40,676 nucleotides of DNA, from IMG/VR virus record IMGVR_UViG_3300025030_001713, positions 1-40,676 of that record; one strand, given 5' to 3'. The DNA is from a virus. Positions 1 through 40,676 of the stretch are shown piece after piece (the first letter of the stretch is position 1; the number at the start of each line of letters is the position of its first letter). The position numbers were made by a program, and so were the translations under genes. The notes below the pieces were generated by a model that made no database searches, was not told the origin of the DNA, and saw only the letters and a list, made by a program, of their open reading frames with translations.

Positions 1-225
1 ACTCATCTTGCGGGTACAAGCAGCATGGGGGCATTTTCATCTGGATATTCTACACGGGTAATTAACTTCGGTCGCTATAACGGCGCTGCGCCCGGAGGCT
101 ATCTTGACGGAAAAACTTATTATGGTTTAATTTATGACCGAGAATTAAATGGCGCTGAAATCGAACAGAATCGCAAGATCATCCAAAGATACCTAGCAGA
201 GCGAGGGGTGGTGCTTGCATCATGA
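1..225 (+). CDS. LamG/concanavalin-like phage structural protein, C-terminal fragment
   Basis: The reading frame is open from base 1, so the gene starts upstream of the window and only its last 74 residues are seen. The tail end resembles the closing strands of a LamG/concanavalin A-like jelly roll as found in phage minor tail proteins: a run of short beta strands with GxLDGKTYYG, then YDRELNGAEIEQN leading into a short amphipathic helix. Such domains bind glycans on the host surface. The stop overlaps the next start in an ATGA junction, so the two are probably translationally coupled. Family assignment is by pattern only. An internal ATG at base 25 is not a convincing start because the frame continues upstream. 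Confidence 0.6.
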   Translation, partial: THLAGTSSMGAFSSGYSTRVINFGRYNGAAPGGYLDGKTYYGLIYDRELNGAEIEQNRKIIQRYLAERGVVLAS

Positions 226-398
226 TCATAGACCCCGGCTCAAACGCAGCCACTCCCGAACAAGCCAAGACCCTACGCAAGCAAGCGTGGAAGCGCCCGG
301 CCAAAAAAGCAGATCGCGACAAACTCCGCAAAGATCGTATAGCCACAGCAAGGGAGGCGATGGGCCATGTCTCAGACAGTCCTGGTATTTCGGGATAA
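222..398 (+). CDS. Small basic phage protein (58 aa), unknown function
   Basis: This short frame begins at the ATGA overlap with the preceding gene and ends inside the next one. The product is Lys/Arg-rich and predicted helical, with segments such as KTLRKQAWKR and AKKADRDKLRK. Its position between two tail genes, the ATGA coupling and the sensible codon use support it over the longer overlapping frame in this stretch, which has a low-complexity, shadow-like composition. I do not recognise a family. It may be a small tail or assembly accessory protein. Confidence 0.6.
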   Translation: MIIDPGSNAATPEQAKTLRKQAWKRPAKKADRDKLRKDRIATAREAMGHVSDSPGISG

Positions 399-660
399 GG
401 CCACAGCCGATGTTATCCTGCATGAGATCGCTGTTACGCCATTTGGCCTTGTATGGGTATGGTTTGACCCTGATGATCCGGCAACTAACCGTGTACAGTA
501 TGCCCAGGGTGCTGATGGGCGCTGTGCCATTGCCCATCCCTGGAGTGAGGTAGACAGGGATTGGCTGGAGGCATACCTAGCAGATTGGGTAGCTTCGGGG
601 GATGTGCGGGTGTTGGATGCACTGCCAGAGGATTGGCCGTATTTACAAATCGAAAACTAA
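367..660 (+). CDS. Hypothetical phage tail-region protein (97 aa)
   Basis: The gene starts with ATG about ten bases after a GGGAGG-type ribosome site and overlaps the previous small gene by 32 bases. The acidic product is rich in aromatic residues (VWVWFDPDDP, EDWPYLQIEN) with no signal peptide or membrane segment. The first 35 residues look like a beta hairpin, followed by a helical segment around DRDWLEAYLADW. No family is recognised. Its place directly before the receptor-binding tail genes suggests a small tail-associated or assembly protein. Confidence 0.7.
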   Translation: MSQTVLVFRDKATADVILHEIAVTPFGLVWVWFDPDDPATNRVQYAQGADGRCAIAHPWSEVDRDWLEAYLADWVASGDVRVLDALPEDWPYLQIEN

Positions 661-763
661 CTAATAGGCTGGTTCTTTCTTCCGACAAATATTTCTAATA
701 TTTGAAGGTAAATTATTACAAATGACGAAACAGATGGTAATTTGATCGAAGGAAGCCATCTGA
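661..763. promoter_or_regulatory. AT-rich intergenic stretch with a possible weak promoter
   Basis: This 103-base gap is clearly more AT-rich than the tail genes around it. A weak promoter can be drawn with TTACAA at 716-721 and TAATTT at 738-743 (16-base spacer), and a GAAGGAAG ribosome site lies before the ATG at 764. With the terminator at 1183-1206 this would give the following gene its own transcription unit. Confidence 0.3.
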
Positions 764-1150
764 ATGAGTAAAGCAAAGGTAGTATTCTTTAAATGCCTGC
801 AGGATTCACAAGAATTGGGAAGCAATGACGAGCATATGGTTTCGAGGGTTTTCTTCACTTTAGAGATTGATGGGCAAAGTTTTGTTAATCTTTATGCTAA
901 TTTGAAACAAACCGTAGGAGACGATTATGAAACTGGGTCAATTGAGGTAAGTCAACCTCAAGGCTATAGTGGTCCTTTGAATTACGAGGCATTCAGTAAT
1001 GCGGCGGTAAAGTATTATAGGAGTCTAGTTGGTTCTCAGGGAAGAGTTATTAGAGTGGAGGGTAGTCGCAACGCGAGAATGCGAAATAACACTTTTATGC
1101 GAATGATGGAAGTCGAATTTGATATTGGAAAGTCCGATACCTCCTGGTGA
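764..1150 (+). CDS. Possible moron: hypothetical protein (128 aa)
   Basis: The product is a soluble protein of 128 residues with a mixed alpha/beta look: N-terminal KAKVVFFKCLQDS strand, a middle FVNLYANLKQTVGDDYE segment and a C-terminal basic stretch GSRNARMRNNTFMRMM. No family is recognised. The codon use is more AT-rich than the flanking tail genes, a possible promoter precedes it and a terminator follows it. This is the layout of a moron, a late-acquired gene with its own expression signals, sitting in the tail operon. Morons often act in lysogens (exclusion, fitness), but nothing in this sequence shows which role applies here. Confidence 0.7.
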   Translation: MSKAKVVFFKCLQDSQELGSNDEHMVSRVFFTLEIDGQSFVNLYANLKQTVGDDYETGSIEVSQPQGYSGPLNYEAFSNAAVKYYRSLVGSQGRVIRVEGSRNARMRNNTFMRMMEVEFDIGKSDTSW

Positions 1151-1182
1151 AATTAAGATACTTTCTATAGTTGACGTAATTA

Positions 1183-1206
1183 GAGCCGCAAGGCTCATTT
1201 TCTTTT
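1183..1206 (+). terminator. Rho-independent terminator after the 128-aa gene
   Basis: A GAGCC stem, GCAA loop and GGCTC stem are followed by ATTTTCTTTT. The stem is short but GC-rich with a stable tetraloop, and the T-rich tract is well placed. It would stop or attenuate transcription before the large tail gene. Confidence 0.65.
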
Positions 1207-1220
1207 AAGCAGGTGATTAA

Positions 1221-4200
1221 ATGCCCAACCTGGTCGACAACCCATTATTACTAATAAGTACCTCCGGCGACTTGACCGTCATGGACAGCTGGGGAAACAC
1301 GCCTGTAGTTTATCCTGGTGGCGCTGGCGTGGCCCCTGACAACTGGTGGATCCTCGGTGGACCGGACTATGGCACCTTCCTGGTTGCTGGTGGCGTCTGG
1401 TCTACCAGGGCCGTGAACGGTGGCCGCTCCATCGTATTGGACGCTGCTGATCCGCTGGTCCAGAACTCCGGGGGCGTCACCCAGGTGATCCCGGTACTGC
1501 AGGAAAGCATTAAGCCGATCCGGTTCTCGGCCTATGTTGCTGCCGAAGGTTGTCTTGGACAGCCGAACGTAGAAGTGATCTGCGTTGGGTACCCGCCAGG
1601 CTATCCCGGAGTGGGAAGCGGGGACCTCTTCTTTGAAACCGGTACTTATGACTTCGTACAGAAGCGAACCACGATAGTACCTACCCAGAAAGTTAAGTAC
1701 CTGTTTTTCCATCTACTCCACCGGGGCTTCTCAGCCGGCAAGGCCTGGTATGGAGCTTTTTCAGCCGAAGAGATTGATTTGCCTCAGGCCGAAATCCCGG
1801 CTGGCAACCTGACCATGAACCCTAACTTTGCATATACTCCCGATGGCACGGTGCCGACAGCCTGGAATACATCAAAGTGTTCTCTGGTCGACGAGCTGAG
1901 CCCGGTAGGTGTAACCAGTCTGCAGATGCTCCAGGGCGGATCCCTAAGACAGCGGGACGTGATTATTAGCCGGGGAACACTGAAGCATGAGATCACGGTC
2001 CACGTCAACGGATCAGCAGGGGCTCAGCTCAGGATCACGGCACAGCTCCGGGGCCGCTATCGTACCATCATCAGCGAGAACAGTGCCATAGTACAGGTTG
2101 GTAACGGCTGGACTACCCGTAAGATATCCTTGCTTGGCACGGCTTATAGTGAGAAGGTTGATATTCAGGTTGAGAGCCTTTCCGGAACCTGCTATATAGG
2201 GGCCGTGTTCTTAACCAGCAGCACGTTCACCCCCAGCCTGGTACTGCAGGCAGCGCCAGAACAGACCACGGTGGCCCTGACAACTCCGGCATATGACAGC
2301 ACTCAAGTGGTTGCCCTGGGTGGGTCGAAGGCCCCGGACCAGGTGGAATTCAACCCTGGCAATTATGAGGGTGACGTTTTCCTGTGCAACGGGCTCATGG
2401 GAAGCCTGGTGGCCACGTCCAACCGGGATGCTTTAACCTTCCTCCAGGAAGCGGAATTGCAAAAGCTCAGCGACACGGAATACACCCTGGCCCAGTGGCA
2501 GAACGGCATCCAGGAAGTCACAGTGGACGGCCAAGAGGTGGAGCAGTATCTCCGGATCCCGCATCTGGCTTTCGTGGATTTCTGGCAGATCACAGAGGGC
2601 GGGGCTATCCCGGGAGGGGAGACCCGTTACTACCTGGTTACCGCCTACAACGACAACGGGGAGACAGATAGAAGCAACGAGATCCAGGCTATCACCAGTG
2701 ATGCCACCAACACCAACCGGGTGCCCCTGGAGATTACCCCGGTAGAGGGGGCCAAGGGCTACCGGGTATATATGACCAAGAGCGTGGAGGATGACACGGA
2801 CCCGGAGGAATGGATCTACGCAGCTCACTATGTCAAGAAGCTGAAATGGGACGACGGGCTGGACCACTTGCTGTTCGATGTCACAGCCCAGCAGCTGCGC
2901 GATGCTGGGTACCTCTTGTACGACGACGGCCAGGCCTGCTCCCCGGGAACGCCTCCAGGTACCCACACGGCTACCAGGTGGACGGTCGACACGGATAACC
3001 AGAAGGTTATCTTTGACCAGGCCAGCGCCCCGGGATTAGGGAGTACGGTAGAATGCAGCTTCACAGTCAGCGAGAATATTAACTCCATTATCCACATCGG
3101 CCATGCCGGTGTTTTTTATGTGGCCGGTGATGCAGGGATCTATCAGTCCGATACCTATGTGCCAGACACCTTGCGGCTGGTCCTGGCAGAGAACGGGATC
3201 ATCGACCTGGATTACTACGGGTCAACCCTCTGGTACATGGTAGCTAACGGGGACATCAAGAACCTGGCCGGCCAGAGCTATCCCGGAGCCGGAGTGTTCA
3301 CCGGTTTCTGCTGGGTCGCGACATCGGAAATCGCCCGGATAACCGCTGACGGCACGGTGCAGGTGTTCAACCTGGCTGGCAATGTCCTGCGGTCAATTGC
3401 TCCGGAGATACCCACCCCGGATTGCATCGGGCTGGCGATCTACTTCGGGCAATATGTAACCTTTAACCGCGGGCAGGATAAGATCGTCTGTTTTGACAGC
3501 CAGGGCCGTATTACCAAGGTGCTTGATGAGCCGATTATCGGAATAACCACCTGGGGCCTCCAGGGAGTGAACCTGGTCACGGCAGCCAGTTTCGGGATGA
3601 CGGTATTCCGGGTTCTGGCTGACACCTATTACTCCCGGCTGGACCAGGGGGACTACATCGATGCCAATCCGAAGTATCCAGACTTTGAAAGACCCCGGCT
3701 ACCGGACGAAGTGGAGGATCCGGAATACCCGGAACTACTAGCCAATGGGACCTTTGAGGACGGATCCACATTCCCTACCGGGTTCAATGTCTACAAGTCC
3801 CCCGGCGCGGAATCGGGCTACTCATCAGAGGTAGCGGTCTCCGGAACCCGGGCTATGTATTTCTGGTTACCTCAGGACGCCTATGCCTGGGGTAGCTTAA
3901 ACAAATACGACCTGTCGGTGATTGGCGGCAGGCAGTATGTATTCTCACTGCGCCAGAAAGCCACGGCCTCAGCGGTCGGGGGCCTGAATGTTACCTGGAA
4001 GGACCGCCTGGGACAACAGCTTAGCTCCCCCTGGTGGTACTTTACCTTCGACACAGAATACACGCTGGAGGAATTTATCACCCAGGCCCCGGTCGACGCT
4101 GTGACCATGAACTTCCGCATCATGGAGTGGGGGACAGACCAGCAGGCGATAACCTATTTCCTGAACGCCCTCAGCGTCAAGGAAGAGATAGCGCCGGAGC

Positions 4201-6752
4201 AGACCTTTGAGCACATTTTCAATGGGACGTTCGAGGTCATGCCTCCCGGGGCAACCATGCCCAGTGGTTGGGAGATGGTCGGGGAATCACCGGGCCTGGC
4301 CGAAGTGTCTGTAGTAGACGCTACTATGCAGGAAGAAGGGGAAGCACTACGGATTGACCTTCCACCATTTGCAGAACTGGGATGGGTAGCGCTACAGAGC
4401 CAGCCCTTTGCCGTTACTGCGGGCGATTCCTTGCAGGCGACTTTTTACTTTAGGCGTGGCGTGAATACAGACCAATACTTTGCGGCTACAATCTACTACC
4501 TGCTGCCCAATGGCGGCTGGGGCGTAGACGAAAGCATGGGGGCCAATATCACCGATACGGCCACCGGAGGCAAGGTGGTTCTTAACTTCCCGGCTAACCC
4601 GGAGGGATATCCTACAGCCCGCCTGCGGATCTGGCCGGAGTATGATGATTCAAACTGGGTTGAGAACGTGTCCATCACCCCGCTGGTGGATCCAAGTAGA
4701 GTGGTCAACCCGGATTTCCTGGAGCAGATGACCGGCTGGAGTTCGAGGGGCTACGACATGGAGGACAATCTTCTTGACGATCTTGGAACGTCTGTCGTTG
4801 CAACCGGGCATGACACACCGTATTCCATCCAGCTTCTAACCGACTATCAGACCTGTAAGTATACCGAGCTGAGGCAGTACCTGGTATTCAACCAGGCCTC
4901 TCCGGTGCCTTTAGCCTTCGAAGCCTGGGCCAAGGGGCAGAACATTGCAGAAGGTTTGGGCCGGCTACAGTTCGGCATTGTGATCCAGTACAACGACGAC
5001 GAGCTGGTCTGGGATCCACTCGGAGCTGAGGAGGACTGGCCCACCGGGACGTTTGACTGGACGGAAAAATATTTGGAGTTTACTCCGGTAAAGCCGGTTA
5101 AGGGAGTATTTCTCAATATCAACCTGGTCAACTGGGGACTGGTACAGAACTTCCGGGCCTGGATTGACGAGGTCCGATGCTACGAACTGGCAAGCCCATT
5201 ACCGGTGGATGGCCTCACGCTGGACGTTCCTTACACAGAGTTGGGCGTGGACACCATTCCCCAGCTAAACATCAGCGCCCAGCTGACCAATGGCGGGAAC
5301 CCGGTGGAACAGGCCAACAGGGAGGTCGTCTGGTCTGCGACTCCGGACGTTGGTAACTTCCAAACCTTGAACACCAATGCTAAGGGGAAATCACGGGCCA
5401 TCTACACGTTGCCTGATCGTCCTTGCCAGGTGACCATCACAGCCACCCTGGGGGAAATCGAAAGCAGCGAAACGGTGACGGTATTCCCGCTAGTGAACAC
5501 CAGGGACCAGGAGCCGACTATCTCGGGATTGCCGGCGTCCATATCAACGGCTTATGTTGAAGTAATAGCACCCAAGGCCAGGAAGCCCTTGCCGGACGTC
5601 ACGGAGCGGATCGGGCGCTGGGAAGTATTCCGCCCAACCTATTACAATGAGCGGCAGCTGCTGGATTATGATATCCACTACAGCCCTCAGGACTGGGCCA
5701 TGGACCAGAACGTGTTCACGAAGCAGTACCCCAAGCAGATCTATTTCTTCTACAAGGACTGGCTGAGTGACTACCCGAGCGAAGTATCCTGGGGCGAGAT
5801 CATGAGCCAGCGTCCGGAGTGGTTCTGCTATAATGCCGTGGGCCTGGTCCACTGGTTTGGGGATCGCAGGTACGCATACAATTGGGGCAACATGGAGGCC
5901 TGCCAATGGTTCCTGGATCGCTGCCTACGGATGCATCCTTCCTGGTCGGACGGCTTGTATATCGACGACTACGGCGGGGAGACCAACTGGGATTCCATCT
6001 GGCAGACCTGGACCACGCAGGCAAGTGAACTGCTGAACTTCCGGAATGTCAAGGAGCGGCACCAGGCGCAGGCTACGATCCTCAATATCATGCGGAAACG
6101 GTTCCACAAGCGGGGCAAGTACCTGACCTGTAACCAGGGAGCGCCAAGGCGGTTCCTCACTAACGGCAACCTGGTTCCGGATGCAGAGATGATTGTTCGA
6201 CCATTTGACGGTCACCTGCTGGAGGTGTGGTGCTATGAATCATCGTTGGAGCCCCAGGCAAGACCGGTTGACAGCTTCCGGCTGGTGCCTAGTGTCATCA
6301 AGGATGAAATTGATTTCATCAAATGGTGCGGTGATAACAACCAGTTTGTAGCAGCCTTGGCCCGGAGCGGCCCCCAATGCTGGGAGGCGAGGATGTTCGC
6401 CCTGGCGGCCTTCCTGATGGGCAAGCATGCTAATTCCTATTATTTTCACAGCGGCTGGAACATGATTAATGACGAGGGGGCCTGGCTGGAGCCCTACGGG
6501 GACCTGTGGCATGGTCTGCTGCTACCAGAGATGGTGATCCGGACTGGTCAACCAACGGGGAATTATCAGCTCACAAATTGGTTGTTTAGTCGCGAGTTTG
6601 AAAACTGTGTGGCTTTACTCAATCTGAACGAAGTAGCTCAGGCCTACACATTGCCGGCAGGCACCTGGTACTCCATGCGGGGCCAGGAATATTCAGGTGA
6701 GATTGCGGTTGGGTGGCGCCAGGGCCTGGTCCTGGTTAAAGAGCGCCCATGA
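1221..6752 (+). CDS. Large modular tail protein with CBM-like modules and a C-terminal glycosidase-like domain
   Basis: This 1843-residue protein is probably a tail fibre or spike that binds and may degrade surface glycan. From N to C: a jelly-roll module (about 1-190), a similar one from about 197 opening with MNPNF, an FN3-like segment (about 450-530), beta-propeller-like repeats (about 620-800), three further CBM4/9-like modules opening with NGTFE or NPDF (near 838, 1000 and 1160), and an invasin-like Ig domain (about 1340-1430). The last 390 residues resemble glycoside-hydrolase-like TIM barrels (GHL15-type), with the acidic motif DGLYIDDY at residues 1577-1584. The ATG follows an AGGTGA ribosome site. 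Whether the barrel is catalytic cannot be seen from sequence alone. No signal peptide is present, as expected for a virion protein. Confidence 0.8.
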   Translation: MPNLVDNPLLLISTSGDLTVMDSWGNTPVVYPGGAGVAPDNWWILGGPDYGTFLVAGGVWSTRAVNGGRSIVLDAADPLVQNSGGVTQVIPVLQESIKPIRFSAYVAAEGCLGQPNVEVICVGYPPGYPGVGSGDLFFETGTYDFVQKRTTIVPTQKVKYLFFHLLHRGFSAGKAWYGAFSAEEIDLPQAEIPAGNLTMNPNFAYTPDGTVPTAWNTSKCSLVDELSPVGVTSLQMLQGGSLRQRDVIISRGTLKHEITVHVNGSAGAQLRITAQLRGRYRTIISENSAIVQVGNGWTTRKISLLGTAYSEKVDIQVESLSGTCYIGAVFLTSSTFTPSLVLQAAPEQTTVALTTPAYDSTQVVALGGSKAPDQVEFNPGNYEGDVFLCNGLMGSLVATSNRDALTFLQEAELQKLSDTEYTLAQWQNGIQEVTVDGQEVEQYLRIPHLAFVDFWQITEGGAIPGGETRYYLVTAYNDNGETDRSNEIQAITSDATNTNRVPLEITPVEGAKGYRVYMTKSVEDDTDPEEWIYAAHYVKKLKWDDGLDHLLFDVTAQQLRDAGYLLYDDGQACSPGTPPGTHTATRWTVDTDNQKVIFDQASAPGLGSTVECSFTVSENINSIIHIGHAGVFYVAGDAGIYQSDTYVPDTLRLVLAENGIIDLDYYGSTLWYMVANGDIKNLAGQSYPGAGVFTGFCWVATSEIARITADGTVQVFNLAGNVLRSIAPEIPTPDCIGLAIYFGQYVTFNRGQDKIVCFDSQGRITKVLDEPIIGITTWGLQGVNLVTAASFGMTVFRVLADTYYSRLDQGDYIDANPKYPDFERPRLPDEVEDPEYPELLANGTFEDGSTFPTGFNVYKSPGAESGYSSEVAVSGTRAMYFWLPQDAYAWGSLNKYDLSVIGGRQYVFSLRQKATASAVGGLNVTWKDRLGQQLSSPWWYFTFDTEYTLEEFITQAPVDAVTMNFRIMEWGTDQQAITYFLNALSVKEEIAPEQTFEHIFNGTFEVMPPGATMPSGWEMVGESPGLAEVSVVDATMQEEGEALRIDLPPFAELGWVALQSQPFAVTAGDSLQATFYFRRGVNTDQYFAATIYYLLPNGGWGVDESMGANITDTATGGKVVLNFPANPEGYPTARLRIWPEYDDSNWVENVSITPLVDPSRVVNPDFLEQMTGWSSRGYDMEDNLLDDLGTSVVATGHDTPYSIQLLTDYQTCKYTELRQYLVFNQASPVPLAFEAWAKGQNIAEGLGRLQFGIVIQYNDDELVWDPLGAEEDWPTGTFDWTEKYLEFTPVKPVKGVFLNINLVNWGLVQNFRAWIDEVRCYELASPLPVDGLTLDVPYTELGVDTIPQLNISAQLTNGGNPVEQANREVVWSATPDVGNFQTLNTNAKGKSRAIYTLPDRPCQVTITATLGEIESSETVTVFPLVNTRDQEPTISGLPASISTAYVEVIAPKARKPLPDVTERIGRWEVFRPTYYNERQLLDYDIHYSPQDWAMDQNVFTKQYPKQIYFFYKDWLSDYPSEVSWGEIMSQRPEWFCYNAVGLVHWFGDRRYAYNWGNMEACQWFLDRCLRMHPSWSDGLYIDDYGGETNWDSIWQTWTTQASELLNFRNVKERHQAQATILNIMRKRFHKRGKYLTCNQGAPRRFLTNGNLVPDAEMIVRPFDGHLLEVWCYESSLEPQARPVDSFRLVPSVIKDEIDFIKWCGDNNQFVAALARSGPQCWEARMFALAAFLMGKHANSYYFHSGWNMINDEGAWLEPYGDLWHGLLLPEMVIRTGQPTGNYQLTNWLFSREFENCVALLNLNEVAQAYTLPAGTWYSMRGQEYSGEIAVGWRQGLVLVKERP

Positions 6753-6765
6753 AAGGAGGGAGAGA

Positions 6766-9411
6766 ATGGCACAACTTATTCTGTCACAGATCGAGGGCCA
6801 GTCCCTTTACAAGGTTTACGTCCAACCCGGGCAGGAATACCTGCTCTACGGCAAGGTTACCACTCCGGCAGCAACATCCACTTACACCCTAAGGGAAGTA
6901 AGCGTTACCGGCCAGGTGTTAACCAATGAGCAAACCACCATATCCACTTCGGCTGGCCTGCAGGAATTCAGCAAGGTGTTCACTACTTCCGGCGCCACAG
7001 TAATGCTCATTATCGCCTTGACAAATGCAGAGGTCCTGGAGCTATCCCTGGACGGCCCGCCCGGGGTAGTTCTGATAACAACTCCGGTAGAGAAAACGCT
7101 TAAGCACGTCAGCCAGTTTGACGTGCTTATCTCTTACCTGGATTATGCCTTCGAGGTCAAGATTAGCCGGAAGTTAAATGGTGACTGGCGGCTTACCTGC
7201 GCCCTTCCCCTGGACGATGAGAAGGGGCAGGAACTGGTAAATGAAAATTTCATCGAGTACGACGGGCAGAAGTACGTGGTCAAGGCAGTCAAGGACGATG
7301 ACGTGAAGAAGATCCGGATGATTGAAGCGGAGCACGTCGGCCTGGGCCTGATTGACTACTGGCTGGCTGATACCCTGGACCTGCCTTCGGTGTCAGCCAC
7401 GGTTGCCCTGGCTGCTATCCTGGAGGGTACACCGTACACCCTGGGGACGGTGAATGTAGCTGGCGCCAACAACCTGGAAGCGGAGATTATGAACAAGCTG
7501 GCTGCAGTTAAAAAGGTCGTTGATACCTGGGGCGGGGAACTGGACTTTGACAACTACGAAGTCAGCCTGGTCCAGCAGATGGGCCAGGACAACGGGATCC
7601 AGTTCCGCAAAGGGAAAAACCTGAGTGGCATAGTCCGGACTCTGGATACCAAGACCCTGACTACCAAGCTGTATGGTTACGGTAAGGATAACCTGGTGAT
7701 CACCGGACTGGATACCACAGGATGGACTGATGAGCAGAAGGCAGGCCTGACCATTGTCGACAATCTGGTGACCCAGCCCTACCTGGTAAGCGACTACCTG
7801 AGCAGCTACGCCAAGGAGTACCAAGGAGAATTTCGGGACAGCGACATTGAGGATCAGCAGGAACTGCTGACAGCCATGCGGGAGGCTCTGGCCGAGCAGG
7901 AAATCCCCCGGGTAACTTACGAGGTATCAGTGGTCGACCTAAGCGGCCTGGCCCAGTATGTTGGTGAGGGCTTTGCCCTGGGCGACACGGTCAAGGTGAT
8001 AGATGAGGACTTGAGCATCGAGGTCCAGGCCCGGATAGTTGAGTATGACAAATACCCATTCGAGCCCTGGCGGGATAAAGCGGTTCTGGCCAACTTCGGT
8101 CAAAACCTGCATGATTACCTGGCTAATAACCTGTCGACGATGAAGGAGACCTTCGACCGCTTCGTGACCAGGGGGAAGGTATCAACTAACTGGCTGGCCG
8201 GGATCATCAACTCAATGCAGAACCAGATTAGTTCCTCCAGCGGGAAGTTGGTTTGGAATGATGATTCCTTGGAAGCCATTGAGATTGACGAGGGAGGGGA
8301 GGAGACCGGACGTAAGGTTAAGCTAACCCCTGGTGGGATCTGGGTCAAGCCAGCTGGTGAAGCGGATTACGTTGGGACGGCGATCACCGGGGAAGGGATA
8401 GCGTCCAGCCTGCTGATCGGCGGGACGATAGTCGCGACAGACAGCATCTACCTGGGCGATGAGACCTTCGCTCTGGATGCTGCTAACCGGCGGATAGAGA
8501 TTAAGGATACGCTGGCAATTCCGATCACCCGGGTCATTTTGGGTAACAACGGACCAGACCCGGAGGATTATGGGCTGTGGGTTTATGACGTAGCAGGCAA
8601 CCTGGTGGTCAGCGCTGATGGGCTGGGGCTGGAAGTTGTGGGCACCGACCAGATCCAGGACCTGGCTATCACGAATGCTAAAGTTGGCAACTTGGAAATT
8701 ACCGGGGCCAAAATAGCAAATGCCACTATCGGGAATGCGAAGATCAGCGACCTGTCGGCAAGCAAGATTGACACTGGGACCTTAAACGTTGGAGCTGGAG
8801 GGGTCACCGTTCAGACTGCCGCTAGCGGGGCAAGATTGGTACTAAATTCAACTGGGCTAAAAATCTATGATGCTGGCGATGTAAATACTGTGGCGATTAA
8901 TAGTGATGGGTCTGCTAGTTTTACGGGAAGCATTGAGAGTGGGTCATCGATTACAGGGGCGACGATTACAGGCAGTACGCTTACTACAGCCACAAGCGGG
9001 ACGCGGGTTGCAATCGGAACGGGTGGGTCTAGCTTAGCAGATATTAATATTTTTCATGGAGCAAGTAATATTTTACAAATACTCGATGGAATTGATTATA
9101 TCCGAATGCACTCACCAGATGTTGATTTATATTTAGGCAAAACGGGACACGACACCTTTCCCGAAGGGACATGGGACTTTAGCGGAGCAACCGTTACCGG
9201 CTTACCAGCGGGCAGCACAGATGCCGACACCCTGGACGGTCATGATTCTTCTTATTTTGCTACTTCAACCCATGACCACGGAGGTTCAACCGGAACAAAC
9301 GGCACTCATAACCACGGCATCCCCGATGGTACGGTTTTAATGGTTGATGGTGGTGGAACTGTAACATGGACAGAATCGGGAGCGCATCCACACAGCATTG
9401 GAACGCCTTAA
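6766..9411 (+). CDS. Phage tail endopeptidase / tail-associated (Tal-like) protein
   Basis: The start is the ATG just after AAAGGAGGGAGAG; a longer frame reaching back into the previous gene has no ribosome site. The 881-residue product has a middle part (about residues 100-480) typical of the prophage tail / minor structural family: FEVKISRKLNGDW, DGQKYVVKAV and IEAEHVGLGLIDYW. Next comes a helical linker, then low-complexity repeat strands (ITGAKIANATIG, SSITGATITG), and a tip with the LDGHDSSYF signature and spaced His pairs (HDHGG, HNHG) as in metal-binding fibre tips. The protein would sit at the tail tip and contact the host. From about base 8820 codon use becomes more AT-rich, suggesting that the receptor-binding end was exchanged. 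Confidence 0.85.
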   Translation: MAQLILSQIEGQSLYKVYVQPGQEYLLYGKVTTPAATSTYTLREVSVTGQVLTNEQTTISTSAGLQEFSKVFTTSGATVMLIIALTNAEVLELSLDGPPGVVLITTPVEKTLKHVSQFDVLISYLDYAFEVKISRKLNGDWRLTCALPLDDEKGQELVNENFIEYDGQKYVVKAVKDDDVKKIRMIEAEHVGLGLIDYWLADTLDLPSVSATVALAAILEGTPYTLGTVNVAGANNLEAEIMNKLAAVKKVVDTWGGELDFDNYEVSLVQQMGQDNGIQFRKGKNLSGIVRTLDTKTLTTKLYGYGKDNLVITGLDTTGWTDEQKAGLTIVDNLVTQPYLVSDYLSSYAKEYQGEFRDSDIEDQQELLTAMREALAEQEIPRVTYEVSVVDLSGLAQYVGEGFALGDTVKVIDEDLSIEVQARIVEYDKYPFEPWRDKAVLANFGQNLHDYLANNLSTMKETFDRFVTRGKVSTNWLAGIINSMQNQISSSSGKLVWNDDSLEAIEIDEGGEETGRKVKLTPGGIWVKPAGEADYVGTAITGEGIASSLLIGGTIVATDSIYLGDETFALDAANRRIEIKDTLAIPITRVILGNNGPDPEDYGLWVYDVAGNLVVSADGLGLEVVGTDQIQDLAITNAKVGNLEITGAKIANATIGNAKISDLSASKIDTGTLNVGAGGVTVQTAASGARLVLNSTGLKIYDAGDVNTVAINSDGSASFTGSIESGSSITGATITGSTLTTATSGTRVAIGTGGSSLADINIFHGASNILQILDGIDYIRMHSPDVDLYLGKTGHDTFPEGTWDFSGATVTGLPAGSTDADTLDGHDSSYFATSTHDHGGSTGTNGTHNHGIPDGTVLMVDGGGTVTWTESGAHPHSIGTP

Positions 9412-9432
9412 AAAAGAAAGGGGAAATAAAAG

Positions 9433-9600
9433 ATGTTAACCGTTCAACTTACTGAAATGCAAAGAAAAAATCTGTTAGTTTTTCTTGGCCGGATACAGCT
9501 ATCTGGCTTAGAGGCAAGAGCATTTATGGAGATAGTCCAAGCTGTTGAAAATGCTGATGCTAAGCCAACAAAAGAAGAATCAAGGAGTGGTGATAGTTAA
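9433..9600 (+). CDS. Small phage protein (55 aa), unknown
   Basis: An ATG lies about nine bases after an AAAGGGG ribosome site and opens a 55-residue frame directly after the tail tip gene. The product begins MLTVQLTEMQRKNLLVFL and is predicted to be mostly one long amphipathic helix with a charged C-terminus. Its last 21 bases overlap the end of the convergent minus-strand gene. No family is recognised. Small helical proteins at this position are common in Clostridia prophages. Confidence 0.65.
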   Translation: MLTVQLTEMQRKNLLVFLGRIQLSGLEARAFMEIVQAVENADAKPTKEESRSGDS

Positions 9601-10266
9601 GGTCTTATTTTCTTGGTCAATTTGGTATCCAGTAATGATGCCTTTGCTTTGAAGTTCGGAGAGTAATATAAAATGGCGATGAGCAACGTAAATAACAGGA
9701 TCTCCGAGAACATAATTTACTTCATTAGAAGAATCAAAGTCGATTAATTTTTGCGTTCCCGCCGGATCGGAATAAAGAATTATTTGCTTGGTATTTCGAT
9801 CCCATGCGACTGAAATACCAAGACTATACTCAATTCCTAGCAAAGCAACGTAGACAATATTTGGAGAAGCCATAATAACTTCTCCTTCTTGAAGTAGTTT
9901 ATTTATGGTGGGATTTTCTATTTGGTAATATTGAATCTCCGGCTGCGGCACACTATCGCCTCCCATTGGCACAGATTTACTTGTCTCAATTATACCAGAA
10001 CTTGGGGTCTCTGCAGCAACAGGTTGAACTACCTGTTGAGTAATAGTTACCGATTGGGTTGCATCATCCCACTTCACTTCAGCACCCAGGGCCTCCGACA
10101 CAACCCGGATAGGCACGAATACCCGGTCCCGGATCATCTGTGGTGCCGGGTCGGAGGGGACTTCCTTCCCATTTACGATCAGGCGGATGGCCTGGGGCGC
10201 GGCAACAGCAGTAGCGGCGGTGGCCAGGATGAGGCCAACAACAAGACCGGCGAGAAACTTTTTCAA
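9580..10266 (-). CDS. Secreted copper-amine-oxidase-N (stalk) domain protein
   Basis: The start chosen is a TTG at 10266, nine bases after AAAGGAG; longer frames start before this ribosome site. The 228-residue product opens with KKF, a hydrophobic core (LAGLVVGLILATAATAVAA) and an apparent AAP signal cleavage site. Residues about 26-75 form a stalk domain: IRLIVNGKEV, then VPIRVVSEALGA and VKWDDATQSVTI. The remaining 150 residues are unassigned and end in a beta-rich region. It is the only gene read leftwards between tail and lysis genes, so it probably has its own promoter and may be expressed in the lysogen as a cell-surface (conversion) protein. Stalk domains are common in host surface proteins of Clostridia. 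Confidence 0.85.
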   Translation of the reverse strand: MKKFLAGLVVGLILATAATAVAAPQAIRLIVNGKEVPSDPAPQMIRDRVFVPIRVVSEALGAEVKWDDATQSVTITQQVVQPVAAETPSSGIIETSKSVPMGGDSVPQPEIQYYQIENPTINKLLQEGEVIMASPNIVYVALLGIEYSLGISVAWDRNTKQIILYSDPAGTQKLIDFDSSNEVNYVLGDPVIYVAHRHFILLSELQSKGIITGYQIDQENKTLTITTP

Positions 10267-10319
10267 TGCGATCACTCCTTTGGGTACCATTATATCCAAT
10301 AAGTGGGGGAGGTGAAACC

Positions 10320-10541
10320 ATGGAGAACGAAAGCGCAGGTCATAACATGGGTATTGAAAGCGACAGTCTTGAACAGCGCGTGGAGCGCTTGGAAAAGGAA
10401 GTAGTTGAACTGAGGAAGGTTAAGGAGGCCTTCTTTTTTCTTAACCAGATCACTGTGCAAAGTCGAGCTGATATAAGAGCTATCGCTGAAGAACTATACA
10501 CACTGGCAAATCAGACCACCCGGCAATACGGAAAAATTTAA
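10320..10541 (+). CDS. Coiled-coil phage protein (73 aa) ahead of the holin
   Basis: The start is the ATG seven bases after GGGGGAGG; an upstream in-frame ATG lies before this site and is not used. The 73-residue product has a heptad-like helix LEQRVERLEKEVVELRKV followed by a second helix. It resembles the soluble part of XhlA-like proteins, which precede holins in Bacillus phages, but it lacks the C-terminal membrane segment. It may help position the lysis proteins or be a small tail component. The XhlA link is inference from shape and gene order. Confidence 0.65.
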   Translation: MENESAGHNMGIESDSLEQRVERLEKEVVELRKVKEAFFFLNQITVQSRADIRAIAEELYTLANQTTRQYGKI

Positions 10542-10600
10542 TTCATAGTATCAAGCCTCCCGGCTCCTAACCGGGTAATAAGAGGAAGGGGGATTGGGAA

Positions 10601-11128
10601 TTGATTGGAGTTATCGATGCCTTTGTCATGGTGATTGACCGGGTTATGAAAGATAGGATTGCTCAAATAGGCGGGGTTCTACTCGGCATACTAACCTATC
10701 TGGTAGAGCCTAACGCAGCGTTCTACGCCTTGTGGATTGCCGTGGTCCTGGATCTGATCAGCAGGATAATTGTCGAAGCGGCTCACGCCGGTGGGTACAT
10801 AAAAGCAACCAAGGAACGAAAAATCTGCAGCGATAAAATGTTTGTCGGGTCCGCGATCAAAATCGTGGCCTATTTTTTTATGACGGTCATCGTTTACCAG
10901 AGCAAACATTTGGTCGCATATGAACAGGTGCCACTTTTGCTAAGCACCGTCGTATACGGGATTTTGTTTTGGGTTGAGTTCCATTCAATAACTGAAAATT
11001 TTGTAGAAGCTGGGGTAGAGGAGCTCCGGCCATTGTTATGGCGGATCAAGCGGGAGCAAAAGCGTTTTGAGGACGGAGAGGAACCGCCGGCATCGGTAAC
11101 AGGTGGGAGGGATGGCCGTGGAGATTAG
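10601..11128 (+). CDS. Phage holin-like membrane protein
   Basis: The TTG start follows GAGGAAGGGGG by about nine bases. The 175-residue protein has three or four hydrophobic segments: IGGVLLGILTYLV, FYALWIAVVLDLISRIIV, AIKIVAYFFMTVIVY and LLLSTVVYGILFWV, and a charged cytoplasmic tail of about 45 residues. Layout and length fit the toxin secretion/phage lysis holin family (PF05105 type), which forms membrane lesions that let the endolysin out. It overlaps the amidase start, consistent with a lysis operon. Its tail (KREQKRFEDGEEPPAS) is longer than in many holins. Confidence 0.75.
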   Translation: MIGVIDAFVMVIDRVMKDRIAQIGGVLLGILTYLVEPNAAFYALWIAVVLDLISRIIVEAAHAGGYIKATKERKICSDKMFVGSAIKIVAYFFMTVIVYQSKHLVAYEQVPLLLSTVVYGILFWVEFHSITENFVEAGVEELRPLLWRIKREQKRFEDGEEPPASVTGGRDGRGD

Positions 11129-11891
11129 AAAGATGCTACTGACTTCCGGTCAGGGTGGTAGGCCTGGAAAGAAGGTCACCCCCAAGGGACTGGTTATACA
11201 CTGGACGGCTAACGAAAACCCTAAGGCTGATGCAGTAGCCAATCGGAACTACTTCGAAAACCACCCTCAGAACAAGGTGAGTGCTCATTACATTGTTGAT
11301 GACTGCCAGGTTGTGCAGTGCTTACCCGAGGATGAGCTTGGCTATCACGTGGGCGCCAAGCAATATAAGCCAGCTGCCCTAGAACGGTTATCATCCTATC
11401 CCAATGACTGCACCATTGGGATAGAGATTTGCGTCAACCGGGACGGCAATTTTAGCAAGACCTATCAGAATTCTGTTGCGCTGGCAGCTGACATCCTTCA
11501 TCGCCGTGGGTGGGGAGCGGATCGCCTCTGGCGCCACTTCGATATTACCGGGAAAGATTGCCCCCGGTTTTTTGTTGATAATGGTACGGCCATTTTTTAT
11601 GGTTTTAGTTCTGCTTCAGCCGGCTGGGACCGGTTCAAGACGGACGTAGTAATTGCTTTGGTGAACCTTCAACAGGGAAACAATCGGGTTGAGACCGCGA
11701 AGGAGGTTGAAGTGGTGGCGGAAGGGATACGGCTCATCATCAAGGGCAAGGAAATGAAGCCAGACGTGCCGCCGCAAGTGGTCAAGGTACCCGGCGGGGA
11801 TTGCGTGATGGTCCCACTTCGGTTCGTGTCCGAGGCATTGGGACACCGGGTTAACTGGGATGGACCAACAAAGACGGTATCTATAGATTAA
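11118..11891 (+). CDS. N-acetylmuramoyl-L-alanine amidase (endolysin) with C-terminal stalk domain
   Basis: The start is a GTG six to seven bases after GGGAGG, inside the end of the holin gene. The 257-residue product carries an Amidase_2 (T7 lysozyme-like) domain over about residues 20-165: zinc-ligand region VIHWTAN (His28), SAHYIVDD, and the closing motif RHFDITGKDCPR with a further His and Cys. It would cleave the amide bond between MurNAc and L-Ala in peptidoglycan. The C-terminal 55 residues are a copper-amine-oxidase-N domain (IRLIIKGKEM, VPLRFVSEALG, VNWDGPTKTVSI), probably the wall-binding part. There is no signal peptide, so release through the holin fits. Confidence 0.92.
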   Translation: MEIRKMLLTSGQGGRPGKKVTPKGLVIHWTANENPKADAVANRNYFENHPQNKVSAHYIVDDCQVVQCLPEDELGYHVGAKQYKPAALERLSSYPNDCTIGIEICVNRDGNFSKTYQNSVALAADILHRRGWGADRLWRHFDITGKDCPRFFVDNGTAIFYGFSSASAGWDRFKTDVVIALVNLQQGNNRVETAKEVEVVAEGIRLIIKGKEMKPDVPPQVVKVPGGDCVMVPLRFVSEALGHRVNWDGPTKTVSID

Positions 11892-11906
11892 AGGGAGGGA
11901 ATAGCA

Positions 11907-12266
11907 GTGGAAGAGTTAGTCATGAAGTTGACCTATGATGTCCTGTCAATCCTGATCCTGGTGGCCGTTACCCTGGTCATTGCTTGGCTGAAGAAAAAGC
12001 TGGGTGTCGAGGGGATGCGCCGGGTGCAGGAGGAGTTGTCAGCGAAACAGGAACTGGCCCTTTTGGCTGTGAAGGCGGTTGAGCAATTGTGGACTGGGGT
12101 CCTGCTGGGCGAAGAGAAGGCAGATAAGGCCAGCGAGATCATATCGGGGCAGGCAGCTAGGGCAGGGTTGAAGATAGCGCCCGAGGAAATCAAGACCCTT
12201 GTTGAATGGGCCGTCCGGACACTGAAAGATGAGTTCGGGGAATCTTGGGCGAAGGCTACTGCATGA
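11907..12266 (+). CDS. LLH-type phage holin
   Basis: The GTG start follows AAGGGAGGG. The 119-residue product has one N-terminal membrane segment (VLSILILVAVTLVIAWL), then KKKLG and a long helical region (EELSAKQELALLAVKAVEQ, ISGQAARAGLKIAPEEIK). This is the arrangement of the Lactobacillus phage LL-H holin family (PF09682). With the gene at 10601 there are two holin-like proteins around the endolysin, as is common in Firmicutes phages, where one may act as antiholin. The stop overlaps the next start in ATGA. Confidence 0.85.
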   Translation: MEELVMKLTYDVLSILILVAVTLVIAWLKKKLGVEGMRRVQEELSAKQELALLAVKAVEQLWTGVLLGEEKADKASEIISGQAARAGLKIAPEEIKTLVEWAVRTLKDEFGESWAKATA

Positions 12267-12478
12267 TCACTTTACCCTGGATAGTTTCAGCACTAGCCTT
12301 GGCCGGTGTCATCCTCAACATCTACAAGGACCGGCGCTGCTTTATCATCTGGGCATTTACCAACGCTTTCTGGGCGGTCTATGACTGGAAGCTGGGGGCA
12401 AAGGCCCAGAGTATTCTGTTTCTGGTCTATTTTATCTTGGCTGTCTGGGGCTTGGTCCAGTGGTCGAGGGGTAGATAA
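12263..12478 (+). CDS. Small membrane protein resembling a PnuC fragment (71 aa)
   Basis: The start is in the ATGA overlap with the holin. The 71-residue product is almost entirely membrane-embedded, with three hydrophobic segments: WIVSALALAGVILNIY, CFIIWAFTNAFWAVYDW and SILFLVYFILAVWGLVQW. The spacing and motifs (LNIYKDRRCF, NAFWAVYDW, GLVQW) recall a half-length version of the PnuC/nicotinamide riboside transporter fold, seen in small phage proteins. A transport role is uncertain; it may instead be a third lysis-associated protein. Confidence 0.7.
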   Translation: MITLPWIVSALALAGVILNIYKDRRCFIIWAFTNAFWAVYDWKLGAKAQSILFLVYFILAVWGLVQWSRGR

Positions 12479-12497
12479 CCTGTGCTTGCCAATCCTT

Positions 12498-12544
12498 TCA
12501 TGAATGACTAAGCCCCGGCATAAAAGCTGGGGCTTAGTTCATGA
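12498..12544 (+). terminator. Long hairpin downstream of the lysis genes
   Basis: CTAAGCCCC (508-516 of this kilobase) pairs with GGGGCTTAG (529-537), and an outer arm TCATGAA (498-504) pairs with TTCATGA (538-544), giving a long stem with a small bulge. No long T-tract follows, so it may attenuate transcription or protect the lysis mRNA 3' end rather than act as a full terminator. Confidence 0.5.
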
Positions 12545-12608
12545 TAGCCATCCTAAAAAGAGAACCCGCAATTTAGATTATGCACAAAAGGGGAAGGTGG
12601 TGAGAACA

Positions 12609-12791
12609 TTGGGCAACTGGAATATCACAATCATTGGCACTGGCGCGCATCACAATCAGGACCACGCCGGTGACGCGAACAAGATTTTCAAGGAGACCGT
12701 TGAGAAGTTGAAGGAAGCTGGGCAGAACGTGGAGCATGCTTCGTTCACCCACGATGGGCGAGATGTCGAGGAGCCATTTACAAATAAATAG
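12609..12791 (+). CDS. Small hypothetical protein (60 aa) with GTGAHHN motif
   Basis: The frame is open from 12504 but the best start is the TTG at 12609 after GGTGGTGAG; GTG at 12600 is an alternative. The product, starting GNWNITIIGTGAHHN, is rich in His (GAHHNQDHAGDA, HASFTHDGRD) and predicted alpha/beta. Similar short proteins occur near lysis genes in Firmicutes phages, but I know no function. It is the last gene before the strong terminator and therefore the end of the late operon. Confidence 0.6.
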   Translation: MGNWNITIIGTGAHHNQDHAGDANKIFKETVEKLKEAGQNVEHASFTHDGRDVEEPFTNK

Positions 12792-12811
12792 TCCGAAAGT
12801 CAAAACCATCC

Positions 12812-12842
12812 AACCCCGGGTCGTATAACCCGGGGTTTTTCT
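12812..12842 (+). terminator. Strong rho-independent terminator ending the late operon
   Basis: AACCCCGGGT at 12812-12821 and ACCCGGGGTT at 12828-12837 form a perfect 10-base-pair stem around a six-base loop, followed by a T-tract. It isolates the lysis operon from the AT-rich island that follows. Confidence 0.92.
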
Positions 12843-13157
12843 GATTCTATAATATAATATTTGACTTTATTAACGTATATATTGGGAAAACAGTAAAGTT
12901 GGTTTATAGGTTTATTTTTAAGGTGAAAAACACAAAATTGTGCATTATAAGTTAATTATTGTCAAGGAAAAAGAGGAATTTGTTGGTTATATGTTGTATA
13001 CGGTTACAAAAGCAGAATTCCTTCTTTGTTTATCATTATTTCTTAATAATAGATAAAAACCTTAACATATCCATCAGGCAAGGGCAACTTTAGGCCTGAA
13101 TATTAACGTTATGGCAGCTGCTGAGGAGGATTTAAATAAGTTTGGAGGTGTTAGATT
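12843..13157. promoter_or_regulatory. AT-rich leader of the methyltransferase island
   Basis: This 315-base stretch holds no gene of normal size. It is strongly AT-rich. TGCATTATAA at 12941-12950 matches the repeat in the phage operator region (20761-20770) exactly over ten bases. A 16-codon frame starts at ATG 13111 and ends in an ATGA overlap with the methyltransferase start; it may be a coupling leader peptide. A GGAGG ribosome site at 13144-13148 precedes the ATG at 13158. No consensus promoter is evident, though several TATATT/TATAAG-like boxes are present. Confidence 0.45.
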
Positions 13158-14306
13158 ATGAGGACAGGTCACCCTATAGGGATAGACCTGTTTTGTGGCG
13201 CCGGAGGCATGTCACTTGGTTTTGAACAAGCTGGTTTTGAGATTGTGGCTGCAGTTGATGCAAGTCCTATACATATTGATACACACAAAAGGAACTTTCC
13301 AAAATGTAAAACAATTTGTACAGATATTTCAAGTTTAAACGGAGAGAAGCTCCTAAATATAGCAGACTTAAAACAAAAGCAATTAGATGTACTTTTCGGT
13401 GGTCCACCTTGCCAAGGCTTCTCGATGGCGGGTAAGAGACGTTCGAATGATCCAAGAAGTTTATTATTCTTAGAATTTTCACGTCTGATTAAAGAAACAA
13501 TGCCACTATATTTCGTCGTTGAAAACGTTGCTGGCTTAATTGCCGGAAAAACCAAAACAATATTAGAACAATTTATTAATGAGGTTATAAAGGCCGGATA
13601 TATTATCTTAGAACCGGTTCGTATACTTGACGCCTCTGAATTTGGTGTGCCTCAGCAACGCAAACGCCTATTTATTATTGGTTGTCTTAATGGTCTTCAA
13701 CTTCCTGACTATCCATCGATAAATGTGGGCGAGAGCTCTACAACCGTGTGGGATGCCATTGGTGATTTGCCTAATGTTGACGACTATCATTACCTTCTTA
13801 CATCGGATGTCTATATGGGAGAACTAGGTCTATGGAGTGAATATTCAAAAACACTTCGTGGATTAGATGAAATGATGGCTAGTTCTAATAAATTCCGAGA
13901 AAAAAGGAATGGTTTAAGTGGATGTTCTCGTGTCGTACACTCTCCCGAAGTAATCAAACGGTTCTCTGAAACAATACCCGGGACATGCGAACCTATTAGT
14001 AGGTTTTATAGACTAGCAAGTCAAGGAGTTTCGAATACTATCCGTGCAGGTACAGATCGAACACATGGTGGTTTTACTGCACCTAGACCGATTCATCCTA
14101 TATATCCACGTTGTATTACAGTAAGGGAGGCGGCAAGACTTCAATCTTTCCCTGACTGGTTCACCTTTCATCCTACAAAATGGCATGGTTTTCGTGAGGT
14201 TGGAAATTCTGTTCCTCCTTTATTAGCACAAACGGTTGCCGCGGAAGTACTAAAATGTATATATAGGTTGAGGGGTGAAACATTAATTAAGAAAGAGGTT
14301 ATTTAG
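13158..14306 (+). CDS. DNA (cytosine-5)-methyltransferase
   Basis: The 382-residue product contains the ordered motifs of C5-cytosine methyltransferases: motif I (GIDLFCGAGGMSLGF, residues 8-22), motif IV with the catalytic Cys85 (GGPPCQGFSM), motif VI (ENV at 122-124), motif VIII (QQRKR at 166-170), and motifs IX-X near the end (VREAARLQSFP, GNSVPPLLA). All key residues are present, so it should be active, moving methyl from SAM to cytosine in duplex DNA. The target-recognition region is about residues 190-320; its sequence specificity cannot be read. It is the first gene of a tight three-gene operon (stop directly followed by the next ATG). Codon use is much more AT-rich than the phage core, a sign of transfer. 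Confidence 0.95.
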   Translation: MRTGHPIGIDLFCGAGGMSLGFEQAGFEIVAAVDASPIHIDTHKRNFPKCKTICTDISSLNGEKLLNIADLKQKQLDVLFGGPPCQGFSMAGKRRSNDPRSLLFLEFSRLIKETMPLYFVVENVAGLIAGKTKTILEQFINEVIKAGYIILEPVRILDASEFGVPQQRKRLFIIGCLNGLQLPDYPSINVGESSTTVWDAIGDLPNVDDYHYLLTSDVYMGELGLWSEYSKTLRGLDEMMASSNKFREKRNGLSGCSRVVHSPEVIKRFSETIPGTCEPISRFYRLASQGVSNTIRAGTDRTHGGFTAPRPIHPIYPRCITVREAARLQSFPDWFTFHPTKWHGFREVGNSVPPLLAQTVAAEVLKCIYRLRGETLIKKEVI

Positions 14307-15632
14307 ATGAGGGATGAATCTCTTAGAATTGACGCTTCCCCAACTAAAGATTTTTTTATATACATGCTCACGAAGGATATCGATCTAATTCGTGCAATAG
14401 CAGATCTTGTTGATAATAGTGTTGACGGTGCGAGGAGAATTAAGGGAAATACGGAGTATGAAGGTTTAGTTATTCGCTTAGAAGTACTAGCTACCCATTT
14501 TAAAATACACGATAACTGTGGCGGAATTCCTATTGAAATAGCACGCAAGTACGCTTTCCGTTTTGGAAGAGTCAAAGGAATGCCCGAAACGCCTTATTCT
14601 ATCGGTCAGTTTGGCGTTGGCATGAAAAGAGCTTTATTTAAATTAGGTAACATATTTAATATTGAATCTGTGACCTCAACATCTAAATTTAGTGTTGAAG
14701 GAAACGTTCAGGAATGGGCAAAAGATAAAGATAATTGGGATTTTATTTTTAGCGAATTAAACGAGAGTTTTCAACCTATGAATGATCAAGTTTATACATC
14801 TATAATAGTTACTGAACTTCATACGTCTGTATCAGAGGAATTCTCTTTAGAAAACTTCCAAAAACGTCTTTCTTTAGAATTGGAAGCGGCGCATCAGTAT
14901 AGTTTAAACGAAGGTCTTATTATTACTCTTAATGGAATACCACTTACCTTTCGTCCAGCTCAGCTACTCAGTTCAGATGAGCTTAAGCCAGCATTTGTGG
15001 AAAAGGAGATTATTATATCTGGCAAAGTTAAGATTAGTATTAAAATATACGTGGGTCTAGCAAAGTCTGATCCCCAAAATGCAGGGTGGCATGTTTTCTG
15101 TAATGGCAGATTAATTTTAGAGGCAGATAGATCACGTACTACTGGTTGGGGTGATGGAAGTATACCTCAGTTTCATAATCAATTCGCTAGATTTCGAGGC
15201 TATACTTTTTTCGATTCTGATGATGCTAGTTTATTACCTTGGACAACTACAAAAAGTTCTGTAGATACTGGTTCTCCGGTTTTTAGGGAAGTTCGTTTAG
15301 ATATGTTAACATTAATGCGCCCCGTTATTGATTTTTTAAACCAGATGGAGAGAGAGAGAAAGGGTCGCGATGATAATACAGATCCAACGCCCTTGGAACT
15401 TATTATAAACGAAGCTAAATCCGTAAATCTTTCAGATGTTGGACAAACGCGTGCTTTTATAGCTCCCAAACTAAAAACTGAATCAACTCCAAAAATAAGA
15501 ATGAATAAAATTCAATATAGTAAACCCACAGAAGAAATCGATCGCGTTAAATCTGTCCTGAAGGTTTCTTCGCTTAAAGAAGTAGGTGAAGAAACTTTTG
15601 ATTATTTCTTGAGGATGGAGTGCGAAGATTAA
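14307..15632 (+). CDS. GHKL (MORC/MutL-like) ATPase of the methyltransferase island
   Basis: The 441-residue protein begins directly after the methyltransferase stop. Residues about 20-130 form a HATPase_c_3 domain: N box IADLVDNSVDGA (31-42), HDNCGGIP (69-75) and the lid/G-box IGQFGVGMKRALFKLG (99-114). The usual general-base Glu before the N box is Asp33 here. Residues about 230-350 hold a transducer-like part with FCNGRLI and LPWTTTKSSVD, whose Lys fits the ATP-contacting lysine of GHKL proteins. Families of this type are linked to restriction-modification systems (Iyer, Abhiman and Aravind on MORC origins). No nuclease domain is visible. ATP-driven dimer clamping on DNA is the likely mode of action (inference). 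Confidence 0.88.
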   Translation: MRDESLRIDASPTKDFFIYMLTKDIDLIRAIADLVDNSVDGARRIKGNTEYEGLVIRLEVLATHFKIHDNCGGIPIEIARKYAFRFGRVKGMPETPYSIGQFGVGMKRALFKLGNIFNIESVTSTSKFSVEGNVQEWAKDKDNWDFIFSELNESFQPMNDQVYTSIIVTELHTSVSEEFSLENFQKRLSLELEAAHQYSLNEGLIITLNGIPLTFRPAQLLSSDELKPAFVEKEIIISGKVKISIKIYVGLAKSDPQNAGWHVFCNGRLILEADRSRTTGWGDGSIPQFHNQFARFRGYTFFDSDDASLLPWTTTKSSVDTGSPVFREVRLDMLTLMRPVIDFLNQMERERKGRDDNTDPTPLELIINEAKSVNLSDVGQTRAFIAPKLKTESTPKIRMNKIQYSKPTEEIDRVKSVLKVSSLKEVGEETFDYFLRMECED

Positions 15633-16594
15633 TGAAACCAAGTTATAAGAAAATAAATTATGCGTTAAGACCAGCAAAATGTATTGAAAGAAAAATGCTT
15701 TGTGAAGCCTTCCGATGTCTCTCTGATTTTAGGTACGTGGAATCATATAGATATATTGGATTCGGTTCTGTATATTTTTCGGATTTTACTCTTTTTCATA
15801 AGGAACTCAATTTATGTCAAATGAAAAGTATCGAACATAATGAAGATGATAAAGATAGATGTGAATTCAACCGACCATTCCAATGTATTGACCTAATTAT
15901 TGGAGAATCCACAGATATATTATCTCAAATTGATTGGAATGAAATATGCACAATAGCTTGGTTAGATTATGATGATAAATTAACAAATCAGGTCTTAGCA
16001 GATATAAAGTTAGTATGTTCTCACTGTTCACCAGGAAGTATCATAGTGATAACGGTTAATGCACAACCTATTGCATATGAAAAAGATGGAGAAGACCGCG
16101 AAGCTAGAATGAATCAATTAATAAAACAAATTGGAGAGGAGAAAATTCCAACTTATATAAGGGAAAATGACTTGATAGGTTGGAAATTAGCCGGTGTTTA
16201 TAAAAGAATAATTCAAAATGAAATTGAAGAGACCCTAGTAGTTAGAAATGGAACAAGACCATCCAATCTTAAGATTCATTATCGTCAGTTATTTAATTTT
16301 AATTATGCTGACGGTGCAAAAATGTTATCTACAGGTGGTATTATTTATGATGAAGGGCAGACAGGAAAGTTGGAAGGATGCGGATTTAATAAATTATCAT
16401 TCATCAAAAATGGGGACGATCCATACTTAATAGAAGTTCCTAATTTGACCTTGCGAGAAATCCGATATCTAAACTCACAATTACCTACATCAGATCCATC
16501 TTCCTTAATAAACCACGGTTTATCATTAGATGATGTCGAGAAATTTGCCAGAATATACAGGTATTTTCCATCTTTTGCTGAAGCCGACATATAA
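15632..16594 (+). CDS. Rossmann (SAM methyltransferase-like) third protein of the island
   Basis: The ATG at 15632 overlaps the ATPase stop (TAATG); an in-frame GTG at 15620 is an alternative. The 320-residue product has a class I methyltransferase look: motif I-like YIGFGSVYFSDF, an acidic strand end SIEHN, and an IAWLDYDDKL strand at the motif IV position, followed by SIIVITVNAQP. This resembles bacterial 'O-methyltransferase-like' proteins of unknown substrate. The C-terminal 120 residues (NFNYADGAKM, FIKNGDDPYLIEVPNLTLREIRYLN) are unassigned. The strict coupling to a DNA methyltransferase and a GHKL ATPase suggests a shared defence or modification role; catalysis on DNA, protein or nothing at all (sensor) cannot be told apart from sequence. 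Confidence 0.75.
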   Translation: MKPSYKKINYALRPAKCIERKMLCEAFRCLSDFRYVESYRYIGFGSVYFSDFTLFHKELNLCQMKSIEHNEDDKDRCEFNRPFQCIDLIIGESTDILSQIDWNEICTIAWLDYDDKLTNQVLADIKLVCSHCSPGSIIVITVNAQPIAYEKDGEDREARMNQLIKQIGEEKIPTYIRENDLIGWKLAGVYKRIIQNEIEETLVVRNGTRPSNLKIHYRQLFNFNYADGAKMLSTGGIIYDEGQTGKLEGCGFNKLSFIKNGDDPYLIEVPNLTLREIRYLNSQLPTSDPSSLINHGLSLDDVEKFARIYRYFPSFAEADI

Positions 16595-16918
16595 CCAGGC
16601 AGTCTTTAAATCATGGTAATAAACCCCTGTATTGCTACCTGAGTTTTTCTTATCTTGGGCACTTATTCTAAACGAAAGTGGGTGTATATCTTTTTAAGTT
16701 GCCAATTATATTCGGTGAACAATCTTATAACCACAGCGTTATGTCTTACCAAGGCTTTTATTATTTTACGGGTATAAACCGCGGCCCGAATCACGGCCCT
16801 TTTTGCCAAATGCCCCCTAACATTGACCCACACAGGGCAACGCGAAAATCTAGCAATATCAAGGCTTTCAGGGTTTTTGTCTTGCCGTGTAAGGGCTCCA
16901 AAGAGGGGGTAAGACTAA

Positions 16919-16963
16919 CTCCAAATCCGTTGGTTGCGGGTTCAATTCCTGTCTCCCCTGCCA
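16919..16963 (+). other. att core: 3' part of a tRNA-Trp gene (no intact tRNA)
   Basis: Bases fit tRNA positions 32 to 76: loop CTCCAAA with anticodon CCA (Trp), half of the anticodon stem TCCGT, T-arm GCGGG-TTCAATT-CCTGT, acceptor strand CTCCCCT, discriminator G and CCA. The 5' half (matching acceptor AGGGGAG and stem ACGGA) is absent, so this is not a functional tRNA but the segment the phage carries to rebuild the host gene on integration. Confidence 0.85.
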
Positions 16964-16976
16964 AAAGAATGTAGAC

Positions 16977-17000
16977 GCCGCAAGCGATTGCGGCTTTTTT
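16977..17000 (+). terminator. Terminator just downstream of the att core
   Basis: GCCGCAA and TTGCGGC pair around GCGA, then a run of T. It lies 13 bases after the CCA end, where a tRNA terminator is expected, so after integration it could end transcription of the rebuilt tRNA-Trp gene. It also ends rightward transcription from the methyltransferase island before the integrase. Confidence 0.85.
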
Positions 17001-17042
17001 ATTTTCTGCCCATCACGGCCCAAAACATAAACCGCGGCCAAA

Positions 17043-18170
17043 TCACGGCCCTTGCTCATTATTTTCTGGTTCGTCTTTTTTACTGACTTGCATTATTTGC
17101 TCAAACCGGTCGGCCACCTGGCGGGGGCTGCTAGGCATAACGTGACCGTAGATATCTGACGTGATGCTGGATTGTTTATGTCGTAATCTTTCCTGGACAG
17201 TGGCTAATGGCTGGCCATCGTTTAGGAGCAAGCTAGCATGGGTGTGCCGCAGGCCGTGAAAGGTCATATCCAAACCAGCTTTAGCCGCTATCTTTCGGAA
17301 CCTAGCGGATACATTCTTAACCTCATGCGGCGTGTTGTTTTTGGTGGGGAAGACCAGGCCTTTAGCTTTCTCTGCTTTGATTGACCGTAACAATTCCACC
17401 AGCTGGGCTGATATGTCTATAGATCCAGTGCTGTGGGCCTTGGGCTCGCTGAATACCAGCTCAGACCCTTCTTCTTTTTTAACCCGCTGGACTTTTCTAC
17501 GGATCTGAATAATCCTGTTATCCAGATCCACGTCCTCCCAGTGTAGCGCTAGAACCTCTCCCAACCGCATCCCTGTGTATAAAGCCGTAAATATTAAGGA
17601 GTAATCGTTATACTCCTTAGCAACTTCAAGCAGCTTGGCGATATCTTCGAGCCTGGGCATGGCGAATTTCTGTTTTTCGATTTTGGGTTTATCCACAGCT
17701 TTAACAGGATTAAACCGGAGCATTTGCATTTTGATCGCAAACTCCAGGGCTTCATGCAGCACGGTTAGGTGGTAAGCCACTGTCCGGGGGGCCAGTTCAG
17801 CTTTGAGCTTATCAGTTTTATACTTGCTGATGCTAATGGGCTTGAGGTCCTCCAAGCGGATAGCGCCCAGGGCGGGGGTGAGGTGGACCCGGCAAATCAT
17901 TTCATAACTTTCGTATGTACGCGGCGCCAGCTGCGACCTGTGATCCTCCAGCCACTGGGTTAACAGCTCTTTAACGGTGGTTTTAATTGGCTTGACAAAC
18001 GTGCCCTGTTCTACTTCGTTAATCATCCGGAGCATTTCCGCTTTAGCTTCTGGCCTGGGGCCTTTAAAGCTTATCCGGATACGATCCCGCTCTCCGTTTT
18101 CATCGCGGCCTTTGTCTATTACTATAATCCAGCTGGACTTATAACGCTTTTCAAGATGCCCTGTTGCCAT
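17043..18170 (-). CDS. int: Site-specific tyrosine recombinase (phage integrase)
   Basis: The 375-residue product has the three-part integrase layout: an N-terminal arm-binding domain (about 1-55, beginning MATGHLEKRYKSSW), a SAM-like core-binding domain (about 60-150, TVKELLTQWLEDH) and a catalytic domain (about 170-360). Catalytic residues are visible in TGMRLGEVLALHW (Arg), FHGLRHTHAS (His, Arg), RLRHKQSSIT (His) and the nucleophile Tyr in SDIYGHV. It is transcribed towards attP and its end overlaps the right arm repeat, which assigns the attachment site to this enzyme. It should catalyse integration into a tRNA-Trp gene. The excisionase candidate is at 23180. Confidence 0.95.
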   Translation of the reverse strand: MATGHLEKRYKSSWIIVIDKGRDENGERDRIRISFKGPRPEAKAEMLRMINEVEQGTFVKPIKTTVKELLTQWLEDHRSQLAPRTYESYEMICRVHLTPALGAIRLEDLKPISISKYKTDKLKAELAPRTVAYHLTVLHEALEFAIKMQMLRFNPVKAVDKPKIEKQKFAMPRLEDIAKLLEVAKEYNDYSLIFTALYTGMRLGEVLALHWEDVDLDNRIIQIRRKVQRVKKEEGSELVFSEPKAHSTGSIDISAQLVELLRSIKAEKAKGLVFPTKNNTPHEVKNVSARFRKIAAKAGLDMTFHGLRHTHASLLLNDGQPLATVQERLRHKQSSITSDIYGHVMPSSPRQVADRFEQIMQVSKKDEPENNEQGP

Positions 18171-18181
18171 GATGTCACCCT

Positions 18182-18754
18182 TTACATTGCGTTTTCAAAC
18201 TGAATTTTATAACTATCAGCTGCTTCAATATCAGCTTTTATTGTAGAGTCAAATGACTTCGTTTGTCCGCTACTGAAATTAGTGATGATAATAGGGCCAG
18301 TACCTATTAGCTTATTATTGGCGTCATAGAGACTCATCGTGAACGTAACAAAAGAATAAGATTTACCTGAGCTATTGACCATCTCTCCAATACCGTCTAC
18401 ATAACCGTAGCTCTCACTAAAACTTATATTCCCGTAATAGAACCCGCCACCAGCGTCCTTTAATTCTTGTGATGTCTTACCGCTTGCAGCTGCACTCTCA
18501 CCTATACTAACAGTCCAGGTGGATCCGTCCCAGTTTACCTGCTGGCCAAGGGTTTCAGCTACAAACCGGACCGGTACCATAGTCGTACCCTCAAAATTAA
18601 TCGCCGGCACCTCACCTGTATACTTCTGGCCCTCTACAAAGACATTAACAATTGGGTAACTTTTGTAATCCCCGTTTATTGAGGCTGCAGTTACCGCCCC
18701 TACCACGCCCGCCAGTAACAGAACTGTCAAAAACCCAACAAGACCTTTTTTCAC
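18182..18754 (-). CDS. Secreted protein with stalk and FxLYD domains
   Basis: A GTG start follows AAGGAGGGG by eight bases. The 190-residue product has a signal peptide (KKGLVGFLTVLLLAGVVGA, cleavage near AVTAAS), a copper-amine-oxidase-N domain (PAINFEGTTMVPVRFVAETLG, VNWDGSTWTVSI; about residues 35-85), and a C-terminal FxLYD domain (FTMSLYDANNKLIG, about 105-185). It is the third stalk-domain protein in the window. Its place in the leftward operon between the integrase and the ImmA/IrrE peptidase suggests expression from the prophage and display on the host surface. Function beyond that is unknown. Confidence 0.85.
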   Translation of the reverse strand: MKKGLVGFLTVLLLAGVVGAVTAASINGDYKSYPIVNVFVEGQKYTGEVPAINFEGTTMVPVRFVAETLGQQVNWDGSTWTVSIGESAAASGKTSQELKDAGGGFYYGNISFSESYGYVDGIGEMVNSSGKSYSFVTFTMSLYDANNKLIGTGPIIITNFSSGQTKSFDSTIKADIEAADSYKIQFENAM

Positions 18755-18773
18755 AACAAACCCCTCCTTAAAT

Positions 18774-19283
18774 TTATTTTCTTAGTATGATTTCCCGCCA
18801 TTTTAGCCTTTCCCTGGCGGGCTGCCCGGCTCTGACAAAGCCCACCTTAAATTCTAAAAACCACTTCGGTATATCGAAGGCCTCCAGCCACGTCCACATC
18901 TCATGCGGCCCAGCAGCTGCAAAGCGCCAAAAGAACTGATCAGGGATCAGCACCCCCGTGGCAAATTTCATGGCAAACCGTTCATCCTTACCGACCGACA
19001 CCGCCAGGCTATCCCTGGTGGGGCAGTCCATCATATCCCAGGCCCTGGCCGTATAGTAGCTAATGTGGCCAGCCCGGGGAGGGTAGACAATGTGGCCCAG
19101 CTCATGGGCCAGGACTACACGGTGCTCCTGTGTCCGGCTCTGCAAGGACTTGTCCAACACAATGACAGGGTAACTTGTATAGGCTTCTAGTTGAGGGTGT
19201 CTGGCGTGGAGGTCTTCATACCGCAACAGGACGTTCGTGGTCTCCGCAAGGTATAGCAAATTATCTAGCGTAACAATCTGCAT
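18774..19283 (-). CDS. ImmA/IrrE family metallopeptidase
   Basis: The 169-residue protein carries the gluzincin motif HELGH (His60, Glu61, His64) inside VVLAHELGHIVYPP, with a later ERFAMKFATGVLIPDQFF segment typical of this family (DUF955/PF06114). ImmA-type peptidases cleave phage or ICE repressors to trigger induction. In this phage it sits downstream of the repressor gene in the same orientation, so the repressor is the natural substrate (inference). No HTH domain is fused to it. Confidence 0.9.
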   Translation of the reverse strand: MQIVTLDNLLYLAETTNVLLRYEDLHARHPQLEAYTSYPVIVLDKSLQSRTQEHRVVLAHELGHIVYPPRAGHISYYTARAWDMMDCPTRDSLAVSVGKDERFAMKFATGVLIPDQFFWRFAAAGPHEMWTWLEAFDIPKWFLEFKVGFVRAGQPARERLKWREIILRK

Positions 19284-19344
19284 GCGCTGTCCCCATCCTT
19301 TATGCAGAATATGTCTAATCTTGTCGAATAGGCCAAGAATTACT

Positions 19345-19371
19345 AAAAGCTATCTGTTTAGATAGCTTTTT
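19345..19371 (-). terminator. Hairpin terminator, probably bidirectional
   Basis: AAAAGCTATC and GATAGCTTTT pair around a six-base loop, with A and T runs on the two sides. It lies right after hicA and would end the repressor-hicB-hicA transcript; the ImmA/IrrE gene beyond it would then need its own promoter or readthrough. Confidence 0.8.
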
Positions 19372-19373
19372 CA

Positions 19374-19604
19374 TTACTTCATAAACTCTTGAAGGTTTTC
19401 TATTGCTAAATTAGCTTGACGAAGGATAGATTGCAATGTGCCGGGGGGTAGCATGTTTTTACCGTGGACAGGAACGACAACTAGACCAGATAATTTGTCC
19501 TTTCGTAAATAATAGTGGCTTCCACGTATATGGGTAACTGTAAACCCGCCCCGCAAGAGCGCTTTGACAACTTCTTTTCCGCTTAAGCGAGGCAGCTTGG
19601 TCAC
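19374..19604 (-). CDS. hicA: HicA-type toxin (mRNA interferase)
   Basis: The 76-residue product is a full-length HicA: LSGKEVVKALLRGGF, then the catalytic His30 in the GSH motif (HIRGSHYYL), and VVVPVHGKNMLPPGTLQSIL with the usual PxHG and GTL signatures. HicA folds as a double-stranded RNA-binding-like domain and cleaves mRNA. Its ATG overlaps the hicB stop by four bases, giving antitoxin-first order (hicB-hicA). As a phage toxin it may hold the prophage in place or act in superinfection exclusion. Confidence 0.93.
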   Translation of the reverse strand: MTKLPRLSGKEVVKALLRGGFTVTHIRGSHYYLRKDKLSGLVVVPVHGKNMLPPGTLQSILRQANLAIENLQEFMK

Positions 19605-19843
19605 GGAGTTGCAACTTCCAGTTCTACTAATTCGGCTTTAATATCTCCGGACGGGAATGGCATACCTTCCTTTTCCGCGGCCTCAAGGTAGCCAATTATT
19701 GCTTCCCTGGTCTGGTCCAATGCCTCTTCACGTGTTTTCCCGTAGGTTGATAGGTAATTAAATGCAGGTACATGAGTCACCCAAACACGCTCTACAGAAT
19801 CCCATTCTATTAGCACACTATAGTGGGTTATCCTCTTGGGCAC
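19601..19843 (-). CDS. hicB: HicB-type antitoxin
   Basis: The 80-residue product fits the short HicB class: YSVLIEWDSVERVWVTHVPAF, the GKTREEALDQTREAI helix and a terminal strand. The GTG start lies ten bases after AAAGGA, inside the last codons of the repressor gene. The C-terminal DNA-binding domain of longer HicB proteins is missing, so autoregulation by itself is unlikely and expression probably depends on the repressor promoter. It should bind and neutralise HicA. Confidence 0.9.
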   Translation of the reverse strand: MPKRITHYSVLIEWDSVERVWVTHVPAFNYLSTYGKTREEALDQTREAIIGYLEAAEKEGMPFPSGDIKAELVELEVATP

Positions 19844-19849
19844 AGGGGC

Positions 19850-20719
19850 TCATTCCTTTCTTGTTGAGGTTTTATCTTTCCCGTTATTCCGCAGCTTTAT
19901 CTGTCCAGGGCTTCTAGGCCCCAGCGCCGCGATATTCCCCTTTCTGCCAGGTGGTACCGGTACGCCATAATGCTCAACGGCTTTTTTATGGAGGTACATG
20001 ATATCCTGCTCAGTCAGCTCATTCAGGTAAGCTATCTCAGATATCTTGACCAGGGCTTCACCCAGGCCGATCTCGTTGCGGGGTAGGAGGGCGTCAAGGT
20101 TGGCGTGGTAATCGGTCCTTTCTTCTTTGGCAATTGATTCATCTTTTTTCTGCTGTTTCTCTACCACCTCAAGTGCCCATTTCCAATGGCCGGCTACAAG
20201 CTCCTGTTGGTCCTCAGGGAGTTCAGCGATTTTACTTATGAGTTCTACAATATCAGGATGTGTACGACGAAGTAGAGAAAAAGCCTGGACTTCTTGATCG
20301 AAGCTCGGTTTTTTGGAAGGGAGGTTCTCTATTTCCCAGATCTTTTTTACTTTATCAGCTAAATTCTTATTTAAAATTGGTAAGCGTTCAGTCATATCTT
20401 TATAAACAGTGTTTTCACTGACACCAAAAACTTGAGCTGTGATTTTTGCAGTGGCGTGGCTGTCAAGGATATAAACGCAAATTTCCATCACTCGTTTTTG
20501 AATGTAGTTTGACATCGGAATATCGGAAATGCCAAGAAGATAGTCAACAGAGACATTATAATAGTTAGCCAGGCGTTGAAGGGTTGCAGGGTCGGGAGTG
20601 CGTTGATCAATTTCCCACATTGAAACAGCACCACGGCTAACTGCTAGTGCTTTTGCAAGATCTTCTTGTGTCATATTGCGCTGTTTCCTTAAATCTATAA
20701 TACGACCACCTAAAGCCAT
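19850..20719 (-). CDS. Phage repressor: XRE HTH fused to a SpoIIID-like HTH domain
   Basis: Residues 1-65 are a classic XRE helix-turn-helix (LRKQRNMTQEDLAKALAVSRGAVSMWE). Residues about 71-133 closely match SpoIIID, the mother-cell sporulation regulator: NYIQKRVMEI, an FGVSENTVYKDMTERLP helix-turn-helix and NKNLADKVKKI, at the same spacing as in Bacillus SpoIIID as I recall it. The rest (about 140-289) is helical, charged and unassigned. The gene is the first of the leftward operon, opposite the Cro-like gene, as expected of the lysogeny repressor. The ATG follows TAGGTGAG. The ImmA/IrrE peptidase downstream is its likely inactivator. Which of the two HTH units binds the phage operators is not known. 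Confidence 0.9.
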   Translation of the reverse strand: MALGGRIIDLRKQRNMTQEDLAKALAVSRGAVSMWEIDQRTPDPATLQRLANYYNVSVDYLLGISDIPMSNYIQKRVMEICVYILDSHATAKITAQVFGVSENTVYKDMTERLPILNKNLADKVKKIWEIENLPSKKPSFDQEVQAFSLLRRTHPDIVELISKIAELPEDQQELVAGHWKWALEVVEKQQKKDESIAKEERTDYHANLDALLPRNEIGLGEALVKISEIAYLNELTEQDIMYLHKKAVEHYGVPVPPGRKGNIAALGPRSPGQIKLRNNGKDKTSTRKE

Positions 20720-20863
20720 ATTTTCTCACCTACTTTATATCTTATTTTACCACATTATGTTGCATTATAAATAATAGCATCACAAAGTTGCAAAAGGTAT
20801 TGACTGCAACGTGATGTGGCATTATAATTAGCAGTATAAAGCAACTCATCGTGGCGATAGGAG
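20720..20863. promoter_or_regulatory. Lysis-lysogeny control region with divergent promoters and operators
   Basis: A consensus rightward promoter has TTGACT at 20800-20805 and TATAAT at 20823-20828 (17-base spacer). A leftward repressor promoter can be drawn with TTGCAA at 20788-20793 and the minus-strand TATAAT at 20764-20769 (18-base spacer). A direct repeat overlaps both -10 boxes: TTATGTTGCATTATAA (20755-20770) and TGATGTGGCATTATAA (20812-20827), 14 of 16 identical. An imperfect inverted repeat, CATCAC-AAA-GTTGC (20778-20791) and GCAACGTGATG (20806-20816), lies between them. These are the likely repressor/Cro operators. Confidence 0.85.
20800..20828 (+). promoter_or_regulatory. Rightward early promoter (sigma-A type)
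   Basis: TTGACT and a perfect TATAAT with a 17-base spacer. It would drive the Cro-like gene and the early/replication operon and is overlapped by a putative operator. Confidence 0.88.
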
Positions 20864-20872
20864 GTGGTCAAC

Positions 20873-21139
20873 ATTAATCGTCAACTGCTAATAACCTTAC
20901 GAAAAAAGGCAAAATTAACCCAACAAGATGTTGCTGAAAAGTTAGGTATTACACGAAGCTTCTATGGAATGATTGAGACAGGGGATAGAAACCCGACTTT
21001 AGATTTGGCTAGAAAAATAGCTGGTCTATTTAATGTAGACATTGAAGAGCTTTTTTTTAATGATGGTTGCCACGAATTGTTGCAAATTGGCCAGGTCTCC
21101 AGCCTGGATGCTACTGGAACTACTGGCAGAGGGGCTTGA
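20873..21139 (+). CDS. Cro-like XRE regulator, possible ATT start
   Basis: The product is a small XRE protein: LRKKAKLTQQDVAEKLGITRS, GMIETGDRNPTLDLARKIAGLF, NVDIEELFF. It is transcribed from the early promoter and faces the repressor, hence Cro-like. The only good ribosome site (AGGAGG, 20859-20864) would overlap the GTG at 20864, so that codon cannot serve as start; eight bases after the site lies ATT at 20873 in frame, and translation from it gives 88 residues. A rare AUU start (as in infC) is the best reading, though a sequence error is possible. The C-terminal 15 residues (SSLDATGTTGRGA) are low-complexity and may derive from rearranged flanking DNA. Confidence 0.8.
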   Translation: MNRQLLITLRKKAKLTQQDVAEKLGITRSFYGMIETGDRNPTLDLARKIAGLFNVDIEELFFNDGCHELLQIGQVSSLDATGTTGRGA

Positions 21140-21142
21140 TCG

Positions 21143-21718
21143 ATGAAAAATAATTATGAGTTTCGTGGCAACATTACCGCCATCTTCCTATCTGGAAACC
21201 TAGAAACATTAATTGACACTAAAGACCTTCCGTTAGTACAGCAATTTCCAAATACGTGGTTTAAACATTCCCATTGCTGTAAGTGCTCGTGGAGAGTAAT
21301 TGGCTACTTTTATGAAAACCGTAGAAAAAAGCGTCAGATTTTTTTGCATCGCTATATCATGAACGCCCCAATTGGATACGAGGTTGACCACATAGATCAC
21401 GATAGTTTAAATAATTGCCGCTCTAACTTAAGAGCTGTAACCAAATCTATTAATCAATTAAACCGTATCGGCGCCCAGCGCAATAACAAATCCAGTGGGT
21501 TACGCGGTGTAAGTTACCGAAAAGACGCTAACGTATGGGAGGGCTATTTTTGGATTAACAACAAAAGGTATCATGTCGGTTTTTTTAAGACTAAAGAAAA
21601 AGCCTATGTTACAACAACAGCTAAAAGAAATTTATGTCTTATTTCAATGGGCGTTTCAGTAGCAGACCTCCTGGATGACACCCAGGCGGCTAGGCTGGAT
21701 GTGACAGGTACGGGGTAG
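21143..21718 (+). CDS. Homing HNH endonuclease with AP2-like DNA-binding domain
   Basis: The 191-residue product has an HNH core (LHRYIMNAPIGYEVDHIDHDSLNN, read as LHRYIMNAPIG then EVDHIDHDSLNN) with the first His at the DHIDH motif and the Asn in SLNNCRSNLR, followed by an AP2/ERF-like domain (GLRGVSYRKDANVWEG, GFFKTKEKAY). This is the standard free-standing homing endonuclease of phages. The last 15 residues (DDTQAARLDVTGTG) are encoded in a 34-base repeat that recurs at 22509, so the end of the gene was probably reshaped when the element arrived. It is inserted right after the Cro-like gene. Confidence 0.88.
   Translation: MKNNYEFRGNITAIFLSGNLETLIDTKDLPLVQQFPNTWFKHSHCCKCSWRVIGYFYENRRKKRQIFLHRYIMNAPIGYEVDHIDHDSLNNCRSNLRAVTKSINQLNRIGAQRNNKSSGLRGVSYRKDANVWEGYFWINNKRYHVGFFKTKEKAYVTTTAKRNLCLISMGVSVADLLDDTQAARLDVTGTG
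21678..21711 (+). repeat. Direct repeat, copy 1 (34 bp)
   Basis: This copy lies in the last codons of the HNH gene. It begins ACACCCAGGCGGCT and continues GGCTGGATGTGACAGG. It matches the copy at 22509-22542 at 32 of 34 bases. The interval between the copies, about 830 bases, holds two small plus-strand genes and one minus-strand gene. Confidence 0.9.
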
Positions 21719-21737
21719 AGGGGGGAGGTGAGAAGGG

Positions 21738-21884
21738 ATGGAGAAGCTTGAGGTTATCAAGAAGCAGATTGAACTGCTGGGGAAAGTAAACGAGGAACTG
21801 ATGGTGCTACCTATGAACCCAGAAGTGGCAGCTCAGATAAGAGAAAATGTACTAGCAATTAACCAATTGTCACGATTTCTATAG
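21738..21884 (+). CDS. Small helical early protein (48 aa)
   Basis: An ATG just after GGGGGAGGTGAGAAGGG opens a 48-residue frame whose product is one or two amphipathic helices (KLEVIKKQIELLGKVNEEL). The stop lies within the left copy of a 12-base inverted repeat. No family is recognised. The strong ribosome site supports translation. Confidence 0.65.
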   Translation: MEKLEVIKKQIELLGKVNEELMVLPMNPEVAAQIRENVLAINQLSRFL

Positions 21885-22130
21885 GCGTCCATGGCGCTAC
21901 GAATTATTCTACGGGTGTTTTATAAGCTTTCCTAATCGCCCTTAAAATCTTTTCGTAGAACCCTGCCACGGTTTCCTGATCCGAAAGAATTTTTTGGGCT
22001 TTAAGAGAGGCGGAAGAAGTATCTCCGCCATTGGCAGAACCGATAGCACTTAACCAAGCAACCATAATATCACCGGCAAGTTCACCAAAATCTTTACCCA
22101 TTTTTCCTCCTAACTACCTGGACGCCTATA
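21880..22130. repeat. Perfect 12-bp inverted repeats bracketing a minus-strand gene
   Basis: TATAGGCGTCCA at 21880-21891 and TGGACGCCTATA at 22119-22130 are exact reverse complements. They bracket only the minus-strand gene 21904-22101. This could be a small cassette end or a stem that isolates the reversed gene; no transposase is present. Confidence 0.6.
21904..22101 (-). CDS. Small minus-strand protein (65 aa)
   Basis: The ATG lies five bases after a strong TAGGAGG site, so the gene is very likely translated although it opposes the early operon. The product (MGKDFGELAGDIMVAWLSA, then ILRAIRKAYKTPVE) is predicted helical with no signal or membrane segment. No family is recognised. Its reversed direction and flanking inverted repeats suggest separate acquisition. 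Confidence 0.7.
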   Translation of the reverse strand: MGKDFGELAGDIMVAWLSAIGSANGGDTSSASLKAQKILSDQETVAGFYEKILRAIRKAYKTPVE

Positions 22131-22194
22131 AGCAAACTCTACCAGAAATGAGGTTCGCTGGATAGAACCGAGCACTAGGAGTTTGAGAAAATCC

Positions 22195-22497
22195 ATGGAT
22201 AAACGTAAAAATAAGTGTTTCCATATCGTGCCTGTATATTACGGGGACCGCCCCGTCAGTACACGGGGGAAGCCAAATGAAAGTAAGGATTATTATTTCA
22301 GGTGCTATGCTTCCGCTGTAAAAGGTGGCCCCGACTATCGACAAGCTAATACAATAAACGATTTGTGCGATGGATGTAAAAAACATTATCACATCAAACC
22401 CTTGACTAAAGAAGAAATAAAAGAAAAGTACTATTCTGGAAAGTCGCAAGAAGTTTTAGTAGTTAGTTCCACTGGCTGGCATTTTAAGACTCTGTAG
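22195..22497 (+). CDS. Cys-rich small protein (100 aa), possible zinc binder
   Basis: The start chosen is ATG 22195; a TTG at 22183 is too close to the AGGAG site at 22177-22181, while the ATG is 13 bases from it, so the start is not settled. The product has single Cys residues near the N-terminus (KNKCFHIVPVYYG, YFRCYASA) and a DLCDGCKKHYHI motif, which could form a zinc site. No family is recognised. It lies between the inverted repeats and the second copy of the direct repeat. Confidence 0.65.
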   Translation: MDKRKNKCFHIVPVYYGDRPVSTRGKPNESKDYYFRCYASAVKGGPDYRQANTINDLCDGCKKHYHIKPLTKEEIKEKYYSGKSQEVLVVSSTGWHFKTL

Positions 22498-22508
22498 TAA
22501 TTGCTTAA

Positions 22509-22542
22509 ACACCCAGGCGGCTGGGCTGGATGTGACAGGGAC
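22509..22542 (+). repeat. Direct repeat, copy 2 (34 bp)
   Basis: Non-coding partner of the repeat at 21678-21711, differing at two bases. It follows the stop of the Cys-rich gene and precedes the ribosome site of the next gene. Confidence 0.9.
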
Positions 22543-22570
22543 AGAGTAAGGAAAGGAGGGAATAACCACG

Positions 22571-22810
22571 ATGATGAAGCACGAATTTGAAGAAAGAGTA
22601 GGCCATAGTGTTATCGATGAAGACTACGAAAAAATTGAAATAGTGTACGATTTTTACCCCAGCAACGAACCAAGCACTAAAGACGATATAGCATTCTTGT
22701 ACAGGAATTTCGGAATGAGACTTATCGACGACATGTTACCCAGGGCGCAAAAAGTAGCAGAACTTGATTTGCAAATAGATAAGGCTAAATCAGAACTTTC
22801 AAAGCTTTAA
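22571..22810 (+). CDS. Hypothetical early protein (79 aa)
   Basis: The gene starts with two successive ATG codons after GGAAAGGAGGG. The acidic 79-residue product has VYDFYPSNEPSTKDDIAFLYRNFG in the middle (two short parts VYDFYPSN and DDIAFLYRNFG) and a C-terminal helix with heptad spacing (LDLQIDKAKSELSKL). No family is recognised. It ends four bases into a convergent minus-strand gene. Confidence 0.7.
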   Translation: MMKHEFEERVGHSVIDEDYEKIEIVYDFYPSNEPSTKDDIAFLYRNFGMRLIDDMLPRAQKVAELDLQIDKAKSELSKL

Positions 22811-22983
22811 CTTTTCTTGCCAGCCACCACGTAAATAGCCAGCACGACATAAGTAAACTCAGCCCCGTCAGCCACCATTTCTATCTGGTGAACTCGAGTA
22901 GGACGCTGCTGCTGGAGCCAGGCGTTAACCTGCTCCTGCAGCTCACGGTGGTCGTTAGATGCAAAGCATTTGCACTGGTACAC
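22807..22983 (-). CDS. Small minus-strand protein resembling the Cse60 family
   Basis: The start is the GTG at 22983, nine bases after AAGGAG; the TTG at 22992 abuts the ribosome site. The 58-residue product reads YQCKCFASNDHRELQEQVNAWL, then a strand pair IEMVADGAEF and TYVVLAIYVV. This helix-plus-hairpin pattern recalls the small sporulation protein Cse60 family (PF10957), which also occurs in phages. The assignment is tentative. It faces the early operon, like the 65-residue gene at 21904. Confidence 0.65.
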   Translation of the reverse strand: MYQCKCFASNDHRELQEQVNAWLQQQRPTRVHQIEMVADGAEFTYVVLAIYVVAGKKS

Positions 22984-23016
22984 AGGAATCAACTCCTTGA
23001 AGGGAGGTGAGAAAGG

Positions 23017-23187
23017 ATGGACTATTACGGCAAGGCAAGAAAAGAGATAGTAGCAGCTATAATCCTATCAACGGTTAGAAACCACAGTTTGTCGTACAGC
23101 GACGCAAGGGTAGCACTGGAGTATGCGATGGCCAAAATTGAAACCGAAAGAGAAACGCTGGATAGAAAGGAGGCTAGGAATGCCTGA
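23017..23187 (+). CDS. Small early protein (56 aa)
   Basis: The ATG follows AGGGAGGTGAGAAAGG. The product is a single helical unit (YYGKARKEIVAAIILS, ARVALEYAMAKIETERETL). It ends a few bases inside the next gene, so the two are coupled. No family is recognised. Confidence 0.7.
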   Translation: MDYYGKARKEIVAAIILSTVRNHSLSYSDARVALEYAMAKIETERETLDRKEARNA

Positions 23188-23431
23188 GATAGCGGATTAC
23201 CCGCCGTTTTTAACACCAAAGCAGACTGCAGAGCTGCTGCAGGTTAGCGAGTACCAGGTCAGGGAGTGGGCCAGGACCAGGCAGATTGATAGCATGAAGG
23301 CTGGTAGGTTGGTGCGGATACCGAAGGCGGCAATCCTTGCGAGGATCCAGACGGCAGTTGAAGAGGAACCAGGAATGAAAGAACTGGAACGGCATTTAAG
23401 GCAGACCAAACGGAAAAAGGCAGCGAGGTGA
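23180..23431 (+). CDS. Excisionase-like helix-turn-helix protein (83 aa)
   Basis: The start is the ATG after AAAGGAGGCTAGGA; a longer frame begins before this site. The product contains a winged helix-turn-helix of the MerR/HTH_17 'excisionase family' type: FLTPKQTAELLQVSEYQVREW, then a short wing SMKAGRLVRIPKAAI (split as SMKAGRLVRIP). Such proteins bend DNA and steer tyrosine integrases to excision. With a tyrosine integrase and attP in the same phage this is the best candidate for Xis, although related proteins also act as plain regulators. Confidence 0.8.
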   Translation: MPEIADYPPFLTPKQTAELLQVSEYQVREWARTRQIDSMKAGRLVRIPKAAILARIQTAVEEEPGMKELERHLRQTKRKKAAR

Positions 23432-23437
23432 GGAGGG

Positions 23438-23671
23438 ATGACAGGGGAGGCATTACGGGCAGCGCAATTGGATTTAGCGGAGTTTGGAGTAGTTTTAGTC
23501 AGGACTGAATGGGATGCGGTTGAAATTAGGATAGCGGCCCCGGTGGTGACCAGGGCCAGACGCGCAGGAAATTTATGGGCGGTTGAGGTAGTGAGCAGCC
23601 CTACGGCGGGAACTTTGGGGGCTGCGGCGGGATTGATTAACCACATTATAAACCCAGAAAGGAGTGATTGA
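23438..23671 (+). CDS. Hypothetical early protein (77 aa)
   Basis: The ATG directly follows GAGGTGAGGAGGG. The product starts with a helical region (GEALRAAQLDLAEFG), then strands (VVLVRTEWDAVEIRIAAP) and an Ala/Gly-rich segment near the end. It resembles small alpha/beta proteins found in many Firmicutes phages. No function is known to me. Confidence 0.7.
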   Translation: MTGEALRAAQLDLAEFGVVLVRTEWDAVEIRIAAPVVTRARRAGNLWAVEVVSSPTAGTLGAAAGLINHIINPERSD

Positions 23672-23672
23672 A

Positions 23673-24170
23673 ATGCTTGAAAATGCACGAATCGAAGCCA
23701 AATTGAGCAGAGAAGCTGCAGCTGCCGAACTACACATATGCAATCGGTCACTATACGACATCGAAAAAAAAGACGCTACCGACCCAGCCATGGTGCTGCA
23801 AATGGCTAAGGTATATGGCCAACCGGACTTACCGGTAAGATATTGCTCATGCCTCTGCCCCATCGGGCAAATACATGCCCACCCGGTAGAGCAGGACCAT
23901 ATGGCCGTCATGGTCATGGGGCTGCTGAAAGAGATAAATGATATTAAGCCTTTGATTAACCGGATTGTGGCCATAGCGGCAGACGGGGAGTTAACCGAGG
24001 AAGAGAAGCCAGAGTTTGAAAACATCATGCGGGAACTGGTCCAGGTAGAAAAGCAAATCGGAGAGCTGAAGCAGTTTGCGGTCAGGAGAGGGATCGGGGT
24101 AAAAGAGATAATGCCCAGAAAAGAAAAAGCACCGGTCAGCAAACCGGCACTTAAGATAAATTTTGGTTAA
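23673..24170 (+). CDS. HTH regulatory protein of the early operon (165 aa)
   Basis: The start is the ATG after AAAGGAGTG. Residues 1-55 form an XRE-like helix-turn-helix (IEAKLSREAAAAELHICNRS, SLYDIEKKDA), followed by a Cys/His-containing linker (YCSCLCPIGQIHAHP) and two long helices (EEINDIKPLINRI-like region and EEKPEFENIMRELVQVEKQ). The His/Cys cluster could hold a metal. This type of phage regulator is often seen next to excisionase-like genes. It may control the replication genes downstream. Confidence 0.78.
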   Translation: MLENARIEAKLSREAAAAELHICNRSLYDIEKKDATDPAMVLQMAKVYGQPDLPVRYCSCLCPIGQIHAHPVEQDHMAVMVMGLLKEINDIKPLINRIVAIAADGELTEEEKPEFENIMRELVQVEKQIGELKQFAVRRGIGVKEIMPRKEKAPVSKPALKINFG

Positions 24171-24185
24171 AGGAAGTGTATCACA

Positions 24186-24617
24186 ATGGGCGCTTTATTG
24201 CAACTGCAACCGAGGATAAAACCAATATTACAGAGCAGCCCATGCAAGGTAACTACTCTGCCCACAGCAACCCCTTTGATCCGGGATACTCTCATGACTG
24301 AGATAGATATGTTTGTTAAACTTGGCGACGGTCCAGCCCGTAACCAGATGTATTCATCCCTTGTCTGGACCATGCACCTTTACGGACTGCGGAAGGTGGA
24401 TTTAGGACAGCTGATCGTAAGGCTCGAACCAAAATGGCTGTCAATCAAAGCCAAACAGATAGCGCTTTACAGTTGCTGTCCTGAGTGCGGCCAGTATTTA
24501 TATGGTTCTGACGGGCTGATAAGACTGCTGCAGTTCGAGGGCGACACCGGGTGGCATCATTACGGTTGTCGATGTGGGGCCTACTTCAAAAAGTGGGAGG
24601 GCTACGACAGTGTTTGA
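24186..24617 (+). CDS. Hypothetical protein with zinc-ribbon-like Cys pairs (143 aa)
   Basis: The ATG follows AAAGGAAGTG. The first 90 residues are helical (LSIKAKQIALY, MYSSLVWTMHLYGLRKVDLG), and the C-terminal 50 residues carry CCPECGQYLYG and later YGCRCGAYF, a possible zinc ribbon. The helical part resembles a small sigma-like or HTH domain, but not convincingly. No function is recognised. Confidence 0.68.
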   Translation: MGALLQLQPRIKPILQSSPCKVTTLPTATPLIRDTLMTEIDMFVKLGDGPARNQMYSSLVWTMHLYGLRKVDLGQLIVRLEPKWLSIKAKQIALYSCCPECGQYLYGSDGLIRLLQFEGDTGWHHYGCRCGAYFKKWEGYDSV

Positions 24618-24762
24618 CCGGCTGATGAGGGCAATGGAGCTGTGGCTAATTGCTGATACAGGCGCTAAGCTAATTGGCTGGGTCCTGTTGGTTTTTACGA
24701 TGTATATGCTTTGGCAGCTGTACCGTGGCCTAGACAGTTTCGCGGTAATGATGGGGCTTTAG
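24610..24762 (+). CDS. Single-pass membrane protein (50 aa)
   Basis: The GTG start lies nine bases after GGGAGG and overlaps the previous stop by eight bases. The product is short with one clear membrane segment (LIGWVLLVFTMYMLW) and an amphipathic N-terminal helix. No family is recognised. Small membrane proteins like this in early operons may act in host takeover or exclusion. Confidence 0.65.
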   Translation: MFDRLMRAMELWLIADTGAKLIGWVLLVFTMYMLWQLYRGLDSFAVMMGL

Positions 24763-24792
24763 TTACGGCCCCCAAAAATAAGGAGGAAGATC

Positions 24793-25217
<425 letters not shown>

Positions 25218-25221
<4 letters not shown>

Positions 25222-26423
25222 GTGGTTTAACCTTAGTGAAGTCGCCCCGCGCTCACGCTATTCTGAGCGCCTCCGGTTCTAAGCGCTGGTTGGCTTGTCC
25301 ACCCAGCGCTCAGCTGGAGCAGCGATTTCCGGAAGAGACTAGTGAGTATGCAGATGAAGGCTCTTTTGCCCACGAACTGGCGGAGTTGTATCTGAGCCTC
25401 TACCTGGAGAAAATCACGAAACGAACCTTTAACCAGCGGCTGAAAAAGTTAACTGAAAACCCCTTTTACTCTCAGGAAATGCTGGATCACGTACTAGTTT
25501 ATGTTGATTTTGCAGTTGAACGGATTAATGAGGCCCGGGCCAGGACCAGTGATGCTGTGATAATGGTAGAGCAGCGGCTGGATTTTAGCCCCTGGGTGCC
25601 AGAGGGCTTTGGTACCGGTGACACGGTGATAATCGCAGACGGGGTATTGGACGTAATAGACCTTAAGTACGGCAAAGGAGTGCCGGTTTCAGCAGAAGAC
25701 AACTCGCAGATGAAGCTGTATGGCCTGGGCGCCGTTAACCTGTTTGAATTGCTCTACGATATTCAGGCCGTGCGCGTGACCATCTGCCAGCCCCGGTTAG
25801 ATAGCATATCCGCTGATGAGATTTCAGTAGAGGAGTTAAACTGGTGGGCTGATAATGTCGTGAGACCCCTGGCTAACCTGGCCATTATGGGTCAAGGTGA
25901 ATATTCAGCAGGGGATCACTGCCGCTTCTGCCGGGCCAGGTACACCTGCCGGGCAAGGGCTGAAAACAACCTGGAGCTGGCAAAGTATGATTTTGGGCTG
26001 CCAGAACTGCTGTCGGATGCGGAGATTGCAGATATTCTGACTAAATCTGAGCAACTGCAGAAATGGGCAAAGGACGTTTACGACTTCGCCCTGGACCAGG
26101 CAGAGAACCACGGGAAGAAGTGGCAAGGGTGGAAGCTGGTCGAGGGTCGCAGCACCCGCAAGTACGCGGATGAGGAGAAAGTAGCTGAAACCTTAGTCTG
26201 GGCTAACTACCCCGTAGAAACAATTTACACACAATCACTACTGGGGATCACAGCCATGGAAAAAGTGATAGGCAAAAAGAAATTCGGTGAGCTGTTGGAG
26301 GACCTGATTATCAAGCCTCCGGGCAAGCCGACACTGGTACCCGAGAGTGACAAGCGCCCGGAAATCTCGTCAGCTGCGTCAGCAGCCGAGGATTTCAAAA
26401 ATACTATTACGGAGGAATGTTAA
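25218..26423 (+). CDS. DUF2800 protein: Cas4/AddB-like PD-(D/E)XK nuclease
   Basis: The 401-residue product fits DUF2800 (PF10926). A RecB-like nuclease core can be traced: His52 in AHELAELYLS, Asp135 in GTGDTVIIADG, Asp148-Leu-Lys150 in DVIDLKYGKG and Gln164 in DNSQMKLYG. Four cysteines, Cys27 plus Cys235, Cys238 and Cys244 (C-x2-C-x5-C), follow the pattern of the Cas4/AddB iron-sulphur cluster. It is probably a recombination exonuclease acting on DNA ends together with the SSB-like protein downstream. The ATG overlaps the previous stop by four bases. Confidence 0.88.
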
Positions 26424-27002
26424 ATGCCTAACACAGCTGCTGCAACTAAGAACACCGACACCAAGGTTATTACCGGAAAGGTGCGCTTCAGCTATTGCCA
26501 CATTTTCCAGCCCCAGGCCGCTGAAGAAGGTAATGAACCAAAGTATTCAGTCTGCTTACTCATCCCTAAAAGTGACAAGGACACCCTACGTAAAATCAAG
26601 GCCGCAGTTGAAGCAGCAAAACAGCTCGGATCTAAACTGTGGGATGGCAAAATCCCTGCTAATCTCAAGACCCCGTTACGGGACGGAGATGCAGAGCGTC
26701 CGGACCAGCCCGAGTATGAGGGGATGTTTTTTCTCAACGCAACCTCCAAGACGGCTCCCGGCGTGGTTGATAGCCGCTTGCGCGCCGTTATTGACAGCAC
26801 GGAAGTATACAGCGGCTGCTATGGCCGTGCCAGTGTAAACTTTTACCCGTTCAACAAAAAAGGTAATAGGGGTGTTGCCTGTGGGTTAAATAACGTTCAG
26901 AAATTAGCAGACGGGGATTATCTAGGAGGCCGGAGCCGTGCCGAGGATGACTTTGAAGCTTATGGTGATGCCGGTGACGACGAAGACGATTTCCTAGGTT
27001 AA
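26424..27002 (+). CDS. DUF2815 single-stranded DNA-binding-like protein
   Basis: The gene begins directly after the DUF2800 stop. The 192-residue product fits DUF2815 (PF10991), an OB-fold protein akin to T7 gp2.5: ITGKVRFSYCHIFQP, KYSVCLLIPKSDKDTL, SGCYGRASVNFYPFN and NNVQKLADGDYLGG. The tail is strongly acidic and ends DDEDDFLG, like the partner-binding tails of SSB proteins. It should coat single-stranded DNA during phage replication and recruit partners such as the polymerase or nuclease encoded next to it. Confidence 0.87.
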   Translation: MPNTAAATKNTDTKVITGKVRFSYCHIFQPQAAEEGNEPKYSVCLLIPKSDKDTLRKIKAAVEAAKQLGSKLWDGKIPANLKTPLRDGDAERPDQPEYEGMFFLNATSKTAPGVVDSRLRAVIDSTEVYSGCYGRASVNFYPFNKKGNRGVACGLNNVQKLADGDYLGGRSRAEDDFEAYGDAGDDEDDFLG

Positions 27003-27004
27003 TC

Positions 27005-28990
27005 ATGACTGTTCTAAGCATCGATACTGAGACATTTTCCAGCGTAGATCTCGCCAAAAGCGGGGTCTACGCATATACCGAAGCCCCTGATTTTGAAATC
27101 TTAATATTCGGCTACGCCTATGATGACGGACCGGTCCAGCTTATATTCAGGCCACCATATGTTTGTGGCGGTTTGCCGAACAGCTTCACAGTCCGTGACC
27201 TGTTACCAAGACCAATAATGCACGCACTATTAGACCCTAACATTATCAAAACGGCTTTCAACGCAAACTTTGAACGGACCTGTCTAGCTAAATTATTAGG
27301 TCAGACGCTGCCACCATCCCAATGGCGTTGTACAGCCGTTCATGCTCTAACCCTGGGGCTACCTGGTAGCCTGGAAGCGGTAGCCCAATCGCTCAAGCTG
27401 CAGCAGCAAAAAGACGCCGCCGGTAAAGCGCTGATCCGTTACTTCTCAATACCATGTAAGCCAACTAAAGCCAACGGCATGCGGATCCGGAACCTGCCAG
27501 AGCACGACACTAAAAAGTGGGAGGAATTTAAGGCTTACTGTATCCAGGACGTGGAGGTAGAACGGGCCATTCGCAAGCAGCTGCTGCGGTATCCAGTGCT
27601 GGGCAGTGAACAGCAGCTCTGGGAACTGGACCAGCGGATCAACGACCTGGGGGTAAGGGTGGATCCTGTCATGGTCAGTAATGCAATGGCCTGTGACACG
27701 GCCTACCGAGAGCGGCTATTGGTAAAAGCCCTGGAGTTGACGGGGCTTGATAACCCCAACAGCGTGGCCCAGCTCAAGGCCTGGCTGGAAGAGGCTGAGG
27801 GTATTGAGGTAGAGAGCCTGAACAAGGAAACGGTGCCGGTGCTGCTGGAGCAGACAGAAAGCGAAACCGTCAAGCAGGTGCTAGAGCTGCGACAGGAGAT
27901 GGCCAAAACCTCAGTCAAGAAATACAAGGCCATGGACTGCGGTAAATGTGAAGATGACCGTATCCGAGGGCTGCTCCAGTTCTACGGCGCCAACCGGACC
28001 GGGCGCTGGGCCGGCCGGCTGGTGCAGGTCCACAACTTGCCTAAAAATACTATGACAGATTTGGACCTGGCCCGGCAGCTCCTACTAGCTGGCGACTATG
28101 AAACCCTGGAACTGCTCTTTGAAAGTGTACCTGGTGTTCTCTCACAGCTGATCCGGACAGCGTTCATTCCCTCTGAGGGGCACCGGTTCATAGTAGCTGA
28201 CTACAGCGCCATAGAGGCCCGGGTAATAGCTTGGCTGGCCGGTGAAAAATGGCGGCTTGAGGTTTTTGCGGGTCACGGCAAAATTTATGAGGCCTCAGCT
28301 AGTCAAATGTTTAAGGTGCCCATTGAGGAAATAACCAAGGCCTCACCACTTCGCCAAAAAGGTAAGGTTTCAGAACTGGCTTTGGGTTACCAAGGCGCTA
28401 AGGGAGCCTTAATCAAGATGGGCGCCCTGAAGATGGGCCTGACGGAAGAGGAGCTGCCGGAGCTGGTTAACAGCTGGCGGAAGGCCAACCCGAGTATAGT
28501 GCAATTCTGGCGGGACGCAGAGAAAGCTGCATTAAAGGCAGTTGGGGAAAAGACAACGGTTACTCTACAGCACGGGCTGGCGTTCATCTATGAAGCTGGT
28601 GCTCTGTTTATCCGGTTACCTTCTGGCCGGCGCCTGGCTTATGTGAGACCACGGTTAGTCAAGGATATGGATTTTAACAAATTTGCGCTTACCTATGAGG
28701 GTTATGAACAGGGGAAATGGGGCCGGTTGAAAACCTACGGCGGGAAAATCGTTGAAAATTGTGTGCAGGCCATAGCCCGGGACTGCCTGGCGGAAGGCAT
28801 GATCAGGCTGAACGCTGCCGGATACCATATGGTAATGCACGTTCATGATGAGATCATAGCTGAGGAACCTTACGGTCGTGGCTCAGTTATAGAAATGGCG
28901 GTGATAATCAGTCAACCAATAAGCTGGGCACCGGGGCTGCCGCTAAATGCAGACGGATTTGAGACTGAATATTACAAAAAAGACGATTGA
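27005..28990 (+). CDS. Phage DNA polymerase, family A, with 3'-5' exonuclease
   Basis: The 661-residue product has an N-terminal DEDD exonuclease (SIDTETFSS with Asp7 and Glu9; AFNANFERTCL; YCIQDVEVERAI) and a family A polymerase domain: motif A VADYSAIEARVIAWL (Asp399), motif B RQKGKVSELALGYQG and motif C HVHDEII (Asp615). All catalytic carboxylates are present. Length and layout match the DNA polymerases common in Firmicutes siphophages. It copies the phage genome. The neighbours (SSB-like, nuclease, primase-helicase) complete a replication module. Confidence 0.95.
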   Translation: MTVLSIDTETFSSVDLAKSGVYAYTEAPDFEILIFGYAYDDGPVQLIFRPPYVCGGLPNSFTVRDLLPRPIMHALLDPNIIKTAFNANFERTCLAKLLGQTLPPSQWRCTAVHALTLGLPGSLEAVAQSLKLQQQKDAAGKALIRYFSIPCKPTKANGMRIRNLPEHDTKKWEEFKAYCIQDVEVERAIRKQLLRYPVLGSEQQLWELDQRINDLGVRVDPVMVSNAMACDTAYRERLLVKALELTGLDNPNSVAQLKAWLEEAEGIEVESLNKETVPVLLEQTESETVKQVLELRQEMAKTSVKKYKAMDCGKCEDDRIRGLLQFYGANRTGRWAGRLVQVHNLPKNTMTDLDLARQLLLAGDYETLELLFESVPGVLSQLIRTAFIPSEGHRFIVADYSAIEARVIAWLAGEKWRLEVFAGHGKIYEASASQMFKVPIEEITKASPLRQKGKVSELALGYQGAKGALIKMGALKMGLTEEELPELVNSWRKANPSIVQFWRDAEKAALKAVGEKTTVTLQHGLAFIYEAGALFIRLPSGRRLAYVRPRLVKDMDFNKFALTYEGYEQGKWGRLKTYGGKIVENCVQAIARDCLAEGMIRLNAAGYHMVMHVHDEIIAEEPYGRGSVIEMAVIISQPISWAPGLPLNADGFETEYYKKDD

Positions 28991-29007
28991 GTAAGGAGGT
29001 AGAGGAC

Positions 29008-30039
29008 GTGAATACAGCGCTAAAATTTGAAGAGCTGGAACAAGCTGAAACCCCTCTAAAAGGCGACTTAACCGATCTTTCAATCTACAACAAAATCATA
29101 GTTTCGACCAGTGGCGGCAAAGATAGCGCTGCTTGCGTTTTATACCTCTTAGACCTTGGAATTCCTAAGAGTAATATAGTTCTCTGGCATCAGTCAGTGG
29201 ACGGAGGCCCAGGGGATATGCAGTTTGCTGATTGGCCTATAACTGGGCCATACGTTAGGGCCTTCGGCAAAGCGCTGGAGATCCACACAGAATTCCAGTG
29301 GCGGATGCATGGGTTTTACGGTGAAATGCTGCGTGAGAATAGCAGAACCAACCCGGTCCAGTTTCAACATCAAAGTAATGTTATTACATTACCTACCCAT
29401 AACGGCAAGTATAGCACACGCCGAAAATTTCCAGCCAAGTCAGTCGATTTAAGAACCCGCTGGTGCACAGCTTATCTCAAAGTAGATGTCATGCGGCGGG
29501 TGTTGAATAACCACCCAGACTACCAGGAAGGTAACTTTCTTGTAATCACCGGTGAAAGACGTGAGGAAAGCGCCAACCGGGCCAGGTACCTTAACGTAGA
29601 GCTGCACCCTTGCAGCAAGAAAGGACGGAACGTAACCTGGTGGCGTTCGGTAATCGAGTGGAGCGAACAGGAGATTTGGAGCATCATTGAAAAACACCGT
29701 GTTTTGCCCCATCCAGCTTACTGGTTAGGTTTCAGCAGGACATCATGTTGTGGCTGCATTTTCAGCACAGCAGATCAGTGGGCGACTTTACGTGAGGTAT
29801 CTCCGGAGAGGTTTTGGCAACTGGTGCAAATGGAAAAAGAACTGGACCACACTATTGACAACAGGCTTACAGTTACTCAACTTGCAGATCGCGGAACTTC
29901 CAGGGTTCCACGAAACATGGATGCTGATAAGTGGATTAAGCTGTCCCTGAACAACGATATAACTGCTGAGGATATGATCGTTGATCACTGGGAGCTACCG
30001 GCTGGGGCTTTCACAGGATCAGCTGGCGGATCAGTTTAA
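29008..30039 (+). CDS. PAPS-reductase/DndC-like PP-loop protein
   Basis: The start is the GTG eight bases after AAGGAGG; a TTG at 28987 overlaps the polymerase stop but lies before this site. The 343-residue protein has the PP-loop SGGKDS (residues 35-40), FPAKSVDLRTRWCTAYLK, GERREESANRARY, and a Cys cluster SRTSCCGCIFS that may hold an iron-sulphur centre. These are marks of the phosphoadenosine phosphosulphate reductase family, which includes DndC of DNA phosphorothioation. Its place directly after DNA polymerase is typical of Firmicutes phages. Possible roles are sulphur modification of nucleic acid or adenylation; none is shown by the sequence. Confidence 0.87.
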   Translation: MNTALKFEELEQAETPLKGDLTDLSIYNKIIVSTSGGKDSAACVLYLLDLGIPKSNIVLWHQSVDGGPGDMQFADWPITGPYVRAFGKALEIHTEFQWRMHGFYGEMLRENSRTNPVQFQHQSNVITLPTHNGKYSTRRKFPAKSVDLRTRWCTAYLKVDVMRRVLNNHPDYQEGNFLVITGERREESANRARYLNVELHPCSKKGRNVTWWRSVIEWSEQEIWSIIEKHRVLPHPAYWLGFSRTSCCGCIFSTADQWATLREVSPERFWQLVQMEKELDHTIDNRLTVTQLADRGTSRVPRNMDADKWIKLSLNNDITAEDMIVDHWELPAGAFTGSAGGSV

Positions 30040-30058
30040 AGAAAGGAGACTTAAATAA

Positions 30059-30514
30059 ATGCCTCAAAGGACTTTAGAACAAATTCATGTCGATCTGGTG
30101 AAAATTTCTGAGAATTTAGAAAACTACGTCCTTGATGGCCTAGTTGATGAAATAAGCGCCCTTATTTTAACTGAGGACGAAAAGAAAACGGCCAAAGGCT
30201 GGAAAAAAGGGCGCGGTAATTTAGCCTTTAAGAGCACAACAATAACTGTAGACGTCTACCGAAATGACGATTACCCAGGATTAATGATTAACAGGCGTTA
30301 TTCCGAGGATTGTTCTTTGTTGGCTGGATGGACCATTAGCCATGAATTATCAGGTATTAGCTTAACAGGTACTCGTAAAATCTACAACAACATGCGCCAG
30401 GCCGCTAAAGCGGTTGATGCCCGTTTGGCTGACGTAAATTGGAACCAGCTCAAAGAAGATATCCTTAACGACCCCAAAGCAAAAGAAGCTTGTTACAAGT
30501 TACTTGATAACTAA
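30059..30514 (+). CDS. Hypothetical protein of the replication operon (151 aa)
   Basis: The ATG follows AAAGGAGAC. The product is soluble: an N-terminal helix (EQIHVDLVKISENLENYV), a beta-rich middle (TTITVDVYRNDDYPGLMI) and a C-terminal helical part (MRQAAKAVDARLADVNW). No family is recognised. Conserved operon placement between the PAPS-reductase-like gene and the PcfJ-like gene suggests a replication or modification accessory role. Confidence 0.7.
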   Translation: MPQRTLEQIHVDLVKISENLENYVLDGLVDEISALILTEDEKKTAKGWKKGRGNLAFKSTTITVDVYRNDDYPGLMINRRYSEDCSLLAGWTISHELSGISLTGTRKIYNNMRQAAKAVDARLADVNWNQLKEDILNDPKAKEACYKLLDN

Positions 30515-30528
30515 GGAGGTAAAACTCA

Positions 30529-30963
30529 ATGAATTTTAACAGCGTTATCAGCTCTATGGACCAGCAGGCCCGAGTTTTAAAGGATATCCAAAACCTACTC
30601 GACCACAACGACAAACAGACTGAGCAGGCCCATTCGGTTAAGCCGGAAGATATTGAAGCCCTCCAAAATTATGTAGCCGGCATGCAACGTGCGGTGGACA
30701 CAGCAACCGCTCTTGCCAAGCACTACAACAATACAGAAAAAACACAGCCTACTAAAACTGAAACTGAACAATCGGAGAAGCCCAAGACCAAGAAAAGAGG
30801 ATCAGCTGATAATAAACCAGCTGAGAAAAAAGAACCGGCAGATGACCAAACTAGCGCCCCAGCTGGTGAACTAATCACTGATCCGGTCGATGACCAAACC
30901 GATAGCCCTCCCACGGCTCAAGCAGATCCGCCCTTAGATGATGAATTCGATTTCCTGAATTAG
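30529..30963 (+). CDS. Low-complexity acidic protein with SSB-like tail (144 aa)
   Basis: The ATG follows AAGGAGG. The first 65 residues are helical (DQQARVLKDIQNLLDHN, EALQNYVAGMQRAVDTA). The rest is a disordered, Lys/Glu/Pro-rich linker ending in LDDEFDFLN, an acidic-aromatic tail like those by which SSB proteins bind partners. The DUF2815 protein ends in a similar tail. No family is recognised. It may tether replication factors. Confidence 0.7.
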   Translation: MNFNSVISSMDQQARVLKDIQNLLDHNDKQTEQAHSVKPEDIEALQNYVAGMQRAVDTATALAKHYNNTEKTQPTKTETEQSEKPKTKKRGSADNKPAEKKEPADDQTSAPAGELITDPVDDQTDSPPTAQADPPLDDEFDFLN

Positions 30964-30978
30964 AGAGGTGGGGAGAAT

Positions 30979-32592
30979 ATGCTTGCAGCTGAGATCGTAA
31001 TCCCTCAGATGTTCACAACCTACGCTGAGAATCTGGGCTATCCCAATGATAACGGGATGCATCACTTTCAGTACTTCTGTGAAGAGTGCAATCAGGCTTT
31101 TGTGTCGGCCTGGGGCAGGAAAACTGGGTGTATGGGCTGGTATGAACGGGGAGATTTTTTCCACTGCCCAAACTGCGGAATGAAACATTCTAAGCATGTA
31201 GCCTATGTTAAGCGTGATGAACCGGCGCCTAATCAGGTTAGGTTAACGGTTAAAACTTTTCAGAATGCGGTTGTCTTCGAGGCTACCAGTAAAACAGTGG
31301 AATTCAGGGACCTTTTGAGGGTCCATGAAGGAAAGCGCAAGGAGATTTTCCGTTTCGACATTGCAAAACAATCTGTATCATTCACCTATTTCAACAACGG
31401 CTGTGAAATTGAATCCATGGAAATCGGAGACCCTTTTAAGTTAGGTGTGCTAGAAAAAAGTATGCTTGGATTTTTCTACTCAAATAGCCTGGCAAACTCA
31501 AGGCAGAAAACGGAACTAAGCAAAATATTAAGAGTTCTCCGGGAGAGCGTGCACAGCAAGCTGGAAAAGCGCCTTGGTTATAAAGTGGCCTCAATGTACG
31601 TCAGCCCTGGTTGCTATGGTGTGTTTTTACTCCCGATATTCAACCTGGCTTATCGTGTGATGTTTCCGGACACCCCTAACTTGCCGGTAATATACCGGGA
31701 AAACCCTGAGACAATCAGGCGCTTCTGGGAAATGAAGATGATCAGTAGCTGCAGCTTTATGGATGAGGTTATAAAGCTAACAAAGCTAACAAAGAGTAAA
31801 CAGGACTTCATAACTTCGCTGGCAACAGTTAACTCAATACCTGATAAACCAACCGTAAGAAAGATTCTAAGTGAAGATCCCTTTGATGTTAGCTTGTTAG
31901 CTGAAGCTTTTGCACTATGCCAGAACTATGATTACGCACTTCAACTCTATTCTGGGTTAAAAAAATTAACAGGACAACTGCTGTTTAAAGATCTCCTGCT
32001 CAAATTTCTGCAAGCTATGCTGCCCCTTTACGGAGAGGCCGGAGTTGTTCACCTGGTGGAAGCAGCAAAGGATTTAGAGTTACAGGACTGCATCAAGCTC
32101 TACCAGCAGCTGAACGAGGAGAACCAACTAGCGTTACAGACAGAACAGGTTAAGCTCAAAGATTTACACGACTGGATGGCGCGGCGGCATCGGATACAGC
32201 AGCATGTAAACCTAAAATTCAATATTCCGGAGCATATCGTTAGACGGCTTTCTATGCAAAAAGATCGAATGAAGTTCTTTTTACCGAAAGAATCACTCGA
32301 ACTGCTGGAAGCCGGCACCGAGCTGCACAACTGCGTAGCCTCCTACGGATCAGACATGAAAGACAACTCAAAATGGATTGTCCTTGTTGCTGACGATAAA
32401 GGTAAGCTGGCAGCCTGTCTGGAGGTTCGGGGTAAGAAATTAATGCAGGCCAAGATCGATAAAAACCAACCAGTAGCGAATGACGTTAAGTTAAACGCTG
32501 AAGTGGTAGCCTGGGCGAAAGAGGCTAAGCTCGAAATAAAAACAGCAGACCTAAAAGTGAAGATGGAAGAAAAGGTATCGGTGGCGGTTTAA
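30979..32592 (+). CDS. PcfJ-like protein with N-terminal zinc finger
   Basis: The ATG follows AGAGGTGGGGAG. The 537-residue product starts with a CxxC pair (FCEECNQAF) and a second pair (FHCPNCGMKH), a likely zinc ribbon, and ends in a PcfJ-like domain (residues about 420-520: GTELHNCVASYG, WIVLVADDKGKLAACLEVRG, LMQAKIDKNQPV). PcfJ was named from the conjugative plasmid pCF10; its homologues are frequent in Firmicutes phages beside the VapE-type helicase. Biochemical function is unknown; DNA transactions are likely from context. Confidence 0.82.
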   Translation: MLAAEIVIPQMFTTYAENLGYPNDNGMHHFQYFCEECNQAFVSAWGRKTGCMGWYERGDFFHCPNCGMKHSKHVAYVKRDEPAPNQVRLTVKTFQNAVVFEATSKTVEFRDLLRVHEGKRKEIFRFDIAKQSVSFTYFNNGCEIESMEIGDPFKLGVLEKSMLGFFYSNSLANSRQKTELSKILRVLRESVHSKLEKRLGYKVASMYVSPGCYGVFLLPIFNLAYRVMFPDTPNLPVIYRENPETIRRFWEMKMISSCSFMDEVIKLTKLTKSKQDFITSLATVNSIPDKPTVRKILSEDPFDVSLLAEAFALCQNYDYALQLYSGLKKLTGQLLFKDLLLKFLQAMLPLYGEAGVVHLVEAAKDLELQDCIKLYQQLNEENQLALQTEQVKLKDLHDWMARRHRIQQHVNLKFNIPEHIVRRLSMQKDRMKFFLPKESLELLEAGTELHNCVASYGSDMKDNSKWIVLVADDKGKLAACLEVRGKKLMQAKIDKNQPVANDVKLNAEVVAWAKEAKLEIKTADLKVKMEEKVSVAV

Positions 32593-32604
32593 GGAGATAG
32601 CGAT

Positions 32605-35064
32605 ATGAGCAAATCTTTAGCTGCAGTGTTCAAAATTAAATACGACGGCCCCCTAACCATTGCTACCGGCCGCAGCCGGAGGGAAACCGATTGGAAAAAC
32701 CGGGAGCTGCTCTGGTCCCAGCTGGTGGATCGGCTGAACCGGACCACCCATACTGGCGAAACCTACGAAGAGTACAAGAAACTAACCCGAAAAGAGCAGG
32801 ACCAGGTGAAAGATGTAGGGGGATTCGTAGGGGGCACGCTAAAGGGTGGCCGGCGCAAGACTGAGGCGGTGGTCTGGCGCCAGGTAGTTACCCTAGACGC
32901 GGATTATATCAAGGGTGACTTCTGGGCCTCTGTGGAGGTCATGTTAGGCTGTGGCTGCGCAGTGTACTCCACCCATAAACACAGTTCTGCCACGCCCCGC
33001 CTGCGGCTTGTGTTACCGCTTTCCCGACCGGTGGCGCCGGATGAGTACCAGGCTGTGGCCAGGAGGATAGCAGCGGACCTGGGGATTGACTTCTTTGATG
33101 ACACCACGTATCAGCCCCACCGTTTGATGTACTGGCCGTCAACAGCCTCAGACGGGGAGTTTTTCTTTCAACACCTAGATGAACCCTGGCTGGATCCGGA
33201 TACGGTCCTGGCCAGGTACCCAGACTGGCGCGATATATCCTACTGGCCGGAGTCCTCAAGAACGCGAGAAAGCCGTAAGAAGCTGGCAGACAAGCAGGGG
33301 GATCCTACAGAAAAGCCAGGTATAGTGGGCGCCTTCTGCCGGGCCTACCCGGTATCAGTTGCGCTGGAAACTTTCCTGGAAGAAGTATACGAGCCCTGCG
33401 GCGATGGGCGGTACACCTATAGCCCCGGATCCTCTGTTGGGGGTCTGGTGCTCTATGACAACGACAAGTTCGCCTACAGCCACCACGGGACTGACCCGAT
33501 CAGCGGTAAGCTGGTCAACGCCTTTGACCTGGTCAGGCTACATCGGTTTGGTATAAGAGATGATGACGCGGAGCCGGGCACACCGACAGTGCGGCTGCCA
33601 TCTTACACGGCCATGGTGGAGTTCGCCATGGCTGACGACCAGGTCAAGGCAACGCTGGGAGAGGAGCTGCTGGCCAGAGCCCAGGAAGATTTTGAGGGCC
33701 AGGATGCTCCGGATGACTGGCTAAAGCGCCTGAAGTTTAACAAGCGCGGTGAAATATTAGACACTCTGAGTAACCTGGTCCTGATCTTGCGCAACGACCA
33801 GAACCTGAAGGGGATAGCCTACAACGCTCACCGGGGTTTTATCGTGCTCCTGGAGCCGATGCCATGGCGTAAACCTGAAGATGATAAAGGCCCAAATTGG
33901 AATGATAGCGATGACTCTAATTTACTGGTCTACCTGGAGAAGGTCTATAAAATTTATTCACCTCCAAAGCTTAATGCTGCTCTTGATGCGGTCAGCCACG
34001 AGCGATCATTCCATCCAATCCGTGAGTACCTGGCGGGGCTTCCGGAGTGGGACGGCATTCCAAGACTGGAGGAGCTGCTCATTGACTACTTGGGCGCAGA
34101 GGATACACCTTACGTCCGGGCCGTGACCAGGAAGTTGTTAGCAGCTGCAGTCGCCAGGGTGATGGAGCCGGGCTGTAAGTTTGATTACATGCTAGTCCTG
34201 GTGGGGAAACAGGGGATAGGCAAGAGCACGTTATTCACCCGACTTGCTGGTAACTGGTTCAATGATTCACTTAACATGAATGACATGAAGGATAAGACAG
34301 CTGCGGAGAAACTGCAGGGGTATTGGATCCTGGAGATCGGAGAGCTGGCCGGGTTCAAAAAAACTGAGGTTGAATCGGTAAAGTCATTCTTAAGCCGGCA
34401 GCGCGATATCTACCGGCCGTCGTATGGGCGCCATACGGTAGAGCAGCCGCGGCAGTGCGTCCTTGTGGGCAGCACCAACAACGATACCGGTTTCCTGCGG
34501 GACAGTACCGGTAACAGGCGTTTTTGGCCGGTTACGGTCACAGGCGTAAACCGAATAAGGGCGCCCTGGGACCTGGATGGCTATACAGCTAACCAGATAT
34601 GGGCTGAAGCAGCGGAGGCGTACAGAGCCGGCGAGGGGCTTTACCTTGACGGAGTGGTGGCAGAAGAGGCCTATGAGCAGCAGAAGTTAGCCATGGAGAG
34701 TGATGAGCGGCTGGGCTTTATCAAGGACTATCTGGAACTACTACTACCTTCTGACTGGGAGGAAAGAAGCCTGAGCGAAAGGAGATTGTTCATCAATGGT
34801 GGGGACTTCGGTCAGGCCCAAGAGGGCACGGTACGGCGGGACCGGGTCTGTGTAGCGGAAATATGGTGTGAGTTGTTTGGGAAAGACCTGGCCGATATCA
34901 AAAGGATTGAAGTGGACGATTTTCACGGGCTAATGCGGCAGGTAAACGGGTGGGAAAAGTACAGCGGTAACAAAGATGGGAAGATGAAATTTAGGTTGTA
35001 CGGAGTTCAAAGAGCCTACACTAGGGCCGGATATCGGTTGCCGATAGAGGTTGCCGAGGGATAA
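32605..35064 (+). CDS. Primase-helicase (VapE / virulence-associated E family)
   Basis: The 819-residue product combines an N-terminal archaeo-eukaryotic primase-like region (TLDADYIKGDFW, YSTHKHSSATPRLRLVLPL, residues about 90-210) with a C-terminal VapE superfamily 3-like helicase (about 470-720): Walker A GKQGIGKST (residues 534-542), ILEIGELAGF, KSFLSRQRD and GSTNNDTGFLRD. This is the initiator/replicative helicase type of many Firmicutes phages and satellites. Its last codons run into the iteron cluster, so protein and origin are probably a matched pair. The ATG follows AAGGAGATAG. Confidence 0.9.
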   Translation: MSKSLAAVFKIKYDGPLTIATGRSRRETDWKNRELLWSQLVDRLNRTTHTGETYEEYKKLTRKEQDQVKDVGGFVGGTLKGGRRKTEAVVWRQVVTLDADYIKGDFWASVEVMLGCGCAVYSTHKHSSATPRLRLVLPLSRPVAPDEYQAVARRIAADLGIDFFDDTTYQPHRLMYWPSTASDGEFFFQHLDEPWLDPDTVLARYPDWRDISYWPESSRTRESRKKLADKQGDPTEKPGIVGAFCRAYPVSVALETFLEEVYEPCGDGRYTYSPGSSVGGLVLYDNDKFAYSHHGTDPISGKLVNAFDLVRLHRFGIRDDDAEPGTPTVRLPSYTAMVEFAMADDQVKATLGEELLARAQEDFEGQDAPDDWLKRLKFNKRGEILDTLSNLVLILRNDQNLKGIAYNAHRGFIVLLEPMPWRKPEDDKGPNWNDSDDSNLLVYLEKVYKIYSPPKLNAALDAVSHERSFHPIREYLAGLPEWDGIPRLEELLIDYLGAEDTPYVRAVTRKLLAAAVARVMEPGCKFDYMLVLVGKQGIGKSTLFTRLAGNWFNDSLNMNDMKDKTAAEKLQGYWILEIGELAGFKKTEVESVKSFLSRQRDIYRPSYGRHTVEQPRQCVLVGSTNNDTGFLRDSTGNRRFWPVTVTGVNRIRAPWDLDGYTANQIWAEAAEAYRAGEGLYLDGVVAEEAYEQQKLAMESDERLGFIKDYLELLLPSDWEERSLSERRLFINGGDFGQAQEGTVRRDRVCVAEIWCELFGKDLADIKRIEVDDFHGLMRQVNGWEKYSGNKDGKMKFRLYGVQRAYTRAGYRLPIEVAEG

Positions 35065-35344
35065 AAAGGTTGCCGATCTAAAGTTGCCGAGGCCATCAAT
35101 ATTATCGGCAACTGCAGTTAACAAAGAAAAAAAGTTGCCGAGGTTGCCGATAAACATAAACCGGTTGCCGATATCGGCAACCGGGAAAAACAAGGCGCAG
35201 TAAGAGTTTAAAGGTACAGTTGCCAAGGTTGCCGATAACTATAGTAGTAATAATTAATATAAGAATATAGCACCTGTGCGCACGCGCGATCACGTGTATG
35301 CGCGCGTGTAAGAAAATAACGGCAACTCGGCAACCATCGGCAAC
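35037..35344. other. ori: Probable replication origin: GTTGCCGA iteron cluster
   Basis: Twelve exact copies of GTTGCCGA (or its complement TCGGCAAC) and two one-base variants are packed in about 310 bases. Forward copies start at 35037, 35050, 35069, 35083, 35134, 35143, 35164 and 35228; reverse copies at 35105, 35174, 35327 and 35337; variants at 35219 and 35319. Copies left of about 35236 are mostly forward and all copies to the right are reversed. Between lie an AT-rich tract (about 35236-35272) and an alternating purine-pyrimidine stretch (about 35276-35308). This is the layout of an iteron origin with an unwinding element. The region has no gene between 35065 and 35374. Confidence 0.82.
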
Positions 35345-35374
35345 CGCAAGTTTTTGCAGGGAGGACAGGCAGAG

Positions 35375-35656
35375 ATGAACGAGGGACGAATAGAGCGACG
35401 GCTAAAACGTGAAGTTGAAAAGCGCGGAGGCAGAGCGCTGAAATTCACCGTCCTGGGTAGGGCAGGGATGCAGGACCGGTTAGTTTTACTTCCTGGAGGC
35501 AAAGCGGTGTTTGTGGAGATGAAGGCGCCAGGCAAGCAGCCCAGGCCACTCCAGCGAAAACGGGCAGAGGAACTCCGGGCCATGGGATTTACAGTTTACT
35601 GTCTTGATACCCTAGCAGCTGTTGATAACTTTATCGCGGAGGTAATCGGATTATGA
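35375..35656 (+). CDS. VRR-NUC domain nuclease
   Basis: The start is the ATG ten bases after AGGGAGG; a longer frame starts before that site. The 93-residue product is a stand-alone VRR-NUC: GMQDRLVLLPGG (Asp34), FVEMKAPG (Glu48, Lys50) and LQRKR (Gln60) supply the PD-(D/E)XK-type catalytic set. Such phage enzymes cut branched DNA (Holliday junctions, flaps), resolving replication intermediates. It is a standard member of this replication module and overlaps the next start by four bases. Confidence 0.92.
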   Translation: MNEGRIERRLKREVEKRGGRALKFTVLGRAGMQDRLVLLPGGKAVFVEMKAPGKQPRPLQRKRAEELRAMGFTVYCLDTLAAVDNFIAEVIGL

Positions 35657-36189
35657 TAGTCAACTGTGAATGGTGCGGTGAAGTTTTTTCAGCAAGGCCC
35701 CATAAAGTAAAAGATCAGAAGAATGTTTTTTGTAGTCGCGAATGCTATTACAGTCATAAGGCAAAAAACCGAATCGAAACGAGTTGTTTTCGATGTGGGG
35801 CAGAAGTAATTAAATCGCCGTCTAAGGCTAGTTCGCGTAACTTCTGCAGCCCACAATGCCTGATGAAAACGCTAAATGAGGAGCTTAACCCGATTCGAAT
35901 GACTTTAGAAGTAAAAGCTAAATTGCGAGAAGCGCATTTAGGTAAAGGTGAGGGTAAATCTTATACAAAAATTCACAGGAGACACGCCCATAGAGTAATA
36001 GCTGAACAGATGTTAGGCCGAAAACTTTTACCAGGTGAAGTAGTACATCACATTGACGGCAATAAGCACAATAATAGCCCTGAAAACTTAATAGTTCTCA
36101 GTTCACAAGAAGAACATGCGGCTTTGCATGTGAAAGAGGAGAAATTTTTTCTTGGTACTGTTTTAGGTCGGGAGGTGGTGACTGAATGA
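35653..36189 (+). CDS. HNH endonuclease with N-terminal Cys-rich fingers
   Basis: The 178-residue product carries two treble-clef-like Cys sets (VNCEWCGEVF with FCSRECYY; SCFRCGAEV with FCSPQC) and a C-terminal HNH domain (VIAEQMLGRKLLPGEVVHHID then GNKHNNSPENLIVL; written here in two parts). It is probably a homing endonuclease inserted into the replication operon between VRR-NUC and the helicase gene, an otherwise tight pair in related phages. Starts and stops overlap its neighbours in ATGA fashion. Confidence 0.85.
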   Translation: MIVNCEWCGEVFSARPHKVKDQKNVFCSRECYYSHKAKNRIETSCFRCGAEVIKSPSKASSRNFCSPQCLMKTLNEELNPIRMTLEVKAKLREAHLGKGEGKSYTKIHRRHAHRVIAEQMLGRKLLPGEVVHHIDGNKHNNSPENLIVLSSQEEHAALHVKEEKFFLGTVLGREVVTE

Positions 36190-37560
36190 AGTTCATACCA
36201 CATGGGTACCAACGTTACGCCATTAATCGTTTATTATCGGACCCGGTAACAGGATTATTTCTTGGTATGGGCTTAGGTTGACAAAACTGTATGCGCCCTG
36301 ACATCTGCAGCAGAGTTGCTGCATAACCGCTTCGAGGTTGCCAGAATATTGGTAATAGCCCCCCTAAGGGTGGCGGAGGATACCTGGGCCAGGGAGGCAG
36401 CCAAGTGGGACCACCTGCGATACCTTCGGATTGCAAAAATATTAGGGCCGGAGAAACAGAGACTAGCGGCCTTGAATATAGATGCTGACATTTACGTGAT
36501 TAATCGGGAAAATGTTGTCTGGTTGGTTGAGCACTGCGGAAAACGCTGGCCCTTTGACATGGTAATCATCGACGAGCTATCCAGTTTCAAGTCCAACAAG
36601 GCCCAGCGCTTCCGGGCGCTGCGAAAAGTAAGGCCCCTTATCAAGCGGATAGTCGGCTTGACCGGCACGCCAGCGCCTAACGGGTTGATCGACCTCTGGC
36701 CCCAGGTGTACTTGCTGGACAGGGGGGAGCGGTTAGGGAAGACCATCAGGGGCTACCGGGAAAGATATTTTGTACCAGGTAGGCGTAATCGGACGACAGT
36801 GTTTAACTGGATCCCAAAACCTGAAGCCGAAAAAGCTATTTATGACAAATTATCTGACATTTGTGTAAGCATGAGCGCCAATGACTGGCTGGAACTGCCT
36901 GAGAGAATTGATAACTTCATACCGGTTCAGTTATCCCCGGAAGCCCGGGAACAGTACCGGCGGCTGGAGCGGGACCTGCTGTTGCCGCTGGCTGGCAGCG
37001 ATGTGGTGGCTAATACGGCGGCGGCACTGAGTATCAAACTTCTGCAGATGGCCAATGGCGCCGTCTACGACGAAAACGGTTTAGCCAAGGAAATCCACAA
37101 CGCCAAGCTGGAAGCGCTGGAGGATATCCTGGAAGCGGCAAACGGGCAGCCGGTGTTAGTGTACTACTCCTTCCGGCACGACCTGGAGCGATTGCAGCGA
37201 TACCTGAAAAAACACAAACCGCGGCAATTGAAATATCAAGCCGATATTGAGGACTGGAACAGAGGAGAGATACCAGTGCTGCTGGCGCATCCCGCGTCAG
37301 CCGGCCACGGCCTGAACCTCCAGGCGGGGGGGCACATCATAGTCTGGTTCGGGCTAACCTGGAGCCTGGAGCTGTACCAGCAGGCTAACGCCAGGCTGGA
37401 CCGGCAAGGACAGCAGCAGGGAGTTATCGTACACCACCTGGTAGCTGAAGGGACAGTGGATGAGGACGTGAAGAGAGCGCTGGAGGGCAAGGCCCTTGGG
37501 CAGGAAGCTTTACTATCGGCCGTAAAGGCAAGGATTGAGGGGGTAAGAGCTAATGTCTGA
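36186..37560 (+). pseudogene. SNF2-family DNA helicase, broken at the Walker A motif
   Basis: The gene starts at the ATGA overlap (MKFIPHGYQRYAINRLL) and runs to GMGLG, where a TGA at 36279-36281 stops it after 31 residues. Removing the four bases TGAC (36279-36282) restores the frame and the expected Walker A GMGLG-KTV, after which the frame is open to 37560: VLVIAPLRVAEDTW-like segment, VIIDELSSFKS (DEAH-type box), GLTGTPAPNGLIDLW, SAGHGLNLQAGG and ARLDRQGQ. The remainder alone (from a TTG at 36316) lacks the ATP-binding loop. A reading by +1 shift would give GLGDKT, which would spoil the loop, so loss of function is the simplest view. Confidence 0.85.
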
Positions 37561-37804
37561 TTTGATTGACGGTGTACGTGTCCGTATATATCACCAGCCT
37601 TGTGGGCAGTTTACCCAGCTGCGCAAGAGAATACCGACTAGACCGAAAGTAAAATGTCCTGAGTGTGGTGGACTTACCGAAGGATGGACCATTGACGCGA
37701 AAGTGAAAATAAAAGACGGGGCTTTAAATTCATACTGGCGCACTAAGCCGGAAGAGAAAATGTGCCGATCACTGAGGCAGGTATTACACTCAAACACAGT
37801 TTAG
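37553..37804 (+). CDS. Small zinc-ribbon protein (83 aa)
   Basis: The ATG overlaps the helicase stop by eight bases and follows GAGGGGG. The 83-residue product contains YHQPCGQFTQL and KCPECGGLTEGW, a likely zinc site, and a basic middle. No family is recognised; it may bind nucleic acid. Confidence 0.65.
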   Translation: MSDLIDGVRVRIYHQPCGQFTQLRKRIPTRPKVKCPECGGLTEGWTIDAKVKIKDGALNSYWRTKPEEKMCRSLRQVLHSNTV

Positions 37805-37820
37805 TAGTGAGGTGATTAAG

Positions 37821-38129
37821 GTGGACGCCGCCTGCATCAAGATTAATTATTACGCCTTAATCGTTGCAATATTAAGAGGCTGCAACCCGGAAACCGCGTT
37901 TGAAATGGTCCAAGCTGACCATCCGGACAGGGTTAGGCCCCAGATTAGTAAAGCAGATGTTGCGGATATGGTTAAGTTTAAAGAAAAAGGGCTGACTTAC
38001 GAAAAAATAGGGGCCATTTACGGTGTAAACAAATATTTCGTTTTTAACCGAGTCAGAAAAATACGAGGGTCGGATTTAGGAAAATTATCAGGAGGCGATA
38101 ATCTTGCCAAGGCCAAGGAAAGCTATTGA
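37821..38129 (+). CDS. HTH protein (102 aa)
   Basis: The start is the GTG after GAGGTGATTAAG; a GTG at 37812 overlaps the ribosome site. The 102-residue product has a C-terminal helix-turn-helix (MVKFKEKGLTYEKIGAIYGV, then NKYFVFNRVRKIRG). It resembles small phage sigma-like or regulator proteins at the end of early operons. It might act in the switch to late transcription, which would fit the late promoter and attenuator 0.8 kb downstream, but this is inference. Confidence 0.7.
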   Translation: MDAACIKINYYALIVAILRGCNPETAFEMVQADHPDRVRPQISKADVADMVKFKEKGLTYEKIGAIYGVNKYFVFNRVRKIRGSDLGKLSGGDNLAKAKESY

Positions 38130-38580
38130 CGGGTTTTCGAGCAGTAGTTTTCAGGAGAGAAGTAACGACCAGGCTGTAAATGGCCAGGTAACAACTTGGA
38201 TCGACCCAAGTGCGTTTACCTGGTATAAGACAGGGCAGCGCAATGCAGGAGAAATGGCCATAGTAATCCACAAAGACTATATCAGCATTTTATCAGCTGC
38301 CGGCGAGAAGTTTATCAGTTGGATGGAGGAAGATTATCCCTTTATTCACGTCAAGATTGGCATAGCGCCCAAGGCGATTGCGATTAAACCGGTAGCCCGG
38401 GCGGAGAGTGGGATTAGGGCTAGAAAAGCTTATAAGAAAAAGAACCCAGCGTCTGATAGTTTACGTTTAGCTTGTAGCTCAATAATGGCAAAAATGACAT
38501 TTCCGGAAGGTCAGTTGCCTGTTAGGGTTCCAGTTATCTGGGATGAGAAGAACGAAATGTTGGTGGGTAAATTATCCTGA
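38104..38580 (+). CDS. Hypothetical protein (158 aa)
   Basis: The TTG start is placed after AGGAGGCG and lies inside the end of the previous gene. The soluble product has an aromatic N-terminal region (VTTWIDPSAFTWYK) and a basic middle (ARAESGIRARKAYKKKN). No family is recognised. Placement among small DNA-associated proteins suggests a regulatory or nucleic-acid role. Confidence 0.65.
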   Translation: MPRPRKAIDGFSSSSFQERSNDQAVNGQVTTWIDPSAFTWYKTGQRNAGEMAIVIHKDYISILSAAGEKFISWMEEDYPFIHVKIGIAPKAIAIKPVARAESGIRARKAYKKKNPASDSLRLACSSIMAKMTFPEGQLPVRVPVIWDEKNEMLVGKLS

Positions 38581-38615
38581 TATTGTAGTTATGAACGGGA
38601 TAGGAGGTGGTGAGG

Positions 38616-38936
38616 GTGTTGGTAGTGGAAAAAGACTTTCTTTGTCTAAGGTGCGGGGAGGCCTTGGTGTACGAGAGTAAAGGTTTTTGGAAGTGCCCTC
38701 GCTGCGGCGGAGAATGGTGGGATGACGAAAATAAATTAGCTGATTTAAGCAGGGAGGATAAGGAAAAGGCTTTAGCAGCTAATCTCAGAATGCAGGTGCT
38801 GTGGAGCATAGGAAAGAGATTCACACCGGTATTACCAGCCGGTCGCCCAGACTTGAGTAAAGGTAGCAGCAGGAGCGCCAAGAGAAAGCGGAAGAAGCCT
38901 AAAATAGTTTTACCACAAGCACAATGGCAAATTTGA
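38616..38936 (+). CDS. Zinc-ribbon protein (106 aa)
   Basis: Several GTG codons follow AGGAGG; the one at 38616, eight bases away, is best placed. The product carries FLCLRCGEALVYESKG and WKCPRCGGEWW (C-x2-C twice), a zinc ribbon, then a helix and a basic tail (SRSAKRKRKKPK) suited to DNA or RNA binding. Its stop lies within the -35 box of the late promoter. Proteins like this may act as late activators; no family is recognised. Confidence 0.7.
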   Translation: MLVVEKDFLCLRCGEALVYESKGFWKCPRCGGEWWDDENKLADLSREDKEKALAANLRMQVLWSIGKRFTPVLPAGRPDLSKGSSRSAKRKRKKPKIVLPQAQWQI

Positions 38937-38960
38937 CAAATTCTTAAAAGGTGATATAAT
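38933..38960 (+). promoter_or_regulatory. Consensus sigma-A promoter before the late genes
   Basis: TTGACA at 38933-38938 and TATAAT at 38955-38960 are exact consensus boxes with a 16-base spacer. Transcription should begin near 38967. It is the best-matching promoter in the window and feeds the packaging operon. Confidence 0.92.
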
Positions 38961-38966
38961 AGCGCT

Positions 38967-39012
38967 ATAGCGTATACCCTAAATAGGGCACCGGGCAGCC
39001 GGTGTCTTTTTG
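38967..39012 (+). terminator. Leader with attenuator hairpin
   Basis: Just after the promoter come a small hairpin (CCCTAAATAGGG, 38977-38988) and a terminator: CACCGG (38989-38994) and CCGGTG (38999-39004) around GGCAG-type loop, followed by TCTTTTTG. Transcripts would end after about 45 bases unless antitermination occurs, giving a short RNA and a controlled late operon. Confidence 0.8.
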
Positions 39013-39037
39013 TTATAGAAAAATGGTGGGTGATTTT

Positions 39038-39640
39038 ATGGATGGTGTGCCAATTTGTGAATCCTGTATAATTTATTGCGAAGGAACATGCGCAGCTATT
39101 GAAAAGCTAAATGAGTTATATCAGGAGCTACGTACAGAAGAGAAAACTAGCATTATCAGGGCCTTGCGTAAGGAACTGGCCCTGGTGGATTATGAGGTAG
39201 CAGAAGATTTGCGGGAGCTTGGAGAAAAGATAATTGGCGCCATACCTGAGTTGCATGTCATCAGAAATTTTAATATAAAGGTTGATTACATCAGGAGTTA
39301 TGAACCCAAACGTGATAAAGGCAAAACAATATTTGCGGACTGTAGGAAGGTAAAGAGCGCTTATACTGCTTACCTTCCTTTTGATTTTATCGTAACTTTT
39401 TACGAGCCTAATACTTATCACATGACTGAAAATCAAAAGAAAATATTAATGTTGCATGAACTTCGGCATATCGGTATAGGAGAACGAGGCTTGCGGATTG
39501 AGGACCATGACATAGAGGACTTTAGAGACATTTTAACTAGATATGGCTTCGATTGGAATGGATTTAACCAAGACGTACCAGACATATTATTGGCGGGTGG
39601 TGATGTTGAAAAACACAAAGGCAAAGGAAAGAAAAAGTAA
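39038..39640 (+). CDS. Putative phage metallopeptidase
   Basis: The start is the ATG after GGTGGGTGA; a longer frame would start inside the attenuator. The 200-residue product begins with a Cys-rich stretch (ICESCIIYCEGTC), then helices, and has a zincin-like motif HELRHIG within KKILMLHELRHIGIG, with a later IEDHDIEDF supplying a third ligand. It fits the putative phage metallopeptidase family (PF18894). It is the first gene of the late operon; the target is unknown. It overlaps the next gene by 38 bases. Confidence 0.82.
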   Translation: MDGVPICESCIIYCEGTCAAIEKLNELYQELRTEEKTSIIRALRKELALVDYEVAEDLRELGEKIIGAIPELHVIRNFNIKVDYIRSYEPKRDKGKTIFADCRKVKSAYTAYLPFDFIVTFYEPNTYHMTENQKKILMLHELRHIGIGERGLRIEDHDIEDFRDILTRYGFDWNGFNQDVPDILLAGGDVEKHKGKGKKK

Positions 39641-39938
39641 GGAATGGGAACCTCATGCAAAACAAATTAAGATGGCTGAACTCCTGTTAAACCCTGAGGA
39701 TCGGCGGACAAAACAAGAGAAATGTAAAGAGGTTGGCATTACCCCAAAGACCCTTTGGAAGTGGATGAAGGATAAAAGGTATGTCGATTATGTGAACAGC
39801 CAACTTGATCAATATACAAATGCAGAACTATCCGAAGTGTGGAAGGCGCTGATTAACCAGTGCAAGCGCGGGAATATCCAGGCTATTAAACTATTTTTTG
39901 AGATGAAAGAAATGCATCCGAGTACAAAGGAATGGTAG
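39603..39938 (+). CDS. Terminase small-subunit-like HTH protein
   Basis: The start is the ATG inside the metallopeptidase gene; a longer frame has no ribosome site. The 111-residue product has an N-terminal helix-turn-helix of the phBC6A51 type (KQEKCKEVGITPKTLWKWMKD) followed by a helical region (LSEVWKALINQCKRGNIQAIK and LFFEMKEMH). This pattern is typical of small terminase subunits that recognise the packaging site. The large subunit is expected just beyond the window. Confidence 0.78.
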   Translation: MLKNTKAKERKSKEWEPHAKQIKMAELLLNPEDRRTKQEKCKEVGITPKTLWKWMKDKRYVDYVNSQLDQYTNAELSEVWKALINQCKRGNIQAIKLFFEMKEMHPSTKEW

Positions 39939-39941
39939 CAG

Positions 39942-40625
39942 GTGGTTAAATATAATGTGCTACGAAGCTTCTATGCAAGTTTAGCCTGGCAAAAGTTCAG
40001 GCTGCTGATTATTAATGAGCGGGGCCTGCGGTGTCAACACTGCGGAGAGCGGGTAGCAAGGTCGGCAGAGCTGACGTTGCATCACCTCATAGAGCTGACG
40101 CCGGAGAATGTCCATGATACGTCAATATCTTTGAGCCCGGTTAACGTAATTGTAGTGCATCACCATTGCCATAACGAGATCCACCATCGTTTCTCTGTTC
40201 GGCGGGAGCGCGGGGTCTATATAATCTACGGGCCACCCTTGGCCGGTAAAATGTCCTATGTTCGGGAGTGTGTGGGTCGCGGTGACCTGGTTGTCGATAT
40301 GGACAGGCTATATGCCGCTGTATCAATGCTGCCTGATTACGATAAGCCTGATAATCTACTGAGCAATGTGCGGGGCATTCATAACCTATTGCTGGATAAC
40401 ATTAAGACCAGATATGGCAAATGGCACAGTGCCTGGGTGATTGGCGGGTATGCGGACCGATACAAGCGGGAGAAGCTGGCCGACGATCTGGGAGCGGAAT
40501 TGATATTCTGTGACGTAAGCAAGGAAGAATGCTTGAGCCGACTGGAATTGGATGAGGCTAGGCGTTACAGGCGGGATGAGTGGAGGGGCTACATCGATAA
40601 GTGGTTTAGTCAGTACATGGCATAG
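39942..40625 (+). CDS. HNH endonuclease fused to a P-loop (kinase-like) domain
   Basis: The GTG start has only a weak ribosome site (GCAGG). The 227-residue product joins an HNH domain (CQHCGERV; LTLHHLIELTP; NVIVVHHHCHNEIHH, residues about 30-80) to a P-loop domain with IIYGPPLAGKMSYV as Walker A and LVVDMDRLYAAVS as the following strand, then AWVIGGYADRYKR and ELIFCDVSKEECLSRL. The P-loop Lys is followed by Met rather than Ser/Thr, with Ser one place later. HNH proteins beside terminase genes take part in DNA cutting during packaging. The kinase-like part may process DNA ends or be a regulator. Confidence 0.85.
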   Translation: MVKYNVLRSFYASLAWQKFRLLIINERGLRCQHCGERVARSAELTLHHLIELTPENVHDTSISLSPVNVIVVHHHCHNEIHHRFSVRRERGVYIIYGPPLAGKMSYVRECVGRGDLVVDMDRLYAAVSMLPDYDKPDNLLSNVRGIHNLLLDNIKTRYGKWHSAWVIGGYADRYKREKLADDLGAELIFCDVSKEECLSRLELDEARRYRRDEWRGYIDKWFSQYMA

Positions 40626-40676
40626 TGGCTAATACACGCCCCCCGGTCTTTCTCCCGACAGGGAGCGTAGAGGGAC
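40626..40676. other. Window end, no gene seen
   Basis: The last 51 bases follow the HNH/P-loop gene stop and hold CTTTCTCCC and GGGAG (part of a possible stem). The large terminase gene is expected beyond. Confidence 0.5.

Follow-up and report, generated by a model that had tools for sequence, protein, structure and literature searches.

The association of MORC-type ATPases with DNA methylases was predicted in 2008, when Iyer, Abhiman and Aravind tied these ATPases to methylases in restriction-modification (R-M) loci (PMC2292703). In such loci the partners are helicases and nucleases, a minority lacks a helicase, and no partner of the PF20553 type appears in the text (PMC2292703). A 2013 survey of HEPN domains described paraMORCs of R-M loci with fused HEPN domains of the Ymh type and proposed a PrrC-like role (PMC3710099). 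Other close relatives are PD-lambda-5, a validated defence system that Vassallo et al. (2022, PMC9519451) present as RM+Abi in a compacted, prophage-borne form, and the HEF_HK / Response_reg_2 loci, which combine an HATPase_c_3 ATPase, a cytosine methylase and Vsr (Bellieny-Rabelo et al. 2021, PMC8011034).

The locus described here lies at positions 13158-16594 of the window, the whole stretch of 40,676 nucleotides that was analysed (IMG/VR record IMGVR_UViG_3300025030_001713), and consists of three plus-strand genes in the order M, A, X (Table 1). It shares with the prokaryotic MORC and paraMORC R-M loci the GHKL and S5 domains, the MORC S5 signature and the linkage to a cytosine methylase and Vsr, but differs in that X is near-obligatory and the island holds neither a helicase nor a nuclease gene. 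The ingredients of the HEF_HK / Response_reg_2 loci named above recur as well, whereas the third protein here has a methyltransferase fold, and PF19191 and PF19192 have no match in the island (E<=1). With BREX and DISARM the cassette would have modification-linked defence in common, and one A-X pair is embedded in a DISARM operon, yet the DISARM core drmA/B/C (DrmA/DrmB/DrmC) is absent from the island. The link between MORC and methylase had been predicted before (PMC2292703), and what appears new is the X-containing trio, which was found neither in the literature nor in the system library searched (DefenseFinder lay outside the scope). A full-text literature search, from which many subscription journals, supplements and preprints were out of reach, nowhere found PF20553 named in defence, and PADLOC recognised only M in the island, with no model for A or X (E<=1).

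Table 1. Features of the island and its immediate surroundings, in window coordinates.
Feature	Position	Strand	Remarks
Terminator-like hairpin	12812-12837	+	Closes upstream late/lysis region; 10 pairs, 7 GC pairs, T-rich tail
Island leader, AT-rich, non-coding	12843-13157	+	Starts after the terminator-like hairpin
M, DNA cytosine-5 methyltransferase, 382 aa	13158-14306	+	PF00145 4e-70; proposed self-marking component
A, GHKL + S5 ATPase, prokaryotic MORC type, 441 aa	14307-15632	+	HATPase_c_3 2e-7; phrog_20521 2.2e-74
X, PF20553 (Methyltransf_35), 320 aa, ATG at 15632	15632-16594	+	PF20553 1.9e-104; proposed effector
Integrase gene	17043-18170	-	Far-side neighbour of the island

The initial annotation had described three genes joined end to end, AT-rich against a GC-richer phage core and without a recognisable nuclease, and all of this was borne out. 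The stop of M directly abuts the start of A, the stop of A overlaps the start of X in the sequence TAATG, and the GC content is about 0.33-0.40 in the island versus 0.50-0.58 across much of the phage's structural genes. It had also placed the island between the late terminator and attP; a terminator-like hairpin does lie on the upstream side, and the attP/tRNA idea remains unconfirmed, as ARAGORN found no tRNA in the window. Promoter-like matches in the island region were no more frequent than chance, and no promoter could be identified in the leader. A search with the integrase, aimed at comparing the island with an empty site, yielded just two distant relatives.

The motifs of a cytosine methyltransferase (GPPCQGFS, ENVAG, QQRKR and GNSVPP) run unbroken through the translation of M, which PADLOC calls MTase_II (4e-138). 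When 35 trios were compared, the region 181-260 of M was the least conserved, as would be expected of a target-recognition domain. Vsr genes stand alongside M at several loci, which fits the expectation of active or constitutive 5mC methylation. A REase_II gene recognised by PADLOC lies beside M in some relatives only (L003 and L067), where M can also serve ordinary R-M, and no cognate restriction endonuclease occurs in the annotated P2-like, lambdoid and Pf cassettes. Membership of a type II R-M system was considered and rejected, since a cytosine methylase is present but the island has no restriction endonuclease.

By the criteria of Iyer et al., A is a prokaryotic MORC. Its GHKL ATP-binding motifs are kept (D36-N37-D40, D69-N-C-G-G73 and G100..G103-x-G105-M-K-R), with the first residue of the N-box being D, not E, in 40 of the 41 ATPases. 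The MORC S5 motif GhXhhpXXRhl is present in the window as GWHVFCNGRLI at residue 260 and in 40/41 ATPases, against 2/820 shuffled copies and 8/304 other long ORFs. The AF2 model of A, built from alignments of the window and related loci, has a mean pLDDT of 90.6, and Foldseek matched it to Hsp90/TRAP1, SMCHD1 and MORC2/3; model and matches together support an S5-fold (transducer) C-terminal domain. PDB sequence searches with profiles of A and X gave no convincing solved relative. The window ATPase had no match to MzaB in PADLOC, and one relative (L099) has a weak one (4.7e-4).

The third protein matches PF20553 at 349.8 bits, against a curated cut-off of 27, over residues 8-323 of the translated ORF; the Pfam label 'putative O-methyltransferase' was not used as evidence for a substrate. 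On its AF2 model, obtained from the same kind of alignments (mean pLDDT 90.5), X adopts the class I SAM-methyltransferase fold, Rossmann-like and seven-stranded; that it binds SAM and is catalytic is an inference from this fold and the motifs. Nearly all PDB matches listed by Foldseek are SAM methyltransferases, at modest TM-scores of 0.29-0.44, and the best query-normalised score among them, 0.44, belongs to the tRNA methyltransferase Trm1. That the target might be RNA is a guess which rests on this top score alone. Among 35 sequences, motif I is conserved as a glycine loop (GxG), motif II has an acidic residue (E/D68) at the end of strand 2 in 35/35, and motif IV, W-L-D-Y at strand 4, keeps D112 in 97% and Y113 in 91%.

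The recurrence of the trio was assessed by scanning viral contigs with ATPase patterns only, so that neither M nor X steered the selection. Seventy loci were recovered. X lies directly downstream of A in 69 of them, the sole exception (L071) having a longer ATPase, and 69 likewise have a 5mC methylase no more than four genes away, with the one locus lacking it (L017) beginning at a contig end. In the reverse direction, a search with PF20553 alone through 398 genomes from the phylum of the Lachnospiraceae locus found four carriers, the centre genome included; A adjoins X in all four, accompanied by M in three and by a PAPS-reductase-like gene in one. With carriers in 1% of the 398 genomes, the family is rare and its distribution patchy, as expected of mobile cargo. 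Single X queries led to no new loci, and a multi-sequence alignment of X was nowhere conserved well enough to support a contig scan. Because the same three families come together in many unrelated contigs, their grouping is not due to chance. The initial annotation had called the M motifs intact, the second protein a GHKL ATPase and the third a SAM-methyltransferase-like protein, all in line with these findings. It would have been refuted by a third gene lacking conserved linkage to the others, or by a named system matching the trio gene for gene, and neither was encountered, X being linked to A in 69 of the 70 viral loci and PADLOC lacking a model for A and X.

Viral loci were pooled with those from plasmids, phages, genomes and the window into 41 clusters at 85% ATPase identity. 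In 23 of these the reading frames of A and X share 4 or 1 nt, and the two genes are translationally coupled. M, on the other hand, takes four placements, upstream or downstream of A-X and on either strand. Over 35 complete trios the Mantel correlation was 0.91 for A-X and 0.52 for both A-M and X-M, despite M being the most conserved of the three, and this test cannot wholly distinguish co-evolution from common descent. Two genomes carry a three-gene operon of a PAPS-reductase-like protein, A and X. Their PAPS proteins are similar to BrxP and SspD, and between the two operons they are 69% identical, compared with 44% for A and 35% for X. A Microvirga A-X pair, the only one within a DISARM operon (L004), adjoins the MmeI-like methylase of that operon. 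In the ATPase tree the PAPS pair falls in a clade of 13 (support 100/95) and the DISARM-operon copy is sister to L029 (100/100). Since both variants are nested within M-linked ATPase lineages, the modifier partner of A-X has, judging from the sequences, probably been exchanged. BREX relies on PglX as its modifier or, in certain types, on the PAPS-reductase protein BrxP, an alternation that parallels the exchange between M and PAPS proteins at A-X loci.

A sister group of loci lacks X. In L071, and in L088-L091, whose methylases came closest to that of the window in a separate viral scan, M is followed by a longer ATPase of 581-624 aa; these ATPases form a clade of their own in the ATPase tree and bear extra C-terminal domains, for which Pfam has no name. 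Up to residue 365, L090 and L091 have 64% identity, and past that point no similarity was detected. The fused domains match the C-terminal part of PD-lambda-5_A strongly in L091 (1.4e-54) and L090 (1.8e-17) and weakly in L088, L089 and L071 (about 3e-4 to 5e-3), so that the place of X seems elsewhere to be filled by defence-protein domains. On this evidence the putative effector slot is exchangeable, an argument that rests partly on the two strong matches, the other three being weak. The cassette is like PD-lambda-5 in being prophage cargo and in its logic of methyltransferase plus effector, and the C-terminal domains of PD-lambda-5 occur fused to A in the sister clade; it is unlike PD-lambda-5 in that the ATPase of the window lacks such a domain at its C-terminus and X stands in its place. 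Assignment of the island to PD-lambda-5 was rejected, as A and X have no PADLOC match (E<=1) and only the fused sister clade matches.

Up to 224 of the 5426 complete E. coli genomes (about 4%) carry relatives of the trio. In P2-like prophages of E. coli the trio is tightly flanked by the portal and replication-endonuclease genes, and this interval, the tin/old position of P2, is a known defence hotspot (PMC9519451; PMC9122126). A lambdoid-type prophage found in O157:H7 and further strains harbours a second version, which is present at an identity of at least 99% in 173 E. coli genomes and with at least 80% query coverage in 172 of these. The Pseudomonas phage PfAC20 carries the trio in its accessory region, where a 2025 study of Pf phages entered it as an incomplete R-M system; other Pf phages in that study had Gabija, Avs, IetAS and others (PMC11878078). 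The placement in known hotspots, along with the swap of the effector for PD-lambda-5 domains, strengthens the defence reading. The suggestion of a possible undescribed defence system, made in the initial annotation, finds support in the same two observations and is still a prediction, no activity having been shown.

We hold with moderate confidence that the cassette is a prophage-borne immune system, R-M-like and nuclease-free, in which M marks self, A senses unmarked DNA and X is the effector. M would methylate cytosines at target sites on host and prophage DNA and so lay down the self mark. A would be an ATP-gated DNA clamp of the MORC type, forming with X a sensor-effector unit; upon meeting unmarked DNA, as of an incoming phage, ATP-driven closure of the dimer would activate or deliver X. 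As a SAM-dependent effector of methyltransferase fold, X would then modify nucleic acid (RNA or DNA), and the infection would be stopped, possibly abortively. This logic resembles BREX and R-M with the nuclease and helicase absent. That the cassette has defence activity is an inference we consider highly probable, without any phage-resistance, methylation or binding experiment; the marking of self by M is likewise inferred and likely, and for X as an active effector the inference is only modestly favoured. X seems to fit the role of effector, with A as its partner, better than that of a further self-marking enzyme.

An island without a nuclease, with a methyltransferase fold in X, could also be a solitary modification system, in which M shields the phage genome from host restriction while A and X aid modification, X adding a second methyl mark. 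Orphan cytosine methylases are indeed common in phages. We nevertheless find this unlikely, as the tightest pair is A-X and the exchangeable part is M, whose place is taken by a PAPS-reductase-like enzyme or DISARM at some A-X loci; the sister clade swaps X for PD-lambda-5-type domains and not for another modifier, and anti-restriction explains the P2 hotspot placement less well. In two loci a REase_II gene adjoins M, and near the trio of G236 lies another 5mC methylase next to an unidentified ORF; both would suit an A-X pair that assists a type II restriction endonuclease, encoded elsewhere or lost, with most phage copies being remnants. This reading is rather more doubtful, for the trio alone is common to most loci, the P2 copies are tightly bounded by their flanking genes, and the lambdoid-type trio, with at least 80% query coverage in 172 of 173 genomes, gives no visible sign of decay.

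The conserved SAM-fold motifs of X, which has no known substrate family, leave some room for a SAM-binding sensor that is not an enzyme and that gates A, firing when phage SAM-degrading enzymes deplete SAM and so guarding methylation-based defence; the conservation of D112 and Y113 in motif IV suggests catalysis instead, and we give such a sensor little credence. Hardly credible, finally, is an epigenetic regulator of lysogeny, with M and the MORC clamp silencing or activating prophage genes and no immune role. Eukaryotic MORCs do silence chromatin and the island adjoins an integrase, but P2-like, lambdoid and filamentous phages and the chromosomal and plasmid loci, one of them within DISARM, have no common lysogeny circuit.

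Beyond the immune cassette that we favour, a wider and more tentative idea, to which we give slightly less than even odds, is that a MORC clamp and a PF20553 methyltransferase form a general nuclease-free module. Self would be read through any paired modifier (5mC, possibly phosphorothioate or N6-methyladenine), a methyltransferase reaction would serve as the 'restriction', and the effector slot could be swapped with PD-lambda-5-type domains. If the immune reading is true, PADLOC has missed a cassette in the E. coli fraction given above, a methyltransferase would be the attacking and not the protecting arm, and bacteria would offer a compact setting in which to test how MORC ATPases, whose role as silencing clamps in animals and plants is enigmatic, act with DNA methylation. 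A hint that X is the costly part of the cassette, from too few cases to be more than that, comes from three loci in which X is broken while A and M are present: L003, through an IS66-type insertion, L037 and L086.

The closest relative of the window trio lies in L084, one of the related loci with which it was compared, where the ATPase is 58% identical to its counterpart and the neighboring genes encode another 5mC methylase and a 241-aa ORF. This ORF could be a restriction enzyme; a PADLOC search with it returned no match. Two genomes of one common family carry the L001 and L099 operons, in which the PAPS-reductase-like member is BrxP/SspD-like, and these are possibly a phosphorothioate-linked form of the trio system. 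At L003, the PF20553 gene is broken by an IS66-type insertion; the 372-aa gene, with VEAKQ present, adjoins that of the ATPase.

No PF20553 gene is present in loci L071 and L088–L091. After the methylase comes a MORC ATPase of greater length, whose linker is Pro-rich or repeat-type and whose C-terminal domains are exchangeable and match PD-lambda-5_A, strongly in L090 and L091 and weakly in L071, L088 and L089. In the L091 linker, NDP/NNP tripeptides repeat over a very long stretch, which is possibly of variable length.

Locations of the features discussed
Feature	Locus	Position	Strand	Remarks
Closest relative of trio	L084	6889-12602		
PAPS-reductase-like protein, MORC ATPase, PF20553 protein	L001	7004-10276		three-gene operon
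PAPS-reductase-like protein, MORC ATPase, PF20553 protein	L099	6262-9552		three-gene operon
S. meliloti pSymA locus	L003	8920-13975		Vsr, 5mC methylase, REase_II-type gene, unnamed 372-aa gene, ATPase
Repeat-linker ATPase	L091	7088-8962		
1843-aa protein	window	1221-6752		GHL15 glycosyl-hydrolase-like domain at C-terminal end
Copper-amine-oxidase N-terminal domain protein	window	9580-10299		Pfam match
Predicted endolysin (amidase)	window	11103-11891		
tRNA 3'-half-like sequence	window	16880-16966		candidate attP
Copper-amine-oxidase N-terminal domain protein	window	18182-18754	minus	Pfam match
HicA-type toxin gene	window	19374-19843	minus	lysogeny region

Elsewhere in the window, a candidate attP close to the integrase gene looks like a tRNA 3' half; ARAGORN found no complete tRNA. 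The small ORF adjoining the HicA-type gene upstream could encode the cognate HicB antitoxin. The gene of the 1843-aa protein adjoins that of a prophage tail endopeptidase. Judged by eye, the endolysin C-terminus resembles a copper-amine-oxidase N-terminal domain, which Pfam matched in two further window proteins.

What the first reader, a model, noticed from the sequence alone, without database searches (positions are those of the whole stretch)
16774..17053. Intact attP in tRNA-Trp shows the sequence is an excised or circular phage
The 3' half of tRNA-Trp lacks its 5' half and has phage DNA on both sides: tail/lysis genes to the left, integrase and replication genes to the right. In an integrated prophage the integrase side would abut host DNA. 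Complementary, non-duplicated gene sets point to one circular genome. Three arm-type repeats and a terminator placed to serve the rebuilt tRNA gene complete the site.
Basis: partly seen in the sequence, partly recalled or inferred. Interest (0 to 1): 0.6.

Follow-up and report, generated by a model that had tools for sequence, protein, structure and literature searches.

The report
Ordinary temperate-phage attachment site in tRNA-Trp
The sequence holds an intact but ordinary docking site (attP) with which a bacterial virus would insert itself into, and repair, its host's tryptophan tRNA gene; it shows the sampled virus DNA crosses the junction found in free phage DNA, but it does not by itself prove a closed circle.

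Summary
At 16918-16963 (+) lies the 3' part of a tRNA-Trp gene, from the anticodon loop through CCA, with no 5' half. It is followed by a terminator and a convergent tyrosine integrase (17043-18170, -). Five arm-type sites (AAYCRCGGCC) flank it, two on the left and three on the right, not three in all. Joining the 5' half of tRNA-Trp from five Clostridia-type genomes to this fragment rebuilds a tRNA-Trp that ARAGORN recognises; attP and attR give none. The seven closest chromosomal integrase relatives all abut an intact tRNA gene in the same geometry. The window has lysis and accessory genes there instead, so this is the attP configuration. A related 43-kb record carries relatives of both sides, which speaks against two unrelated phages. 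The contig is not a closed circle: it has no end overlap and appears to lack the head module, by comparison about 9 kb. The junction cannot separate an excised circle from concatemers, virion DNA or identical tandem prophages. It is a new example of a well-known kind of site. The most useful incidental find is a three-gene methylase/ATPase/PF20553 cassette beside attP, shared with the filamentous phage PfAC20.

The parts
16777..16786 (+). arm-type site P1, AACCGCGGCC
16789..16798 (+). arm-type site P2, AATCACGGCC, 12 bp from P1
16918..16963 (+). attP core: 3' part of tRNA-Trp from anticodon loop to CCA; crossover presumably in the anticodon loop CTCCAAA (16919-16925)
16977..17000 (+). intrinsic terminator downstream of the tRNA fragment; would terminate the rebuilt tRNA gene
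   Evidence: a hairpin follows the tRNA-Trp of L012 in the same place
17011..17020 (+). arm-type site P'1, CATCACGGCC (one mismatch)
17030..17039 (+). arm-type site P'2, AACCGCGGCC
17041..17050 (+). arm-type site P'3, AATCACGGCC, 11 bp from P'2; overlaps the 3' end of int
17043..18170 (-). tyrosine integrase, 375 aa; SAM-like N-terminal domain PF14659 and catalytic PF00589; R202, H305xxR308, H331, Y341
13158..16594 (+). low-GC accessory cassette between lysis genes and attP: C5 cytosine methylase, HATPase_c_3 ATPase, PF20553 protein (context, not part of the site)
1221..12266 (+). tail genes (long ORF probably tape measure; tail/minor structural protein), holins and endolysin on the left of attP (context)
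19850..40625 (.). repressor-like gene, replication genes and terminase small subunit on the right of attP (context)

Best explanation
This is the attP of a temperate tailed phage of an unidentified Clostridia-type Firmicute. The integrase would bind the arm sites on both sides and recombine the core with the host tRNA-Trp gene at the anticodon loop. That would place the host 5' half next to the phage 3' half and its terminator (rebuilt tRNA beside int) and leave the host's own 3' half as a displaced fragment at the far end. The contig runs through this site uninterrupted, so the sequenced molecules most likely were non-integrated phage DNA: an excised circle, replication concatemer or virion DNA. 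Shown: core, repeats, terminator, integrase domains and residues, rebuilt tRNA fold, geometry of relatives. Inferred: integrase binding, crossover position, host, physical state.
For: Joining the tRNA-Trp 5' half of L004, L005, L008, L012 or L014 to the window core gives an ARAGORN tRNA-Trp(CCA) in 5 of 5 cases; attP alone and the reciprocal attR joins give none. The relaxed core pattern finds 15 loci in genomes: 14 with a complete tRNA-Trp and one (L016) with only a 3' fragment; the nearest have 1 mismatch in 43, and L012's downstream sequence is also similar. Seven integrase relatives (L032, L034, L039, L064-L067; E 1e-65 to 1e-48) lie about 90-130 bp from the 3' end of an intact tRNA gene, convergent. 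Repeats of 8-11 nt at 11-bp spacing lie on the integrase side in L032, L034, L065, L066 and G009, like the window's P'2-P'3. L044, a broken relative (49% to Int 288-360), has the same tRNA-Trp 3' fragment and a convergent int remnant. G006 carries relatives of genes from both sides. The 274-bp span of the arm sites fits the ~250-bp attP described for tDNA islands, and anticodon-centred sites are common (2083 of 3919 islands, PMC4383910). The usual common core is 30-45 bp including the tRNA 3' half (PMC10865867).
Against: No genome with the exact 44-nt core is held, so the host is unknown and no matching attL/attR pair was found. The far-end attR of the relatives was not found. The window's integrase is only 35-41% identical to full-length relatives, and those use other tRNA genes. 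Box II reads LRH where LGH is usual (the usual form from general knowledge). Repeat evidence is weak for L064 and L067.
Confidence: 0.85

Rival explanations
1. Two identical or near-identical prophages sit in tandem in one host tRNA-Trp gene, and the window crosses their internal junction, which has the same sequence as attP.
For: The sequence of such a junction is the same; tandem arrays exist (125 entries among 3919 tDNA islands, PMC4383910).
Against: They are a small minority in that census; no host DNA or duplicated module in 40.7 kb.
Confidence: 0.08
2. Two different phages (or a phage and another element) in tandem, so left and right belong to different lineages.
For: No record held matches both the tail genes and the replication genes at high identity; the low-GC cassette lies between them.
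Against: The two sides are complementary, not duplicated. G006 joins a 71% identical holin with a 62-77% identical replication module in one 43-kb record. TerS ends the right side where the head module should follow. The same arm-type sequence lies on both sides of the core.
Confidence: 0.04
3. A chimeric metagenome assembly joined two molecules at the tRNA fragment.
For: The record is a linear virus record without end repeats and reads are not available.
Against: Arm sites of one sequence lie on both sides of the core at plausible distances, which a random join would not produce.
Confidence: 0.02

Closest known systems
tRNA-anticodon-loop attP sites of lambda-type tyrosine integrases (tDNA islands, Islander sublocation A)
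   Same: Core is the tRNA 3' part from the anticodon loop; integrase adjacent; arm-type sites on both sides; span about 250-275 bp; tRNA rebuilt on integration.
   Different: Nothing in principle; the arm sequence AAYCRCGGCC and integrase sequence are its own.
Mycobacteriophage tRNA-dependent lysogeny phages (Fionnbharth and relatives)
   Same: Tyrosine integrase, core inside a tRNA gene, putative arm sites.
   Different: Those share only about 10 bp and carry their own tRNA (PMC10865867); here 46 nt are shared and the tRNA is rebuilt, and the window has no tRNA gene.
Paenibacillus larvae phages Tadhana, Fern, Willow
   Same: Full-length integrase relatives in annotated phage records (32%).
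   Different: Distant; their attachment sites were not compared here.

Membership tests
Temperate-phage attP in a tRNA gene (3' fragment, anticodon-loop type) | Core is a tRNA 3' fragment that rebuilds the host tRNA | tested here: met
   ARAGORN tRNA-Trp in 5 of 5 simulated attL joins, none in attP or attR; true host not held
Temperate-phage attP in a tRNA gene (3' fragment, anticodon-loop type) | Tyrosine integrase gene next to the core | tested here: met
   PF00589 and PF14659, catalytic residues present
Temperate-phage attP in a tRNA gene (3' fragment, anticodon-loop type) | Direct-repeat arm sites on both sides of the core | tested here: met
   Two left, three right; four exact against 0.33 expected in the window; binding itself not tested
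Temperate-phage attP in a tRNA gene (3' fragment, anticodon-loop type) | Phage genes, not an intact tRNA and host DNA, on both sides | tested here: met
   Gene content; seven relatives in genomes show the integrated geometry instead
Temperate-phage attP in a tRNA gene (3' fragment, anticodon-loop type) | Recombination at the core by this integrase | not testable with these tools
   Needs an assay or a lysogen sequence
Complete circular phage genome | Ends overlap or reads close the circle | tested here: not met
   No end repeat of 12 bp or more and no 13-mer shared between the terminal 1500 bases; record class linear
Complete circular phage genome | Full gene complement including terminase large subunit, portal, capsid | tested here: not met
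   Right end stops at terminase small subunit and left end starts just before the tail genes; not every small ORF was scanned

The most novel reading that the evidence does not exclude
The accessory cassette next to attP (C5 methylase, paraMORC-like ATPase, PF20553 protein) may be an undescribed restriction-modification-type defence module that moves between unrelated temperate phages (a tailed Firmicute phage and a Pseudomonas filamentous phage).
Probability: 0.3. Interest if true: 0.45.

Novelty: new member of a known kind. Interest (0 to 1): 0.15.

Why it matters
It marks the phage as temperate, names its likely insertion site, narrows the host to Firmicutes with this tRNA-Trp, and gives an integrase/attP pair that could be tested. 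It also shows that an attP inside a contig is evidence of non-integrated or tandem DNA, but not of a closed circle.

Tried and rejected
The exact core in viral contigs and genome contigs gave nothing. The arm-site pair in viral contigs gave nothing. A relic tRNA-Trp 5' half left of the core was rejected (shuffle fraction 0.97). The Rfam hit BjrC1505 at E 0.61 is far below its gathering score, and nothing reaches gathering in the window. Far-end attR fragments in six relatives by exact matches of 17 nt or more were not found. Terminal repeats were not found. Relatives of the PF20553 protein in viral contigs were not found; the ATPase was not found in eight Firmicute genomes, without a positive control.

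Full report
What the window is. It is the whole of one IMG/VR virus record of 40,676 bp, classed linear. From left to right it holds tail genes, lysis genes, a low-GC accessory cassette, the tRNA fragment, a convergent integrase, repressor-like and replication genes, and at the right end a terminase small subunit with an HNH domain. No portal, capsid or large terminase was found among the proteins scanned. In relatives of the terminase small subunit, about 9 kb of large ORFs (a ~575-aa ORF, then ORFs of about 425, 223, 425 and 359 aa, which I read as terminase large subunit, portal, protease, capsid and a tail gene) follow it before the tail region (identities inferred from length and order). 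The window thus reads as one phage genome opened inside the head module and missing that part.

The site. The fragment 16918-16963 matches host tRNA-Trp from the anticodon loop to CCA except for one to four positions. No tRNA gene is called in the window. Around it are five copies of AAYCRCGGCC: 16777 and 16789 on the left; 17011 (one mismatch), 17030 and 17041 on the right. The four exact copies are the only ones in the window, with 0.33 expected. The terminator at 16977-17000 lies directly behind the tRNA fragment. In L012, the Peptococcaceae MAG nzgw226, a hairpin and T run follow the complete tRNA-Trp at the same place, with similar leading sequence (AATGTA).

Does it rebuild a tRNA? Joining the 5' half of tRNA-Trp from L004, L005, L008, L012 or L014 to the window from the anticodon onward gives a tRNA-Trp(CCA) by ARAGORN in all five cases. 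The attP itself and the reciprocal joins give none. No genome with the exact 44-nt core is held, so the host is a relative of these organisms at best.

What an integrated member looks like. The seven best integrase relatives in bacterial genomes (35-41% identity) lie about 90-130 bp from the 3' end of an intact tRNA gene (Leu, Thr, Val, Arg), always convergent. The weaker hit L036 has no tRNA nearby, and still weaker hits were not examined. Short direct repeats spaced 11 bp lie between tRNA and integrase in L032, L034, L065 and L066, and beside int in G009, matching the 11-bp spacing of the window's two inner-most int-side sites (17030, 17041). Each has its own repeat sequence. In the window the intact tRNA is replaced by the fragment alone with phage genes on its left. 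That is the attP arrangement.

One lineage or two? G006, a 43-kb virus record, has an integrase relative at one end, a replication module 62-77% identical to the window's right side, and near its other end a holin 71% identical to the window's left side. There is no duplicated module in the window. This favours one phage. No single record joins the window's tail genes (relative: G007) to its replication genes.

Excised, packaged or tandem? The sequence alone cannot decide. A free circle, a concatemer, linear virion DNA and the inside of an identical tandem pair all contain the same junction. In the Islander census tandems are a small minority (125 entries among 3919 islands; PMC4383910). I put non-integrated DNA at about 0.85. 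The word 'circular' in the finding's title is an inference: the ends share no 13-mer in their last 1500 bases.

Comparison. The site fits the textbook description: a common core of 30-45 bp with the tRNA 3' half (PMC10865867), an attP of about 250 bp (PMC4383910), and the 7-bp anticodon loop as overlap region (PMC8371274). It differs from tRNA-dependent lysogeny, where the core is about 10 bp and the phage carries its own tRNA. I file it as a new member of a known kind.

Beside the site. Genes 13158-16594 encode a C5 cytosine methylase, an HATPase_c_3 ATPase and a PF20553 protein, with GC falling to 34-39%. The Pseudomonas filamentous phage PfAC20 carries relatives of all three in one cluster in another order (ATPase 35%, PF20553 protein 27%, methylase 38%). 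HATPase_c_3 proteins of the paraMORC group are reported near restriction-modification genes (PMC8011034), so a defence or modification role is plausible but untested; PADLOC matched only the methylase among the three.

Noticed in passing
13158-16594: Three-gene low-GC cassette (C5 methylase, HATPase_c_3 ATPase, PF20553 protein) between lysis genes and attP; relatives of all three cluster in the filamentous phage PfAC20.
   Followed up: partly
L044 1146-1545: Broken relative of the element: tRNA-Trp 3' fragment without a 5' half, convergent with an 87-aa integrase remnant (49% to Int 288-360); by eye, TTTCTAATA is repeated 11 bp apart beside it.
   Followed up: partly
L016 4178-4720: Another tRNA-Trp 3' fragment in HGW-Firmicutes-12 with an integrase C-terminal remnant (30%) on the 5' side of the fragment; no intact tRNA-Trp by pattern in that MAG.
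   Followed up: partly
16851-16885: GCAATATCAAGGCTTTCAGGGTTTTTGTC left of the core resembles sequence that follows the tRNA genes in L066, L067 and L034 on the integrase side; here it is on the other side and unexplained.
   Followed up: no
11103-11891 and 18182-18754: Endolysin C-terminus and a protein next to int share a Cu_amine_oxidN1 domain (43% over 53 aa).
   Followed up: no
19850-20719: Repressor-like protein with an HTH_3 domain and a SpoIIID-like domain (PF12116, E 2e-20), a sporulation regulator domain in a phage.
   Followed up: no
L058 16482-16556: The virus record G009, with an integrase relative, carries a complete tRNA-Trp gene inside it.
   Followed up: no
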